A stretch of 64,000 nt of DNA, taken from assembly GCA_021292105.1 (NCBI GenBank), contig CM037874.1, positions 14,490,615 through 14,554,614 on the forward strand, read 5' to 3'. The notes under the pieces are model-generated. The model saw only the letters and a program-made list of their open reading frames with translations. It had not been told where the DNA came from and did not search any database. Below, piece by piece: positions 1 through 64,000 of the stretch; within the stretch, counting starts at the first letter, position 1; every line of letters begins with the position of its first letter. This stretch comes from Anadara kagoshimensis. Lineage: Eukaryota > Mollusca > Bivalvia > Arcoida > Arcidae. A program made the position numbers and the translations under genes.

Positions 1-76
1 TGTGTAACGATTTAAAAAAGGAATTTGCAATAATGAAGAACCAAACAAAAATACAGTAAATGCACTTTAATTTTAG

Positions 77-218
77 ATATGTGCGAAATACGTCAATGAA
101 ACAGAGAGCAACACTAAATTTGTAGCCTCGTCAGGAAGTGGTGGAAAGATGGTATCAATAGATTGTGAGCACTGCTGTGACACAGATCTTTGTAACTTTA
201 ATGGATGTGGAGCTCCAA
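77..218 (+). CDS. Exon: C-terminal third of first LU module
   Basis: Preceded by ttttag, followed by GTACGT; ends in phase 1. Encodes ICAKYVNETES through CEHCCDTDLCNFNGCGAP. The CC....LCN ending is the hallmark of Ly6/uPAR domains. The rest of this module lies left of the window. Confidence 0.75.
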
Positions 219-3200
219 GTACGTCAACTTTGTAGATCAAAACATAAAATTTTGGTTGAAAAAATTTTGTCATTTAATATTAAGTACTTAAAAAGTTTAT
301 GATTCTCTTTCTCTGCAACTTGATACTTATGTGATTATATTTCTACAACCACTTGATATTGGTATGATTTGTAATTTACATTGTCAAACATGTATAGTTT
401 TTGGTTTGATATGTTTGCTTTCAGAATAAAAAAAATACATGTATAAAATTATTGGTTGAAGGATCATACCTGACATTGACCTGTCCACTTGAACTTTCAT
501 TTGAAATAGACATAGAGAATGATTCACCTAATATTAGTAGTTTTAGTATTCCCAATAATTCTAATATATATACAAAGCACAAGATTGGTGTCCACATTAA
601 GTAGACGAAATAAGCACGCGTGTTTCCTAAACATAAATACACTCGTCTATAATGAATATTGAAATTGAAGATCAAAGAGAAATGTCAAATCTGTTTTGCC
701 TATATCAGTTCATAATAGCATGCTGTCATTTGTATATAATCACGCCTTCTCACGATTTATTTGTTAGAATTAACCTATTATTAAAATGGACTTGTTGTTT
801 ACATTGCTATCAGACTGTAGATGACTTGTACAAATTAGTTTATTTGTAATAACAAAGTTAGTAAAAAACAACGCATAATGAATGAACCGGAATCATACGC
901 ATAATTTAGAATACATCTTCGGTCTAATTTGAAGTTTCATGAAATATGGCTGCATTTCACGTTGGCACATATACCTCCCTAGCCTTTGCGTGTTAAGCAG
1001 AGTCTCGGAAAAACATTCCATTGAAGATGTGAATCAATTCTTAACAGCTGAGGCTGGTATTCGTTTTCAAATCTATCCAGATATTGTGATATGCATATAA
1101 TACATTTTATTGCATAGCGAGAAAACTGTCCAATATATTCCATCGCAATGCAAGTCTTGATATGTCTTGATGTTTGTTAAAAAGTAACAAAAGTTGTTAT
1201 GGTTTATAAAGCTATCATATATAATTATTTTTATTCAAGGTCTACCGTCAAACCGTGGACCAGTTTGTTTTTCTTGTGGTCAGTCATTACATCCATCCTG
1301 TTCAACGATAGCTGTATGTGAACAAAATGAGGTGAGTTTTTTCATATATATGCATGAACGGGTGTTAGATGATGCCAATTAAAGTAACCGATAGCGTTGT
1401 GTATTAGATCATTCAATATATAAATTGCATTCAATTTTTTTCAAGATACGCAAAATAATTCAGGATTTAGGAATTATTTTCTGTCACAGATAACTTTGTA
1501 TTAATAATTCCTTTGACACACAGTGACAACAAAGTCCGAAATCTGTTTTTAGACTTAAAGGCTATTATTATCAAAAACAAACATACTAAACCATGTTCGG
1601 ATCACAATCCAAACCTTGGAACTGACGAATCAGGCTAGACACGTGAACTTTCACCAAGAAAGTGAGACCGGGCGCTATTATTTTGTGTCATGAACACTAG
1701 CTCCGTCAAATTGCTACTCTAGACATACATATATCTAACAGGTTACAGCATTGATAAATCTTTTAAACAGTTACCTGTATAATCAAGTACGTTCTGCAAC
1801 AGTAACTTTACTAAGAGATGTTGATGGATGGTGCAGGGCAGGGCTTCGATTGGATGACAAACATTGCAGAAACTTATAGGTAGGGAGTGACCCAATCACT
1901 TGTTTACATGTTCTGCTTATCATTTAACGAAGTTTTGCTCGGTGATTTTAATTGGTATTTTTCTTAGATATATATTGCTTTAGTTATATGTATGTGATAT
2001 TTTTGTTTAATTACTTATTCACTGTATAAATAAATTTGTATTTATGTATATGTATTTAATTATGTAATGACGAAAATTCATGTGTAAATGGTACCTCGAG
2101 TACCACCTCCAGTGGTGTTGAGTGAAATAAAGAATTGAATTGCAAAAACCCGTGCAAGATCATTTTATATTATTTAGCAATACATAGAATCAAAAGTCAC
2201 ATACAGAAGCTCAATTTGATTTTAAATGTAGTTAGTTGACCCCAATTAAGTAACCGTTGGCGTTGTATCAAAAACCAAACATACTAATCCATGTCCGAAT
2301 CACAATCCAGAAGCAAAGTAAAAACTTTGGAATTGACAAGTTAGGTTAGACACGTGAACTTTCACCAGGGAAGTGAGGCCGGGTGCTCCGGAAGGGTAAG
2401 CACCTTCTGTTTAGCTAGCTACACCCGCCACGTGTGTAATCAAAATTGTGTGAAAGGAACATGGAACTATGAGACGTCAAATATATCCAGGACAATCCTG
2501 GACACAGAGACATCAAACTTATCAACAATACTGTGATGACGGCCATAAAACTTTTTGAGGGCCTTGATAACCTTAGGCTTGCAATATCCCTGAGTCAACA
2601 ATTTATTTGCAAGCAGCCTACTTCGTTGTACAAAGCCCCGTAGTAGGAACAAGCTCTACCATAGCGTATTAATTGGGAAATAAATACACCATAAGCAGGA
2701 GAAGCAGGTATATTGATGCATGAAAAAGGAAAGTTGACAATAAAAAAATTGAAGTCATCACGTTTGTCATAAAGTTTCAAATGTAGTCTTATTAGATCAT
2801 GCAAGGTATAAAGTGCATTTGATTTTTTTTCAAGATATGCAAAATAATTCAGGGTCTAGAAACATTTCCCGCCGCAGAGAACGTTGTATTAGTTATTCCT
2901 TTGACGCACAGTGGCAACAAAGTCCGAAATGCATAGAATCAAAAGTCACATTCAAAAGCTTAAATGTATCAATATCAAAGGGATATTTTTTTATAGACCA
3001 TGTTCTGTCTTAATCTATACAGGTGTGCTATCTTGAAAGAATTACCGAATTTGATGATTTATTCTACACCAGCAGCTGTAAAATGAAACATGTAAGTTAC
3101 ACTTCATTATAAAAACTAGCAACATGGTTTTTATGGCGCTATATCTCTTCACGTTTCTGTGGAATTATACATTTATTGTAAGATTTTTATAATCATCATT

Positions 3201-6200
3201 AATTTAATAAACATTATCAGGGAGTGATACAATATCGTTATAACAATGCCTTATGAACTATTCAATACTTGCATATTTTAAGAATTATTTTAAAAACTCT
3301 ATATAAAAAGACTGAATTCATAGTGCCGTAAATCAAGGCATAAATATATTGTTTTATTTATATAATGACAACATGGTGCAAAACTTGGAAAAGGTGATGC
3401 CATGTTTTGGGATTGCCTAACTATGACATTTAACATACATTTATTTAACTAGAAACACACAATGAAAATAAAAGAAAGAAGCAAAGTGAACAAGCTAATA
3501 TTTGTTTAACACCCGTGTAGAAATGTAGGATATACAAAACGGACATAAAGAAATATTGCAAACTTCCAATATTCAGCCTAGTGACCTAGATCTTTGACAT
3601 ACGTATTTTATTATGGGTTCCGAAACATAATCACAAACTGGTTTATATTCGCGTCATATTTGGTTAAAATCAATGTAGAAAATGTAGGAGATACGAACCG
3701 AAACCGAGTGTGATAGAACGGACTGACGGATCTGACAAAATCTTTATATACCCTCCAACATTTTGTTACGGGGTCATAACTACGACATAACCGTGCTTTC
3801 ATTCAGTGCAATGGTTCTCCGTCATAAATTAATTTTGAAATTTAATTATTTTCAGGAATGTGAAGCTAAACAGTTAATCGCACCGGTTGTTGGCAGAAAG
3901 AGAGATTATGATTATTTGTCTACTCGGAAACCATTTTGTTGCTGTAGTAACAATTTATGCAATGGCGATTGTAATGATGAAACAACTACACCGGTCTCCA
4001 AAATGAGTAAAAATCTGTTTATAACTAAGCTTCAGGGTTACAGTTCAACCTGCCTTAAAGGCTACCTCTATAAGGGGACCACCTGCTTATAAAGGCCAGT
4101 AGAATTGTGTCCTAATGGTTCTTTATTCATATCATTTGAACCTGTATACAAGGGTCACCTTCCCATAAAAGCCACTTTTACTGGATCCCTTGGGTGGCCT
4201 TTACAGACAAGTTTGACTGTAAATTGAAATCACATTTTCCTTGTCTAAATCGTGCCCTCTTCACAATTTCCCAATCTATGGATGAAAATATAAACAATTT
4301 GTGGCAATGTATAGCGCACCTCGCTAGGATGTGAGGTCAAGGTCACAAGATCAAAATTTATTTGTGTAAGATTATTTGGCTCTCGAGAAGCAAGTATATC
4401 TGTTTCTCGTGTGGAAAGGTTTTCAAATGTTATTTCTTATTATAATTATTGTCGATGATTTGTACTGATCTCATATTATATATATAGTGGCAGTTACAGA
4501 ACGTACGAGATTATTTCAGACCAGACAGATCACGACATTACACAATAGGTATGACCTATAAAACTGGAAAAAGTTTTGTAGATTCACAATGCAAGTCGCG
4601 TCGTTTATAGCGCTAAACATATTTTACTGAATTAAATTTACTACGATAACGAATATCAGCCAATATTAGCCGTCATATTTTCTCATTTTCAAATCCCACT
4701 CAGCATGCACTTGTTTTTATCATTCATGAGAATTTCAGTTCTATATGGATTTGATTGTCGCCCTTACTTATTGTAGAACCCTAATTGTTATATTTACTCT
4801 GTAAACAAACTCCATAGAAGGTATTATTGCTAACCGGTTAATATACGTACCTCTCATATGAAATATTTTTTAACTGTCGGCTGTTAGTTTGAAGACAATC
4901 TCGATTACTGGCATTTAAGAAAAATCATTTCTGCTTCCTGCTGTGACACTGTAAATATATTTTTTTCACTAGGTAATTCTTTCCTTCCGAAAGAATTCAT
5001 AAATCCAATTGTTTTTTCTTTTCTTGTAATGAAGACATTAGTTATTTTATTTAAACGAAATAAACTGGCTAATATAAAGATTTCAATGGAATCCAAAGAA
5101 ACATTATGTAAATACTTTGTTTTAAATTATTGGTAATTCCGTTATGTACCAGGAAGTATTTACTATTACACTTCAACTTTTAGCTACTGTCGTTTTTATA
5201 CACCCTTTTGTACTGCGACTTAAAAGATGCAGAGTTTTCTTAATTTCTGGTGGATGACGTCATATGGTGAGCAACTGAAGTTACTGAGCAATAAAACAAG
5301 TTTATTCTAGACGATTTGCAATCATCTTAGGCGTAACATTTACCTTTGATCTCATTTTATGACAATCAAGAAAATGTCAAACCCGTGTTTTCATAAGTTA
5401 TAACAACAAATTAAAACAAACCAATTAACACAGAAAAACTCATATTATATATATATAAGTTACAGTTAATTTTCGAATTAAAATACTGTTTTAAATTTTC
5501 AACCGGTGTTAGAAGTAACATTTCGGCTATATTATTATATCTTTTAATCTATTTTTGTAGACAGCAGTAGTCCGATAGAGGAAAATCACAACTCTACTCA
5601 ATTCCTTTTCGCATTCCTAGAGGCGAGTAAATATGTACACAATTATCATCCAGGCGACCAGCATCTTTCATTATTGCTTGCAGCAGAGAATCAAGTGAAT
5701 GTAACCATTGAGTGCCCTCATATAAAGATGAAACAGACATATAATCTAGCACCAGGGTTTTTAAATATTAACTTAGATACGAAAGCACTTCCATCCGGGA
5801 ATTTGATAGAAAATAAAGGAATTTATGTTGAAGCCTCAAAAAACATATCAGTTTATGCTTTTAACCAAGGTAGATATGAAACAGAGGGATTTTCTGTCTT
5901 ACCGACCAGAAAACTGTCTAATAAATACATTGTTATATCTTTTATACCAGACCATGGAAGTGTTGCTACAATTGCGGCATTAAACGATAACACTACTGTT
6001 TCTGTAACACTAAACACTACAGGATTTATACGCATTAATGGTTCCCATTTAGTCAGCGGAGATACATTTCACTTTAAGCTGTCTAAACTTGACAGTTTTG
6101 AATTATCACATATACATGATCTTACAGGAACTCTTATTCAGAGTGACAAACCGATTTCTGTTGTAAGTGGCAACATATGTGCCCTTAACGCCGATGTGTT

Positions 6201-6843
6201 TATATGTCAACATTTATCTGAACAATTGCTGCCACTTGAACAATGGGGTAAAGATTTTATAGTTCCTTACTTACCATATTCAAATAGGGGTGCCTTTCTG
6301 AGACTTGTACCCTCTGTTAATAATACTGGCATTTCCATGTCGTTGGGATCAAGCTATAACAAATCATTCACAACACATCCAGGGCATTACATTGATTTCG
6401 ATTTATCTGCTGATAATGTTGTAAGGGCATTTAAGGCGAATTACCCTATCCATATATCAATGATTGCTAAATTTTCAGGTGGGGCCACACATGCTGCGGA
6501 TCCGTTTATGATAAATATACCATCTGTAAAAGATTATGGTTCTTGGTATGAAATAATCTTACCAACATCCGGCGAATTCGTGAAACACATGGTTATAGTT
6601 CTTATTGATTCTCGTGAGTCTAGTGGCATTCTTATAAATAATGTAAGCTTTAAAAATATGACCATATCCAACAACAATGCTGCTTTGAGTTCGGTGGAAT
6701 ATTCTCAGGTTACTATTGAACTCACCAGAAAAGACAGGTATATAATCTCTCATGCAAAAAAGGGGGTTCGATTTGGCACAATTGTTCTTGGTTATGGTTA
6801 CTATACCGCGTACGGTTACGTGGCTCAAAGTTTAGACCGTTAG
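77..6843 (+). CDS. Ly6/uPAR-module plus IgGFc-binding-domain protein (3' part of gene, 5 exons)
   Basis: Exons 77-218, 1240-1331, 3023-3091, 3856-4006 and 5561-6843 join in phase into 578 codons plus TAG; the gene starts left of the window. The first exon is the C-terminal piece of one three-finger (LU) module (ends CEHCCDTDLCN). The next three exons form a second whole module: CFSC and C..C pairs, then VCYLERI, then FCCCSNNLCNGDC. A short Thr/Ser-rich linker leads to a roughly 400-residue IgGFc-binding-type domain (FLFAFLEASKYVHNY start, many N-glycosylation sequons). No transmembrane helix follows, so the product is probably secreted. Seen: splice sites, phase and cysteine patterns. Known: LU modules fold as three-finger domains, often on extracellular receptors; IgGFc-binding domains occur in mucus-associated proteins. 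Inference: an adhesion, mucosal or defence role. The combination is unusual and a transcript would settle it. Confidence 0.75.
219..1239 (+). other. Intron of LU/IgGFc gene
   Basis: GTACGT to CAAG. AT-rich, with no repeat or coding signal that I recognise. Confidence 0.6.
1240..1331 (+). CDS. Exon: N-terminal part of second LU module
   Basis: Acceptor ttattcaag, donor GTGAGT; enters in phase 1 and leaves in phase 0. Encodes SLPSNRGPVCFSCGQ and then two more cysteines (PSC, AVC), the first finger of an LU module. Confidence 0.75.
1725..2150 (+). mobile_element. Possible LINE 3' fragment
   Basis: Ends with a polyadenylation-like gaaataaagaattgaattg and an A-rich tail. No domain is recognisable; weak call. 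Confidence 0.25.
2380..2810 (-). pseudogene. Reverse-transcriptase C-terminal relic
   Basis: On the minus strand, LKLYDKRDDFNFFIVNFPF and SPAYGVFISQLIRYGRACS are followed after a frameshift by LLTQGYCKPKVIKALKKFYG. The same protein region occurs at 10070-10350 on the plus strand. Frameshifted and 5'-truncated. The family resembles the reverse transcriptases with MGTNCAPLL in the palm; assignment to Penelope-like elements is a guess. Confidence 0.65.
3023..3091 (+). CDS. Exon: middle of second LU module
   Basis: 23 codons in phase 0 between acceptor tctatacag and donor GTAAGT. Encodes VCYLERITEFDDLFYTSSC, the central Cys-Tyr strand and next cysteine of the LU fold. Confidence 0.75.
3856..4006 (+). 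CDS. Exon: C-terminal part of second LU module and linker
   Basis: Acceptor ttttcag; ends FCCCSNNLCNGDCN and then a Thr-rich linker. The donor is less certain: GTAAAA at 4007 is chosen because it gives phase 1, which joins the last exon in frame. Confidence 0.65.
4007..5560 (+). other. Intron of LU/IgGFc gene with one small MITE
   Basis: AT-rich intron. Apart from the TIR element at 4038-4222 I see no gene or repeat. Confidence 0.5.
4038..4222. mobile_element. MITE, TIR ttacagt(c)aaacttg-like, copy 1
   Basis: Left end ttacagttcaacctgccttaa matches the inverse of right end gcctttacagacaagtttga. A diverged copy with the same order of motifs (tctttattcat, ccacttttactgg) is at 60193-60360 in a cadherin intron. 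Confidence 0.55.
5561..6843 (+). CDS. Terminal exon: IgGFc-binding-type domain
   Basis: Starts after atttttgtag and stays open for 427 codons to TAG. The domain starts near FLFAFLEASKYVHNY and runs nearly to the end (YGYYTAYGYVAQSLDR). The fold is repetitive beta-strand with several Asn-X-Ser/Thr sites, typical of the IgGFc-binding N-terminal family. The reading frame extends upstream of 5674 to the acceptor at 5561, so 5674 is not the start. A possible AATAAA lies at 7315, about 470 bases past the stop. Confidence 0.8.
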
Positions 6844-9560
6844 TAAATAATGCAGACATTCCAACGGTCTGATTCTTTTCAATTCTTCTATCTCAAAATT
6901 CTATTTTACCTTTAATGTTGAAGTTCTTCAATACATGTATTTAAATGCAATACGTTTTCATATAAGATATAAGAATTATCAAAAAGTAATTTCTTATAAT
7001 TTGATACCAATGATGTCGACTGATGTAATTGACTCATAATCATTAACAACCGCCGACTCCGTCATCTTTTTCGTTGATCACATGGCCAATGTTCCTTACC
7101 TTAACCTTAATGCTCTCCTCGCCAGACGGCGCATAAGGCCGTAACGCTATCTTTCAATTTTGCCTCTCCTTTGCTGCAGTTTTTGCTGTGTTCCAGCTAG
7201 CTGGTCTATCCGGCGGCGTTTCTTTCCTTTTCGTTCGTTCTCCTCCATGTGGACTTAGGTGTTCTGCTTTTTTTCCTCTGGTTGCCACCCTAGTGACCAA
7301 TGTTGGTTATCATAAATAAACCGTTAAGGGTGGTATTGAAAAGATACCTAGAATTAAATTATCTAATCATATTACATATTTCAAAAGCCAAAGTCATATC
7401 GCTGAGAAAATCAAGACATTAGTAATTTATCAATAAGTAAATGTTATATATGAGTTTTACACAAGAATAAGATGTACAGAGGATTGAATTTGAATCACAA
7501 AACTTAACATGTATGTTTGACCATTTTTGTTTTTAAAAAACGAGAAAGAATCACTCTGAAAATGAATGAGTCATTTTAGTAATATTATTACTTCTATTAC
7601 TATTATTATTAATACTATAATGTTATTCTAGTTAACATATGTATTGTCCATAAGTTGTAAAATCTTAAAATGTGACATTAAGCAGCATTGCAGATGTAGA
7701 GGAACTGTTTGAAAACTGATTGTCTCTGAAATGAATTGAATAATATATTTACACCCATTATTGTGTAGTATTATCAAGTGTATAGTTCTTGTATGGCTAC
7801 CAAATTAGAAGCAAAATATTATTGTTTAAAGTTTTAAATCCAACGCCGATGATTGGAGTAAAAAAAACCTGATATGATAATCTACTTATCTTGGTTTTTA
7901 GACATATAGTTGGTAACAATAATTGTGTAGTATTGTCAGAAATAAACTATTGTTTAAATCTTTTGCTAGTTAAAATGTGATATTCCTCAAAAATTAAGGT
8001 ATACTCCCTTATGCATAGTATTCTCTAAGCTAAATGTGGTTAAATATATATTAGTCCCGTGGGCATCTTTTACACCTCTTGAAAAAAATTGGGTTTGCAA
8101 GTTTGGCCGAAGCAATACCCATGTGGAAATCTATTCCGAAACAGTCGTCTAGTGCTGTAAAATATCACTGGCATAATATATAAAAGTACTGATTTTTGCT
8201 CCGTCAATCATGCTTTATAGTCATTACCTTCTAAGCATTTGGAAAAAAATTAAATGCAGGGAATTTTTGCTCATCAGCAGTATACAGCCTTAATTCGTGT
8301 GATTAAACGTGTTTTTATGCATCAAAAATCAGTAAAAGTTACTACCTGCAAGAAGGAAATTTTCCTGAAATAAATGTATAAATGTTTACTCTAATAGATT
8401 GTATTAAATCATACAATGACATGTGGTGCCATGAGAGGAACAAACATTGTCTGCATACCACTCTTGGTTTTTCCTAAATAATTTGATAATTTGCTTATTT
8501 TTCATCTGGTTTTTTTTTCTGAATCGCTTTTGGAAATGCAGGGTGTTTTACATATGTACATTTGTTAAAACCTACATTATACTTCCATTTCGTCAACATG
8601 ATCTGCCTTTTAGCGTCGATTAAGGATTTGTGCATTCTATGATACTCATAAGTAATTAGATTAAGGCTTCTAGCAGGGGCGGCTAATTCAACATGTTGTA
8701 AACTAATTGTTTCCACCTTTGATGAATATCAATACATATAGGTAATAATGCATACAATAAATCCTATCACAAAGTGCCATTTGCTTTCAAATGCAAAAGT
8801 AAAGGAGTATTTGGCCCCAGTTTCACAATCATTCCTTAGCTAAGATTTTCCTTAACTTAAATCTGGCAAAATTTTAAATCTCTATAACTTTGTTAATTTT
8901 CAAGATATTCAGGAATTTAAAGTGACATTTTAAAGATCACTTCTAAATTAAAGCATCTGCATTGACTTTTGACTACAATATTTATCAGTAGTTCCAAAAA
9001 GAGATTTCCAAAATTTACTAAATTTAAGTTAAGGCAAATCTTAGCTAAGGAATGATTGTGAAACCGGACCCTGGTCCATTTTCTCATTTGAAGCTATTTC
9101 AAGATTCATAATGATTGGTCTACTGGTTTGTAGGCTGATGGTGATATTAGTCAAACATGTACTTGGATCATCGTGAATTTCTTACTGAACATAGTAGGTA
9201 TAAAGATCATCTTTTTGCTACATTGTCCAATATTTGTCAATACCTACTTATATTCACCTGTTTTAACTTAATTGCACATAATTTTTAAAAAAGTTATTGA
9301 ATTTTGTTAAAAAGTATGTTTTATCTTGTACATGGCTGTTGTTGTATAATACGATTATGTATCTCTCATGCTAATAAAATCATTTATTTAATACACATGT
9401 ATTATTTTTGTATTAACTTACAAGGCTATAGGAGTCTAGTTACGTATTATGAACACACTTTGTAGATCGTTTAAATGGATTCCAAAACGACTGACTAGAT
9501 GAATATATCCAGTTAAACTGGGGATCTTATTGAAGGTCTTAAATTAATTATTCACTCATC
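6844..9560. other. Intergenic, no gene seen
   Basis: AT-rich with a more C+T-rich stretch at about 7050-7300 (a likely fragment of an unidentified repeat). The only clear structure is the MITE at 8812-9071. Short ORFs here have no recognisable domain. Confidence 0.5.
8812..9071. mobile_element. MITE with about 48-bp terminal inverted repeats
   Basis: Left end ggccccagtttcacaatcat through cttaacttaaat matches the reverse complement of the right end, with only a few mismatches over about 48 bases. Non-coding centre. A second, shorter copy with the same ends lies at 37383-37593. Confidence 0.75.
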
Positions 9561-9564
9561 ATTT

Positions 9565-10430
9565 TTTTACCTAAACGGTAAGCGAAGATACAAATATCTG
9601 GTGCTAAATAGGGATTCTGGTTATTTTGTCAAGTATCATACGGATTCCAAACAAAAATATACTGAAGATGCTATCAACAAAATGTTGGAGATTTTGATAG
9701 AAAACATACTTGTTGTGTTTGATAATATAATTTTCAAGCAAACAATCGGTATATCAATGGGTACAAACTGTGCACCATTGCTTGGTGATTTGTTTCTTTA
9801 TTCTTATGAAGCAGAATTTATGCAGAACCTTGTTAAATCTGGAGAGAAGACTGTCGCAAAAACAATTATTCAACTCCACATACAGATATATAGATGACAT
9901 TCTGTCTCTTAACAACCCTAAATTTGGATAGTATGTGAATGCCATCTATCATAGTGAGCTTCAAATAAACGATACGACTGATTCCTTAAGATCTGTTTCA
10001 TATTTAGACTTATACCTGAATTATGACGCCCACGAAAAGCTACATTTGACTTGATGACTTCAATTTTTCTATTCTCAACTTTCCTTTTCTATGTAGCAAT
10101 ATAACTGCTTCTCCTGCTTATGGTGTATTTGTTTTCCAATTAATACACTGATAGAGCTTGTTCCCACTAAGGGGGCTTTGTTCAACGAAGCAGGCTGCTT
10201 GCAAATAAATTGTTATATATTTATATATATACAGGGATATTGCAAGCCTAGGCTTATCAAGGCCCTCAAAAAGTTTTATGGCCGTCATCACAGTATCGTT
10301 GATAAGTTTGATGTCTCTGTGTCCAGGATTGCCCTGGATATATTTGACGTCCCATAGTTCCATGTTCCTTTCACATAATTTGATTACACACGTGGCGGGT
10401 GTAGCTAGCTAAACAGGAGGTGCGTACTCT
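9565..10430 (+). pseudogene. Reverse-transcriptase relic
   Basis: Reads through GYFVKYHTDSKQKY, then GISMGTNCAPLLGDLFLYSY. A frameshift just before the YIDD active-site motif (9887-9898) puts YIDDILSLNNP in another frame. Further stops and a deletion follow, then AYGVF and a C-terminal KKFYGRHH relic. It ends in the same tail motif (gctagctacacccgccac in reverse) found in at least five other places. Not functional. Clade uncertain: the motif order resembles Penelope-like or LINE reverse transcriptases. Confidence 0.7.
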
Positions 10431-10769
10431 TACATATCACCCGTAGTTTATGAGTTATGGTTCTGGACTGTTTCAGAATATTCCTTTTACATTTTATCTC
10501 CCAATAAGAAATACTGATATAAGAGTGGATTTACACTACCGTATTATGACCTACGATTAACTACGATATTGTAATCTACAAATAAAATGAAAAACAGATT
10601 ACTCGTATTAAGTCGTATTTACTCCAAGTAACTCCTTGTAATGTATATTAACTCTTGACAACAAGTCAGTCCGACTCTGCTACGGCTTTTTAAAGAATGA
10701 ACATACTCATTAGTTTGCTACAACATGAACGATTAGTGCCCAGACAAAAGTTTGTCGTAGCAAATCGTC

Positions 10770-10875
10770 CTGTCTCATATCGACTCGTACTGTCTCATAT
10801 CGACTCGTACTGTCTCATATCGACTCGTACTGTCTCATACCGACTCGTACTGTCTGGTATTGACTCGTACAGACT
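10770..10875. repeat. Minisatellite, 20-bp unit, about 5 copies
   Basis: The unit tgtctcatatcgactcgtac is repeated with a few changes toward the right end. Confidence 0.85.
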
Positions 10876-11186
10876 CGTATTAAAATCCTAGACTGATTTA
10901 CTGAGTACCCACGACTATTTGCAACTCTTAAAACGTGACAATTTGGCACTAGCATCCTTTAAATCACTCTTAACTCAATCTTCTTGACTACTGATATAAA
11001 ACTGAGAATGGTCTTTGGTTCTCCATGCATCAGTGTTTAGCAGACGTCCATGAACATCATGTATACGACATCAGAGATAATTAAAGTTATGGAGCTAGAG
11101 TTGATCTTGGAAGAAGGAAAGTTGAGTTTTAAGTTTCTTTAGTCATCACAGGAAAAAGCAATAGGAAGAACCCCTAAGCTGTTTGC

Positions 11187-11278
11187 TAGCAGTCATGGGA
11201 ACAAATGCTGACGTCATACTTAGACAGACAGCCATACGTCATGATGACGTATGGTCTGTGACGTTCTCAGCTTGTTCA
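11187..11278 (+). repeat. Ngaro-like terminal repeat A1
   Basis: Base-for-base identical to 15556-15647. Contains TGACGTCA and a longer palindrome around ccatacgtcatgatgacgta, a CRE/ATF-like core that may act as promoter. Confidence 0.9.
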
Positions 11279-11306
11279 CTCCACGAGTGAGGACACGTTT
11301 TAGATT

Positions 11307-12092
11307 ATGGAAGAAAAGTTGGATAAATTATGCTCTTCTATGACGGATAGGCTCAATTCCATAGAGGCAAAAATTGAATTTATTTCGGAGGAAACAAACC
11401 GGAATACTCAAATTATCAAAGAAGTGCAATTTGAACTAAAAAGTTCAGATATCAACGAGGACATTCCTCCATTACACCACGTGGTGGCACCCAGTCCCAC
11501 ACAGTCGTGTGCCACTGGGATAAAACCGGATATCCAGGGCGAGTTTAATTCTTTAAAGGACTCATTAAGCAGAGTTAAATTGCCTAATGAACTAAAAATT
11601 AATGACTCGCGTCAAGGAATCCAGCGCTCTGACCATGGACTATTAAACGTCATATCTAAATGTGGTCGTTTTGCCGAAACTTCGGTGAAATTATTAAGCA
11701 CGTTGGAACCTGGTGAAAAGGTTAGTCAAGAAACTTTAGAAAATTTACTTTTAATTAATCATGCACAAATCAAATATTTACAAGACGAATACGCGTCTAT
11801 ATTAGTGAACAGTCAGTTTGATCCAGCAACCTCGAAACTTTTCAGGTGTTTGCAGAGAAATACATCTGGACTTAATACTGAATCTTTAGATACTCTGCGT
11901 ACAGCGTCCGCCATCGCAGCAACAGCTAAGCCTCCACCCCAGCGTCAGTATCAGGGTCGGGGCCGAGCACGTGCTGGAAAGGACATTTTTTCAAATTTTT
12001 CACATAGGGGATTTCCAAATCGTAGACCTTATAATATTAACAAACATACCGAGGGAGGTATAATTCCAACAGATACGAATAAAGATGACTAG
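11307..12092 (+). CDS. Gag-like ORF1 of the Ngaro-like element
   Basis: An intact 261-codon ORF starting 29 bases past A1. The N-terminus is heptad-rich (MEEKLDKLCSSMTDRLNSI, likely coiled coil), the centre helical, the C-terminus basic and Gly/Arg-rich (RQYQGRGRARAGKD, PNRRPYN) as in nucleic-acid-binding Gag-like proteins. No zinc knuckle. Role by analogy: packaging the element RNA. Confidence 0.7.
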   Translation: MEEKLDKLCSSMTDRLNSIEAKIEFISEETNRNTQIIKEVQFELKSSDINEDIPPLHHVVAPSPTQSCATGIKPDIQGEFNSLKDSLSRVKLPNELKINDSRQGIQRSDHGLLNVISKCGRFAETSVKLLSTLEPGEKVSQETLENLLLINHAQIKYLQDEYASILVNSQFDPATSKLFRCLQRNTSGLNTESLDTLRTASAIAATAKPPPQRQYQGRGRARAGKDIFSNFSHRGFPNRRPYNINKHTEGGIIPTDTNKDD

Positions 12093-12180
12093 ATCTAATG
12101 GTATTAATTATAACTGTTAGCATCCATTTAATTGTGACATTATATATTTTACATGATTAACATATTGAAATGCTCTCGTA

Positions 12181-14007
12181 ATGTGTTTTGGATTTTCAAG
12201 TAAACATATTAAGTCCTGGGAATCGATATCGGCACCACGCCATGTGTTAGAGTGGTTAGAAAAAGGAGTCCCGATTCCATTTTGTAAGGAACCTAATTCA
12301 TTTGAGTTGGAAAATTGTTCTACTACATTTAAGCAAACTGAATTTTTGAATAGTGAAATCAGTAGGTTGTATTCCATAGGATGTATTGAAAAGTGTATTG
12401 ATAAGCCTAAATGTTTTAGCCCTATTGGCTGTGTTTCAAAACGAAAAAACAAGTTTTATTTCTTATTGTGTTACTCCTAAATATAGGAATGAGGACATAC
12501 GAGATGCTGCGGAAATATTAAAACCAGATGACCTTTTTGTGTCTATAGACATTAAAGATGGATATTATCACATTCCCATCGCGGAAAATTTTCGCGATTT
12601 TTTAGGGTTTCGGTGGCAAAACACGTACTTCCGGTGGAACGTACTTCCGTTTGGTCTTAGCTGTTCCCCCTTTTATTTCAATAAAACGTTGCGTCCTATT
12701 ATAACATTCTTACGTGCTCAACATCTACGCGTCACGGTTTAGGTGGACGATTTTTTATTGGCTGCTAACCCTTCGGATATTACAGATTGTATCGATCAGT
12801 TAATTCATACCGTCGAGGATCTAGGTTTTCAGATTAATTACGAAAAGTCGCAGCTTGTGCCGTCCCCGAAAATTGACTTTATTGGATATACTATATCTAG
12901 TGTTAGTCGTAAGCTAAGGTTCAGCGTAAACGAGTTATTAAACTAAAACGTTGTATTGCCAAAGAGTTAGGCTCGGACCGCGTTTCCGCTTGTACGCTTG
13001 CTAAGGTAGCAGGTCAATGTGTTTCGGTAACGTGGGCGGTTTCCCCGGGTAAATTGTTACTGCGCGGGGTATATAGACTGTTAAATACTCGTACTAATTG
13101 GGAAAGTACATTACTTTTGACTGACGAAGTCACAGAGGAATTAAACTGGTGGTTACAGGCTATTGACCACTGGAACTACAGGGAAATATGCAACCGTCCG
13201 GTCGAGATTCAGGTTGTTACCGACGCGTCCCACCTTGGATGGGGGACTGTTTGCAACGGGCAAATAGCATCGGGCGACTGGAATATTCGAATATCTCGCA
13301 AATCGTCAAATCATCGCGAATTAATGGCTATTTTGATAGCAATAAAAGCATTCATGCCTATTCTACGTCACAAGAGTATTCAAATACTTACAGACAATAT
13401 TTCGGCGATGGTGTATATCAATCACAAAGGTGGTCCCTGCAAAGATCTATCACAGCTAGCTATTGCGATATGGTCGGAGGCTGTAGAAAATGGGATCTCG
13501 CTTCAGTGCGCTCATATATCTGGCAAGCAAAACACGAACGCGGACTTCTGGTCGAGAACACCAGACAAACACAACTGGCAGTTACACCCTCGGTTGTTCG
13601 CGTATATCGACAAAATATGGGGTCCGCACACCATCGATCGATTTGCAAATTGTCAGAATACACAGCTGACAAGATTCAACAGCCGCTACTGGGATCCGTT
13701 ATCGGAAGGTATAGATGCACTCGCCCAAACCAACTGGGCACGAGAAAACAATTTTATCAACGCTCCTTTTTGTCTGCTTCCACGGGTTTTGGAAAACGTC
13801 ATTTGTCAACAGGCATTCGCGACCGTAATAGCTTCAAAATGGCCGGCCCAAAATTGGTTCAACAAACTAGTAAATCTTTCGATCGATCAACCGCTACGAT
13901 TGCCAAACAATCGGAGAATTTGTCGCGCGATGGGTGTCATTCCCGAACCTTGTCGAAACCGGAAATGGACTTTATATGCTTGGAGAGTGAGTGGGGCAAA
14001 ACTTTAG
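12181..14007 (+). pseudogene. Reverse transcriptase/RNase H of the Ngaro-like element, broken
   Basis: The DIRS-type pol start (WLEKGVPIPF) lies in one frame, with a shift near 12445. RT motifs follow: VSIDIKDGYYHIPI and LPFGLSCSPFYFNKTL. TAG at 12740-12742 occupies the first position of the Y-x-D-D catalytic motif (VDD follows), and another frameshift lies near 12920. RNase H reads TDASHLGWG, NHRELMAI, LTDN and SGKQNTNADFWSR, so its carboxylates are present. The DIRS-type tail (TIDRFANCQNTQLTRFNS) follows. No full-length polymerase could be made from this copy. Confidence 0.85.
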
Positions 14008-14054
14008 ATAACCATCGTTGGTCTTAGCGCGCCATAAAACGTTTTTCGTCGTCT

Positions 14055-14960
14055 TTGGCCTCTAGTACCTTACGGTCCTATAACAACGCAATACTTAAAT
14101 TATCCAAATTTTGTTCTCGTAATAATTGCGAATTTCCACCTAGGTGTTCTGCAGACCTGGCTAACTTTTTATGTGACATTGCTGAAGGTTCTTGTAGACC
14201 TAGTTCAGTTTTACACACCGCGTCAGCGGCTATTGGCCGCTAAAGAAATGGATAACTTAATGGAGACGGATTTAATCCAAAGGTTAATAACAGCTTTAAT
14301 AAAATCGGGAACTTCAGCACCTATGGCTCGATCTAAAGTGATGCCAATCAAAAACTTTTATGATCTTTTCCACAACTGGCCTGAAAATTCAGAGTTGGAC
14401 ACTAAACGTTTAAGACTTAAGGCCGTTACTTTGTTATCTTTAACTGTAATGTTAAGACCATCTGATGTGGCGCCAATGTTGATGAAAAGGTGTGTTTTTG
14501 TGTTAATCAACTAGGGTTCGATAGTGACAGTTTGAAAATAACGTTTTTCGGGATAAAAAATGACACTAAGCAGTCGGGCTTCGAGATAGTATTGCCGAAA
14601 AGTAGTCAGTACAAAATTGACCCAGTTTCCACGTTATATGACTATGTTAACAGAACAGAACCTCAGAGGCAGGTTAATGGACCCGTTTTTCTAACTCTAA
14701 GAGAACCATTTAATGCTCTTGAAGCTTCGTCGATTGCCAAAATATTAGAAAGTTCTATTCAGTTGGCTGGCCTATCCGATCAAGGTTTTACTGCTAAGTC
14801 ATTTCGGCCCACAGGGGCTACTGTAGCAATAGAACAGAATGTTAACCCAGACATAGTTAGAAAGGTCTGTCGTTGGAAAAATTCAGATGTGTTTTATGCA
14901 CATTATGTGCATTCTAGGACTCTGAGTTGTTTTACGGATAATATTCTTAATTTTAAGTGA
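14055..14960 (+). pseudogene. Tyrosine recombinase of the Ngaro-like element, frameshifted
   Basis: Three overlapping frames (14055-14243, 14173-14514, 14490-14960) give a continuous phage-integrase-like protein with two frameshifts. The N-terminal core-binding part is STLRSYNNAILKLSKFC. LTVMLRPSDVAPM holds the first catalytic Arg, and SFRPTGATVAIEQ with VCRWKNSDVFYAHYVH holds the C-terminal active-site region and candidate Tyr. It would insert circular cDNA in place of a DDE integrase. Confidence 0.8.
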
Positions 14961-14989
14961 CTTTATTTTCATGTTTTATCTCATCATCT

Positions 14990-15555
14990 TGGCAATTAGT
15001 TAATGTTTTTTTTCTATATGTTAAATAAACATTTTTATTATACCTCATTAGAAAAATACGATGCTATCTGTAATTTGATTGGATCGTTGGATCACGTGAT
15101 CAGGGTGGAGAAAACATCGTGTATCCCTCTAAAAACATCATATCCCACCTCTTCGGAACACATTATGACGTCACAATGATATGACGTCATCGATGGAGAA
15201 TCTGTTATGACGTTCTAGCGTTTGCCTCCGATGAGTTCCGATAGGAGATAAAGCAATGAATCGGAGAAGGAATGATGTTTTCAGGTTGTCTTTTTACAAA
15301 ATATTTTTCTTTCTTTCTGTCTTTCTTATTACAATGGTTATCTTTCGGTATAATAAACAATTTATTGCCTTTTAATGAGGGAGATATGAAGATTTGTTCA
15401 CCCTTAACAAGTCACATTTCCCTCGGGCTTCGCCCTCGGGAAATATGACTTGTTGCGGGTGAACAAATCTTCATATCTCCCTCATTAAAAGGCAATAAAT
15501 GTATAATATACTTTGTACGTTAGTGTTTGTTCCCTATGACGTAGATTTACAAAAA
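14990..15555 (+). repeat. Ngaro-like repeat B1, interrupted by about 460 bp
   Basis: The left half (ttggcaattagttaatg to aaataaacattt) and right half (atactttgtacgttagtg to tttacaaaaa) are contiguous in B2 at 15719-15820. Here they are separated by 15041-15505, which includes the hairpin at 15361-15499. Confidence 0.7.
15361..15499. repeat. Near-perfect hairpin (fold-back element)
   Basis: Arms 15361-15428 and 15432-15499 are inverse repeats starting tttattgccttttaatgag, with a 3-base TTC loop; the apex reads gggcttcgccc. The apex of the hairpin at 24450-24609 is the reverse complement of this one. Confidence 0.85.
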
Positions 15556-15647
15556 TAGCAGTCATGGGAACAAATGCTGACGTCATACTTAGACAGACAG
15601 CCATACGTCATGATGACGTATGGTCTGTGACGTTCTCAGCTTGTTCA
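15556..15647 (+). repeat. Ngaro-like terminal repeat A2
   Basis: Identical to A1 across 92 bases, including the TGACGTCA core. Confidence 0.9.
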
Positions 15648-15718
15648 GATTGTTGTATGTATAGGTGTGTATGTGAGATGTATAGGTGTGTGAGTGAACG
15701 AGTGTGTGAGAATATGGC

Positions 15719-15820
15719 AATTAGTTAATGTTTATTTTTATACACATGTATATGTTAAATAAACATTTATATACTTTGTACGTTAGTGTTTGTTCCCTAT
15801 GACGTAGATTTACAAAAACA
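15719..15820 (+). repeat. Ngaro-like repeat B2, uninterrupted
   Basis: The two halves of B1 are joined here, so it works as an empty-site reference for the B1 insertion. Confidence 0.7.
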
Positions 15821-15822
15821 GG

Positions 15823-16705
15823 CTATCGTTGCTGAAGGCAGTACCGAAGATCCATCAGAATTTCAGAATTCAAGCGGATGCTGCGCGTTGATCCAGCCAA
15901 GATTCTGGGACTGGAAGAGTGTCTCTCATCGGTTCTTCTCAACGCACGTTGCTGAGAGAACCATTACCGGTGAGACTGATACAGGTTGCAATCACCTTGA
16001 AGTATTTGTGTTCTGGAATAGCCAACGCAGACATCAGCCACATATTCCGAGTTTCAACCATGCAACATAATCTCACACACTTTTGAGGCTATCCATGAAC
16101 ACTATTCAGAACAAGTTCTGGTGTGTCAAGAAGGACCTCAAAAACGGAAGAAGACTACACTGACGTATTTGAATCGAGATGGCAATTTTCTTATTGTGTG
16201 GACGCATTGGATGGGAAGCATGTTGCCATTGCCAAGCCCTTCAAGACTACGAGGGTTTCTACTCCACCGTACTTATGGCTCTGGTTGATGCCGATTACAA
16301 GTTTCAGTGGGTGAACATTAGTGCCGCAATATCCTCTTATTACGCCCCGATATGGAACCATACAGACATACTACAACTCACTGAGGAGAGATCAATCAGT
16401 TAGCCACAAGCAGAACTACTATCAAGACAATCTGACGTCAGTGATAAATTCATTGTTTCAGACGAGATTTTCGCCCTCCAGACGTCGTTGATGAAACCAG
16501 GAAGTGATCTCTCAAGAGGACAGTGTATTTTCAACTACATACTCTCTAGCTCCATGCGAGGTGGAAATTACATTTATCATACTGTCAAAGAGGTTAACTA
16601 TGCGACTGTAGCATTAAGAAGGCAACAACAGAAACTGGTGGGTGATAAGCAACCAACATCACAGGCAAGAATAAATGAAGCTGATAAGCATAAGGGGAAA
16701 CCATG
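15823..16705 (+). pseudogene. PIF/Harbinger transposase relic
   Basis: Degenerate across frames. Readable blocks in family order: FSYCVDALDGKHVAIAKP (first catalytic Asp), then GFYSTVLMALVDADYKFQWV (second Asp), PIWNHTDI, KFIVSDEIFALQTSLMKPG, and CIFNYILSSSMRGG where intact members have an FNYRLSRARR-like block with the Glu nearby. These match the DDE superfamily-4 nuclease of Harbinger elements. Stops and frameshifts show it is dead. It directly abuts the Ngaro-like element. Confidence 0.75.
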
Positions 16706-17087
16706 ATGCACTATGTCCAATTTGTAGTTTTCCTACAAACGATGGCAGGACAAATTTGATAGACAATAAAAAACTTGGTCACAAGTTTATTGGCCAGCCC
16801 TCAAAACATCCTTCTAAGGACCACCAGCATCAAAGAAGATTCAGCAACTTCTTGTGTTTACTGATAAATACATAAATAAATAAACAAATGGAACAAATAA
16901 AAATAATTAAATATTTTATAGTAGACATTTTGTTAGTAGAAATTTCGAATTTGGAACTAGGACATAGTGAAAAGTAGTACCAGTAGTAGTAGTATCCTAA
17001 AGTAGTATAGTAGTAGTAGTTGCAGAAGTTATAACTTCCAGCATTGAGCTTGGAGAAATGATACTGAGTACCAAAATGAAGTAGAAT

Positions 17088-17746
17088 TTATGCGAAAATC
17101 GTGGACGTCACGTGAAAAATAGTTTTCACCTTGTATAACGAATTAATTTTAAAAATGACAAGATATTAACAAAGTCAACGCAATAGAGCAATGCAAAGGG
17201 ACAAGAGTTTGTTAAAGAAATACGAGGTTTTTGAAAACGCGACAATTTACGGTTGAGGTTTTATATGATTTATTTTCCTTTTAAAAATGCTGTTCAAGGT
17301 GCGATATTTATATTTTAAGGCCACTAATAATCCAAAATACAACAAGTCATTAAAAGTACACGGTCACACAATACTGTTCTATTTGAATTTAAGTGAATAT
17401 TGTTTGAACAATGCTGGACTATAAACAGCCGAATATGCCTCAACAATAATCAAGTAATATACAAACTTCGCTTTTATAATCTTACCTTAGATCGTTGGTA
17501 GCCTTAGAATATGAACTATCACGCCTGGCACACGCATTTGTAAAAGAAAAACAAATCATATAGAAAACCTCAACCGTAAATTGTCGAGTTTTCAAAAACC
17601 TCGTATTTCGTTAACAAATTCTGGCCCCTTTGCAATGCTCTATGGAGTTGACTATGTTAATATCTTTTCATTTTTTTAAAATTAATTCGTTATACAAGAT
17701 GAAAACTATTTTCCCCAACACGTGTTATTTTGCACAATTTTCATAA
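17088..17746. mobile_element. Fold-back element with about 190-bp inverted arms
   Basis: The arm at about 17088-17275 (agttttcaccttgtataacg, acgaggtttttgaaaacg) is the inverse of 17550-17746 (cgttatacaagatgaaaact). The roughly 270-base centre is non-coding. No TSD resolved. Confidence 0.75.
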
Positions 17747-17929
17747 AAAAATGCAACAAATATTAAAAAAATTCTTAAATTATCAAATCCTGTTTTACCC
17801 TCACACCTCTTTCACGCTTTTCAACCAAATGGTTTACCATTTTCACTTGAATTTTCCTACTTAGATGACCCTTATAAAGGGCTATTGCGTGCTAACGCGA
17901 ATGCAAAAACTTTCGCATGAGCATGCAAT

Positions 17930-18285
17930 AACTTTTGTGTGAGCACACAATATGAAAAATATTTGTGTCACCTCTGTGCCACCGCAGATTCTAGTGAACA
18001 CAGAAATTTTTGTAACTTTTGTGTGAGCACACAATATGAAAAATATTTGTGTCACCTCTGTGCCACCGCAGATTCTAGTGAACACAGAAATTTTTGTAAC
18101 TTTTGTGTGAGCACACAATATGAATAATATTTTTCATGTCACCTCTGTGCCACCGCAGATTCTAGTGAACACAGAAATTTTTGTAACTTTTGTCTGAGCA
18201 CACAATATGAATAATATTTTTCATGTCACCTCTGTGCCACCGCAGATTCTAGTGAACACAGAAATTTTTGTAACTTTTGTGTGAC
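17930..18285. repeat. Tandem repeat, 84-87-bp unit, about 4 copies
   Basis: gagcacacaatatga recurs at 17941, 18025, 18109 and 18196 (last with one change). ORFs called on both strands here only reflect the repeat. Confidence 0.9.
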
Positions 18286-18289
18286 ATTT

Positions 18290-18475
18290 GAGTGCTTTAA
18301 AGCGCGTTTATGCCTGGGTTCGATTCTCACTCGGGACAGATCCTAGTTTGAGAAAGTTTGATTGCCTAAGGTCGGTGGTTTTCTCTAGTTTCTGCCACCA
18401 TCCTAAAACTGACCGTCTCAATATAAGTGAAAAATCTTAACTGGGGCGTAAAACACCATTCCAGATAATATTATG
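18290..18475 (+). mobile_element. tRNA-derived SINE
   Basis: The B box gggttcgattctcactc follows a degenerate A-box region. It ends in the shared tail gtctcaatataagtgaaaaa and ctggggcgtaaaacac seen in the other SINEs here. Confidence 0.6.
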
Positions 18476-18914
18476 CAATGAATAAACTTACTGTACCCTT
18501 TTTTCACAAAGAAATTTTAAGTTAACAACTTATATGACACTCAATAGCAGGTACATGTAAACTTTAAAATCATAAAATGCAAATTCATTCACTTTTTATA
18601 CATTCTGTTTTTAAAGCAGTTTTATTTTTGGATCTTCGATGAAGCAGAAATTACAACATATACATGTATAAGACAACACGCTCTGCTGCATGAACAAAAT
18701 TGTGCACATTAAACAGAAGTTGCATTATGGGACGATAGACTCGGGTTTTACAACCAATAATTTTGATTCAGTCGGTTATGTATGATGTAATTTTGTTGTT
18801 GTTCGTTTCTATTTACTTAACGACGGGGTGAAATTTTGTATGTCAATTTACTGATCACAAACGCACACTGTATTTATAAATTGGTATACACGTGAGTATT
18901 ATACCGGTATATGA

Positions 18915-18917
18915 TAT

Positions 18918-18972
<55 letters not shown>

Positions 18973-18973
18973 T
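18915..18973. repeat. (TTTA)n microsatellite
   Basis: About 14 tandem TTTA units. Confidence 0.95.
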
Positions 18974-19399
18974 AGTTGTATATAACTTGTTTAAAGAAAG
19001 CATTTCTATGACTTCTAAGTCGATAGTTTAATCTTTTGGTTTTTGTCACAAACGTTCGTTAGATACTGACGTTCATAGTTTCGACTACTGTTACGCCTAT
19101 CTGTGGTGAACTTGTTCTCCGAGCAAGTACCTGATCATGAATGTTCGCTATTACAAGCTCACTCGCATATCTCAAGTGAACTTGTTTTAGATGAATCCTT
19201 AGATGTTAAAGAGTTCAAAGAGTTTTGTGATGAATAGGTAAAATAATAGCTGATGCAACGATGCATTCGAAACATTACAACCAAATCAACCAACAAATGT
19301 TCTTTGTATTACGCATTTTTCTTCTAAAATTATAATTCGTGTAGGTACCATCAGTTGAATATAAGAAAAGTATATATATGTTTCTTCAAAGGTACTTTG

Positions 19400-19525
19400 T
19401 AGATACCAGTTTTGCAATTGATACAGTGCCCATCCAAAGTCACAAGTTTCATGATCAGTGGTATAGATACCAGTTTTGCAATTTATCCAGTGCCAATCCA
19501 AAGCCACAAGATTTATGATCAGTTG
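19400..19525. repeat. Two-copy tandem duplication
   Basis: tagataccagttttgcaatt through ccaaag.cacaag and atgatcagt occurs twice, about 65-70 bases apart, with substitutions. Confidence 0.7.
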
Positions 19526-20630
19526 TTTTAAAGTTATTATGTAATATTCTTTGTTTTTGATTATGTCCTCACTTCCCTGGTGGGAGTCCATGTGTTTTAC
19601 TTCATTTGGCTTTTTGGTTTACTTTTGTGATTGTGGTTTGGACATGGACCGAATATCAAGTTTTTTTCAGATTCGTTGAATAATAATTTATTTTATTTTA
19701 ATTAATCAATTGGTTTTGGAATTATGATTTGAACATGGATCGGTATGTTTGTGAATGACTGTTTGGATTTGGATTTGAACATGAATCGGTATCTTTGTGG
19801 TTCTTTTTTGGGTTGTAATTTGTACATAGAACAGAAAGTTTGAGATTGACATTTCGGATAGTGATTTGAAAGTGATTTGGTATGTTTGTGAGTGACTTTT
19901 TAATTTTTATTTGAACATGAAATTTGTAGTTCATTTTTGGGGTTGTAATTTAAATATCGATCAGTATGTTTGTTGTTGACTTTTGGGGTAGAGAATTGAA
20001 ATTTGAACAGTATGTTTGTGGTTAAATTTTGGGATGGAAATTTAACATGCATGTATCTGTATGTTTGTGGTTGATTTTTGGAATTGTGATTTGAACATAT
20101 ATCTATGTTTAGGATTGTGATTTGTATGTGATTGGCCTTTGGGTTTGTGATTTGAACACGAATTGTATGTTTTGGTTGATATTGGGGATTGTTGTTTGGA
20201 CACGGACGTGTATGTTTGTGGTTGAAATGGATTGTGATTTAAACATGTATCGACATGTTTGTGATTGATGTTGAAGATTATGATTTGAACACGAATACGT
20301 ATGTTTGTGGTTGACTTTTGAGATAGTGAACTGAACGTGAATCGGTATCTCTGTGGTTCATTTTTGGGTTTTCGGTTTGAACATGGATTGGTATCTTTTT
20401 GCTTGATATTTGGTACTGTGATTTGAACACGGTCAGTATGTTTGCTGTTGCTTTTGGTATTGTGATATTAACACGGATCGGTATATTTGTGGTTGATGTT
20501 GTGAATCTGAACACGGATAGGTATGTTTGTGACTTTTATGATTTTGAACTGAACATGAATCGGTATTTTTGTGGTTCGTTTTTGGGTTTGTGATTCGAAT
20601 ATGTATCGGTATGTTTGTTGTTCAACGTTG

Positions 20631-20852
20631 GGATTGTGATTTGTATGTGGCTGTGCTTTGGGATTGTGATTTGTATGTGGCTGTGCTTTGGGATTGTGAT
20701 TTGTATGTGGCTGTGCTTTGGGATTGTGATTTATATATGGCTGTGCTTTGGGATTGTGATTTGTATGTGGCTGTGCTTTGGGATTGTGATTTGTATGTGG
20801 CTGTGCTTTGGGATTGTGATTTGTATGTGGCTGTGCTTTGGGATTGTGATTT
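20631..20852. repeat. Homogeneous 30-bp sub-array, about 7 copies
   Basis: The unit ggattgtgatttgtatgtgg ctgtgctttg is nearly invariant, so this is the youngest part of the array. Confidence 0.9.
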
Positions 20853-20947
20853 GAACACGAATTGGTGTTTGCGGTTGATTTTGGTATTGTGGTATGAACA
20901 CGGATCAGTATGTATGTGATTGATGTTGGGGATTATGATTTGAACAT

Positions 20948-21190
20948 GGATAGGTATGTATGTTAATGACTTATTGGATTTTGGTTTGAATATAAATCGG
21001 TATCTTTGTGGTTCATTTTTTGGTTTTTGGATAGGTATGTTTGTTAATGACGTATTGGATTTTGGTTTGAATATAAATCGGTATCTTTGTGGTTCATTTT
21101 TTGGTTTTTGGATAGGTATGTATGTTAATGACTTATTGGATTTTGGTTTGAATATAAATCGGTATCTTTGTGGTTCATTTTTTGGTTTTG
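20948..21190. repeat. About 81-bp sub-array, 3 copies
   Basis: ggataggtatgt.tgttaatg through gtggttcattttttggtttt three times with very few differences. Confidence 0.85.
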
Positions 21191-21671
21191 TGTTTGTGAT
21201 TTGAACATAATCGGTGTGCTTGTAGTTGATTTTGGGGTTTAGATTTGAACGCGAATCGGTATCTTTGTGGTTCATTTTTTTAGTTTTTGATTTGAATATG
21301 GATTGGTATGTTTGTGGTTTATATTTGGTATTGTTATTTAAACACGGGTCGGTGTGTTCATGGTGAACATCAGGTATCAGTGTAATTGTGATTGATATTT
21401 AGGATTGTGATTTGAACATGGATCGGTGTGTTTGTGGTTGATTTTGGGGATCGTGGTTTGAACACGGATGAGTGTGTTTGTGGTTAAAATTTGGGATTGT
21501 GATTTGAATATGTATCGGCATGTCTATGGTTGGCTTATCATATTTTAGTGTACCTTCAAACAATGTTCAAACGATGTTCAGAAACTGTAATGAAATTCAA
21601 TATGGTACACCGTGATATCTCTTATATTTTCTAGCTAGTACCACTAGAAAGAAAGAACTGTTCAGAGCAAC

Positions 21672-21941
21672 ATGTCAGAAAACAGAGCTGTAATCAAGAA
21701 TGCTGATATGGCAGAAGACATGCAGCAGGATGCCGTCGACGTGGCAACACAAGCTAGAGAAAAGTACAACATTGAAAAAGATATTGCTGCTTACATCAAG
21801 AAAGAATTCGACAAAAAATACAACCCAACATGGCACTGCATAGTCGGAAGGAACTTTGGAAGCTACGTGACCCATGAAACAAAGCATTTTATATACTTCT
21901 ATTTACAACAAGTGGCTGTCCTGCTTTTCAAATCTGGTTAA
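21672..21941 (+). CDS. DYNLL1: Dynein light chain LC8
   Basis: 89 codons plus TAA, the family's usual length, with the near-invariant core [40 protein letters not shown] and [20 protein letters not shown]8 is a small homodimeric hub that binds short linear motifs and is a subunit of cytoplasmic and axonemal dynein and myosin V. All expected residues are present. The coding region is one exon; a tattttctag acceptor-like site at about 21634 suggests a 5'UTR intron. No poly-A tract or target duplication is seen, so it may be a real gene rather than a retrocopy, but an older retrocopy cannot be excluded. Confidence 0.92.
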
Positions 21942-22154
21942 GAGCAAGAAATTCCACACATGCTACAGTAAATAATCAATCCATGTCAAATACAACATGA
22001 CTCAATAACATTGTCAAATTACATGACAACTTTGAAAACTTTGTTGTGCTTGTTTGTGTATTCACTTCATCTATTAATAAAAGCTATGTCTTTATTTTAC
22101 GTCTTGGTGTCATTTCCAATACACACTGGGTGGTGATCAACCAACATTACTTCA

Positions 22155-23722
22155 TTTATACAGGTCACTTATCAGATCTAAACTGGATTACGGGTCTATT
22201 GTTTATGGATCTGCCCGTAAATCATATTTAAAAGACCTTGATACAATTCATCACCAAGGTCTACGAATATGTTTGGGAACTTTTAAAACGTCTCCAATTG
22301 ATAGTTTATACGTGGAAGCTAATGAACTTCCACTACATTTAAGGCGTACTAAATTATGTCTGCAATATGCCACAAAATTATTTGCAAATCCATCAAATCC
22401 GGCATTTCACTGTGTTTTTAATCCTCCTTATCAAGAGCTATACAATAAAAAGGTTAATGCTATGGCACCTTTAGGAATACGTTTAAAACCACATTTGGAG
22501 TAATGTAATTTAAAACTAGATCTTATTAAAAAAATTAATTAACAGCTGATCCACCTTGGCTTCTTGATAAACCAGAAGTCAATTTGGATTTAACAAACTA
22601 TAAAAAGTCAGAAACAAGCCAAGACGTTTATCAACAGGAATTTGCTTTTATTAAAGATAGATATAGTCGTTTAATTCCTCCAATTATTAGAGAGGAACTA
22701 CGACAGTGGCATCCAATTTATACTGATGGATCCAAAACTGCTGGTCGGGTATCAGCGGCCGCAGTTATTGGAGACGAAACAATAAGTATTCGCCTTCCAA
22801 ATGAAAGCTCTATATTCACAGCTGAGGCTAAAGCAATATTGCTTGCTTTACAGTTTATTTCAAAATCGCCTCATAACAATTTTATTGTATGCTCTGACTC
22901 GTTATCTGGCCTTCGGGCAATAAAGAGCAGAAAGTTTGATCACTCTCTCATCAGTGAAATTCTGGAATTGCATACTGCAGTTTCAGATTTTAATAAAATA
23001 ATACATTATTGTTGGTTACCTAGCCATGTTGGTATTAAAGGCAACACAAAAGCCGATTCAGCTGCTAAGCAGCATTGTCTAAAAATATAACTTCTAGCTT
23101 AATTCCGCATACTGATTTAAAACCATTGATATACAATTATATCAATGATCAATGGTCAAGTCATTGGAATAGCCGAGAACATAATAAATTATTTTCAATT
23201 CAGCCTTGTCTGGGATTTACACCTTTGTCCCAGTACAATAGGCATGAAAGTATTGTTCTTCGGCGCTGTAGAATCGGCCATAGTTATTTTACACAAGGGA
23301 GAACAACCTCCCCAATGTATCCCTTGTCAAGGTCAACAATCTATCCAACACATTTTGCTGGATTGTGTTGACTTTGCACATACAAGGGATACTTTTTATT
23401 CAGCATTATCAATGCAAGATCTTTTTAGTAATGTCAGTGGACATCAAATTTTAAACTTCCTTCGGGAAATTAACTTGTATCATAAAATATAATTGTTTTA
23501 TCATATATAATCCAGTGTTTTATTTATAAATTGTCTGTGATATAACTGGTTTTTATCAGTTTAGCAATAGTTTTATTAAAAATTTATTTGTTGTTATTTT
23601 TAATTTTACATTTTAATACTTTGTGTTATAGATATTATTGTATCTTTTACTTTTTTCTAGCCGCGAATAGCTGCAATAATGCTGATGCGGCTTTAAACAA
23701 TAACTCACTCACTCACTCACTC
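22155..23722 (+). mobile_element. 5'-truncated LINE with RNase H domain
   Basis: Begins inside the thumb region after RT (RSLIRSKLDYGSIVYGSA, HHQGLRICLGTFKTSPIDSL). RNase H follows at 22584-23090 with catalytic residues visible (YTDGSK, FTAEAKAI, CSDSLSG, HVGIKGNTKADSAAK). A C-terminal Cys/His motif at about 23315-23375 (CIPCQGQ..IQHILLDC) lies in another frame. The 3' end has a small stem (agccgc 23659 / gcggct 23687) and an (ACTC)n tail at 23697-23722. I-like or Jockey-like clade by domain content. Stops and frameshifts make it a dead copy, inserted about 215 bases past the LC8 stop. Confidence 0.85.
22584..23090 (+). pseudogene. RNase H domain of the LINE
   Basis: A 168-codon open stretch with all four RNase H carboxylates in order. 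It is cut off from the reverse transcriptase by a stop at about 22501, so it is a fragment despite its intact active site. Confidence 0.75.
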
Positions 23723-24067
23723 TTTGTGTCATTTATAAAGGCCTACACCATTGACCTGTCTGCTTTACCTTTAATTGAAATATTTTCTGTTGACGAGTAC
23801 ATTTATGTATATAGGGAACACAAGTACATAACTGGAAACACTATTACTATTTTAAGAGTAAACGCTTGTATGTATAAAATGCGAATCCTAACACTACCCA
23901 TATATTGATTGGATCCTCCTATTCATAGAAAAAAGGTCAAGCGGACAGGCCAATGCTGTTTGACTATACATGCGTTAATTAAATCAAATATCATATCATT
24001 TAGTTATGTCCCTGGGCGGAGAAGCTTGAAATTATCTTACGATTTTGAAAACTTAATGCCTGTGTAT

Positions 24068-24100
24068 TATATATATATATATATATAATATATATATAGT
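24068..24100. repeat. (TA)n microsatellite
   Basis: Alternating TA, one interruption. Confidence 0.9.
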
Positions 24101-24234
24101 TAAGAGTTAAGTATCGTACGTAGTTTTGAGTTATTCAGTCCAGTTTCACATTGAGTCATAAAATAATTGTTTTCTTAATTTAAATATGACAAATTTGAGT
24201 TCTGAACAATTTTGTTAGTTTTCAATAAAAAAAC

Positions 24235-24420
24235 CCAACAAATATACCACCATCTCCACCTAAACTCCTACCAGGAAAATGAGGCCGGGTGTTTATAAGG
24301 CACCACCTGGTTAGCTGAAGACACCCACCACTTGTGTAATCAAAACTCAGAATGGAACTATATTCGGAATACTTTTTGGATACAGGGACATCATGCTTGT
24401 TAATAATATCAATCTATTTA
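24235..24420 (-). mobile_element. Retroelement tail relic
   Basis: accaggaaaatgaggccggg and gacacccaccacttgtgtaa match the tails at 2340-2460 and 37980-38050. The C-terminal protein relic beyond is degraded. Confidence 0.6.
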
Positions 24421-24449
24421 TGAAACTAATGCGCGTGCTGTTTTGAATT

Positions 24450-24609
24450 AAGAAATGACATTCTGATCATGGTATTTCAAGGGGTAATGAAAGATAGTGT
24501 GGCGCGTGCCAAATTCGATGAAGGGCGAAGCCCTTCATTTTGAATTTGGCACGCGCCACACTATCTTTCATTACCCCTTAAAATACCATGAGCAGAAATG
24601 TCATTTCTT
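24450..24609. repeat. Near-perfect hairpin (fold-back element)
   Basis: Arms 24450-24526 and 24530-24609 around a GAA loop; arms read aagaaatgacattctgatca and ggcgcgtgccaaattcgatg with few mismatches. The apex gggcgaagccc is the reverse complement of the apex at 15425-15435. Confidence 0.9.
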
Positions 24610-24929
24610 ATATTTACAATAAATATTTTGTACCTTGGCGAGATCGGCGTATCTCACTTGACCACGCGACCCCCGTGTAGGACATGACGTAATATTGCGG
24701 GAAAATTGATACACATCAAGGGTCATGACCCCCATTTTCATCGAAGACAGGTACAGTCATATTGTAAATATAACCATTTAAGTTTGGTGTAGAACATTCT
24801 TATTTTGCTTTAACTTTTTATTTACGGTACCGAAAATATCGTTATCAGATTTGATTTAAAGGACATCCTACTTAAGGGATAATTATAAAACTGGATTGAT
24901 TGAAACAGATTTTTCGTCCCAGACAAGAA

Positions 24930-25335
24930 TTTTCACTTATATCAAGACGGCGCCATCTATAGATGAAGTGGCAGATTTTTTTAAATAACTCATGAACCAC
25001 CGGAACTGGATTTGCAAATTGAGAACAAAGATAACGGAACAGATAAAGTCTAATGGAGAGTTTGCCATCGGTCATGTAGACCAACAAGGGCCAAGGTGTA
25101 GAGACGCATTGTTTGATTGTTTAAATGTAGTGAAACGTCCTAATCAAGAACATTTCATATATGTCAAGACGTTACCAGCTATACAGTCGCAGAAATATTT
25201 AACAATGCAGTGTACTCGGAGAAATGTGCAGGGAGGGTTCTTTTACTTAGTTTCAAGTCTTGGTCAGACCCGGTGAAGGTTCGAACCCACGATCTCCCAC
25301 ATACGAATCAAGCACTCTTACAACTGAGCTACCAC
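24930..25335 (-). mobile_element. tRNA-derived SINE copies, minus orientation
   Basis: Two pieces: a tail fragment at 24930-24985, then a fuller copy at 25125-25335. The reversed B box is in ggttcgaacccacgatctcc and the reversed A box in actcttacaactgagctacc. Confidence 0.65.
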
Positions 25336-25739
25336 AGTGGTTACAAAGCGTAAAGAGACATGACACATCGGAATGGTCAACACCAAACAAACGATATATG
25401 TAGCAATTGTCTACCACATTTCTTTCGCTGCCATCTTGTTTGTTTTCAATTTGTAACTTGGACAATAACACAGTCGATAAAACAAAATCTGTTTTTATGT
25501 TTCATGTGTACATGTATTTTAAATTGTCAAAGTTATTCAAACCAACTCAGAGTTGTTGACATGTAAGCTGGATGCTGATGGTTCGAACTCACTTATCAAC
25601 TTTATGGTTCCCATACATCTCTGGTATAGTAATGAGTATCATTACGTATACCCTTCTGGTTACCAACGTAGCGAAGTTTGGAAAGCTAGATAGATTTTTT
25701 GAATGGTTAGTTGAATGGGGGTTAAACATTAAAAAAATA

Positions 25740-26045
25740 TTTCACTTATATCGAGACGTTACCTGAGGTTGCTGAAGTGGCAGGAATTTTAACCTTTGCA
25801 GTGCGCTTAAGGCAATGTGCAGGGGGGTCTTCAACGTGCCACGCCTGTCGTTAAACGAGACATCGGGTTTTCAATTTCTCCTCAGAAAAAAACCCATTTC
25901 TAACTGCCTAGTGCTTGGCGAAGGAACAGTCATTTTAAGTATTGGTCAGACCCGACTGGGGTTCGATCTCCCACATACTAGGCGAGCACTCAATCAACTT
26001 ACCTTCCAAACAGTTGAGGTCCCTCCTGTAGATCGAGCTATATAA
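25740..26045 (-). mobile_element. tRNA-derived SINE, minus orientation
   Basis: Reversed tail atttcacttatatcgagacg at 25741, body gcaatgtgcaggggggtctt, reversed B box gactggggttcgatctccca, reversed A box to 26010. Confidence 0.7.
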
Positions 26046-26191
26046 CCACGTACCTGGAAACAGACTTGTTATTTAGTGTGGTCTGAGTCATGCGTTTTAA
26101 AATCGGAGTTACTTATAAAATATTTGTTTTTTATTTTGGTTTGGTTTTTGGGGGTGGGGTTGGCCTTGCTTGATCATTTTATTTGGTTTTA

Positions 26192-26530
26192 CCACTACGA
26201 CAGCTAAGTTGATAGAGTGCATGTCGAAGATGAACTCAGTATGTGGGAGTTCGGAGTTCGAATCCTAGCTGGGCCTGGCCAAGACTGAAAAAGGTAGTGG
26301 CTGGTTTTTTTCGCCAATTGCTCGGAATTTAGAAATGGGGTCAATCACGGGTCCTTAAAACCGAACCCTCGTGTCATGGTGGCACGATATAAAAGATCCC
26401 CCTCTCTGCATTGTTAAAGGCCAGGATTCCTAAATCACTTCACACGTAGCTGTTGACGTCTCGATATAAGTGAAATATTCTTCTTGACTGTCCCAGGATG
26501 TTAAGTCTTGTTCAATGAATCACCAATCAG
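26192..26530 (+). mobile_element. tRNA-derived SINE, full length
   Basis: A box cagctaagttgatagagtgc, B box ggagttcgaatcctagctgg, body gtggcacgatataaaagatc, tail gacgtctcgatataagtgaa then ttcttgactg. Confidence 0.8.
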
Positions 26531-27110
26531 TCAACCAATCACAATCAATCTGAATCAATCCTCTTCGAAACATGTGCATAGAAGCTTTCAATGTGACCGA
26601 TTAATCTATATCAACATCTAAGTGTTGCATAGATGGGCTATCACAATAAAACTTGAAAATTAAATCTGAAAGTTAATTCACAGGCATGTGTTTGGCTGAT
26701 ACATGTATTAAAAAAAAACACTCTATACCTAAACACCTATATCTAAAGGTGTTAACAGTTGTGTTATGTTTAGGTATAGAAGTTGTTTAATAACAGAAAC
26801 AAGTACCTGTTGTATATGTACCATCAGTCTCTGACAATGGTGTATGACGTCATAATATTAACCCGGGGGGCATCATTTGACCTATATAAAATGAATGGTA
26901 CATATAGGTGTATACCAGTATATTACGCGACTTGTTTCTAAATATAGAACATGTAATAGAAATATTTGCGTTACTATGCACATTCATCGATGATATCACA
27001 TGATTAAAGTATGGATATTTAAAGGTCATGTGACTCGACTTTAATACGACTACTGACCAAATAATCGATAATAAACCCATGTACTTTGACTCTACTATAC
27101 ATATACAGAG

Positions 27111-27118
27111 TATATATA
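27111..27118 (+). promoter_or_regulatory. Candidate TATA box of the FABP gene
   Basis: tatatata 62-69 bases before the ATG, well placed for a start site near 27140. Position and sequence only. Confidence 0.3.
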
Positions 27119-27179
27119 CACATCGAGTGTATTGCCGTAAGACACATTATAACTGTTCGTAGTGCATGTAACATTCAAA

Positions 27180-27267
27180 ATGGCTCTAGCAGAAATCGAA
27201 AACAAGATCGCTGGTGTGTGGGTTTTAGACAGAAATGAAAACCTTGACGAATACATGAAAGAAATAG
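27180..27267 (+). CDS. FABP: FABP exon 1 (coding part)
   Basis: ATG at 27180 is the first in a good context after a TATA-like box; donor GTAAGC; phase 1. Confidence 0.92.
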
Positions 27268-27489
27268 GTAAGCTGAGACCTAAATAATCAATTTATATTT
27301 ATAGATGTGTATGCTTAACTATGACTTATATTGTCTGTGAATACTAGATCTTGTACATTGGAACACGTGTATTTGCATACATCTCATTCTCTCTCCATTG
27401 TATATTTGGGACGGTTAGGTCATCAAAACATGTACCTTACAACCGATCTCTCTCACACACAGAATTGGAAAGAGATGTGTATGTGTGTA

Positions 27490-27532
<43 letters not shown>

Positions 27533-27634
27533 AAGGTACATGTTTTGATGACCCAATCGCCTCATAGATACATTGGAGAGAGAGAGGGGTTGCAAGGTAC
27601 ATGTTTTGATGACCTAATCGCCTTATAGATACAT

Positions 27635-27676
<42 letters not shown>

Positions 27677-28073
27677 AAGGTACATGTTTTGATGGCCTAA
27701 TCGCCTCATAGACTACATTGGAGAGAGAAAGAGAGAGGGAGAGAGAGATTGCAAGGTAAATTTATGTTTTGATGACCTAATCGCCTCATAGATACATTGG
27801 AGAGAGAGAGAGAGAGAGAGAGATATTTATTCCTGTGATAAATCTTGTCGCTTATGAATATTATCTTTTTCTATTGTAAAAGGAGTTAATTTTGTGTTAC
27901 GTAAGATGGCAAGACTAGCCAGTTCTACGATGACCATCTCAGTAGAGGACGGACAGGCCCGTATCAATACCAAAGGACCAAAAGACTCGGACCATAAATT
28001 CCACTTGGACCAAGAAGTAGAGTCATCAGACCCTCAGGATAACCCAATGAAAGTAAATGATCTTATATGTTTT

Positions 28074-28112
<39 letters not shown>

Positions 28113-28180
28113 ATTTTCTTGGACTAAGTTTTTGACTTTTTGTGTAAATTGAAAAAAATACTTCGATAATTAAATACCAC

Positions 28181-28221
<41 letters not shown>

Positions 28222-31200
28222 CGGGTTGTTTTAATACATATGAAAGATAAGTTCGATATCTATCAAACAATTTGCTTTATTTCCTTCAAAATAACGGAAT
28301 TATTCTATATTGCCACACAGATTATAAACTAACGCGTTAGCGTTCTCTAAGGATTAGAATTCTGTTTGATATCGTTATCATTAAAAGAGCATCGAGAAAT
28401 CAATAACTCTTACATTAATTAAATACCAAACAAATAAATTATCTATATAAAGTGTTTGGTACAGAGTAAGTTCAATGCAAATATGTGCCATTTCTATTTA
28501 AATTTGAATTTACATTTTGTAAAGACGATTTTTTAAAAATCTAAATCGCAGTATGTTGTCTAAAAGTTGTTCCCACGACATAATAAATAAATAAATAAAT
28601 AAATAAATAAATGACGCTTTACTCATATATTATAAGTATTTTATTTGTTTTAGTCTAGCTGAATCTTTCTGCCACTTTATCTATAACTGGTGACGATACG
28701 ATATAAGTGAAATAATTTTGACTCGAACGTAAAAGCTCATATAATCAATCATTGTATAGCTAGCTGAATCTGGATTTCGACCAAATACTTATTTTTTTTT
28801 AAAGCTAGTATGAAGATTTATCTAACCTTAAGCATGCAGGCGCGGCTGATTCAGTTTTTTTTTTTTTTTTTTTTTTTTTTCTTTTTTTTTTGCGATACAC
28901 AATATAATCTTATTTGTATAGTCGGTGAGATTAGATTAGATATATAGACATATAGACTTTACATGATGTGAAGTACAATCCAGGTTGTGATAAGTGGATT
29001 AAAAGTGTTGTTCTGTAGGCCACTGGTGTAATAATTCATCATAATTGTGGGAATATATCTATAATTTATCGGAACTTCTTTTACCATTTTCTGAATTTTC
29101 TGAATGTATTTGATGATAAAAATTAAAATGTTTACCCAATAACTTATCAGTACATTGCGGGAAGGTCTGAGATCGAATCTCTTTTCAGAAATGCGATGTC
29201 TAACGGATTTAGATTACAGGGGGCCCAGTAGTTCATGACCCCTAAAACTTAGTCTGGACCCCAAAATTGTACACGTTTAACTATTTATTACTATTACTAC
29301 TTCTTTTCTTGGGAAGCTGGGTTCATAACTCAAAACAAGTTAATTTCATCCCTACTTTGTGTTGAACATGCATCGGATAAAACACTATATACCTGTATAA
29401 ATATATAAAGTAAGGATGCGAAGTTAGACTGGCGTCACGACGCTATAAATATTTTGAAATATTAAAAAAAATATGATATGACATATACACTAGCCATAAC
29501 AAGTATAAATAAAAAAACATTCAATATCGTTTGTTAAAATAAGATTCTGTTCATTGTTCAAAGTCGAAATATTTGCCCGTGATTTTCATAATGTTTGGTC
29601 AGTATCCATTTTCAAGTGTTGGTCACCACTACATTAGATCAGTTGGTAGCCTGAGTGCTTGCTCCGTGTGTAGGAGGTCATAGGTTCGTACCCCGGCCGG
29701 GTCTGACCAAGACTTGAAAATAGATAATAACTGTTCTCTTGCCAACCACCCGGCATTTAGAAATGAATGTTACGGGTTCTTTGAAAGAGACCATAAAAAT
29801 CAATTGCCCTGTGTCGCCTCAGGCGTGACACTATATAAAGAACCCTCCCTGAAGATTGTACTGACCACACTGCAAAAGTCAAAATGTCTGTCACTTCACC
29901 TACAGCTATTGACGTTGATGAGTAAAATATTTTTGACTGGGATGTAAAACCCGTTCAATCAATCAATCAATCAATCAATCAAGTCTTGTTCAGGTCTGGA
30001 CGGGGCTCAAACCCGACTTCTGATATACGGAGTGAGCACTTTTGGGGTTCAAACCCGACTTCTTACATACGGAGCGAGCACCCTATGAACTGAGAATCTG
30101 TAGGTGACATATTAACTGATAAATAGATGTAGATAATATGCTAATGAGTACCTGAGTGATAAAGTAAAATACTAAGATGCATAAACAAATTCCAATTTTT
30201 CAACTCACCAGGTACTATATAGTTAACTTACTGTTCCACTTGTTGAACCCCATCCAGTTTTAAAAAATCGTCAATGATATCGTATACTAGCATATACATG
30301 TACAATTTTTTTAAATGATTTAATGATAATGTTAATATAAATACAATACAAACTTGTCGAAAGTTTAACACAATGCTGACTATAGCTGGCGACGTTTCGA
30401 TATGAATGAAATATTCTTGACTGGGACGTAAAACAACACCAATTAGAGAAGAATCGGCAGCTCAACTCGACCCCTCGTTAGCTATAGCTGCATATCTTGA
30501 CAGCTGCTATCTACTAGGATCTCTTGGCTAGCTATCAATATCTCGACCACTCGCTAGCTATAGCTGCTATCTACTAGTATCTCTTGGCTAGCTATCAATA
30601 TCTCGACCACTCGCTAGCGTACAGCTGCTATCTACTAGTATCTCTTGGCTAGCTATCAATATCTCGACCACTCGCTAGCTATAGCTGCTATCTACTAGGA
30701 TCTCTTGGCTAGCTATCAATATCTCGACCACTCGCTAGCGTACAGCTGCTATCTACTAGTATCTCTTGGCTAGCTATCAATATCTCGACCACTCGCTAGC
30801 GTACAGCTGCTATCTACTAGTATCTCTCGGCAAGCTATCAATATCTCGACCACTCGCTAGCGTACAGCTGCTATCTACTAGTATCTCTTGGCTAGCTATC
30901 AATATCTCGACCACTCGCTAGCGTACAGCTGCTATCTACTAGGATCTCTTGGCTAGCTATCAATATCTCGACCACTCGCTAGCTATAGCTGCTATCTACT
31001 AGGATCTCTTGGCTAGCTATCAATATCTCGACCACTCGCTAGCGTACAGCTGCTATCTACTAGTATCTCTTGGCTAGCTATCAATATCTCGACCACTCGC
31101 TAGCTATAGCTGCTATCTACTAGTATCTCTCGGCAAGCTATCAATATCTCGACCACTCGCTAGCTGTAGCTGCATATCTTGACAGCTGCTATCTACTAGT

Positions 31201-34200
31201 ATCTCTTGGCTAGCTATCAATATCTCGACCACTCGCTAGTTATAGCTGCATATCTTGACAGCTGCTATCTACTAGTATCTCTTGGCTAGCTATCAATATC
31301 TCGACCACTCGCTAGCTGTAGCTGCATATCTTGACAGCTGCTATCTACTAGTATCTCTTGGCTAGCTATCAATATCTCGACCACTCGCTAGCTGTAGCTG
31401 CATATCTTGACAGCTGCTATCTACTAGTATCTCTTGGCTAGCTATCAATATCTCGACCACTCGCTAGCGTACAGCTGCTATCTACTAGTATCTCTTGGCT
31501 AGCTATCAATATCTCGACCACTCGCTAGCGTACAGCTGCTATCTACTAGGATCTCTTGGCTAGCTATCAATATCTCGACCACTCGCTAGCGTACAGCTGC
31601 TATCTACTAGTATCTCTTGGCTAGCTATCAATATCTCGACCACTCGCTAGCGTACAGCTGCTATCTACTAGTATCTCTTGGCTAGCTATCAATATCTCGA
31701 CCACTCGCTAGCTATAGCTGCATATCTTGACAGCTGCTATCTACTAGTATCTCTTGGCTAGCTATCAATATCTCGACCACTCGCTAGCTATAGCTGCTAT
31801 CTACTAGTATCTCTTGGCTAGCTATCAATATCTCGACCACTCGCTAGCGTACAGCTGCTATCTACTAGTATCTCTTGGCTAGCTATCAATATCTCGACCA
31901 CTCGCTAGCGTACAGCTGCTATCTACTAGTATCTCTCGGCAAGCTATCAATATCTCGACCACTCGCTAGCGTACAGCTGCTATCTACTAGTATCTCTTGG
32001 CTAGCTATCAATATCTCGACCACTCGCTAGCGTACAGCTGCTATCTACTAGGATCTCTTGGCTAGCTATCAATATCTCGACCACTCGCTAGCGTACAGCT
32101 GCTATCTACTAGTATCTCTTGGCTAGCTATCAATATCTCGACCACTCGCTAGCGTACAGCTGCTATCTACTAGTATCTCTTGGCTAGCTATCAATATCTC
32201 GACCACTCGCTAGCGTACAGCTGCTATCTACTAGGATCTCTTGGCTAGCTATCAATATCTCGACCACTCGCTAGCGTACAGCTGCTATCTACTAGTATCT
32301 CTTGGCAAGCTATCAATATCTCGACCACTCGCTAGCTATAGCTGCTATCTACTAGTATCTCTTGGCTAGCTATCAATATCTCGACCACTCGCTAGCGTAC
32401 AGCTGCTATCTACTAGTATCTCTTGGCTAGCTATCAATATCTCGACCACTCGCTAGCTATAGCTGCATATCTTGACAACTGCTATCTACTAGTATCTCTC
32501 GGCAAGCTATCAATATCTCGACCACTCGCTAGCTATAGCTGCTATCTACTAGTATCTCTTGGCTAGCTATCAATATCTCGACTACTCGCTAGCGTACAGC
32601 TGCTATCTACTAGTATCTCTTGGCTAGCTATCAATATCTCGACCACTCGCTAGCGTACAGCTGCTATCTACTAGTATCTCTTGGCTAGCTATCAATATCT
32701 CGACCACTCGCTAGCGTACAGCTGCTATCTACTATTATCTCTTGGCTAGCTATCAATATCTCGACCACTCGCTAGCGTACAGCTGCTATCTACTAGTATC
32801 TCTTGGCTAGCTATCAATATCTCGACCACTCGCTAGCGTACAGCTGCTATCTACTAGTATCTCTTGGCTAGCTATCAATATCTCGACCACTCGCTAGCGT
32901 ACAGCTGCTATCTACTAGTATCTCTCGGCAAGCTATCAATATCTCGACCACTCGCTAGCTATAGCTGCTATCTACTAGTATCTCTCGGCAAGCTATCAAT
33001 ATCTCGACCACTCGCTAGCGTACAGCTGCTATCTACTAGTATCTCTCGGCAAGCTATCAATATCTCGACCACTCGCTAGCGTACAGCTGCTATCTACTAG
33101 GATCTCTTGGCTAGCTATCAATATCTCGACCACTCGCTAGCTATAGCTGCTATCTACTAGGATCTCTTGGCTAGCTATCAATATCTCGACCACTCGCTAG
33201 CGTATAGCTGCTATCTACTAGTATCTCTTGGCTAGCTATCAATATCTCGACCACTCGCTAGCGTACAGCTGCTATCTACTAGTATCTCTTGGCTAGCTAT
33301 CAATATCTCGACCACTCGCTAGCGTACAGCTGCTATCTACTAGTATCTCTTGGCTAGCTATCAATATCTCGACCACTCGCTAGCTATAGCTGCTATCTAC
33401 TAGGATCTCTTGGCTAGCTATCAATCTCGACCACTCGCTAGCGTACAGCTGCTATCTACTAGTATCTCTCGGCAAGCTATCAATATCTCGACCACTCGCT
33501 AGCTATAGCTGCATATCTTGACAGCTGCTATCTACTAGTATCTCTTGGCTAGCTATCAATATCTCGACCACTCGCTAGCGTACAGCTGCTATCTACTAGT
33601 ATCTCTTGGCTAGCTATCAATATCTCGACCACTCGCTAGCGTACAGCTGCTATCTACTAGTATCTCTTGGCTAGCTATCAATATCTCGACCACTCGCTAG
33701 CGTACAGCTGCTATCTACTAGTATCTCTTGGCTAGCTATCAATATCTCGACCACTCGCTAGCTATAGCTGCTATCTACTAGGATCTCTTGGCTAGCTATC
33801 AATATCTCGACCACTCGCTAGCGTACAGCTGCTATCTACTAGTATCTCTCGGCAAGCTATCAATATCTCGACCACTCGCTAGCTATAGCTGCATATCTTG
33901 ACAGCTGCTATCTACTAGTATCTCTTGGCTAGCTATCAATATCTCGACCACTCGCTAGCGTACAGCTGCTATCTACTAGTATCTCTTGGCTAGCTATCAA
34001 TATCTCGACCACTCGCTAGCGTACAGCTGCTATCTACTAGTATCTCTTGGCTAGCTATCAATATCTCGACCACTCGCTAGCGTACAGCTGCTATCTACTA
34101 GTATCTCTTGGCTAGCTATCAATATCTCGACCACTCGCTAGCTATAGCTGCTATCTACTAGTATCTCTCGGCAAGCTATCAATATCTCGACCACTCGCTA

Positions 34201-37200
34201 GCGTACAGCTGCTATCTACTAGGATCTCTTGGCTAGCTATCAATATCTCGACCACTCGCTAGCTATAGCTGCTATCTACTAGGATCTCTTGGCTAGCTAT
34301 CAATATCTCGACCACTCGCTAGCGTATAGCTGCTATCTACTAGTATCTCTTGGCTAGCTATCAATATCTCGACCACTCGCTAGCGTACAGCTGCTATCTA
34401 CTAGTATCTCTTGGCTAGCTATCAATATCTCGACCACTCGCTAGCGTACAGCTGCTATCTACTAGTATCTCTTGGCTAGCTATCAATATCTCGACCACTC
34501 GCTAGCTATAGCTGCTATCTACTAGGATCTCTTGGCTAGCTATCAATATCTCGACCACTCGCTAGCGTACAGCTGCTATCTACTAGTATCTCTCGGCAAG
34601 CTATCAATATCTCGACCACTCGCTAGCTATAGCTGCATATCTTGACAGCTGCTATCTACTAGTATCTCTTGGCTAGCTATCAATATCTCGACCACTCGCT
34701 AGCGTACAGCTGCTATCTACTAGTATCTCTTGGCTAGCTATCAATATCTCGACCACTCGCTAGCGTACAGCTGCTATCTACTAGTATCTCTTGGCTAGCT
34801 ATCAATATCTCGACCACTCGCTAGCGTACAGCTGCTATCTACTAGTATCTCTTGGCTAGCTATCAATATCTCGACCACTCGCTAGCTATAGCTGCTATCT
34901 ACTAGGATCTCTTGGCTAGCTATCAATATCTCGACCACTCGCTAGCGTACAGCTGCTATCTACTAGTATCTCTCGGCAAGCTATCAATATCTCGACCACT
35001 CGCTAGCTATAGCTGCATATCTTGACAGCTGCTATCTACTAGTATCTCTTGGCTAGCTATCAATATCTCGACCACTCGCTAGCGTACAGCTGCTATCTAC
35101 TAGTATCTCTTGGCTAGCTATCAATATCTCGACCACTCGCTAGCGTACAGCTGCTATCTACTAGTATCTCTTGGCTAGCTATCAATATCTCGACCACTCG
35201 CTAGCGTACAGCTGCTATCTACTAGTATCTCTTGGCTAGCTATCAATATCTCGACCACTCGCTAGCTATAGCTGCTATCTACTAGTATCTCTCGGCAAGC
35301 TATCAATATCTCGACCACTCGCTAGCGTACAGCTGCTATCTACTAGTATCTCTTGGCTAGCTATCAATATCTCGACCACTCGCTAGCTATAGCTGCTATC
35401 TACTAGGATCTCTTGGCTAGCTATCAATATCTCGACCACTCGCTAGCTATAGCTGCTATCTACTAGTATCTCTTGGCTAGCTATCAATATCTCGACCACT
35501 CGCTAGCTATAGCTGCTATCTACTAGTATCTCTTGGCTAGCTATCAATATCTCGACCACTCGCTAGCTATAGCTGCTATCTACTAGGATCTCTTGGCTAG
35601 CTATCAATATCTCGACCACTCGCTAGCTATAGCTGCTATCTACTAGTATCTCTTGGCTAGCTATCAATATCTCGACCACTCGCTAGCTATAGCTGCTATC
35701 TACTAGTATCTCTTGGCTAGCTATCAATATCTCGACCACTCGCTAGCTATAGCTGCATATCTTGACAACTGCTATCTACTAGGATGTCTTGGCTAGCTAT
35801 CAATATCTCGACCACTCGCTAGCTATAGCTGCTATCTACTAGTATCTCTTGGCTAGCTATCAATATCTCGACCACTCGCTAGCTATAGCTGCATATCTTG
35901 ACAGCTGCTATCTACTAGTATCTCTTGGCTAGCTATCAATATCTCGACCACTCGCTAGCCGAACGTCATCTCTTTTTTGTAAGCTCGGTCTTAAATTTTC
36001 GAGAGGTTTGTACTTTATATATGATTTTAAAAATGGTATATGACACATCTATAAATAACTTCTAACCGTTTATACATAAAATAACATGAAATGTAAAGGA
36101 ATTGGTGTATGAATTTAAATTTGAATCATAAAAATGCCAATATATATACTTATGCACCACATATATAAGTATACCATATATCAAGTAAATCATTAAATAA
36201 AAAAACGTCTTAAGGGTATTATTACACGAATCTTAAGTTTTGATAAGTGAGACTGGGTGATCCGAAAGGTCCTGCTTCATATATATTAAAATTGTTGAAG
36301 TTATTTGTCATCCCCATACCATATATATAATAATGCCAACATACTAAAACATAATACATCGGGAAGGAGATATTCGACTAACGAAATCCGTCCATCCGTC
36401 CGTCTGTCACACTTGTCATCCCCAGCAGTACCGTCCATCAGATATTGATGAAACTTTACAGTTATGATAAGTTGGAGGTGTAGTTGTGCATATCGTCTTC
36501 TTGTTCCGGTTCAATGATTTTTCTAGAAGTTATGGCCCTTGTAAGAAATTCATTTTACAAATAATACCTCTCGACAGGGGATCTTGCCGCTGAGAGTTTT
36601 AATTATTATGAAAAACTGTAATTCTCAATTATAAATACGGTTGTTTTTTTTGGATTCAATTTGTTTCACAAGTTAAACACTAAGCGCGCGTGTGCGTACG
36701 TGCGTGCATGTGTGTGTGTGTGTGTGTCAAACAAATTGTCCATTCTGTACCTTACTTAATAACATCTCATCTTATATTAGCTGGTATTGGGTATTGACAC
36801 TGAATTTTAAAAATATATTTTTCAGGCTAAGGTATCGTGGGAAGATGGTAAACTTGTCACAAGGGCAGAACCTACAGGTGACTCTAAAGCAAAAGCTACA
36901 AAAGTGACCAGAGAGATAGTAGGAGAAGAACTAGTCATGGTTAGTACATAACATTGATGGTAGTGACTCAGCTAATTAGCAAAGAGTCCGCGATGTCGCT
37001 ACTTGTTCTATCCCAAATCTACATGTGGGCTTCCATGACATACTGCTAACAACGAATCACAACGCCTCCCACCCCCTAGGTTTCCGATCTCCCTAAGGAC
37101 ATATCCCTTTGTGTGAAAGTTTGTCATTTCATTTGCCATGGGTTGCAGGCATCTCTGGGCACTCCAGTTTTCTACACCATTACTAGAACTGGATGTCTCG

Positions 37201-40083
37201 ATATAAGTGAATCTGGAAATTGGAAATCTTGACTGGGGTGTAAAACACTTTGGTCCATTATCTCCACATATTGTGTGTTATTTTTGCTTATAAAGAAATT
37301 TAATGAAATCTGAAAAGATTTGATATGCACATAAGAATCCTCCGTCATGCCATTCCACAATGTCGAATTATTGACGACGCATGGCCCCAGTTTCACAATC
37401 AGTCCTTTCTTAACTTTAGAAAGCAAATTCTGGCAATTTTTTGGAACCACGAATAAAAAATTTTGACCTTTCTAAATACAAATGTTATAAGCTTAAAATA
37501 AAAAAAAACTAACAAAATTATTGCGATTTAAATTTTTTTAAAAATTTTTGCCAGATTTAAGTTAAGAAAAATCTAAGAATGGAACTAGGGCCTGAATTTG
37601 TGATTTTATTTTTCTTTTCTGAACCCTTTGACCTTTAAGTCTCGGTAATTGTTCTCCTTGGTAAATGTTACATCGGATATCTTAATCATCATAATATTTA
37701 ACTCGGGGGTCACTCATGGTTAAGTGGTTCGAAGTTCTTGTGCTGTAACCCCTCAACGCATGTGAAAAATTTTTCCTTGTGGGCGTTTTTACATTTTTAT
37801 TTATTAATAATAACAACTCCTATGATTGTTGTTATTTCGGATTACAAACTCCTTTCTCATACTTGGGACCCTTGGATTAATCAAACACAAACATACTGGT
37901 CCATGTCCAAAACACAATCCTATAAGCAACGTAAAAACTTCGAAAAATGGCAAATTATGTTAAATGTGTACTTCCACCAGGGAAGTGAGACCAGATGCTT
38001 CGGAAGGATAAGCACTCCCTGTCTAGCTAGCTCTACCGGTCACATGTAAAACGAAAGGAACATAATCAATGTCACCGTATGATTGGCAAGAAAAATCCTT
38101 CATGCTACATTGAATGTAACTTACTTATAGCTGGTGATATCGGAATATAAATAAAAGTCTTGACCAGACCTTTAACCCAAATTAAATTGATGTGTAATAC
38201 AATAATTGTGCAGTGTAGGAGATGACCACATGTATTAGTTAAGAGTGGAGTGGAGTAATGACGTTTTATGCCCAGTCAAGGTCCTTTAACTTATATCGAG
38301 GTGGCCAGTTAATTAATAGTGGAGGAAACCAGAGTGTCCGGAGAAAACTAAATTCCTTAGACAAGCGAATTGACAAAGGTTCTCGCACTAGGAGGTCTCA
38401 CGAAAAGGGATTCGAACCTAGTTGATGAGATGCACTGTGGCCTGTCCGCGCGCTTAAAACCACCGGTCTTCGAGCCCCCTCTCACTTTAGGATGTGGCCC
38501 GGGTGTGATTCGAACCTAGCAATTGAGATGCGTTTTAATTCGTAAGCTTGATCACCGAGGATCCCTTTCATGATTAGTAAGATGACCACATGTACTTGTT
38601 AGCTGACCAGTGGCTATTATTATCAGAATCCGGTCAGTTGATAAGATAAATAAGCTGAATCAAGTTACCTGAGGTCTGTTATCAGGTTATCATGTAAATA
38701 TAAATAAGCTTAGACTTAAGTATTTAAGATAACAAGTTGTGGTTATAACATTATTAGTTTGATCATATAAAAATCCATGTTTGTCGTACCGCACTGAGAC
38801 TGGGACACTAGGACAATTTCGTAACAAAATCGGATCAAAATGAAAATTACTGTACACTTTGAAAACAAAACGATCTATAAAGTGTCTCTGAATTTAAAAT
38901 ACATTGATTGATAGAACTGTAGATTGTATTCCGTAAAAAAATATTTCACTAATATTGAGACATCGCCAGCTATAGATGAAGTGCTTTGCTGTGCGCCCAG
39001 GACAATGTACAGGGAAGGTTCTTTAGCGTGTCACGCCTATTATGACACGGGGCATCCGTTTTAAAGTACGGTATCTTTCGAAGGACCTCGTGACTTTCAT
39101 CTCTAAATACCAAGTGTTTTAGTGAAAGAATAGTCACCATTCGTTATCAAGTCCTGATCAGCCCCTGACTATACAGTGGAACATAAATCTCCCGTGTAAT
39201 GGTGATATTCGGGCGATCCAACCACAGGCGCTTGGGGTCAGGTATTTTTTTCTTTTTCAGAAGTTCTTTTTTATATAGAGAAAATCAAGAAAGTTTTAAA
39301 GTGCAATAAAATCAGTTTATTTCTGGTGCATTTAGGTCAGAACATTGTCAGATATGATAAAATAGCAAAATATATCATTGCTTGGTCGATAAAATAATAA
39401 ATTGAAAAAAACCTGACCCCAAGCGCCTGTGGATCCAACACAAACATACCATTCCATGATAAAAAAGCGAAGTTAAAACTTTAAAAATTGTCAAATTAAG
39501 TTAAACACGCGAACTTCCACCAGGGAAGGGAGTCCAGGTGTTCAGGAGGGATAAGCACCCGTTGTCTAGCTAGCTACACCCACCGCAATTGATGAGATAA
39601 AAACATGACCCAAACCAAACTGTGTAGAATAGTCAATTGCAACGAAACAACCACTCAATAATGACAACAAACAATGAGACTTTTGATATGTTGATTGATA
39701 AATAGCAACGTTTAGTGTTGGTATGATATACCATCGGTATACAGCCGATGTGCATTCTACGTGGATTTTAATCAATTCTGGTACAAATGTAAACTAGCAT
39801 GAAAGGATGAAAGGAATTGTGAACCATGATAAAATATGTAGGTCAAAGGTAAAGGTCACGAAGCAAAATCCATTCTGTATCCTTCATTTCTACATGGATT
39901 TTAATGAAATTTGGTACAAATGTAAACCAGCAAGCAAAAATAGGTCAAAGGTCAAGGCGGACGGTGTATATGAGCTTGCTCACTTTTTCTGTTGTTTGTT
40001 GCTCCATAAATTTTTTTTTATATTTTCAGACTGTTTGTGTGAATGAAGTTACGTGTAAAAGAATATTCAAGAAGAAAAGTTAA
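27180..40083 (+). CDS. FABP: Fatty-acid-binding protein, complete, 4 exons
   Basis: Exons 27180-27267, 27883-28052, 36826-36939 and 40030-40083 join in phase to 141 codons plus TAA, with the four-exon structure conserved in the FABP family. The start MALAEIENKIAGVWVLDRNE and YMKEIGVNFVLRKMARLAS match the family signature; the end VNEVTCKRIFKKKS matches the last strand. Intracellular lipid-binding beta-barrel that ferries fatty acids or retinoids in the cytosol. The C-terminal Arg-x-Tyr that holds the carboxylate reads Arg-Ile-Phe here, so ligand contact may differ. Intron 2 (8.8 kb) holds a large satellite element. Confidence 0.93.
27390..27828. repeat. (GA)n composite minisatellite in FABP intron 1
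   Basis: Four direct copies of a roughly 95-base unit (attgcaaggtacatgttttg, atgacctaatcgcctcatag, then a GA run) and one inverted copy at 27390-27455 (ggtcatcaaaacatgtacct). Confidence 0.8.
27883..28052 (+). CDS. FABP: FABP exon 2
   Basis: Acceptor gtaaaag, donor GTAAAT. Encodes VNFVLRKMARLASSTMTI to DPQDNPMK, barrel strands B-E. Confidence 0.92.
28077..28221. repeat. (GA)n microsatellites
   Basis: Two GA runs, 28077-28109 and 28180-28221, near the 5' end of FABP intron 2. Confidence 0.9.
28585..28612. repeat. (AATA)n microsatellite
   Basis: Seven tandem tetramers (ataaataaataa). Confidence 0.85.
28853..28891. repeat. Poly(T) tract
   Basis: Near-continuous T run with one C; may be the reversed tail of a retroelement. 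Confidence 0.9.
29622..29981 (+). mobile_element. tRNA-derived SINE, full length, (ATCA)n tail
   Basis: A box cagttggtagcctgagtgct, B box ataggttcgtaccccggccg, body ggcgtgacactatataaaga, tail ttgactgggatgtaaaaccc, then about six ATCA units. The best copy of this family in the window. Confidence 0.8.
30351..36010. mobile_element. TIR element A with giant internal satellite
   Basis: Left end aacttgtcgaaagtttaaca (30351) is the imperfect inverse of ttaaattttcgagaggttt (to 36009). The pre-array segment gaatcggcagctcaactcga matches element C (gaatagactgctcaacttga at 49980), so the array sits in a defined element. A SINE-tail scrap (30375-30435) lies in the left flank. Confidence 0.6.
30470..35958. 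repeat. Satellite array, 60/61-bp monomers with a 76-bp variant, about 89 copies
   Basis: Core monomer: ctgctatctactagtatctc, ttggctagctatcaatatct, cgaccactcgctag, then either ctatag (60 bp) or cgtacag (61 bp). A longer variant adds catatcttgacag. Point variants (cggcaag for tggctag, ggatctc for gtatctc) mark a higher-order period of about 1.12 kb. Very rich in CTAG and AGCT. Lies wholly in FABP intron 2. Confidence 0.95.
36703..36728. repeat. (GT)n microsatellite
   Basis: Short GT run in FABP intron 2. Confidence 0.85.
36826..36939 (+). CDS. FABP: FABP exon 3
   Basis: Acceptor tttttcag, donor GTTAGT; 38 codons in phase 0, AKVSWEDGKLVTRAEP to EIVGEELVM. Confidence 0.92.
37383..37593. mobile_element. 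MITE, second copy of the 8812-9071 family
   Basis: Ends ggccccagtttcacaatcag and gttaagaaaaatctaagaat, the same terminal motif as 8812-9071 but a shorter centre. Confidence 0.7.
37880..38065 (-). mobile_element. Retroelement tail copy
   Basis: Contains catactggtccatgtccaaa, ccaccagggaagtgagacc and gtctagctagctctaccgg in the order of the 2270-2460 copy. Confidence 0.7.
38265..38575 (-). mobile_element. tRNA-derived SINE, second head type, minus orientation
   Basis: The reversed B box aagggattcgaacctagttg occurs twice (38408 and 38506, the second degenerate), so the head is duplicated. The reversed A box region includes tgtccgcgcgcttaaaacca. The tail end gtcctttaacttatatcgag matches the other SINEs. 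Confidence 0.65.
38935..39200 (-). mobile_element. tRNA-derived SINE, minus orientation
   Basis: Reversed tail tatttcactaatattgagac, body gcaggacaatgtacagggaa-like, gtgtcacgcctattatgaca; head degraded. Confidence 0.65.
39425..39600 (-). mobile_element. Retroelement tail copy
   Basis: acacaaacataccattccat, cttccaccagggaagggagt, tctagctagctacacccacc in conserved order. Confidence 0.7.
40030..40083 (+). CDS. FABP: FABP exon 4
   Basis: Acceptor atattttcag; TVCVNEVTCKRIFKKKS then TAA. Confidence 0.92.
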   Translation, partial: TVCVNEVTCKRIFKKKS

Positions 40084-40964
40084 CCTTTTATACATAACTT
40101 AATGTTATTTTAGGAACATATCAAATCTGGAGCCTTCATTTACATTTTAATATTAACTGTGATTCCATTGTGAGGCACAAGTCGTTGTGATTTTATGGTC
40201 CTCGAGACACACTAAAACATGTGATGCCATTTGTAAAGATGATGTCATATATCGTTTTTATTTCATAAATACATGATTTAATAATGGTATATGACATCAC
40301 AGTTTTATCAAATGGTACCGAAAAGAAAGTATGGACAGTATTACTTATTTCTTGTCCATTGAGTGACAATTTTCATCAAAAGTCCATTAATACTGAAAGT
40401 GTAGATGAAATTCCTTAATATATATATATTATACCCCTTAATATCGCCCTTTGCTTGTTTTAGGTAGATTTTGGAGTGATATATAGGATTTCTAGACACC
40501 ACCTTCTCACGGCGACTTCTCCTTTTGTAGAATCAAATTGTATACTTTATTCAAAACTGCAAAAGTATTATGGATATTACTATCAAATAAATGAGTTATA
40601 TGCAACGTTGTTAAAAAATAACCCCTTTAAAGATTCTTTTCAAGGTAGCAATTGTTCAAACCCTGTGTTTCAGTACTTTGATAGTATCAATTACCTTTTG
40701 ATTAAAACAAGTCATCGTAATTATGATAGACATATAGAATGTGTCTAGGACAAATTGATAACTTTTAATGTTAGTATTATATTTGACAATTACATGTTGT
40801 AACACTGTTTTACATCAGATAAGTCATATATCGGTAGTAGATACTTAATTATAATATAATATAGTACCGAGGATGTTATTTTAACTATGTGGTATTGATA
40901 AATATTTGTTGATGTAAGACAAAAGAAGTTAAATAAAAATAAATACACATTTATAAGGCTTAGC

Positions 40965-41009
<45 letters not shown>

Positions 41010-41317
41010 CCCAACAAAGTTTAGGGGGTATATATACGAATCACCATGCCCCCTTCTGTCCGTCTGTTCCAATATCCGATTTCTTTCATGTCCATGGACG
41101 GATTTCAATCAAACTTGGTACAAACACAAAAGTGAACCAAAATGACACAATGTGTCACATTCCAACTTTAGGTGCATAGGTCAAGGGTCAAGGTCAAATA
41201 TTAGATATAACAATTCGACGATGTTTGGGGACATAAGGATTTGTCTCCCAAGAGACTGCTCTAGTTTCACTTTGTTTACATCAGGATGTTACACATTCAT
41301 TTTCAGTTTAGACTTAG
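40084..41317. other. Downstream of FABP; no gene seen
   Basis: AT-rich. Holds a (CT)n run at 40966-41008 and a common repeat fragment at 41085-41200 (ttcaatcaaacttggtacaa, then a caagggtcaaggtca-like stretch). Confidence 0.45.
40966..41008. repeat. (CT)n microsatellite
   Basis: About 20 CT units. Confidence 0.95.
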
Positions 41318-42300
41318 TTTTGTTCAATTCAATTCAATTCATTTATTTATTTCCTCTATTTTAGAGATATAATGTATGAAAGTTTTAACAGATAAACATA
41401 TGTATACTAAATATTACATATAACAACATAAGTAAATCATATACACTATATACATATATATATATATGAGAAGTCCAGTGTTGAAGGACTTTTACTATAG
41501 GAGTATTCAGTCTATGCTTGGTGTTTGATACTACATGCAACAACACATCGTTTTATAAATCTAAATGCCGATAAAGTCCAATTTCGGTTGTATTCGACAT
41601 CAGAATGTTGGTATCTTCCCGATAGGAGGAAGCGGACAAAGTTTTCTTTACTGCTTGTTTGTATATTAATGATGTTACTGTGTAAGTCTCTGTCGAACAT
41701 GCACACGGAATTAAGAAATGCGGTTCTGAGTCGGCTCGTTGCAGGGCATGTGCACACCGCATGCTGAATGGATTCTTCAGTGATATCGGAAAAACATGCA
41801 TTGCAGTAAAGTGTTGTATTAGTTTGAACCGGATTTGCCCATAATTGTACAATAAAATAACAAAGTTCTAGTTCACTTCTATATTGTAACGTGCAAATAT
41901 GTTTAGTGTCCTGTTTGAAGTACATTAAATTTTAAGTTCCTCATTGGAGATATTTCCGTGACTGACTGAATAAAACTGGCGATAGAAAAGTTGTAATTTC
42001 AGTGGGTGGTTTTGAACATTTATTTTGTATAATTTGGTCCATCTAGAAAGTTATATCTTGAACTTTTAAATCTTTTTCTGCTCAGTCTGTTCTTGCTGCA
42101 TGTAGTTAAGAAATCATTGCCTGTAGCAACTAAGGAAAACAACATGTGGATTGCTTTTTTGGAATTTTGGAATTATACAGTGGTGTCTTAGCGGACATCT
42201 GTTTCTAGTGTGCCCTAGTTAATAAGCAGCTCAGAGCAAGTAATAACATAAGGTATCCTCGGAGTATTTTTATGAGCTTTCTACTTTGTAAGCTAGTGAC
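41318..42300 (-). mobile_element. LINE 3' fragment, minus orientation
   Basis: Minus-strand coding relic 41512-41925 is the C-terminus of a non-LTR retrotransposon polyprotein. Its 3' end lies at a (GAATT)n-like tail at 41318-41345 (ttcaattcaattcaattcat on the plus strand). Confidence 0.65.
41512..41925 (-). pseudogene. C-terminal Cys/His region of a LINE polyprotein
   Basis: 137 open codons with a C-x2-C...H...C motif (YCNACFSDITEESIQHAVC, TCPA) near residues 40-65, as found after the reverse transcriptase in several LINE clades. No reverse transcriptase remains upstream. Confidence 0.6.
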
Positions 42301-42714
42301 AAACTTCGAGACTTATAGGTATCGCAAGGCTAGTAGGTATCCAGATCTGATGATCCAGATATCCAGAAATATTATAAACAATCTGAAGATATTTGGTCAT
42401 GAATGATCGATGTCCATCTCCATGTGAAGAAGCCAGGAGTATTGTGTAACAAGTAAATGTCTTGCTTTTAAAGAACTTTCCACATTTCACCAATAATTTA
42501 TAACACAGCCTTTATATTGTCAGTTGAATTGTTACATGAACTGCTAATAATACATATTGTTCATTTTGGTGATTCTTTGATGCAGCTCATATTGCACCAG
42601 AATGCAGGATTTTTGCGCAATTTTTTCAAAAATTTTCGGACCCCCCTACAAGGTTCGAGCCTTCAGCTCTCACATTATACGCCCCCCCCCCTTTCTAAAA
42701 TTCTGGATCCGCCT

Positions 42715-43015
42715 CTGACTATGGTTGCTCAGTTAGACAGTAGTGTTCACTTTGTGTGTGGGAGGTCGGGGTTCGATCTGATCGAGACTTGAAAATAGGC
42801 AATTACCGTTCTTTTGCCAAGCACACCGCATTTAGAAATGTATACGTAAGTCACGGGATCCTTCGGAAGAGACATTTAAAATCGACTATTTAAAGAACCC
42901 TCACTGCACATTTGTTCTGAGGGCGTTGCGAAGGTAAAAAGTCCAGCCATTTCATTCATAGTTTATGACGTCTCGATATAAGTAAAATGCTCTTAAATGG
43001 GATGTAAATTTCCAG
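42715..43015 (+). mobile_element. tRNA-derived SINE
   Basis: Head gctcagttagacagtagtgt with B box ggtcggggttcgatctgatc, body gcatttagaaatgtatacgt, tail gacgtctcgatataagtaaa. Confidence 0.75.
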
Positions 43016-43200
43016 AATAATTTTTATGGGAAAACGTGGAATACATTTCCAATGGAAATAATTATTTCGCCGGTGCCGCAATAAGCGTACGCGTTAAGAG
43101 GTACCATGTAGTACAGCGGCTCTGAACCACATCAATCTCTGAACCACATGTATTTAACACAATAGTTCGTTGTTCTGTTATTTATCGACAACTATTGTTT

Positions 43201-43441
43201 GTTATAGTGCGTCACGTTTGACTTGGTCGTTTGACCTTTAATGGAATAATCCATTGACAATGGAACTGTGAAATTTAGGGGCTATACTAGGTTAATAGAT
43301 ACGGATAAATGATATAAGAATTGGGTGCCGGGTGTTTATGGTAATGAATCGTGCTGTCGTCCCTAAATGAAACATTCTATTAGCCCAATTTAATATTCAA
43401 ATTAAAGGTCAAACGATCAGGTCAAACTTGATGCACTATAC
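43201..43441. mobile_element. MITE with about 40-bp inverted ends
   Basis: Left gttatagtgcgtcacgtttg, ttggtcgtttgacctttaat versus right attaaaggtcaaacgatcag, gtcaaacttgatgcactata: inverse repeats with a few mismatches. Non-coding centre. Confidence 0.7.
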
Positions 43442-44049
43442 CCTGTGCTTTATCAGATGACTGCTCTTAATAATTGTGTACTGACAAGATACATCGTTTA
43501 CACACGAGCAATATGTTCTATTTACGTCTGTCGGATATTCCCATGTGTAATTTATAATTAGATTTTATATCTAGAAATAAAGACATCCATGATCAATCGA
43601 TTGAAATTTAATAAAATCTGTTTTGACATTGTACAGCTATAGTGTATGTCATGTACTTTATTGCTTGGGGATTGTTTTGAACATGAAAAAATAAAATTGA
43701 AAATGAAAAACCGTAAACGCTAGGGGAAAAAAGCCGAAACAACCAAGACCACAAAATCCATAACAGGGAATCAAGACAAGAAAATAATAAACACAAGTCC
43801 GAAAATTCTGAACACTTTGATACTAAAAAAAACTGGTCCAAGATTTTAGTCTTAGTCTTGGTCAGAATCTCGGACTAAATAAACAGCGATAGGGTCTGAA
43901 AGTCTCTTTACGTCATGTCGGAAGAATTGAGGTTTTTGTGAAACAGAAAGAGAACTGCAAAATACGAGAACACAATTACTCAAGATCACAGTAAACATTG
44001 AGATGCTAGTAAAGTTGTTACTGTATGGTATCTTTCTTTCTCATAGCCC

Positions 44050-44400
44050 TGGCTAATGAGGCCCAGAATAAGTCCAGACATCATTATGCGTCGAAAGCAC
44101 AGCGGCTTGTGTTGTACTGATTTCATTAGGCGTTGACAGTTTCCACGCCTAATGGAGTCAGAAGATTGACGCTCCAGACGAGAAGTTAACTACAGTCGTT
44201 CGATTTTTAGGATAATTTTTTATTTTGTAATACCAAAAAGGCTTCTCGTCTTGGGCCTAAGTCGTTGGACTTAAATAGTCGAAATTGTCAACCCAGTAAT
44301 GTAGACAGAATTATTTCTCTCGTCAACGACCTTTTATCAGTTGACGAAAGAAAAAAATCAGTCCACGCATAATTAAGTCCGGGCTTTATAAGGAGTTATT
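44050..44400. mobile_element. Possible degenerate inverted-repeat element
   Basis: gaataagtccagacatcatt and atgcgtcga on the left partly mirror gtccacgcataattaagtcc on the right; several interruptions. Confidence 0.3.
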
Positions 44401-46389
44401 ATCCGACGCATTCATTGGTATATAATACATTGCTTTGATCACATTTATTTTTTACGCATAGTGACGATTCTTGCGGTCAGTTCCGGGACCTTCGGGGTGG
44501 AGAAAACATTGCCCTGAGCGCACTGCTGGTGACGTCTCGATATAAGTTAAATATTCTTGACATGGATGTACAAGCAATCTCTTTTCTCCCAAAATCACAA
44601 ACGAGAGGGTTTCTCAATTAAACAGTAGGTAAAAAATGGCCGTCCGTCCGCCGAAATTCTTGACCGGGGTAATTCTCCAATACTACGAAGCACTATTTCA
44701 CGAAACTTGGTGCAAAGTAACAACATAGGTAGGAGATGCGCATAGTGTTAACCAAAGTCAGTTCTGATGTGATATTTAGCTTAAAGTAATAGTTTATTTT
44801 GAGAAATTTTCTCCAAAAATGGGTAATACGTTTTTGAGTTAATTTTGACAAAATTGAACAATGCCTTCATAACATAATGTCAGACAAAATATTTTTCTGG
44901 AGTAATTCTCCAAAACTATGAAGCACAATTTCACGAATCTTGGTTCAAAGCTTTAACATCGATAGGCCTGGAGATGCCCATTTCATCAATTAAAGTTTGC
45001 TTATTTCCCTGTGAGTTAATGCCCTTTGATAGAAAAAAAACAAGAATCACATTTATGTAAAAAAAAGATTTTATTTTATGATGCAATCACTTATTCCCAA
45101 GTTAATATTCTATAAATAAACTCTATTCAAATAAACAGATACTGCAGTAATGATAATTTTCATATAAAACAATGGATAATTTTACTGAATTGTTCATGGT
45201 TGCGTAAAAAGAAAAACTCTCCTAATAGATATATTATATATACAAGTAAAAAGCACATCTGTCTACAATCTTGGTCTAATTAATTTATTTTCTCTGTAAA
45301 TACTATTTGTAATTATCATATATACTACCAAATACATCTAAATTCCTATCAAGTTAGCACTTCAAATGCTGATGATGCTACAATCATCAATTAATTACAA
45401 TAGAAATCTATAACTAGATTTGTTGCCATGGAAACAATAATCAATTTATCTGGCAGTGTTAAAACTAGAGCAGAATACAGCGAATCAGTATCTCTAAACA
45501 GTATATTGTCTGAAAACGGATTGATTTTAAATTTAAAGTGTGCTTTACCTTTTTTTATCCCCCCTTTTTCTCCCACAAATGTCTTCTTTTCAATGAGAAT
45601 CAAATTCAAAGATGAAATCTTTTAAATTTTCAATTGACGTGAAAAATTAGAGAAGAAATTAAGCTCAACTAACTATATTCCCAAGGCAAATTTTGATTTA
45701 GACGCAGTAGTCACAAAATTACCAGTAGGAAAATGTTACAAGATGGTAGTCAAAATTTTACCAATACAAAAATTGTTGTGTTTAAAAAATATAAAAGTTG
45801 TATTTCTCACTATTTTGTGTAAATCATGTCATTTTGTATAATAGGTACATTCAACAAAGAATATCCCACACACTGCCTCACATTCAATGTTAAAATAATT
45901 GGTATATATATAATGATGAATGATCCTTTCAACCCTTGTTTAACAAAGGACACTACAAGTTAATTTTGTGTTATTTGTAAGTTGAATGGATTTCGTATAT
46001 AAAATACTGTCAACGACTACAATGTATAGATTAAAACAGTTATATTCCACTCTAAAAATCTATTTAGAAAAAAAGTTATATAGATCTATATCCCAAACAA
46101 ATCACACGTTTACAGTGACTTTGTTGTAAACACACATTAAGGTTTAAATCTAAAACACTTATGTTATATGTATCTATTAAATTGAAAAAAATGCCTCCAA
46201 TAATAGCTATGCTACCTAGAGGCAAAAAAGGACACATTGTTTTTTTAATGTTACCACCTGCTAGAGTGAAGGCTTGTTTTAGTAATCAAAAACTCTTATT
46301 TTACAACAATTAAAAAGTGAAAGTATCATTAAAGAATTCTATATAAAAATAGGTTTATTTGATGGTGGTGATAATGATATTTTATCTAC

Positions 46390-46830
46390 AATACTAGAGA
46401 TTCTAGCTCCTAAATCCATTATAATGGAATGGAAACTGAACTTGATGCAATTTAGGTTGAACAACCATAACATCAGTGGAACATTCTAGCTCCTATATCC
46501 ATTATCATGAAATAGAAACTGAACTTGATGTCATCTAACTTGAAGAACCATAATGTTTGTGGAACATTCTAGCTCCTATATCCATTATCATGAAATAGAA
46601 GCTGAACTTGATGCAATTTAAGTTGAACAACTGTATCTTCTGTCAAACTATGATTATAGTAGATTCTATCTCCTAAATCCATTAGAATGAGATGGTTTCG
46701 AAACTCCAACTTGATTCAATTTAGGGTTGAACAACTGTATCATCTGTTAAACTATGATTAAAGTAGATTCTAGCTCCTAAATCCATTAGAAATGGAAACT
46801 TTACTTTATGCAATTTTAAGTTGATTGACC
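46390..46830. repeat. Diverged minisatellite, about 90-105-bp unit, 5 copies
   Basis: attctagctcctaaatccat, gaaactgaacttgatgcaat, gaacaaccataa recur in order five times with substitutions and small indels. Confidence 0.8.
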
Positions 46831-46852
46831 ATAATGTCTGTGCTACTTGTGT

Positions 46853-46853
46853 T

Positions 46854-46878
<25 letters not shown>
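46853..46878. repeat. (CA)n microsatellite
   Basis: About 13 CA units. Confidence 0.9.
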
Positions 46879-46887
<9 letters not shown>

Positions 46888-47589
46888 CCATTACATCTTG
46901 AAGATAAGATACCAGTTCCACAGACACTACAGTCCTTCATTCATAAGATGTTAATAGCATTTTGTTATCCTTTTCTGAATTAAAACTTCAAATGAAAATA
47001 GCAGAGTGTCATTTTGAATGTCACCCTGGTTTACGCATTAACACTTATAATGGGGTCAATTATGCCATACATTGTTCTTTTGCACAATCAATCTCTCACA
47101 ATAATTCTCCACACAACTTTTCACATCCTCTCCCTCCTTCTACTCTCTCTTTCTTTCTCTCTGGCTCTCTCTCTATATCTTTCTCTCCCTCTCTCTTTCT
47201 CGAGCACACATACACATATATACACTCTAATCACATTTATTTCATGGGAATATAAATAAAATACTAGTAATTATAAAAAATACTTTTAAAAATCACAACC
47301 AGACAGTATACCTAATTCCTTCATTTTAAGATAGAGTGATTATTTAAAAAAACATCTGGTAAAAATAGTACCTTTTTTAAAAAAAAAATAAAAATATTTT
47401 AACTAAATAAAAAATTTCACTGGCAGTAAATATAAAATCAAATATATTTGAAATTATTTAAACTTTGAAATTTAATTTAAATACACTGATTAATAAAAAT
47501 ATTTTACATTTTTTTTGAAACACTGCAAAACTTAAATGTTATTTAAAAAAAATTGATTTTGTACCTTATTGTTTAACACTGAAGCTAGT

Positions 47590-47800
47590 AAAATGGGTTC
47601 GCTGCTGTACCACATCCACATGATAAACATCCCTTGACATTTGTTTTAAGGCATTTCGGAAAACATTTACATTGAATAATGCCGTTTTTACAGGAAAACA
47701 CAAACTATTATGATTCCATATCAAAAAAAAAAAAAAAAAAAAAATTGTTTGGCCCAATGTAAGGGGGTATCACTTAGTACAGCAGTGAAACCCATAAAGG
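47590..47800. mobile_element. MITE of the GCTGTACCAC family, diverged
   Basis: atgggttcgctgctgtacca on the left, gtacagcagtgaaacccata on the right. Confidence 0.55.
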
Positions 47801-48501
47801 AAACAAAGATTAAATTCTGCATGTAAAACTTAATCAAAATGAAAAAAAAACTGTTTAAAAAATGGACTAGCATCTAGAGCAAAGCCTTTATAAAACAACA
47901 ATAAATTGAAATAAAACACAATGCTTCTACATAGGTATAGTGTACTATAAGAAAACCAAAGCAGTTGACTTGGTAAAATTTGTATGGGTAAAATTAAAAA
48001 TCTGAGGCAGTTGCCTCGGTAAAATTTGTACTGTCCATATATAAACATATATTGGCCCAATTTTCCACCATGAGAGATGGAATTGTGTCAATTAAGTCAT
48101 ACTAAAAGTACAACATTTATAGTCACACTTCTTCTGACTTATACAAACTGCCTTGGTTATTCTGAAAGCTACACTATGCCTTTGTTTCCTATATAGCTTT
48201 TAAGCTAAGAATAAACACTCTATTAGGGCTTAATTTTCACATTATTTTAAAATATTGGTTTAACTACAAAATCAGTAACAAACATTTTGATGATATAAAC
48301 AATGATCTTGTCTTTTTAAGACAATGATTGAACAAATTTTTTAAAATATAAATCTATTTTGGGAAATGGTTATACATGTAAATATGTACAAAAATGTGAT
48401 ATTGAATGTATTTATAGATTTTTCAAATTCAAAAATAACAAGATGAATATGTATAAAAACATGTACTACAGATCCAATATTAAATTGAATGTAGTCACAG
48501 T

Positions 48502-48727
48502 ACAGACCTGTTGAAAGTTTAACACTGAACTAACAAACCAATAGGAGTTGAAGCCCAGCTGCCCAGTGTGAATGAGACATGAATAGCTAGTGACCGCTAG
48601 TCTGCCAAACGATAGATAGCAGCTGTCAGTATATAGCTAGCAAGGGGGTAAAATGAGCTGACAATTGTCCACTAATTTGTCAGTTCAGAGTTAAACCCTG
48701 ACTTTAACAGGCCTTTAACAGGCCTGT
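48502..48727. mobile_element. TIR element B, short form without array
   Basis: Left acagacctgttgaaagttta, acactgaac is mirrored by right gttcagagttaaaccctgac, tttaacaggcct. Its centre has one monomer-like stretch that in reverse complement resembles the element A unit (gatagatagcagctg reads cagctgctatctatc in reverse). Confidence 0.6.
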
Positions 48728-49458
48728 ACGGTAATTCTGTATCAAAAGTCACTGATGAAAAGTAACACAATATTATTTCTATTCCAGATTTATGTCGACA
48801 AAAATTACGATTTACAGATAAATTTGATTCATGAAATTCTTGATATGTAAAATATTTAAATTTTGTATTAAAAAACTCAAAAAGCTGTAGGGTAATTTAA
48901 ACCTGATGATTTTTTATTTATTCATGAGTTTCATTAAATCCAGTTCTCCTATGTTATCATGTTGGGCCAATTTATGAAAATATGGCCCCAGATTTTGGCC
49001 CAAATCCATGGCCAGAATGACCCAACCTACCGGTACTTCATTTCTGCATTGAACACCATGTGAACTGATATGATTTCATATCTAATGGAAATAATTATTT
49101 TACACAACTGTTAGCAGATATCAGTGGTGAATCTAACTGAAAATTGAAAATAATTAAACTGGGACTTGGGACTTAAGACTTTAAAAACTCTGGCTTAGAA
49201 AAACTCCAAACTAGGATTACCGGTACATACGTTCCTTTTGTGACCCTGAAATTTGATTTATTCTTATAACATTTAAAATATAGAAGACATAAAATTGCAT
49301 CATAAATTCAGATCCAATTGTCTGTTTGCTTCAAACTTTTACAACAATACAAAAATACTTCTTAAAGTATTCCAACAAAACAATCAAAATAAAAAAAAAT
49401 GTCTCTTAACAAGCAACTGGTTTTTCTCAACACATAAAACATGGGTATTATAACATCA

Positions 49459-49754
49459 GTGGAAGCGCGTGGCCTAGTGGTTAAGGCGTTGGACTCATGA
49501 TTCGAAGGTCGTGGGTTCGATCCCTGGACCGGGCGATGTGTTGTGTCCTTGAGCAAGACACTTAATTTCACGTTGTTCCAGTTCACTCAGCTGAAAAATA
49601 AATGAGTACCAGCAAAATGCTGGGGGTTAACCCTGCGATGGACCGGCGTCCCATTCAGGGGAGAGTCTTGTACTCTCAGTCGCTTAACGCCACCGAAACC
49701 GGGATAAGCTCCGGCCTGATGGGCCTAATGGCTCGGGACAGACTTTAACTTTTA
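49459..49754 (+). mobile_element. tRNA-derived SINE with V-like core
   Basis: A box tggcctagtggttaaggcgt, B box gtgggttcgatccctggac, then a core ccctgcgatggaccggcgtc like the V domain of metazoan SINEs. Flanked by a perfect 12-base duplication attataacatca (49447-49458 and 49755-49766), so both ends are certain. Confidence 0.9.
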
Positions 49755-49936
49755 ATTATAACATCAAAACCCTTAAGCAATAACAATGAGAATAAAAATA
49801 ATGAAAATGTAACACATTCATTAATACAAACATGTTCAAAGAATTAGAAATGTCAATAAATAATAAAAAGCATAATATTATGAAAACATGTTAATTCATA
49901 AAAAGGTCAAATGTATCACCTTAATATAGCGTGAGT

Positions 49937-50827
49937 GCAGACATGTCAGAAGTTTAACATTAAGTTAATGAATCAAGGATGAATAGACTGCTCAACTTGA
50001 CTCCTCATTATCTAGACCTGGACAGCTTTCAGTGGCAGCTATATATTTTTTCGGCAGATTTTTGGTCGCTAGCCATAAATATATGTGTACAGTCCATTCA
50101 GCAGCCTAGCTTAGAATCCATGGATATATGTGTATTGGCCATTCAGCAGCCAAGCTTAGAATCCATGGATATATGTGTATTGGCCATTCAGCAGCCTAGC
50201 TTAGAATCCATGGATATATGTGTATTGGCCATTCAGCAGCCTAGCTTAGAATCCATGGATATATGTGTATTGGCCATTCAGCAACTAAGCTTAGAATCCA
50301 TGGATATATGTGTATTGGCCATTCAGCAGCCAAGCTTAGAATCCATGGATATATGTGTACTGGCCATTCAGCAGCCTAGCTTAGAATCCATGGATGTATG
50401 TGTATTGGCCATTCAGCAACTAAGCTTAGAATCCATGGATATATGTGTATTGGCCATTCAGCAGCCAAGCTTAGAATCCATGGATATATGTGTATTGGCC
50501 ATTCAGCAGCCAAGCTTAGAATCCATGGATATATGTGTATTGGCCATTCAGCAGCCAAGCTTAGAATCCATGGATGTATGTGTATTGGCCATTCAGCAGC
50601 CTGGCTTAGAATCCATGGATATATGTGTATTGGCCATTCAGCAGCCAAGCTTAGAATCCATGGATGTATGTGTATTGGCCATTCAGCAGCCTAGCTTAGA
50701 ATCCATGGATATATGTGTATTGGCCATTCAGCAGCCTAGCTTAGAATCCATGGATGTATGTGTATTGGCCATTCAGCAGCCTAGCTTCTAATCTCTATAG
50801 CTTAGTGTTAGACTTTCAACAAGTTGA
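49937..50827. mobile_element. TIR element C with 45-bp internal array
   Basis: Left gcagacatgtcagaagttta, acattaag versus the inverse of right cttagtgttagactttcaac. The pre-array segment is shared with element A. Confidence 0.65.
50082..50790. repeat. Tandem array, 45-bp unit, about 15.7 copies
   Basis: Unit atggatatatgtgtattggc, cattcagcagcctagcttag, aatcc with few variants. Since 45 is a multiple of 3, long ORFs appear in several frames on both strands; these are not genes. Confidence 0.95.
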
Positions 50828-51471
50828 CTACACCATACATGTAGTTCGGATTGTAAAACTTCAGACTAATACGTACATGTAATATTATAACCTCCTGTGT
50901 AATGTACATGTAAAATATAAATACACGTAAAATAAAATGAGGGATATCAGATGACCGGTTAAATAATATTATTTTGGTTTCACCTTTAACCTTTTGTGTA
51001 TTGTTAAAATGGATTTCTATATATAGTAACACAATGTCGTCACTATGACATCTAAGTGTGATCTTCAATAACCAGGAAATGATTTTATGAAAATAGTTTT
51101 TGGTGCAGGACACTTAATACAGCCCATCTTTTTAAGTTTCAATGACATAATGTTAGATCATGACTCAAGAAACATAAAATGTGATAGTTGTGTCCTTGTA
51201 ATTTTGATTTGTCAACATTTCCTGATCACTGGAGGGACAAGAGGATCCAAATTCCCATTCCAATCACTAGATTTGATGGAAGATTTGATCAGAATTCATG
51301 GTGGGTGTGTTGTTTATGGGGTGCCTTTTCAGGGATGAATTTCTGAAAAAAGTTCAAACTTAAAAAAATGATTTTGGAATGGAACGACATAAATCTCAAT
51401 GACTAGCAACAAATTTGCATAAAAGTCTGGCACTGATCTGCTATAATGTACATAATATGTCATATTGTAAT

Positions 51472-51725
51472 CTATTCAGTATCATCATACTGATTATACA
51501 TGTCTGCAAGTTTTGCGAACTTCGGACCCCAATCGTTCAAATAATCATAATCTTGATCTCCGCCGCTACTTGATGTGTTCAGAGAACTTAATGATCCAGC
51601 ATCACTGCCACCTCCTTCAAAATCAAAATCTCGTAAGGTATCAAATGGTGGTGCGTTTGGATCGTCATCTGCGTTGTTCAATCTGTCATCAATAAAATCT
51701 CCAATACCAGAACCTGGTGGACCAG
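51472..51725 (-). CDS. CadN: Cadherin terminal exon: catenin-binding tail and stop
   Basis: [59 protein letters not shown], then TAG at 51474-51472. Nearly the same beta-catenin-binding motif as vertebrate classical cadherins. Confidence 0.95.
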
Positions 51726-54700
51726 CTGAAAAAAATTAAACTTGATTAAAAATCTGATTTAAACATGTATGAACAACCAGTAAAATACTTAGAAGCAACT
51801 ACAGCAGTCTCTTGTGAGACAGTCCCCAACATGGCTGTGTTGTTATGTCTAAGGTTTGATCATATGACCTTGACCCTTAATCTATACATCAAAATTTGGT
51901 ATGCAACATATCATTATTTGTTTAAATTTGTGTCAAATTTGATAAAAATCTATCAATAGATATGGAAGACATGGAGAGGATGGACAGATGGACAGACAGG
52001 GTGATTTTTCTATATATCAGTACATGCAGCCTCTACTAAACTTGGTTTGCAGCATGTATAATAAAAGAGGCTAGTATATATGTCTGAAGAAGGGGGTTCG
52101 CCAGTGTACCATGTGATACCCCATAACGTTTCTGCGGAACAATTTTTTCTATTGGAGATAGAATCACTTCAGTTCACGTTTTTTCATAAGAATGACATAA
52201 CTCTGGTAAATTTTGGCGTAAACATTTTTCAAAACATTCGCACAAACATTAAAAAGTATTGGTCATGTGGTAGGGTGGCGAACTCCATTAAGAGCTGGTT
52301 TGTACATCTAGTCCATCAAAGAAACTTTTTTAATTGAATGTTGACACTCAATCATACTTTAACTATGGGCATTTCAAATGTTCTACTGTTGTTGTACAGG
52401 TGAGTAAAGTGAAGTATTGATGTTTTTCACCCAAGTCAAGATTCTTTCACTTAAAGCTATGGTGGTCAGTTCTGTGACAGTTGTGGAAACCAGATAAATT
52501 GACCAGTAAAATACGTCTACCCCCAGAAAGCAAACTGACAAACTTTCTCTCTCTAGGACTTGCCCATGTGGGATTCAAATTAAGGGTGTGAAAGGCTCTG
52601 TGATTCATAAAAAATTCTGCCCCTTCACCTATAGCTGGTGATGTCTTAATGTAAGTGAAATATTCTTGACTAGAACATAAAACCCCTTCAATCAATTAAT
52701 CAGGGTTCACCACTGATATGTTTTGTACAATAGATTTAGAAAGAATTATAGCAAAGATAAACATAGATTAATTCATACATTTACGAGGTTTTTCATTTTC
52801 AACTCCGTATCCTGGTCGGTCAGCAAATCCCATGTCCCCAGGTCCGTTTACAGGCTTTCGTAATCTGTTGATATCATAACCTTCATTATCTTCTTCACCT
52901 AACGAAAACAAATATAAAATATTATTTACAAGTCCATTATTTACCAACAAAATTTAATTGGGAATGTTTGAACTGTTTGATTGCTGACATTTCCCTGACA
53001 GAATTAGTTTTTCCTGGCACTCTTTTGCACTTCAAAATAAAAACACGGCTAGACCCATTTATATTTTGGCAATTAAACTGTTAGTAAAGATGGCAATGAT
53101 GTCAAAGCACAAACGGACATAAAATATTTTAGTAGTACCATGTGAAAGGGAAACGAAAACTAAGACTATAGATCTTTATATGTCATGTTCTGTTCAGAAG
53201 TGTGGGAGAAATTGGCTGAATAAGAAAAAAAGTTTTAATTTCAAAGGAACACATGAATATAAAAAAGTTCAAATCGTGCAAAGATTAACCAATGTGAAAA
53301 AAACTCAGGATTTACAGTAATTAATTCAAAAGGTTAATTTTGTTATTACCTGCTCCTTCATCATCATAAGACACTATATTTTCCCGTATATCATAATCTT
53401 CTTTTTCATCATCTGGTATAAGATTATCATCCTTCTTTCTTCGGAGCATCCAGAAGACGAATGCAATTATCAAAATTATCAAAACTGAAAAAATAAATAG
53501 CCCAATTATCAAAAATATTATCAAAACTGATAAAAATATAAAGCCCAATTATCAAAAATATCAAAACTGATAAAAAGTATAAAGTGTGTTTATCAAAATT
53601 ATTGAAACTGAAAAAATAAATAGCCCAATTATCAAAAGTATTATCAAAACTGATAAAAATATAAAGCCCAATTATCAAAAATATTATCAAAACTGATAAA
53701 AAAATATAAAGTGCGTTTATCAAAATGATCGAAACTGAAAAAAATAAAAGCCAATTATTAAAAAAATTATCAAAACTGAAAAAAAGCAATTATCAAAAAA
53801 TTATCAAAAATCTGATAAAAATAGAAAGAACATGAAAATTAATGCATTATCCAAGATAATTTTACTTCAAATGTTGGCAAAGATTATCATATATGAAACA
53901 TTTGAGTCGATGATCAGCATTGAATACCAGAAAAAAATTCTTCCACAGCATAATAATGTATTCTGACAAATACCATGGTAACTGCACCATGGTATACCAC
54001 AATAATCTTCAATAGTCAATTGTTACTTATAAAGGAACATAAATATCAATTAATTTGACTAAATCAGAAAATAAACAAGTTTTCCCAATCTTGACCTGTG
54101 CCATACTTCAACAGCATCTAAAAATCACATCGCATCATTCATAACTTTTAATTTTGATACTCTGTTTTTGCAATGTATTTCCTTACGAAAGCCTATTAAG
54201 CTCATGAATAAAAAAAAATTAAAAGGCGTAATAACGCGAATTGAAAGGCATTATAACGCGATTTAAAAGGCGTAATAACGCGAAGTGAAAGGCGTTATAA
54301 TGCCTTTTTGTCTATATAAAGAGCAGTCACTTCCCTGAGGAATGTTAACAACCCTCACCACAAACAAATTGGTTTTAGTTTGAATAGCTTAAGGCAACTG
54401 CAGATCTATTCATACTAAGATGTCACAAATGTCATTTAATCATTGTTAAAAGTTAGCGATTGACTATTGGACAGGAACCTTTTAATAAATAGCCATGTGT
54501 ATATTGTCAATGTTTATATTTCAGATTACTTAAAGGATTTCCATACCCATATATAAAATGAGACTCTTTATAAAAAAAAAACCAACAACACTTTAACATT
54601 GAAAAGAAGCCTTTCTTTCTGTTTTACTGAAATAGTATGTTCATTTAAGCGCAGGATCGGATGATGTGCAGTTTTTTTTTTTTCATAGAATAAATACATA

Positions 54701-54734
54701 TAACAGCTTATTACATTACATATAGTTGTGCAGG

Positions 54735-54774
<40 letters not shown>

Positions 54775-57700
54775 TTAATATGTATGTAAAGTGTGGGGGG
54801 TTAGAGATTAAACCCCAGGACCTCCACATCATTATTGAAGGCATCTTAACTTCGCCATATTACGCCTTTATTTCGCGTTTTAACGCCTTTAAATTTGCGT
54901 TATAACGCCTTTCAATTCGCGTTATTACACCTTTATTTCGCGTTATTATGCCTTTATTTCGCATTAACGCGTTATAACGCCTTTCAATTCACGTTATTAC
55001 GCCTTTACTTCGCGTTATTACGCCTTTATTTTGCGTTATAACGCCTTTCAATTCGCGTTATTATGCCTTTCTAAAGGCGTTATAACGCCTTTTTTCGCAT
55101 TATAACGCCTTTATTTCGCGTTATTACGCCTTTTAATTTTTTTTTATTCATGAGCTTAATAGGCTTTCGTAATTTCCTTAACTAAATTTGGTAAAAAAAT
55201 TTTCGTCCTCTGAATATTTTTTCGACTCCTTGTAAAAAAAATTTTGGTTTCACAATATTGGTCCAAGCACTCCTGATGAGGAATATATTTTGAAAAGACT
55301 GTCTTAGAGTGCTGTAAAATTAATGCTGAACAATGTTAATTAATGGGGTTCGCCGCTGTACCACGTGATACCCTCTAACGTTTGTGCGGAACACTTATTT
55401 CCAATGAATATGGAATCGCATGACATTACATTTTCCTGCGAAAACAACGTCATTCCGGGAATTTGTGACGTTGACGTTTTCCAAAATGTTCCGCACAAAT
55501 GTTTAGAGGTATTGATCACGTGGTACAGCGGCGAATCCCATTAATTGTTATTAATATTTTCATGTTATTGAAATAACATTCATATGTAATATTCAAATTA
55601 GTAAACAAACGTAAATTAATTGGACCTGATCTTAGCTAAAACAAGATTTCATCCTCTGTATAACTGTTGAAACAATAGGGTACCTCATGATATCTAATAA
55701 TGTTTCTACAGAACAAGTATTTCCATTGGAGATGGAATCGCTCCAGTTTATGTTTTCCCGTAAAAATGATGTTACTGCAGGCAATTTTGATATAAATGTT
55801 TTGAAAAACATTTTGCACAAACATTAAGGAGTATTGATCATGTGGTACACCAATTATGTAAATTTATGGTTCAAACTTAAATTTACTCCCAGAACTTACT
55901 CAGAGGTAGAATAATAAGCATGGCGATTAATCCTGCTGCCATGACACCATCTTCTTGACGAGTCTGTTTAAACATATTACATAAATCTCCTTCCCAACCT
56001 TCTAAGCAGCTACAGTTGAAGCCTTTCGATGTTTTGTCGTTAAACGTACATGTGCCATGTAGACATGGGTTAGGATTACAGTAAGGTTTTGGTATGCAAC
56101 CTGCTCCTTCTCTTATGAAGTGTGGTTTGCACCTGAAAATTGATTTATAAATGTGAAAAAATTAATAAAAAGTAACATGTTTTGTTTCTTTAAATTTCAT
56201 CCCTAAATGACCTCTAGACATATGCCTTATTTTTTGAATTTTAAAATCACAATTTTAATTGATTCTGACATATGTTTGACCTTCCGTAAGCTGAAACTGC
56301 CTTTAGAACATTCCAATAGTAATGCAAAAACAATTTTGAATGCAATTTATTAAGTCTGTTATGAAAGCAAGACTTTGCGTTTTTTACAATTTTTCCCTAT
56401 ACACGTAATTTCGCTTTTATTAGTTACTGTTGGTGCTTAATAAGTACGAGAAAAGGTGAAAATCTCAAATTTTTTACCTGAGGGTTCTTTTTGCATATGG
56501 ATGGGCATTTATAGGTACAGAGCGATTCTTAAGACCATAGCGTATGATCAAGTCTTGGCATCATATCCAACAAGCGAATTCAGTGAATTAGGATCCGCAG
56601 TCAGCAGGTTTTTTTGTGATTTGCACTTATGTTCAAAGGACAATAACACCAAGAAAAATGAGCAAACTCAGGATAACGACATGCACATTACCTATCTATG
56701 TTGATACTTTGTTCCAAGTTTCTAAAATAGTGCTTAATAGTTTTGAGAATTAACTCGGACAAGAATTTCAGACAGATGGAAGGACAGAAGGAAGGATGGA
56801 TGGAAACTTGAATTTAATATCCCCTTCTCTCTTTGAAAGGCTGGGGATACTAAAAACTTAAAGCTATGCAAGGTCGCCCTATACATGTCGTTTTTATTGA
56901 GACAGCAACAGTACTTACACACAATCAAACATTCCCCACAATGGTCGGCAAACAAACGGATCAAAACAGGGGCTATTTGCACAGTCATTTCTAATACAGC
57001 TATCTTGCACATTGTTTTGCTGAGCTATTTTACTCATTTCATTAACAGCAGATTCCATGTTTGTCATTGGAAACCAAATTTTGGACTGAAGTCGTATATC
57101 ATTAAAACAAGCTGTAAAAAAATATTAAAAATAAATAATTTTTGTTTGAAACTAGATTAAGATTTTTCAAAAAAGTATGTTACAATGTTAGGTTTTTTGA
57201 TTAAAAATATGAACTGTAAATCGGACTGAGGTCCTGTATCAATAACACAATCTACATAAACAAAATATTAAAAATAGACAATTTTTGTTAAAAACTACGT
57301 TAAGATTTTTTACATAGTATGCAACAATTTCAGGGTTTCTGATGAAAACATAAGAACAGTAAACCGTGAAATTTTACAATAGTTAATTTTCGCTGGAAGC
57401 AATATTTGAATTATTTGCATACATTAATTTTCCAGTTGTTTAATGAGTTAAGTTGAGTAATATTGTTTAACATCCAAGTCCAGAATATTTCACTCATATC
57501 GAGATCTCACTTCAACAGGCCTCAGCAGGGGTCCTACTAGTTCCAGGGTCCAATAATATATGAAAATAGGAGTATGGGGTCAAAATTAAAGGAGTTTTAT
57601 AGAAAATTATAGGAGTTTTCACAAAAATTATAGGAATATTTTTATATAGTTTACACATAAAATATACATCCATGGCCTCCTTTCCTCCCCTTCAGCCATT

Positions 57701-60700
57701 CCCCTTCCTCCTTTTACCGACAAACATAAAATATTGACAACTGCAATGTACACTTACTGCTTTAGAAATACAAAAAATGTTAATCTTGATTCAGATATGT
57801 ATTAAATGCAGGAAAATGTCCTCATTCTGAATTCCTGAAGCTACCAGTAACACAAATATAGGAAAATATAGGAAATATAGGAGGTATTTCAAATTATATA
57901 GGAATATTTAGGAAAGTGTCAAAATTATAGGAAATATATGAAATGATAGGACCCATGGGCCCGTACTGTATGTTTATAACTTTTACTTACACATGGTTAA
58001 ATCATTGTTGATGATCTCTACTGTGTTATGTGAGAAGGTCAACGAGGCACCTGAGTACAACTGAGTTTGTTTAACATCAAGCTGCTGATGTCCAAACATT
58101 GGTCCATTGGTCTGCACGATGTGGACACCTTCTCCTCCATCCATGGTCATAATAAACTGTTTACCATACCGCTGTACTTTAGCAGTATGCCAGTAGCCAT
58201 CGCTAGCATTTACACCATACATAGTTAAGTTATGGATACCATCACCAAGGTTATATGACAATTCTAGCATATAATCGTTTATCTGTAATAAAAAGGGAAT
58301 TTTTCAAAATAATTTGTTTGGACTAATTTGTCGGAGAGTAAACATTATACAAGGATGTTGTATGTCTAATTTCATTGTATTGATTACACTTATATATGCT
58401 TATTGGGAGGTTTCAGAGCAATAAAGGCAATATAGAGGTAACATACTGTTAAGTCCAACTGAAATAAACCAAATAAAGAAAGTACAGTATAACCTTGATT
58501 CACTGCCACCATTTCCCTTAGTGACAATTTCATGTTATAAATCAGTTTGGTGATAAATCGAGGGATGATTATAAAGAATAACATAGAAAAATGTATTAAA
58601 TTGGGGTGTAAAATAAGTGCGGCAATAAGCAAGGTGTCAGAGGGGCATTATAACAAGGGTTTACTGTACTGTATGGATTATAATATGTGAGGTGACAAAA
58701 GTTATTGAGGGGCATTATAAGAAGGTTTTACTGTTTGAACAGTTTCTATTAGTTCCAAATGCAAAGGGCTTTAAATTTTAATTTTGAATATATATTTATG
58801 TTCATGTTACTGAATTGCAAAAAAACACAAAAAAGGATGATGTTCCTATGGAACGATTAGTGAATGCTAGTTATCCATTGAAGATATTCCACAAAACAAT
58901 GTTTGTTTGATGAAACTCCCGACAAAATCACCACTGAGCGGGACAATATATGTCCGTCAATGTCTATAATGTAAGCAAAAATAGTAAGAACTAGGACACA
59001 AAAACCCAGTATATATTTTAAACATTGTTACTTGTTGTAAATCAATAACAAAAATTAAAAATATAAAAAGTTCTTGCATTTTCTACATTATGTCCTTATT
59101 CGACCTTTGAACTCAACCTGTGACCTTGACGTTCAATACTGGGAACCAAATTATTATATGTGACACACCACCTTCCCATGATACATATTTGGCATTGGAG
59201 TCATCTTGATATCCCCATCCAGTAAATAGATATGGACCGGACAAGAAAATGGTAATGTTCTGACTTCAGACGGACAGACCGACAACATCATACCATTACA
59301 AGGGCGTAAAAAAATAAACCGTAAAGATCATACCTGGATAGTTATAAACTCTTCCTCACTGGTAGATGATGATACATGATACAGAAGTCCCTCATTGTCC
59401 CGTGTTCGGAAGTTAAGCTGAATTTCCAAGTCTCTATTAGTACCTAGAGCATTTACAAGATTCCAACCCATATAGCTGTTGGTATGGAAATCCTTGATAG
59501 TCGTATCTGTAATGATAAAATAACAAGGATATTACACAATTTATTTACCATGAAACCTCTCTAAACCAACATCTTTGTTTTGTTTCATTTGGACAGCTTA
59601 CATAGGTAGAAATAAAAACAAACACAATTTAAAGTATTTTCTAATAAGTAGGTGTTCAGTTTAAACGAATGTTCACTGAGTTTTAACAGGTGTTCAGCTT
59701 AAACAAGTTTTCACAGAGTTGAAAACAGGCGTTAATTTAGACAGGTGTTCAGTTTAAACAAATGTTCACTGAGTTTTAACAGGTGTTCAGTTTAAACAAG
59801 TGTTCACAGAGTTGAAACAGGTGTTAGTTTAGACAGGTGTTCAGTTTAAACAAGTGTTCAGAGTTGAAATGGGTGTTGATTTAGACAGGTGTTCAGACTT
59901 ATATTGACTTACTTGTTTCACAGTTATCTCCCCTGAACCCAGGATCACATACACATATGTATCTATGCTGTGGAGGGTTTCCTGGTGATAGCTGGGTTAT
60001 TCTGCAATCACCATTAGGTTCACACCTAACGTCATCGACAGAATTTCTCCTACATACATCGTCTTCAGCAGGGCAGCCATCAATACTACCTGGGAATGCG
60101 CCGTTGGTAAACAAGTCGTATATCTAGAATTAAGAACAAGCAAATTCAGTGAATTAGAATTCCCCCAGTTAGCCTTTTGTTGTAATTGAGGTAAAGTTAA
60201 AGACTACCTCTATTTAAGGCCATCTGCTGTTAAGGGCCAGAACAATTTTATCCAATCACTCTTTATTCATGTTTTTGAAGCTGTATATAAGGACCGCCTC
60301 TCCATAAAAACCACTTTTACTGGTTTCGGTGGGTTGCCTTTATAGTCAGGTTTGACTGAATAATATTAAAAAATATGCACTTTGGCCAACAGTTTGCAGA
60401 AACAAGGGATTAGGAAAGCTATGAATCCTGCCCATCAAACTAGTCTAGTAAATATTAAAAACATTTATTTAGTATTTACCTCATTGTTATGTCTCAAGTT
60501 GCGAACACAGCCATTAAAGACAGAAGAAGTGGCTCCTGGTGGATATGAGGATGCCACATATCTTCCTCCCATTTCTAATGGTGATTTGACATTAATGAAT
60601 ACATTTTCTCCTGGAGTAAAGCCTCGTGCCTCACATGTTGTCCGATCCTGTACACCTCCTTCCACATTGGCAACATTTTTACAATGATCAATGGTCATTG

Positions 60701-63411
60701 TTACTTGCTACAAAAGATAAATATACAATATTCAGCATAAGAGTCCTCTAATATTTATGACAATTTTTTATTCATTCATAACCCCAAAGATTAATCATAC
60801 ACAAAGGCATGTGCATATTAGGGGAAAATGGAATAATGGTTTTATACCTGATTTTTTTTCACACACATGTATACTGAAGTGGTCAGTTTTTGGGTAGTGG
60901 ATGAAACTGGAATGCCCATAGAAATTCCTGACCTTTGACAAAATGAACAGGGGTTCAAAAGTCCAAGGTCCCAGACCTATTGGTTTTACATTGGGACCCT
61001 TGATATTTAAATTGTAAAAGTCTGATGAAGCTTCTGTTTTTACAAGGATACACGGATAATACTGCTTTTTCCATATGATGACATAATTGCACATGGACTT
61101 TTCAGTTTCAAAACCTTATGTGGGAGACAAAAGGTCCGTACCTTCCATTTTTTTAAATCCCAGATGAACTGACAAACTTTCTTACTCTAGGATCTGTCTA
61201 ATTGCAAGCGGACAGGATTCCAAATCTAGGAAATCAGAGGGGCTGTGATTCATAAACCAGTGCTTTAACTTCTTGGCCATTGAAGTGTTGATAAGGAGGG
61301 GAGAAGACTCTGTTTCAACAATAGAGCCCAAATCATGCATGTTAGCATACATTGATGAATTTTATATATGGTAAATTCCTTTTTCTGAGCACTTTAATTT
61401 TTTTCCACAATTTATGTAAAAATAATTTGATACCTTCTGATAATACTATATACACAAGAGACATGCTTATTATTTGGCAAGTGAAATTGCCAAGTTATTG
61501 CATCCTTAATTGGAATGTTTGCCAAAATTTCACATCATGAATAACTGTAACAAACTTGAAGTACTGTAGGAACCACTGTGACTGTGACAGTGAAATACTC
61601 TTTATATCCATAGAAAATCAAATAAATTTGAATAAAGTTTTGATATTTTTTACTTACTTGTACCTAGTCGTAATAGGAAATCTGTATGCGCATCTGCCAT
61701 TGTCATAAAGTGTGTCTGTAGAAAGGAAAATGTTGGCGGTATGGGGATTTTACACATGCGAAAATGACGATGTTTACACCGGAAATGATGTCCTTGGTGA
61801 CGTTTTACGTCATATGTGCAACAGAATCCGCCATTTGCCTGGTTTTTCAACATGTTAAATCCCCATAGCACCAACGTTTTACCCTATGCAGGTATATTTT
61901 GGGCTAATCGCGGATGCGCATACAGATTTCCTGTTACGACTAGATACAAGTAAGTGAAAAATATCGATCTTTATTCAAATTTATTTGATTTTCTATGGAT
62001 ATAAAGAGTATTTCTCTGTCACAGTCATAGTGGTTCCTACAGTAATTTAAAATATCAAGTTGGCTTACCTTTCCCTGTCTCCATACATCAATCTGATGCC
62101 ACTGTCCATCATTCAGAGTGACTGGAATTGTCAACACTAACATCCCAGATCCATGGTCCACCATAAGTTTGGGTTGTCCATTTTCTAACTGTAACAGTAT
62201 GAAATCTGTTGGATCTGTGGACTGTGGAACAGCTGATGGTCCGTTGTAATATATCAGTCCATCTGGTTGATTGGTGATTATTTCGATACTGGTAACTGAA
62301 TCTTCACACTGTTCTAGTGTTTTATATAAAGCATATCCACCAGCTCTTCCATCAAACCCGTGACGTGTCTGTTGACATCTTGGTCCATCAAACTTCTCAT
62401 CTGGACATTTACATCTAAAAATTATGTTTGAAAATATGCTAATTAAGGTTTTATTAATACTACCTTAGTGATATTAATACAAGACTGAATTCACCTGTTT
62501 TCTTAGAACAGGTCAGTGTTTTTGGTTCAGACTTCATCTCATCAATGACGGAAGATGTACATGTATGTTTCTGACAACAATATATGTATAATAGGTCAAA
62601 GGTCATGGTTTTCAAGCCAAGGTGGTGTGGAATAATTGTTTTTATGACCCATTCAAAGTTTTTTCATTAACATTAAGGCAATCAGTTCTGGGATGGTGAA
62701 GAAAATCAGAGTGTCTGTAAAAACAACCTTTTAGCAAATAATATGACAGAACCTTCTTACAACAGGATATGAAGTCAGATATTTCCATAAGACTTTGTGA
62801 CATAAATGCTTGTGCCAAGTCTGCTGAAAATGAAAAAGTAAAGGACGGAAAGACAGACAGAATTTTCAAAAAGGCAAAACTTTCTTGCACCCCAGATAGA
62901 AAAATGCATTAAAAGAGAGGTGCAAGATATCTCCATCTTGTACCCCTTAGAGATGCATCTATAAGTTGGAATTGATTTTAAATTGGTGCAAAAAAATCTC
63001 AATATATTTGGTCCAGAACTCGAAAAGCCTGGTTCTGGACCAAATATATTAGAACTCGGGTTGAGATTTCCGTATCTGGCACCACAAGTTGTGATAGATT
63101 CTATTAATATGTCTGTAGATCATTAAATACTGTGACATAAACACTTACGATAAAACTCCCCAGTAGTTCTTTTCACAAGTACCACCATTATAACAATAGT
63201 CTGGTGTACAATCAGTTGTATTTGAAGGCAAGCGACATCCACATTTTCCATGTAGTAAGGTTTTAACACCGACAACTGACGCTCCTGGAGCATTAATGAC
63301 ATTTGCCTCTCCAGTTACATCAAGCTCGTTAAAACATCCTCCTTCACAGTTTTCCTTTAAACAGGCATTTATGGACACTGTTGATATCTTTATTCCAGCT
63401 GCATTTTGAAA
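51472..63411 (-). CDS. CadN: Type III (N-cadherin-like) classical cadherin, C-terminal 11 exons
   Basis: Exons, 5' to 3': 63411-63149, 62414-62069, 60707-60480, 60123-59913, 59506-59334, 58282-57991, 57111-56919, 56132-55900, 53484-53350, 52898-52779, 51725-51472. They total 2448 bases = 815 residues plus stop, every phase matching. Order: cysteine-rich non-chordate cadherin box, EGF, laminin G, EGF, laminin G, two EGF-like units, transmembrane helix, cytoplasmic tail. The tail has the p120-binding juxtamembrane block ([16 protein letters not shown]) and the beta-catenin-binding block ([32 protein letters not shown]). Calcium-dependent homophilic adhesion molecule at cell junctions; the Drosophila relative guides axons. 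Cadherin repeats and signal peptide lie right of the window. Confidence 0.93.
52091..52290. mobile_element. MITE of the GCTGTACCAC family
   Basis: gggggttcgccagtgtacca versus ggtagggtggcgaactccat; in the last cadherin intron. Confidence 0.65.
52420..52705. mobile_element. SINE pieces in opposite orientations
   Basis: A reversed tail (gtcaagattctttcacttaa, 52434) and a forward tail (gtgaaatattcttgactaga, 52655), so two insertions or a rearranged one. Confidence 0.55.
52779..52898 (-). CDS. CadN: Cadherin exon: cytoplasmic linker
   Basis: [17 protein letters not shown] to [11 protein letters not shown]; acceptor cgttag, donor GTATGA, phase 1 at both ends. Confidence 0.88.
53350..53484 (-). 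CDS. CadN: Cadherin exon: rest of membrane helix and juxtamembrane tail
   Basis: [18 protein letters not shown] is the helix end and stop-transfer; [19 protein letters not shown] is the p120-catenin-binding region. An alternative in-frame acceptor lies 42 bases upstream (exon start 53526). Confidence 0.9.
53485..53820. repeat. Tandem repeat covering a cadherin splice acceptor
   Basis: Units of about 40-42 bases (aattatcaaaaatattatca, aaactgataaaaatataaag) repeat about 8 times and run into the exon edge; each carries a CAG|TTTTGATAA-type acceptor on the minus strand. Confidence 0.85.
54183..55172. mobile_element. 990-bp DNA element with 60-bp TIRs and GCGTAATAACGC sub-repeats
   Basis: Ends ttacgaaagcctattaagct and agcttaataggctttcgtaa are inverse over about 58 bases, flanked by tttcc on both sides (54178-54182, 55173-55177). 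Inside each end are tandem aaggcgtaataacgcgaa-type units, more on the right (about 14). A (CA)n run is at 54738-54771. Non-coding, so non-autonomous. Confidence 0.85.
54738..54771. repeat. (CA)n microsatellite
   Basis: 17 CA units inside the 990-bp element. Confidence 0.95.
55339..55544. mobile_element. MITE of the GCTGTACCAC family, best copy
   Basis: ttaatggggttcgccgctgt, accacgtga versus tcacgtggtacagcggcga, atcccattaa: almost perfect ends of about 28 bases, with a second inner pair (tttgtgcggaaca / tgttccgcacaaa). Confidence 0.85.
55669..55850. mobile_element. MITE of the GCTGTACCAC family, truncated copy
   Basis: agggtacctcatgatatcta on the left and gtattgatcatgtggtacac on the right; the inner body aagtatttccattggagatg is shared with 52130. 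Confidence 0.65.
55900..56132 (-). CDS. CadN: Cadherin exon: EGF-like domains and start of membrane helix
   Basis: [31 protein letters not shown], then [16 protein letters not shown], the first half of the transmembrane segment. Confidence 0.9.
56919..57111 (-). CDS. CadN: Cadherin exon: laminin G2 end and start of EGF3
   Basis: [16 protein letters not shown] closes laminin G2; [18 protein letters not shown] opens the next EGF. Found by joining phase 1 to phase 2. Confidence 0.85.
57460..57530 (-). mobile_element. SINE tail fragment
   Basis: aagtccagaatatttcactc and atatcgagatctcac match the reversed SINE tail. Confidence 0.55.
57540..57960. repeat. Simple repeat rich in TATAGGA
   Basis: Irregular runs of ataggagttt and ataggaaatataggaaa-like words in a cadherin intron. 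Confidence 0.6.
57991..58282 (-). CDS. CadN: Cadherin exon: laminin G2, central part
   Basis: [52 protein letters not shown]. Donor GTAAGT, phase 1. Confidence 0.92.
59334..59506 (-). CDS. CadN: Cadherin exon: laminin G2, N-terminal part
   Basis: [38 protein letters not shown]. Acceptor attacag, donor GTATGA, phases 1 to 0. Confidence 0.88.
59645..59900. repeat. Minisatellite with 38- and 16-bp sub-units next to a cadherin donor
   Basis: aggtgttcagtttaaacaag, tgttcacagagttgaaac (38) alternates with aggtgttagtttagac (16), giving a 92-bp higher-order unit (38+38+16). Ends about 12 bases from the GTAAGT donor at 59912. Confidence 0.85.
59913..60123 (-). CDS. CadN: Cadherin exon: EGF-like domain 2
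   Basis: Six or more cysteines ending [16 protein letters not shown]. The donor GTAAGT is followed within 20 bases by a minisatellite. Confidence 0.92.
60193..60360. mobile_element. MITE, second copy of the 4038-4222 family
   Basis: taaagttaaagactacctct on the left and atagtcaggtttgactgaa on the right; inner words as in copy 1. Confidence 0.55.
60480..60707 (-). CDS. CadN: Cadherin exon: second half of laminin G1
   Basis: 76 codons in phase 0; ends with the laminin-G closing motif [13 protein letters not shown]. Confidence 0.92.
61080..61290 (-). mobile_element. Diverged SINE head
   Basis: tgacaaactttcttactcta, aggatctgtctaattgcaag and gctttaacttcttggccatt match 52540-52610 and the reversed SINE head, with no intact B box. 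Confidence 0.4.
61562..62044. mobile_element. Inverted-repeat element with about 135-bp arms beside a cadherin donor
   Basis: Arm 61562-61697 (tactgtaggaaccactgtga to gtatgcgcat) is the inverse of 61910-62044 with few mismatches. The centre has a nested pair (tatggggatttta / taaatccccata). The right arm ends 24 bases before the GT at 62068. Confidence 0.85.
62069..62414 (-). CDS. CadN: Cadherin exon: end of EGF1, first half of laminin G1
   Basis: [13 protein letters not shown] closes the [27 protein letters not shown] and [15 protein letters not shown] are laminin-G strands. An inverted-repeat element ends 24 bases beyond the donor. Confidence 0.92.
63149..63411 (-). CDS. CadN: Cadherin exon: cysteine-rich box and start of EGF1
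   Basis: [18 protein letters not shown], then [39 protein letters not shown]. The donor GTAAGT leaves phase 2. Confidence 0.9.
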
Positions 63412-63944
63412 CTAAAATGTAAAATATTGGAATTCTTTCACATTTTTGTTTTGAACAATAAGTATTAATTTTGAACATCTGAGGAATGAAAACTGTGTAA
63501 CATTTTAAAACATTGAAACCATTATTCTACAGAAAAGTTTATTACAATGAAAATCAACATGCTTTTTATCAGAAAATAGCAAAGGCATGAATGACATTCT
63601 AACAATAACTATAATACCCTTGTAGATGAATTCAATATTAATATCCTTATACTGTGAATTCATTTTTTTTAGTGTCCAATTTTCATGGTTCTAAGAAAAT
63701 TATCATTCTATGGGGTGATATATACTGAATAATTGTATTTCAAAAATGGGACATCACACAAAATAATAGTGTCGCAGTAACCTACATATGGCAAAAACTG
63801 CCCCATAGCTTTAAATGTCTACATATATATGTTGGGTAAAATGTTTTACTTTGAAAGAATTCCTTTGTCTTGTTATAATTTCTGGTATGTAAACTTTATC
63901 CGATTTATTCAGCTAAAGAAAATTTATGTTTGGGTGGAGGGTAT

Positions 63945-64000
63945 TAATTTAATGGTGTTTTATGTCCAAGTCAAGATTCTTTAACTTATATCAAGGCAGT
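63945..64000 (-). mobile_element. SINE tail fragment at window edge
   Basis: aagtcaagattctttaactt, atatcaaggcagt: the reversed SINE tail, cut by the window end. Confidence 0.55.

Follow-up and report, generated by a model that had tools for sequence, protein, structure and literature searches.

We analysed a 64,000-nucleotide window of the Anadara kagoshimensis genome (GCA_021292105.1, contig CM037874.1, forward-strand positions 14,490,615 to 14,554,614), in which a sequence-only reading had picked out three elements with shared ends, here called A, B and C. All three are copies of one family with terminal inverted repeats (TIRs), and the consensus of that family, a MITE, matches each of them. 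The consensus was built from 49 simple copies out of the fetched loci, with 173 to 232 bp between TIR cores, and is 221 bp long with TIRs of about 40 bp and a flanking TA at both borders. The elements and their parts lie as follows, in window positions.

30344..36015, minus strand: element A, an amplified MITE copy in reverse to the consensus, with TA at 30342-30343 and 36016-36017
30344..30371, plus strand: left TIR of A, 89% to consensus 1-28 (28 bp)
30380..30438, plus strand: unrelated abundant repeat of 59 bp within the left end of A, 95% identical to other copies
30500..35959, minus strand: satellite of A, units of 60, 61 and 76 bp, consensus about 57-122, the 76-bp form extending to about 145
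35956..36015, minus strand: right end of A with its TIR, consensus 2-59
48498..48731, plus strand: element B, an ordinary full-length copy without an array, 75% to consensus 1-202 (208 columns, E=2e-36)
about 49933..50830, minus strand: element C, an amplified MITE copy in reverse to the consensus, by consensus matches
49934..50078, minus strand: left end and pre-array body of C, consensus about 73-220
50079..50787, minus strand: satellite of C, 15.8 copies of a 45-bp unit, consensus about 43-80
50767..50824, minus strand: last monomer of C continuing into the right end, consensus 9-70

The right side of A matches the consensus over 159 bp at 74% (E=1e-21), and C matches it over 188 bp at 71% (E=7e-18) and, in its right part, over 62 bp at 76% (E=5e-7). 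Apart from A, B, C and the array monomers, the window gave a single 16-bp match (E=0.47). The array in A had been described as a 60/61-bp satellite; the array is there, but its units come in a 76-bp form as well. B had been taken for an element with one satellite monomer and is instead an ordinary unamplified copy, with a flanking TA on its right side only. The segment that had been noticed as a pre-array segment of two elements (gctcaactcgacccctc / gctcaacttgactcctc) is indeed shared, being MITE body at about consensus 150-168, reversed. At the right end of B (48705-48731), a short direct duplication lies inside the TIR (TTTAACAGGCC twice).

Next, we looked into how widely the ends occur. The TIR motif GACCTGTTGAAAGTTTAACAC, at up to 3 mismatches, had 75,437 matches in the 1.115-Gb assembly (38,253 forward and 37,184 reverse), and the reversed motif, used as a control, had 65 (21 and 44). 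The ends are thus far from confined to this window, and these counts, with the consensus alignments, rule out a chance resemblance between the ends of A, B and C. With B as the query, relatives were found on many chromosomes, and in several the first 31-36 bases recur inverted at the far end. A query from the end of A was uninformative on the MITE, as 39 of its 39 other matches were confined to the unrelated repeat embedded there (query 30-90).

A flanking TA was present on both sides in 43 of 72 copies (left, 56/72; right, 55/72), against a background of TA at 9.4% of window positions, and in simple copies sequence conservation falls off immediately beyond it on either side. A first search for empty sites returned mostly self-matches, and the informative cases were two loci, L029 and L088. 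In L088, a MITE copy is inserted in another repeat, unoccupied relatives of which, with the TA present once, lie in locus L071 and at the following place in the window.

10339..10403, minus strand: empty site, a relative of the repeat that hosts the L088 copy (74% over 68 columns), TA present once

In L029, a copy is nested in another copy of the family, and the joined flanks of the guest align to unoccupied relatives across the junction when the TA is counted once. The nested copy and the empty site together show that insertion duplicates a TA, and they bear out the view of the sequence-only reading that this is one mobile family. The family is therefore a non-autonomous, TA-targeting MITE with tens of thousands of copies: it is short and abundant, has paired TIRs and, at 221 bp, is too small for a transposase. 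It is probably Tc1/mariner-like, a label suggested by the TA target duplication together with a CAGT-type end, which we take to be a hint of that affiliation.

A pearl-type or Helitron-related affinity had been raised for the family. In the available text on pearl and HINE elements, these have 11- to 12-bp subterminal repeats and a 3' palindrome and lack a target duplication (PMC7492417). We reject membership in that group because the present family has terminal TIRs of about 40 bp and a TA duplication.

We then compared the array units of A and C with the MITE body. The A unit aligned in reverse to consensus 57-122 with a score of 64 (best of 300 shuffles, 37). The single C unit aligned to consensus 43-70 with a score of 36 (best of 300 shuffles, 29), and the C dimer with a thin margin (37, shuffle best 36). 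At the left end of C, consensus 43-220 aligns without a break into the first monomer (E=7e-18), and at the right end consensus 2-70 aligns into the last; it is mainly because of this collinearity at both ends of the array that we assign the C unit to the body. Different windows of one 221-bp body thus make up the cores of A and C, which have one parent. The array units are homologous to the element's own body, and simple and arrayed copies coexist, as in a MITE-derived satellite.

The sequence-only reading had called the two cores unrelated and had proposed one mobile family that carries and amplifies different tandem cores. The tandem amplification of the centres stands; the carriage of unrelated cores does not. 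A family that captures unrelated tandem cores and disperses them, as inferred for some oyster Helentron (HINE) elements, would account for the dissimilar look of the two cores at first sight, and the available text of PMC7492417 reports capture of this kind for Cg_HINE group 2. We consider this very improbable here and reject captured cores for A and C: their single units each beat all 300 shuffles and run collinearly into body sequence. Furthermore, the fetched loci gave 148 TRF rows, 54 of which match the body (z>4); 28 of the 54 overlap rows of A and one a row of C.

Core types associated with the ends were surveyed in samples of loci. Among the loci retrieved with A, B or C as query, which form a biased sample, thirteen besides the near-duplicate L008 carry arrays that match the consensus in other body windows. 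Their unit lengths are 49 bp in L007 (and L008), 55 in L012, 82 in L028, 23 and 78 in L029, 56 in L035, 32 in L040 and L080, 21 in L070, 78 and 171 in L071, 143 in L072, 151 and 120 in L079, 66 in L081 and 67 in L082. Eight further places have arrays of 22 bp (six), 62 bp (one) and 35 bp (one). A less biased sample consisted of the first 30 exact TIR sites listed (on C1 and C2), one of which was dropped for lying less than 1 kb from another; three pairs resemble near-duplicates, leaving 27 loci. Arrays were found in L097 and L100 and duplications in L088 and L096, the others being simple or truncated. This gives arrays in 2 of 27 loci (95% interval, 1-24%) and arrays or duplications in 4 of 27 (4-34%), in a sample where multi-TIR copies are over-represented and the fetched 721 or 421 bp overlooks longer structures.

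Arrays might instead have had a single origin in a small number of master copies, with later dispersal by transposition of array-bearing elements. In favour of this, the same 22-bp unit occurs at two C14 loci, two C2 arrays look alike and so do two C11 arrays, and L071 looks like a composite that has moved. However, the alike pairs may be segmental duplicates, and arrays from the same body window vary in sequence between loci. Among the best candidates scored, C array-only matches at 94-95% were confined to its own locus, as were matches to the A unit at 83% or more; elsewhere the A unit was matched at 70-78%, except for two short matches (43 and 34 query bases). We therefore think dispersal from master copies unlikely as the general origin of the arrays.

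To see what sets the ends of the units, we considered separately those that lie within the body and those that contain a TIR. Short direct repeats of degenerate sequence occur in the body, among them (A/G)GCTGCCGA and AGTG(G/A)CCGA, and the motif [AG]GCTG[CT]C[GA]A is present five times (consensus 56, 97, 118, 129 and 162); the best diagonal self-match of the consensus was equalled by 6 of 1,000 shuffles. For 12 internal units, the junction homology summed to 62, compared with 16.4 expected for random pairs and with a mean of 19.6 and a best value of 58 in 20,000 draws of a simulated null in which junctions were re-estimated from mutated random windows. The test omitted five of the six 22-bp loci, the 61-bp form of A (the 76-bp form was used instead), secondary TRF rows from arrays already represented, the two-copy duplication of L096 and all TIR-containing units. 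At exact coordinates the excess was significant under loose scoring (P<2e-5) and strict scoring (P=2e-5); it weakened with a tolerance of ±1 (P=0.003 under both) and of ±2 (P=0.07 and P=0.08, respectively). A, C and L070 had a junction homology of 0 at exact coordinates, so the window's own two arrays do not demonstrate the direct-repeat rule.

A junction predicted for the 22-bp unit, AGTGGCCGA to AGTGACCGA, was matched 1,098 times when 2 mismatches were allowed, with the reversed pattern (0 matches) as the sole control; ordinary consensus sequence differs from it at 4 or more positions. The 100 matches listed fell at 10 loci, 7 of them clustered; in four clusters every spacing was an exact multiple of 22, and in three some of the steps were. 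These results suggest a preference of body-internal units for boundaries at pre-existing short direct repeats, one that fades as the tolerance is widened.

Ten arrays have units that contain a TIR, and in nine of them (L007, L029, the 78-bp array of L071, L072, L079, L081, L097, L100 and L114) one end of the unit is the outer boundary of the element. The 171-bp repeat of L071 contains foreign sequence and fits neither the internal nor the terminal rule. For seven of these nine, L007 and L081 being ambiguous, the other end of the unit coincides with an internal TA: it lies at consensus 144 in L029, 75 in L079, 75-76 in L071 and L097, 81 in L100, 85 in L072 and 34 in L114. Single units of L072 and L079 have a mutated TA, with an intact TA alongside. 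The TA at such a junction carries little weight because the outer end has a TA of its own; it is the joined body site that counts. In L114 (G000, C5:59111500-59111900), the TIR itself is a 35-bp satellite that runs from the outer TA to the internal TA at 34.

Junction patterns for the outer end joined to TA75 or TA144, two of the 11 interior TA sites of the consensus, picked after arrays had been seen there, were then searched in the genome. The TA75 pattern had 668 + 517 matches and its reversed control 0. The 100 TA75 matches listed (0-1 mismatch) fell at no fewer than 28 loci, 15 with a single junction and 13 clustered; ten of these clusters have steps of 75-77 bp (76 predicted), two of 63 or 64, and one is ambiguous. 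The TA144 pattern had 38 matches at 10 loci, six of them single, and the arrayed loci have steps of 67 (two C2 arrays), 74 (C16) and 78 bp (C13). As non-TA controls, site 150 had 2 matches at 2 loci, and site 65 had 109, the 100 listed all lying in two similar C11 arrays (G000, C11:36336612-36338442 and C11:36975689-36978942), mostly in 42-bp steps, where GGCTGCCAAG is joined to TACAGTACAG. The two C11 arrays are perhaps segmental duplicates, and they are an exception to the TA rule unless their source copy had a TA at that site. Units with a TIR mostly extend between the outer end and an internal TA, which is what insertion of the MITE into its own copies predicts.

L029 displays such an insertion next to an array. 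Its host copy has a 23-bp internal array, and the guest sits in the host's internal TA at consensus 144. After the guest come seven 78-bp units, each reaching from the internal TA (144) to the right end. Units 1 to 6 have guest-like terminal variants (GGCAGGTCTGTACCG) on host subterminal sequence, and unit 7 has the host's own end (GACAGGCCTGTACTG). Units 1 to 6 are therefore host-guest chimeras, which is the pattern predicted by exchange between guest and host TIRs and shows host-guest exchange directly at one locus. L071 has a complete element followed by end-units, with no host half alongside, and may be a composite that was moved by its outer TIRs.

TIR-containing arrays might also come from template switching in replication, at the 2-bp TA microhomology between flank and body and without self-insertion. 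The outer TA belongs to every outer-end junction, so that 2-bp microhomology could mimic insertion; a host half is absent in L071, L097 and L100, and the two C11 arrays are joined at a non-TA site. Against this, an intact nested guest adjoins the chimeric array of L029, and the single junctions at 15 of the 28 TA75 loci listed (0-1 mismatch only) are what plain nested copies would give. We regard template switching as a serious but lesser possibility.

A, B and C are copies of one MITE, and we consider it probable that single inserted copies amplify in place into satellites by an internal and a terminal route. In the internal route, slippage or unequal exchange between direct repeats of the body would duplicate the stretch between them, and further exchange would enlarge it; the arrays of A and C would be of this kind. 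In the terminal route, a MITE would insert in the internal TA of another copy, bringing like halves into direct orientation, and exchange between these would multiply the piece from the outer end to the TA. The recombination steps and their order, like amplification in place itself, are what we infer from the arrangement of the copies. More tentatively, and with slightly less than even confidence, we propose that the element's own target preference sets unit length. Self-insertion and exchange would give units that span exactly the outer end to the TA (35, 76-78, 82 bp, etc.), direct repeats of the body would set the other lengths, a single 221-bp sequence would suffice to predict much of this genome's unrelated-looking satellite variety, and composites whose ends had multiplied would be mobile themselves.

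The family follows a known route from MITE to satellite, in what appears to be a new variant. In the available excerpts (PMC12628747, PMC9659126), the Xenopus Tc1/mariner MITE miDNA4 (Scalvenzi and Pollet 2014) likewise has a single or arrayed internal monomer that grows into satellites, with microhomology as the proposed driver; however, it has one satellite, thought to be captured, whereas the present element has satellites from many parts of its own body, and arrays of its ends as well. Xstir and Xmix, of a Xenopus MITE (Hikosaka and Kawahara 2004), are by the same excerpts also tandem repeats from the MITE's own sequence, but of one repeat type explained by a stem-loop model, unlike the many windows and internal-TA boundaries seen here. 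The bivalve elements pearl, DTC84 and Cg_HINE are, as far as the available text goes (PMC7492417, PMC5139131), dispersed short elements with tandem cores too, but they are Helentron-like, and pearl cores are about 160 bp. In transposable-element dimers that form when elements insert repeatedly at one target (McGurk and Barbash 2018; as summarized in the excerpt of PMC12628747), insertion preference gives the first tandem copy and expansion follows, as proposed here; those dimers are whole elements side by side, whereas insertion inside a sibling would give a partial unit of predictable length. In the literature covered, mostly outside subscription papers, we found no report of one MITE whose different windows yield many satellites, or of self-insertion at an internal TA setting the bounds of units, a weak sign of novelty.

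It has long been asked how satellite families originate and get their unit lengths. A single dispersed parent, present in tens of thousands of copies, allows many satellite births to be studied in one genome, where its copies are found in simple, duplicated, nested and fully arrayed form. Rules for unit boundaries thereby become statistically testable, and they predict the unit lengths to be expected. A single parent can underlie satellites of unrelated appearance, and its sequence seems to decide where a unit starts and ends.

The window holds other repeats as well. The stretch at 29625-29979 is a 72% relative of an abundant repeat of about 340 bp, the 3' part of which also sits inside A. Between B and C, 49464-49745 looks like a tRNA-derived SINE; ARAGORN found no tRNA. 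Tandem repeats of 46, 30 and 81 bp, degenerate and apparently not related to the MITE, form a block at 19923-21532, and 21/22-bp arrays with an TTAATTCGCGTTATTACGCC-type unit lie in both orientations at 54217-55138.
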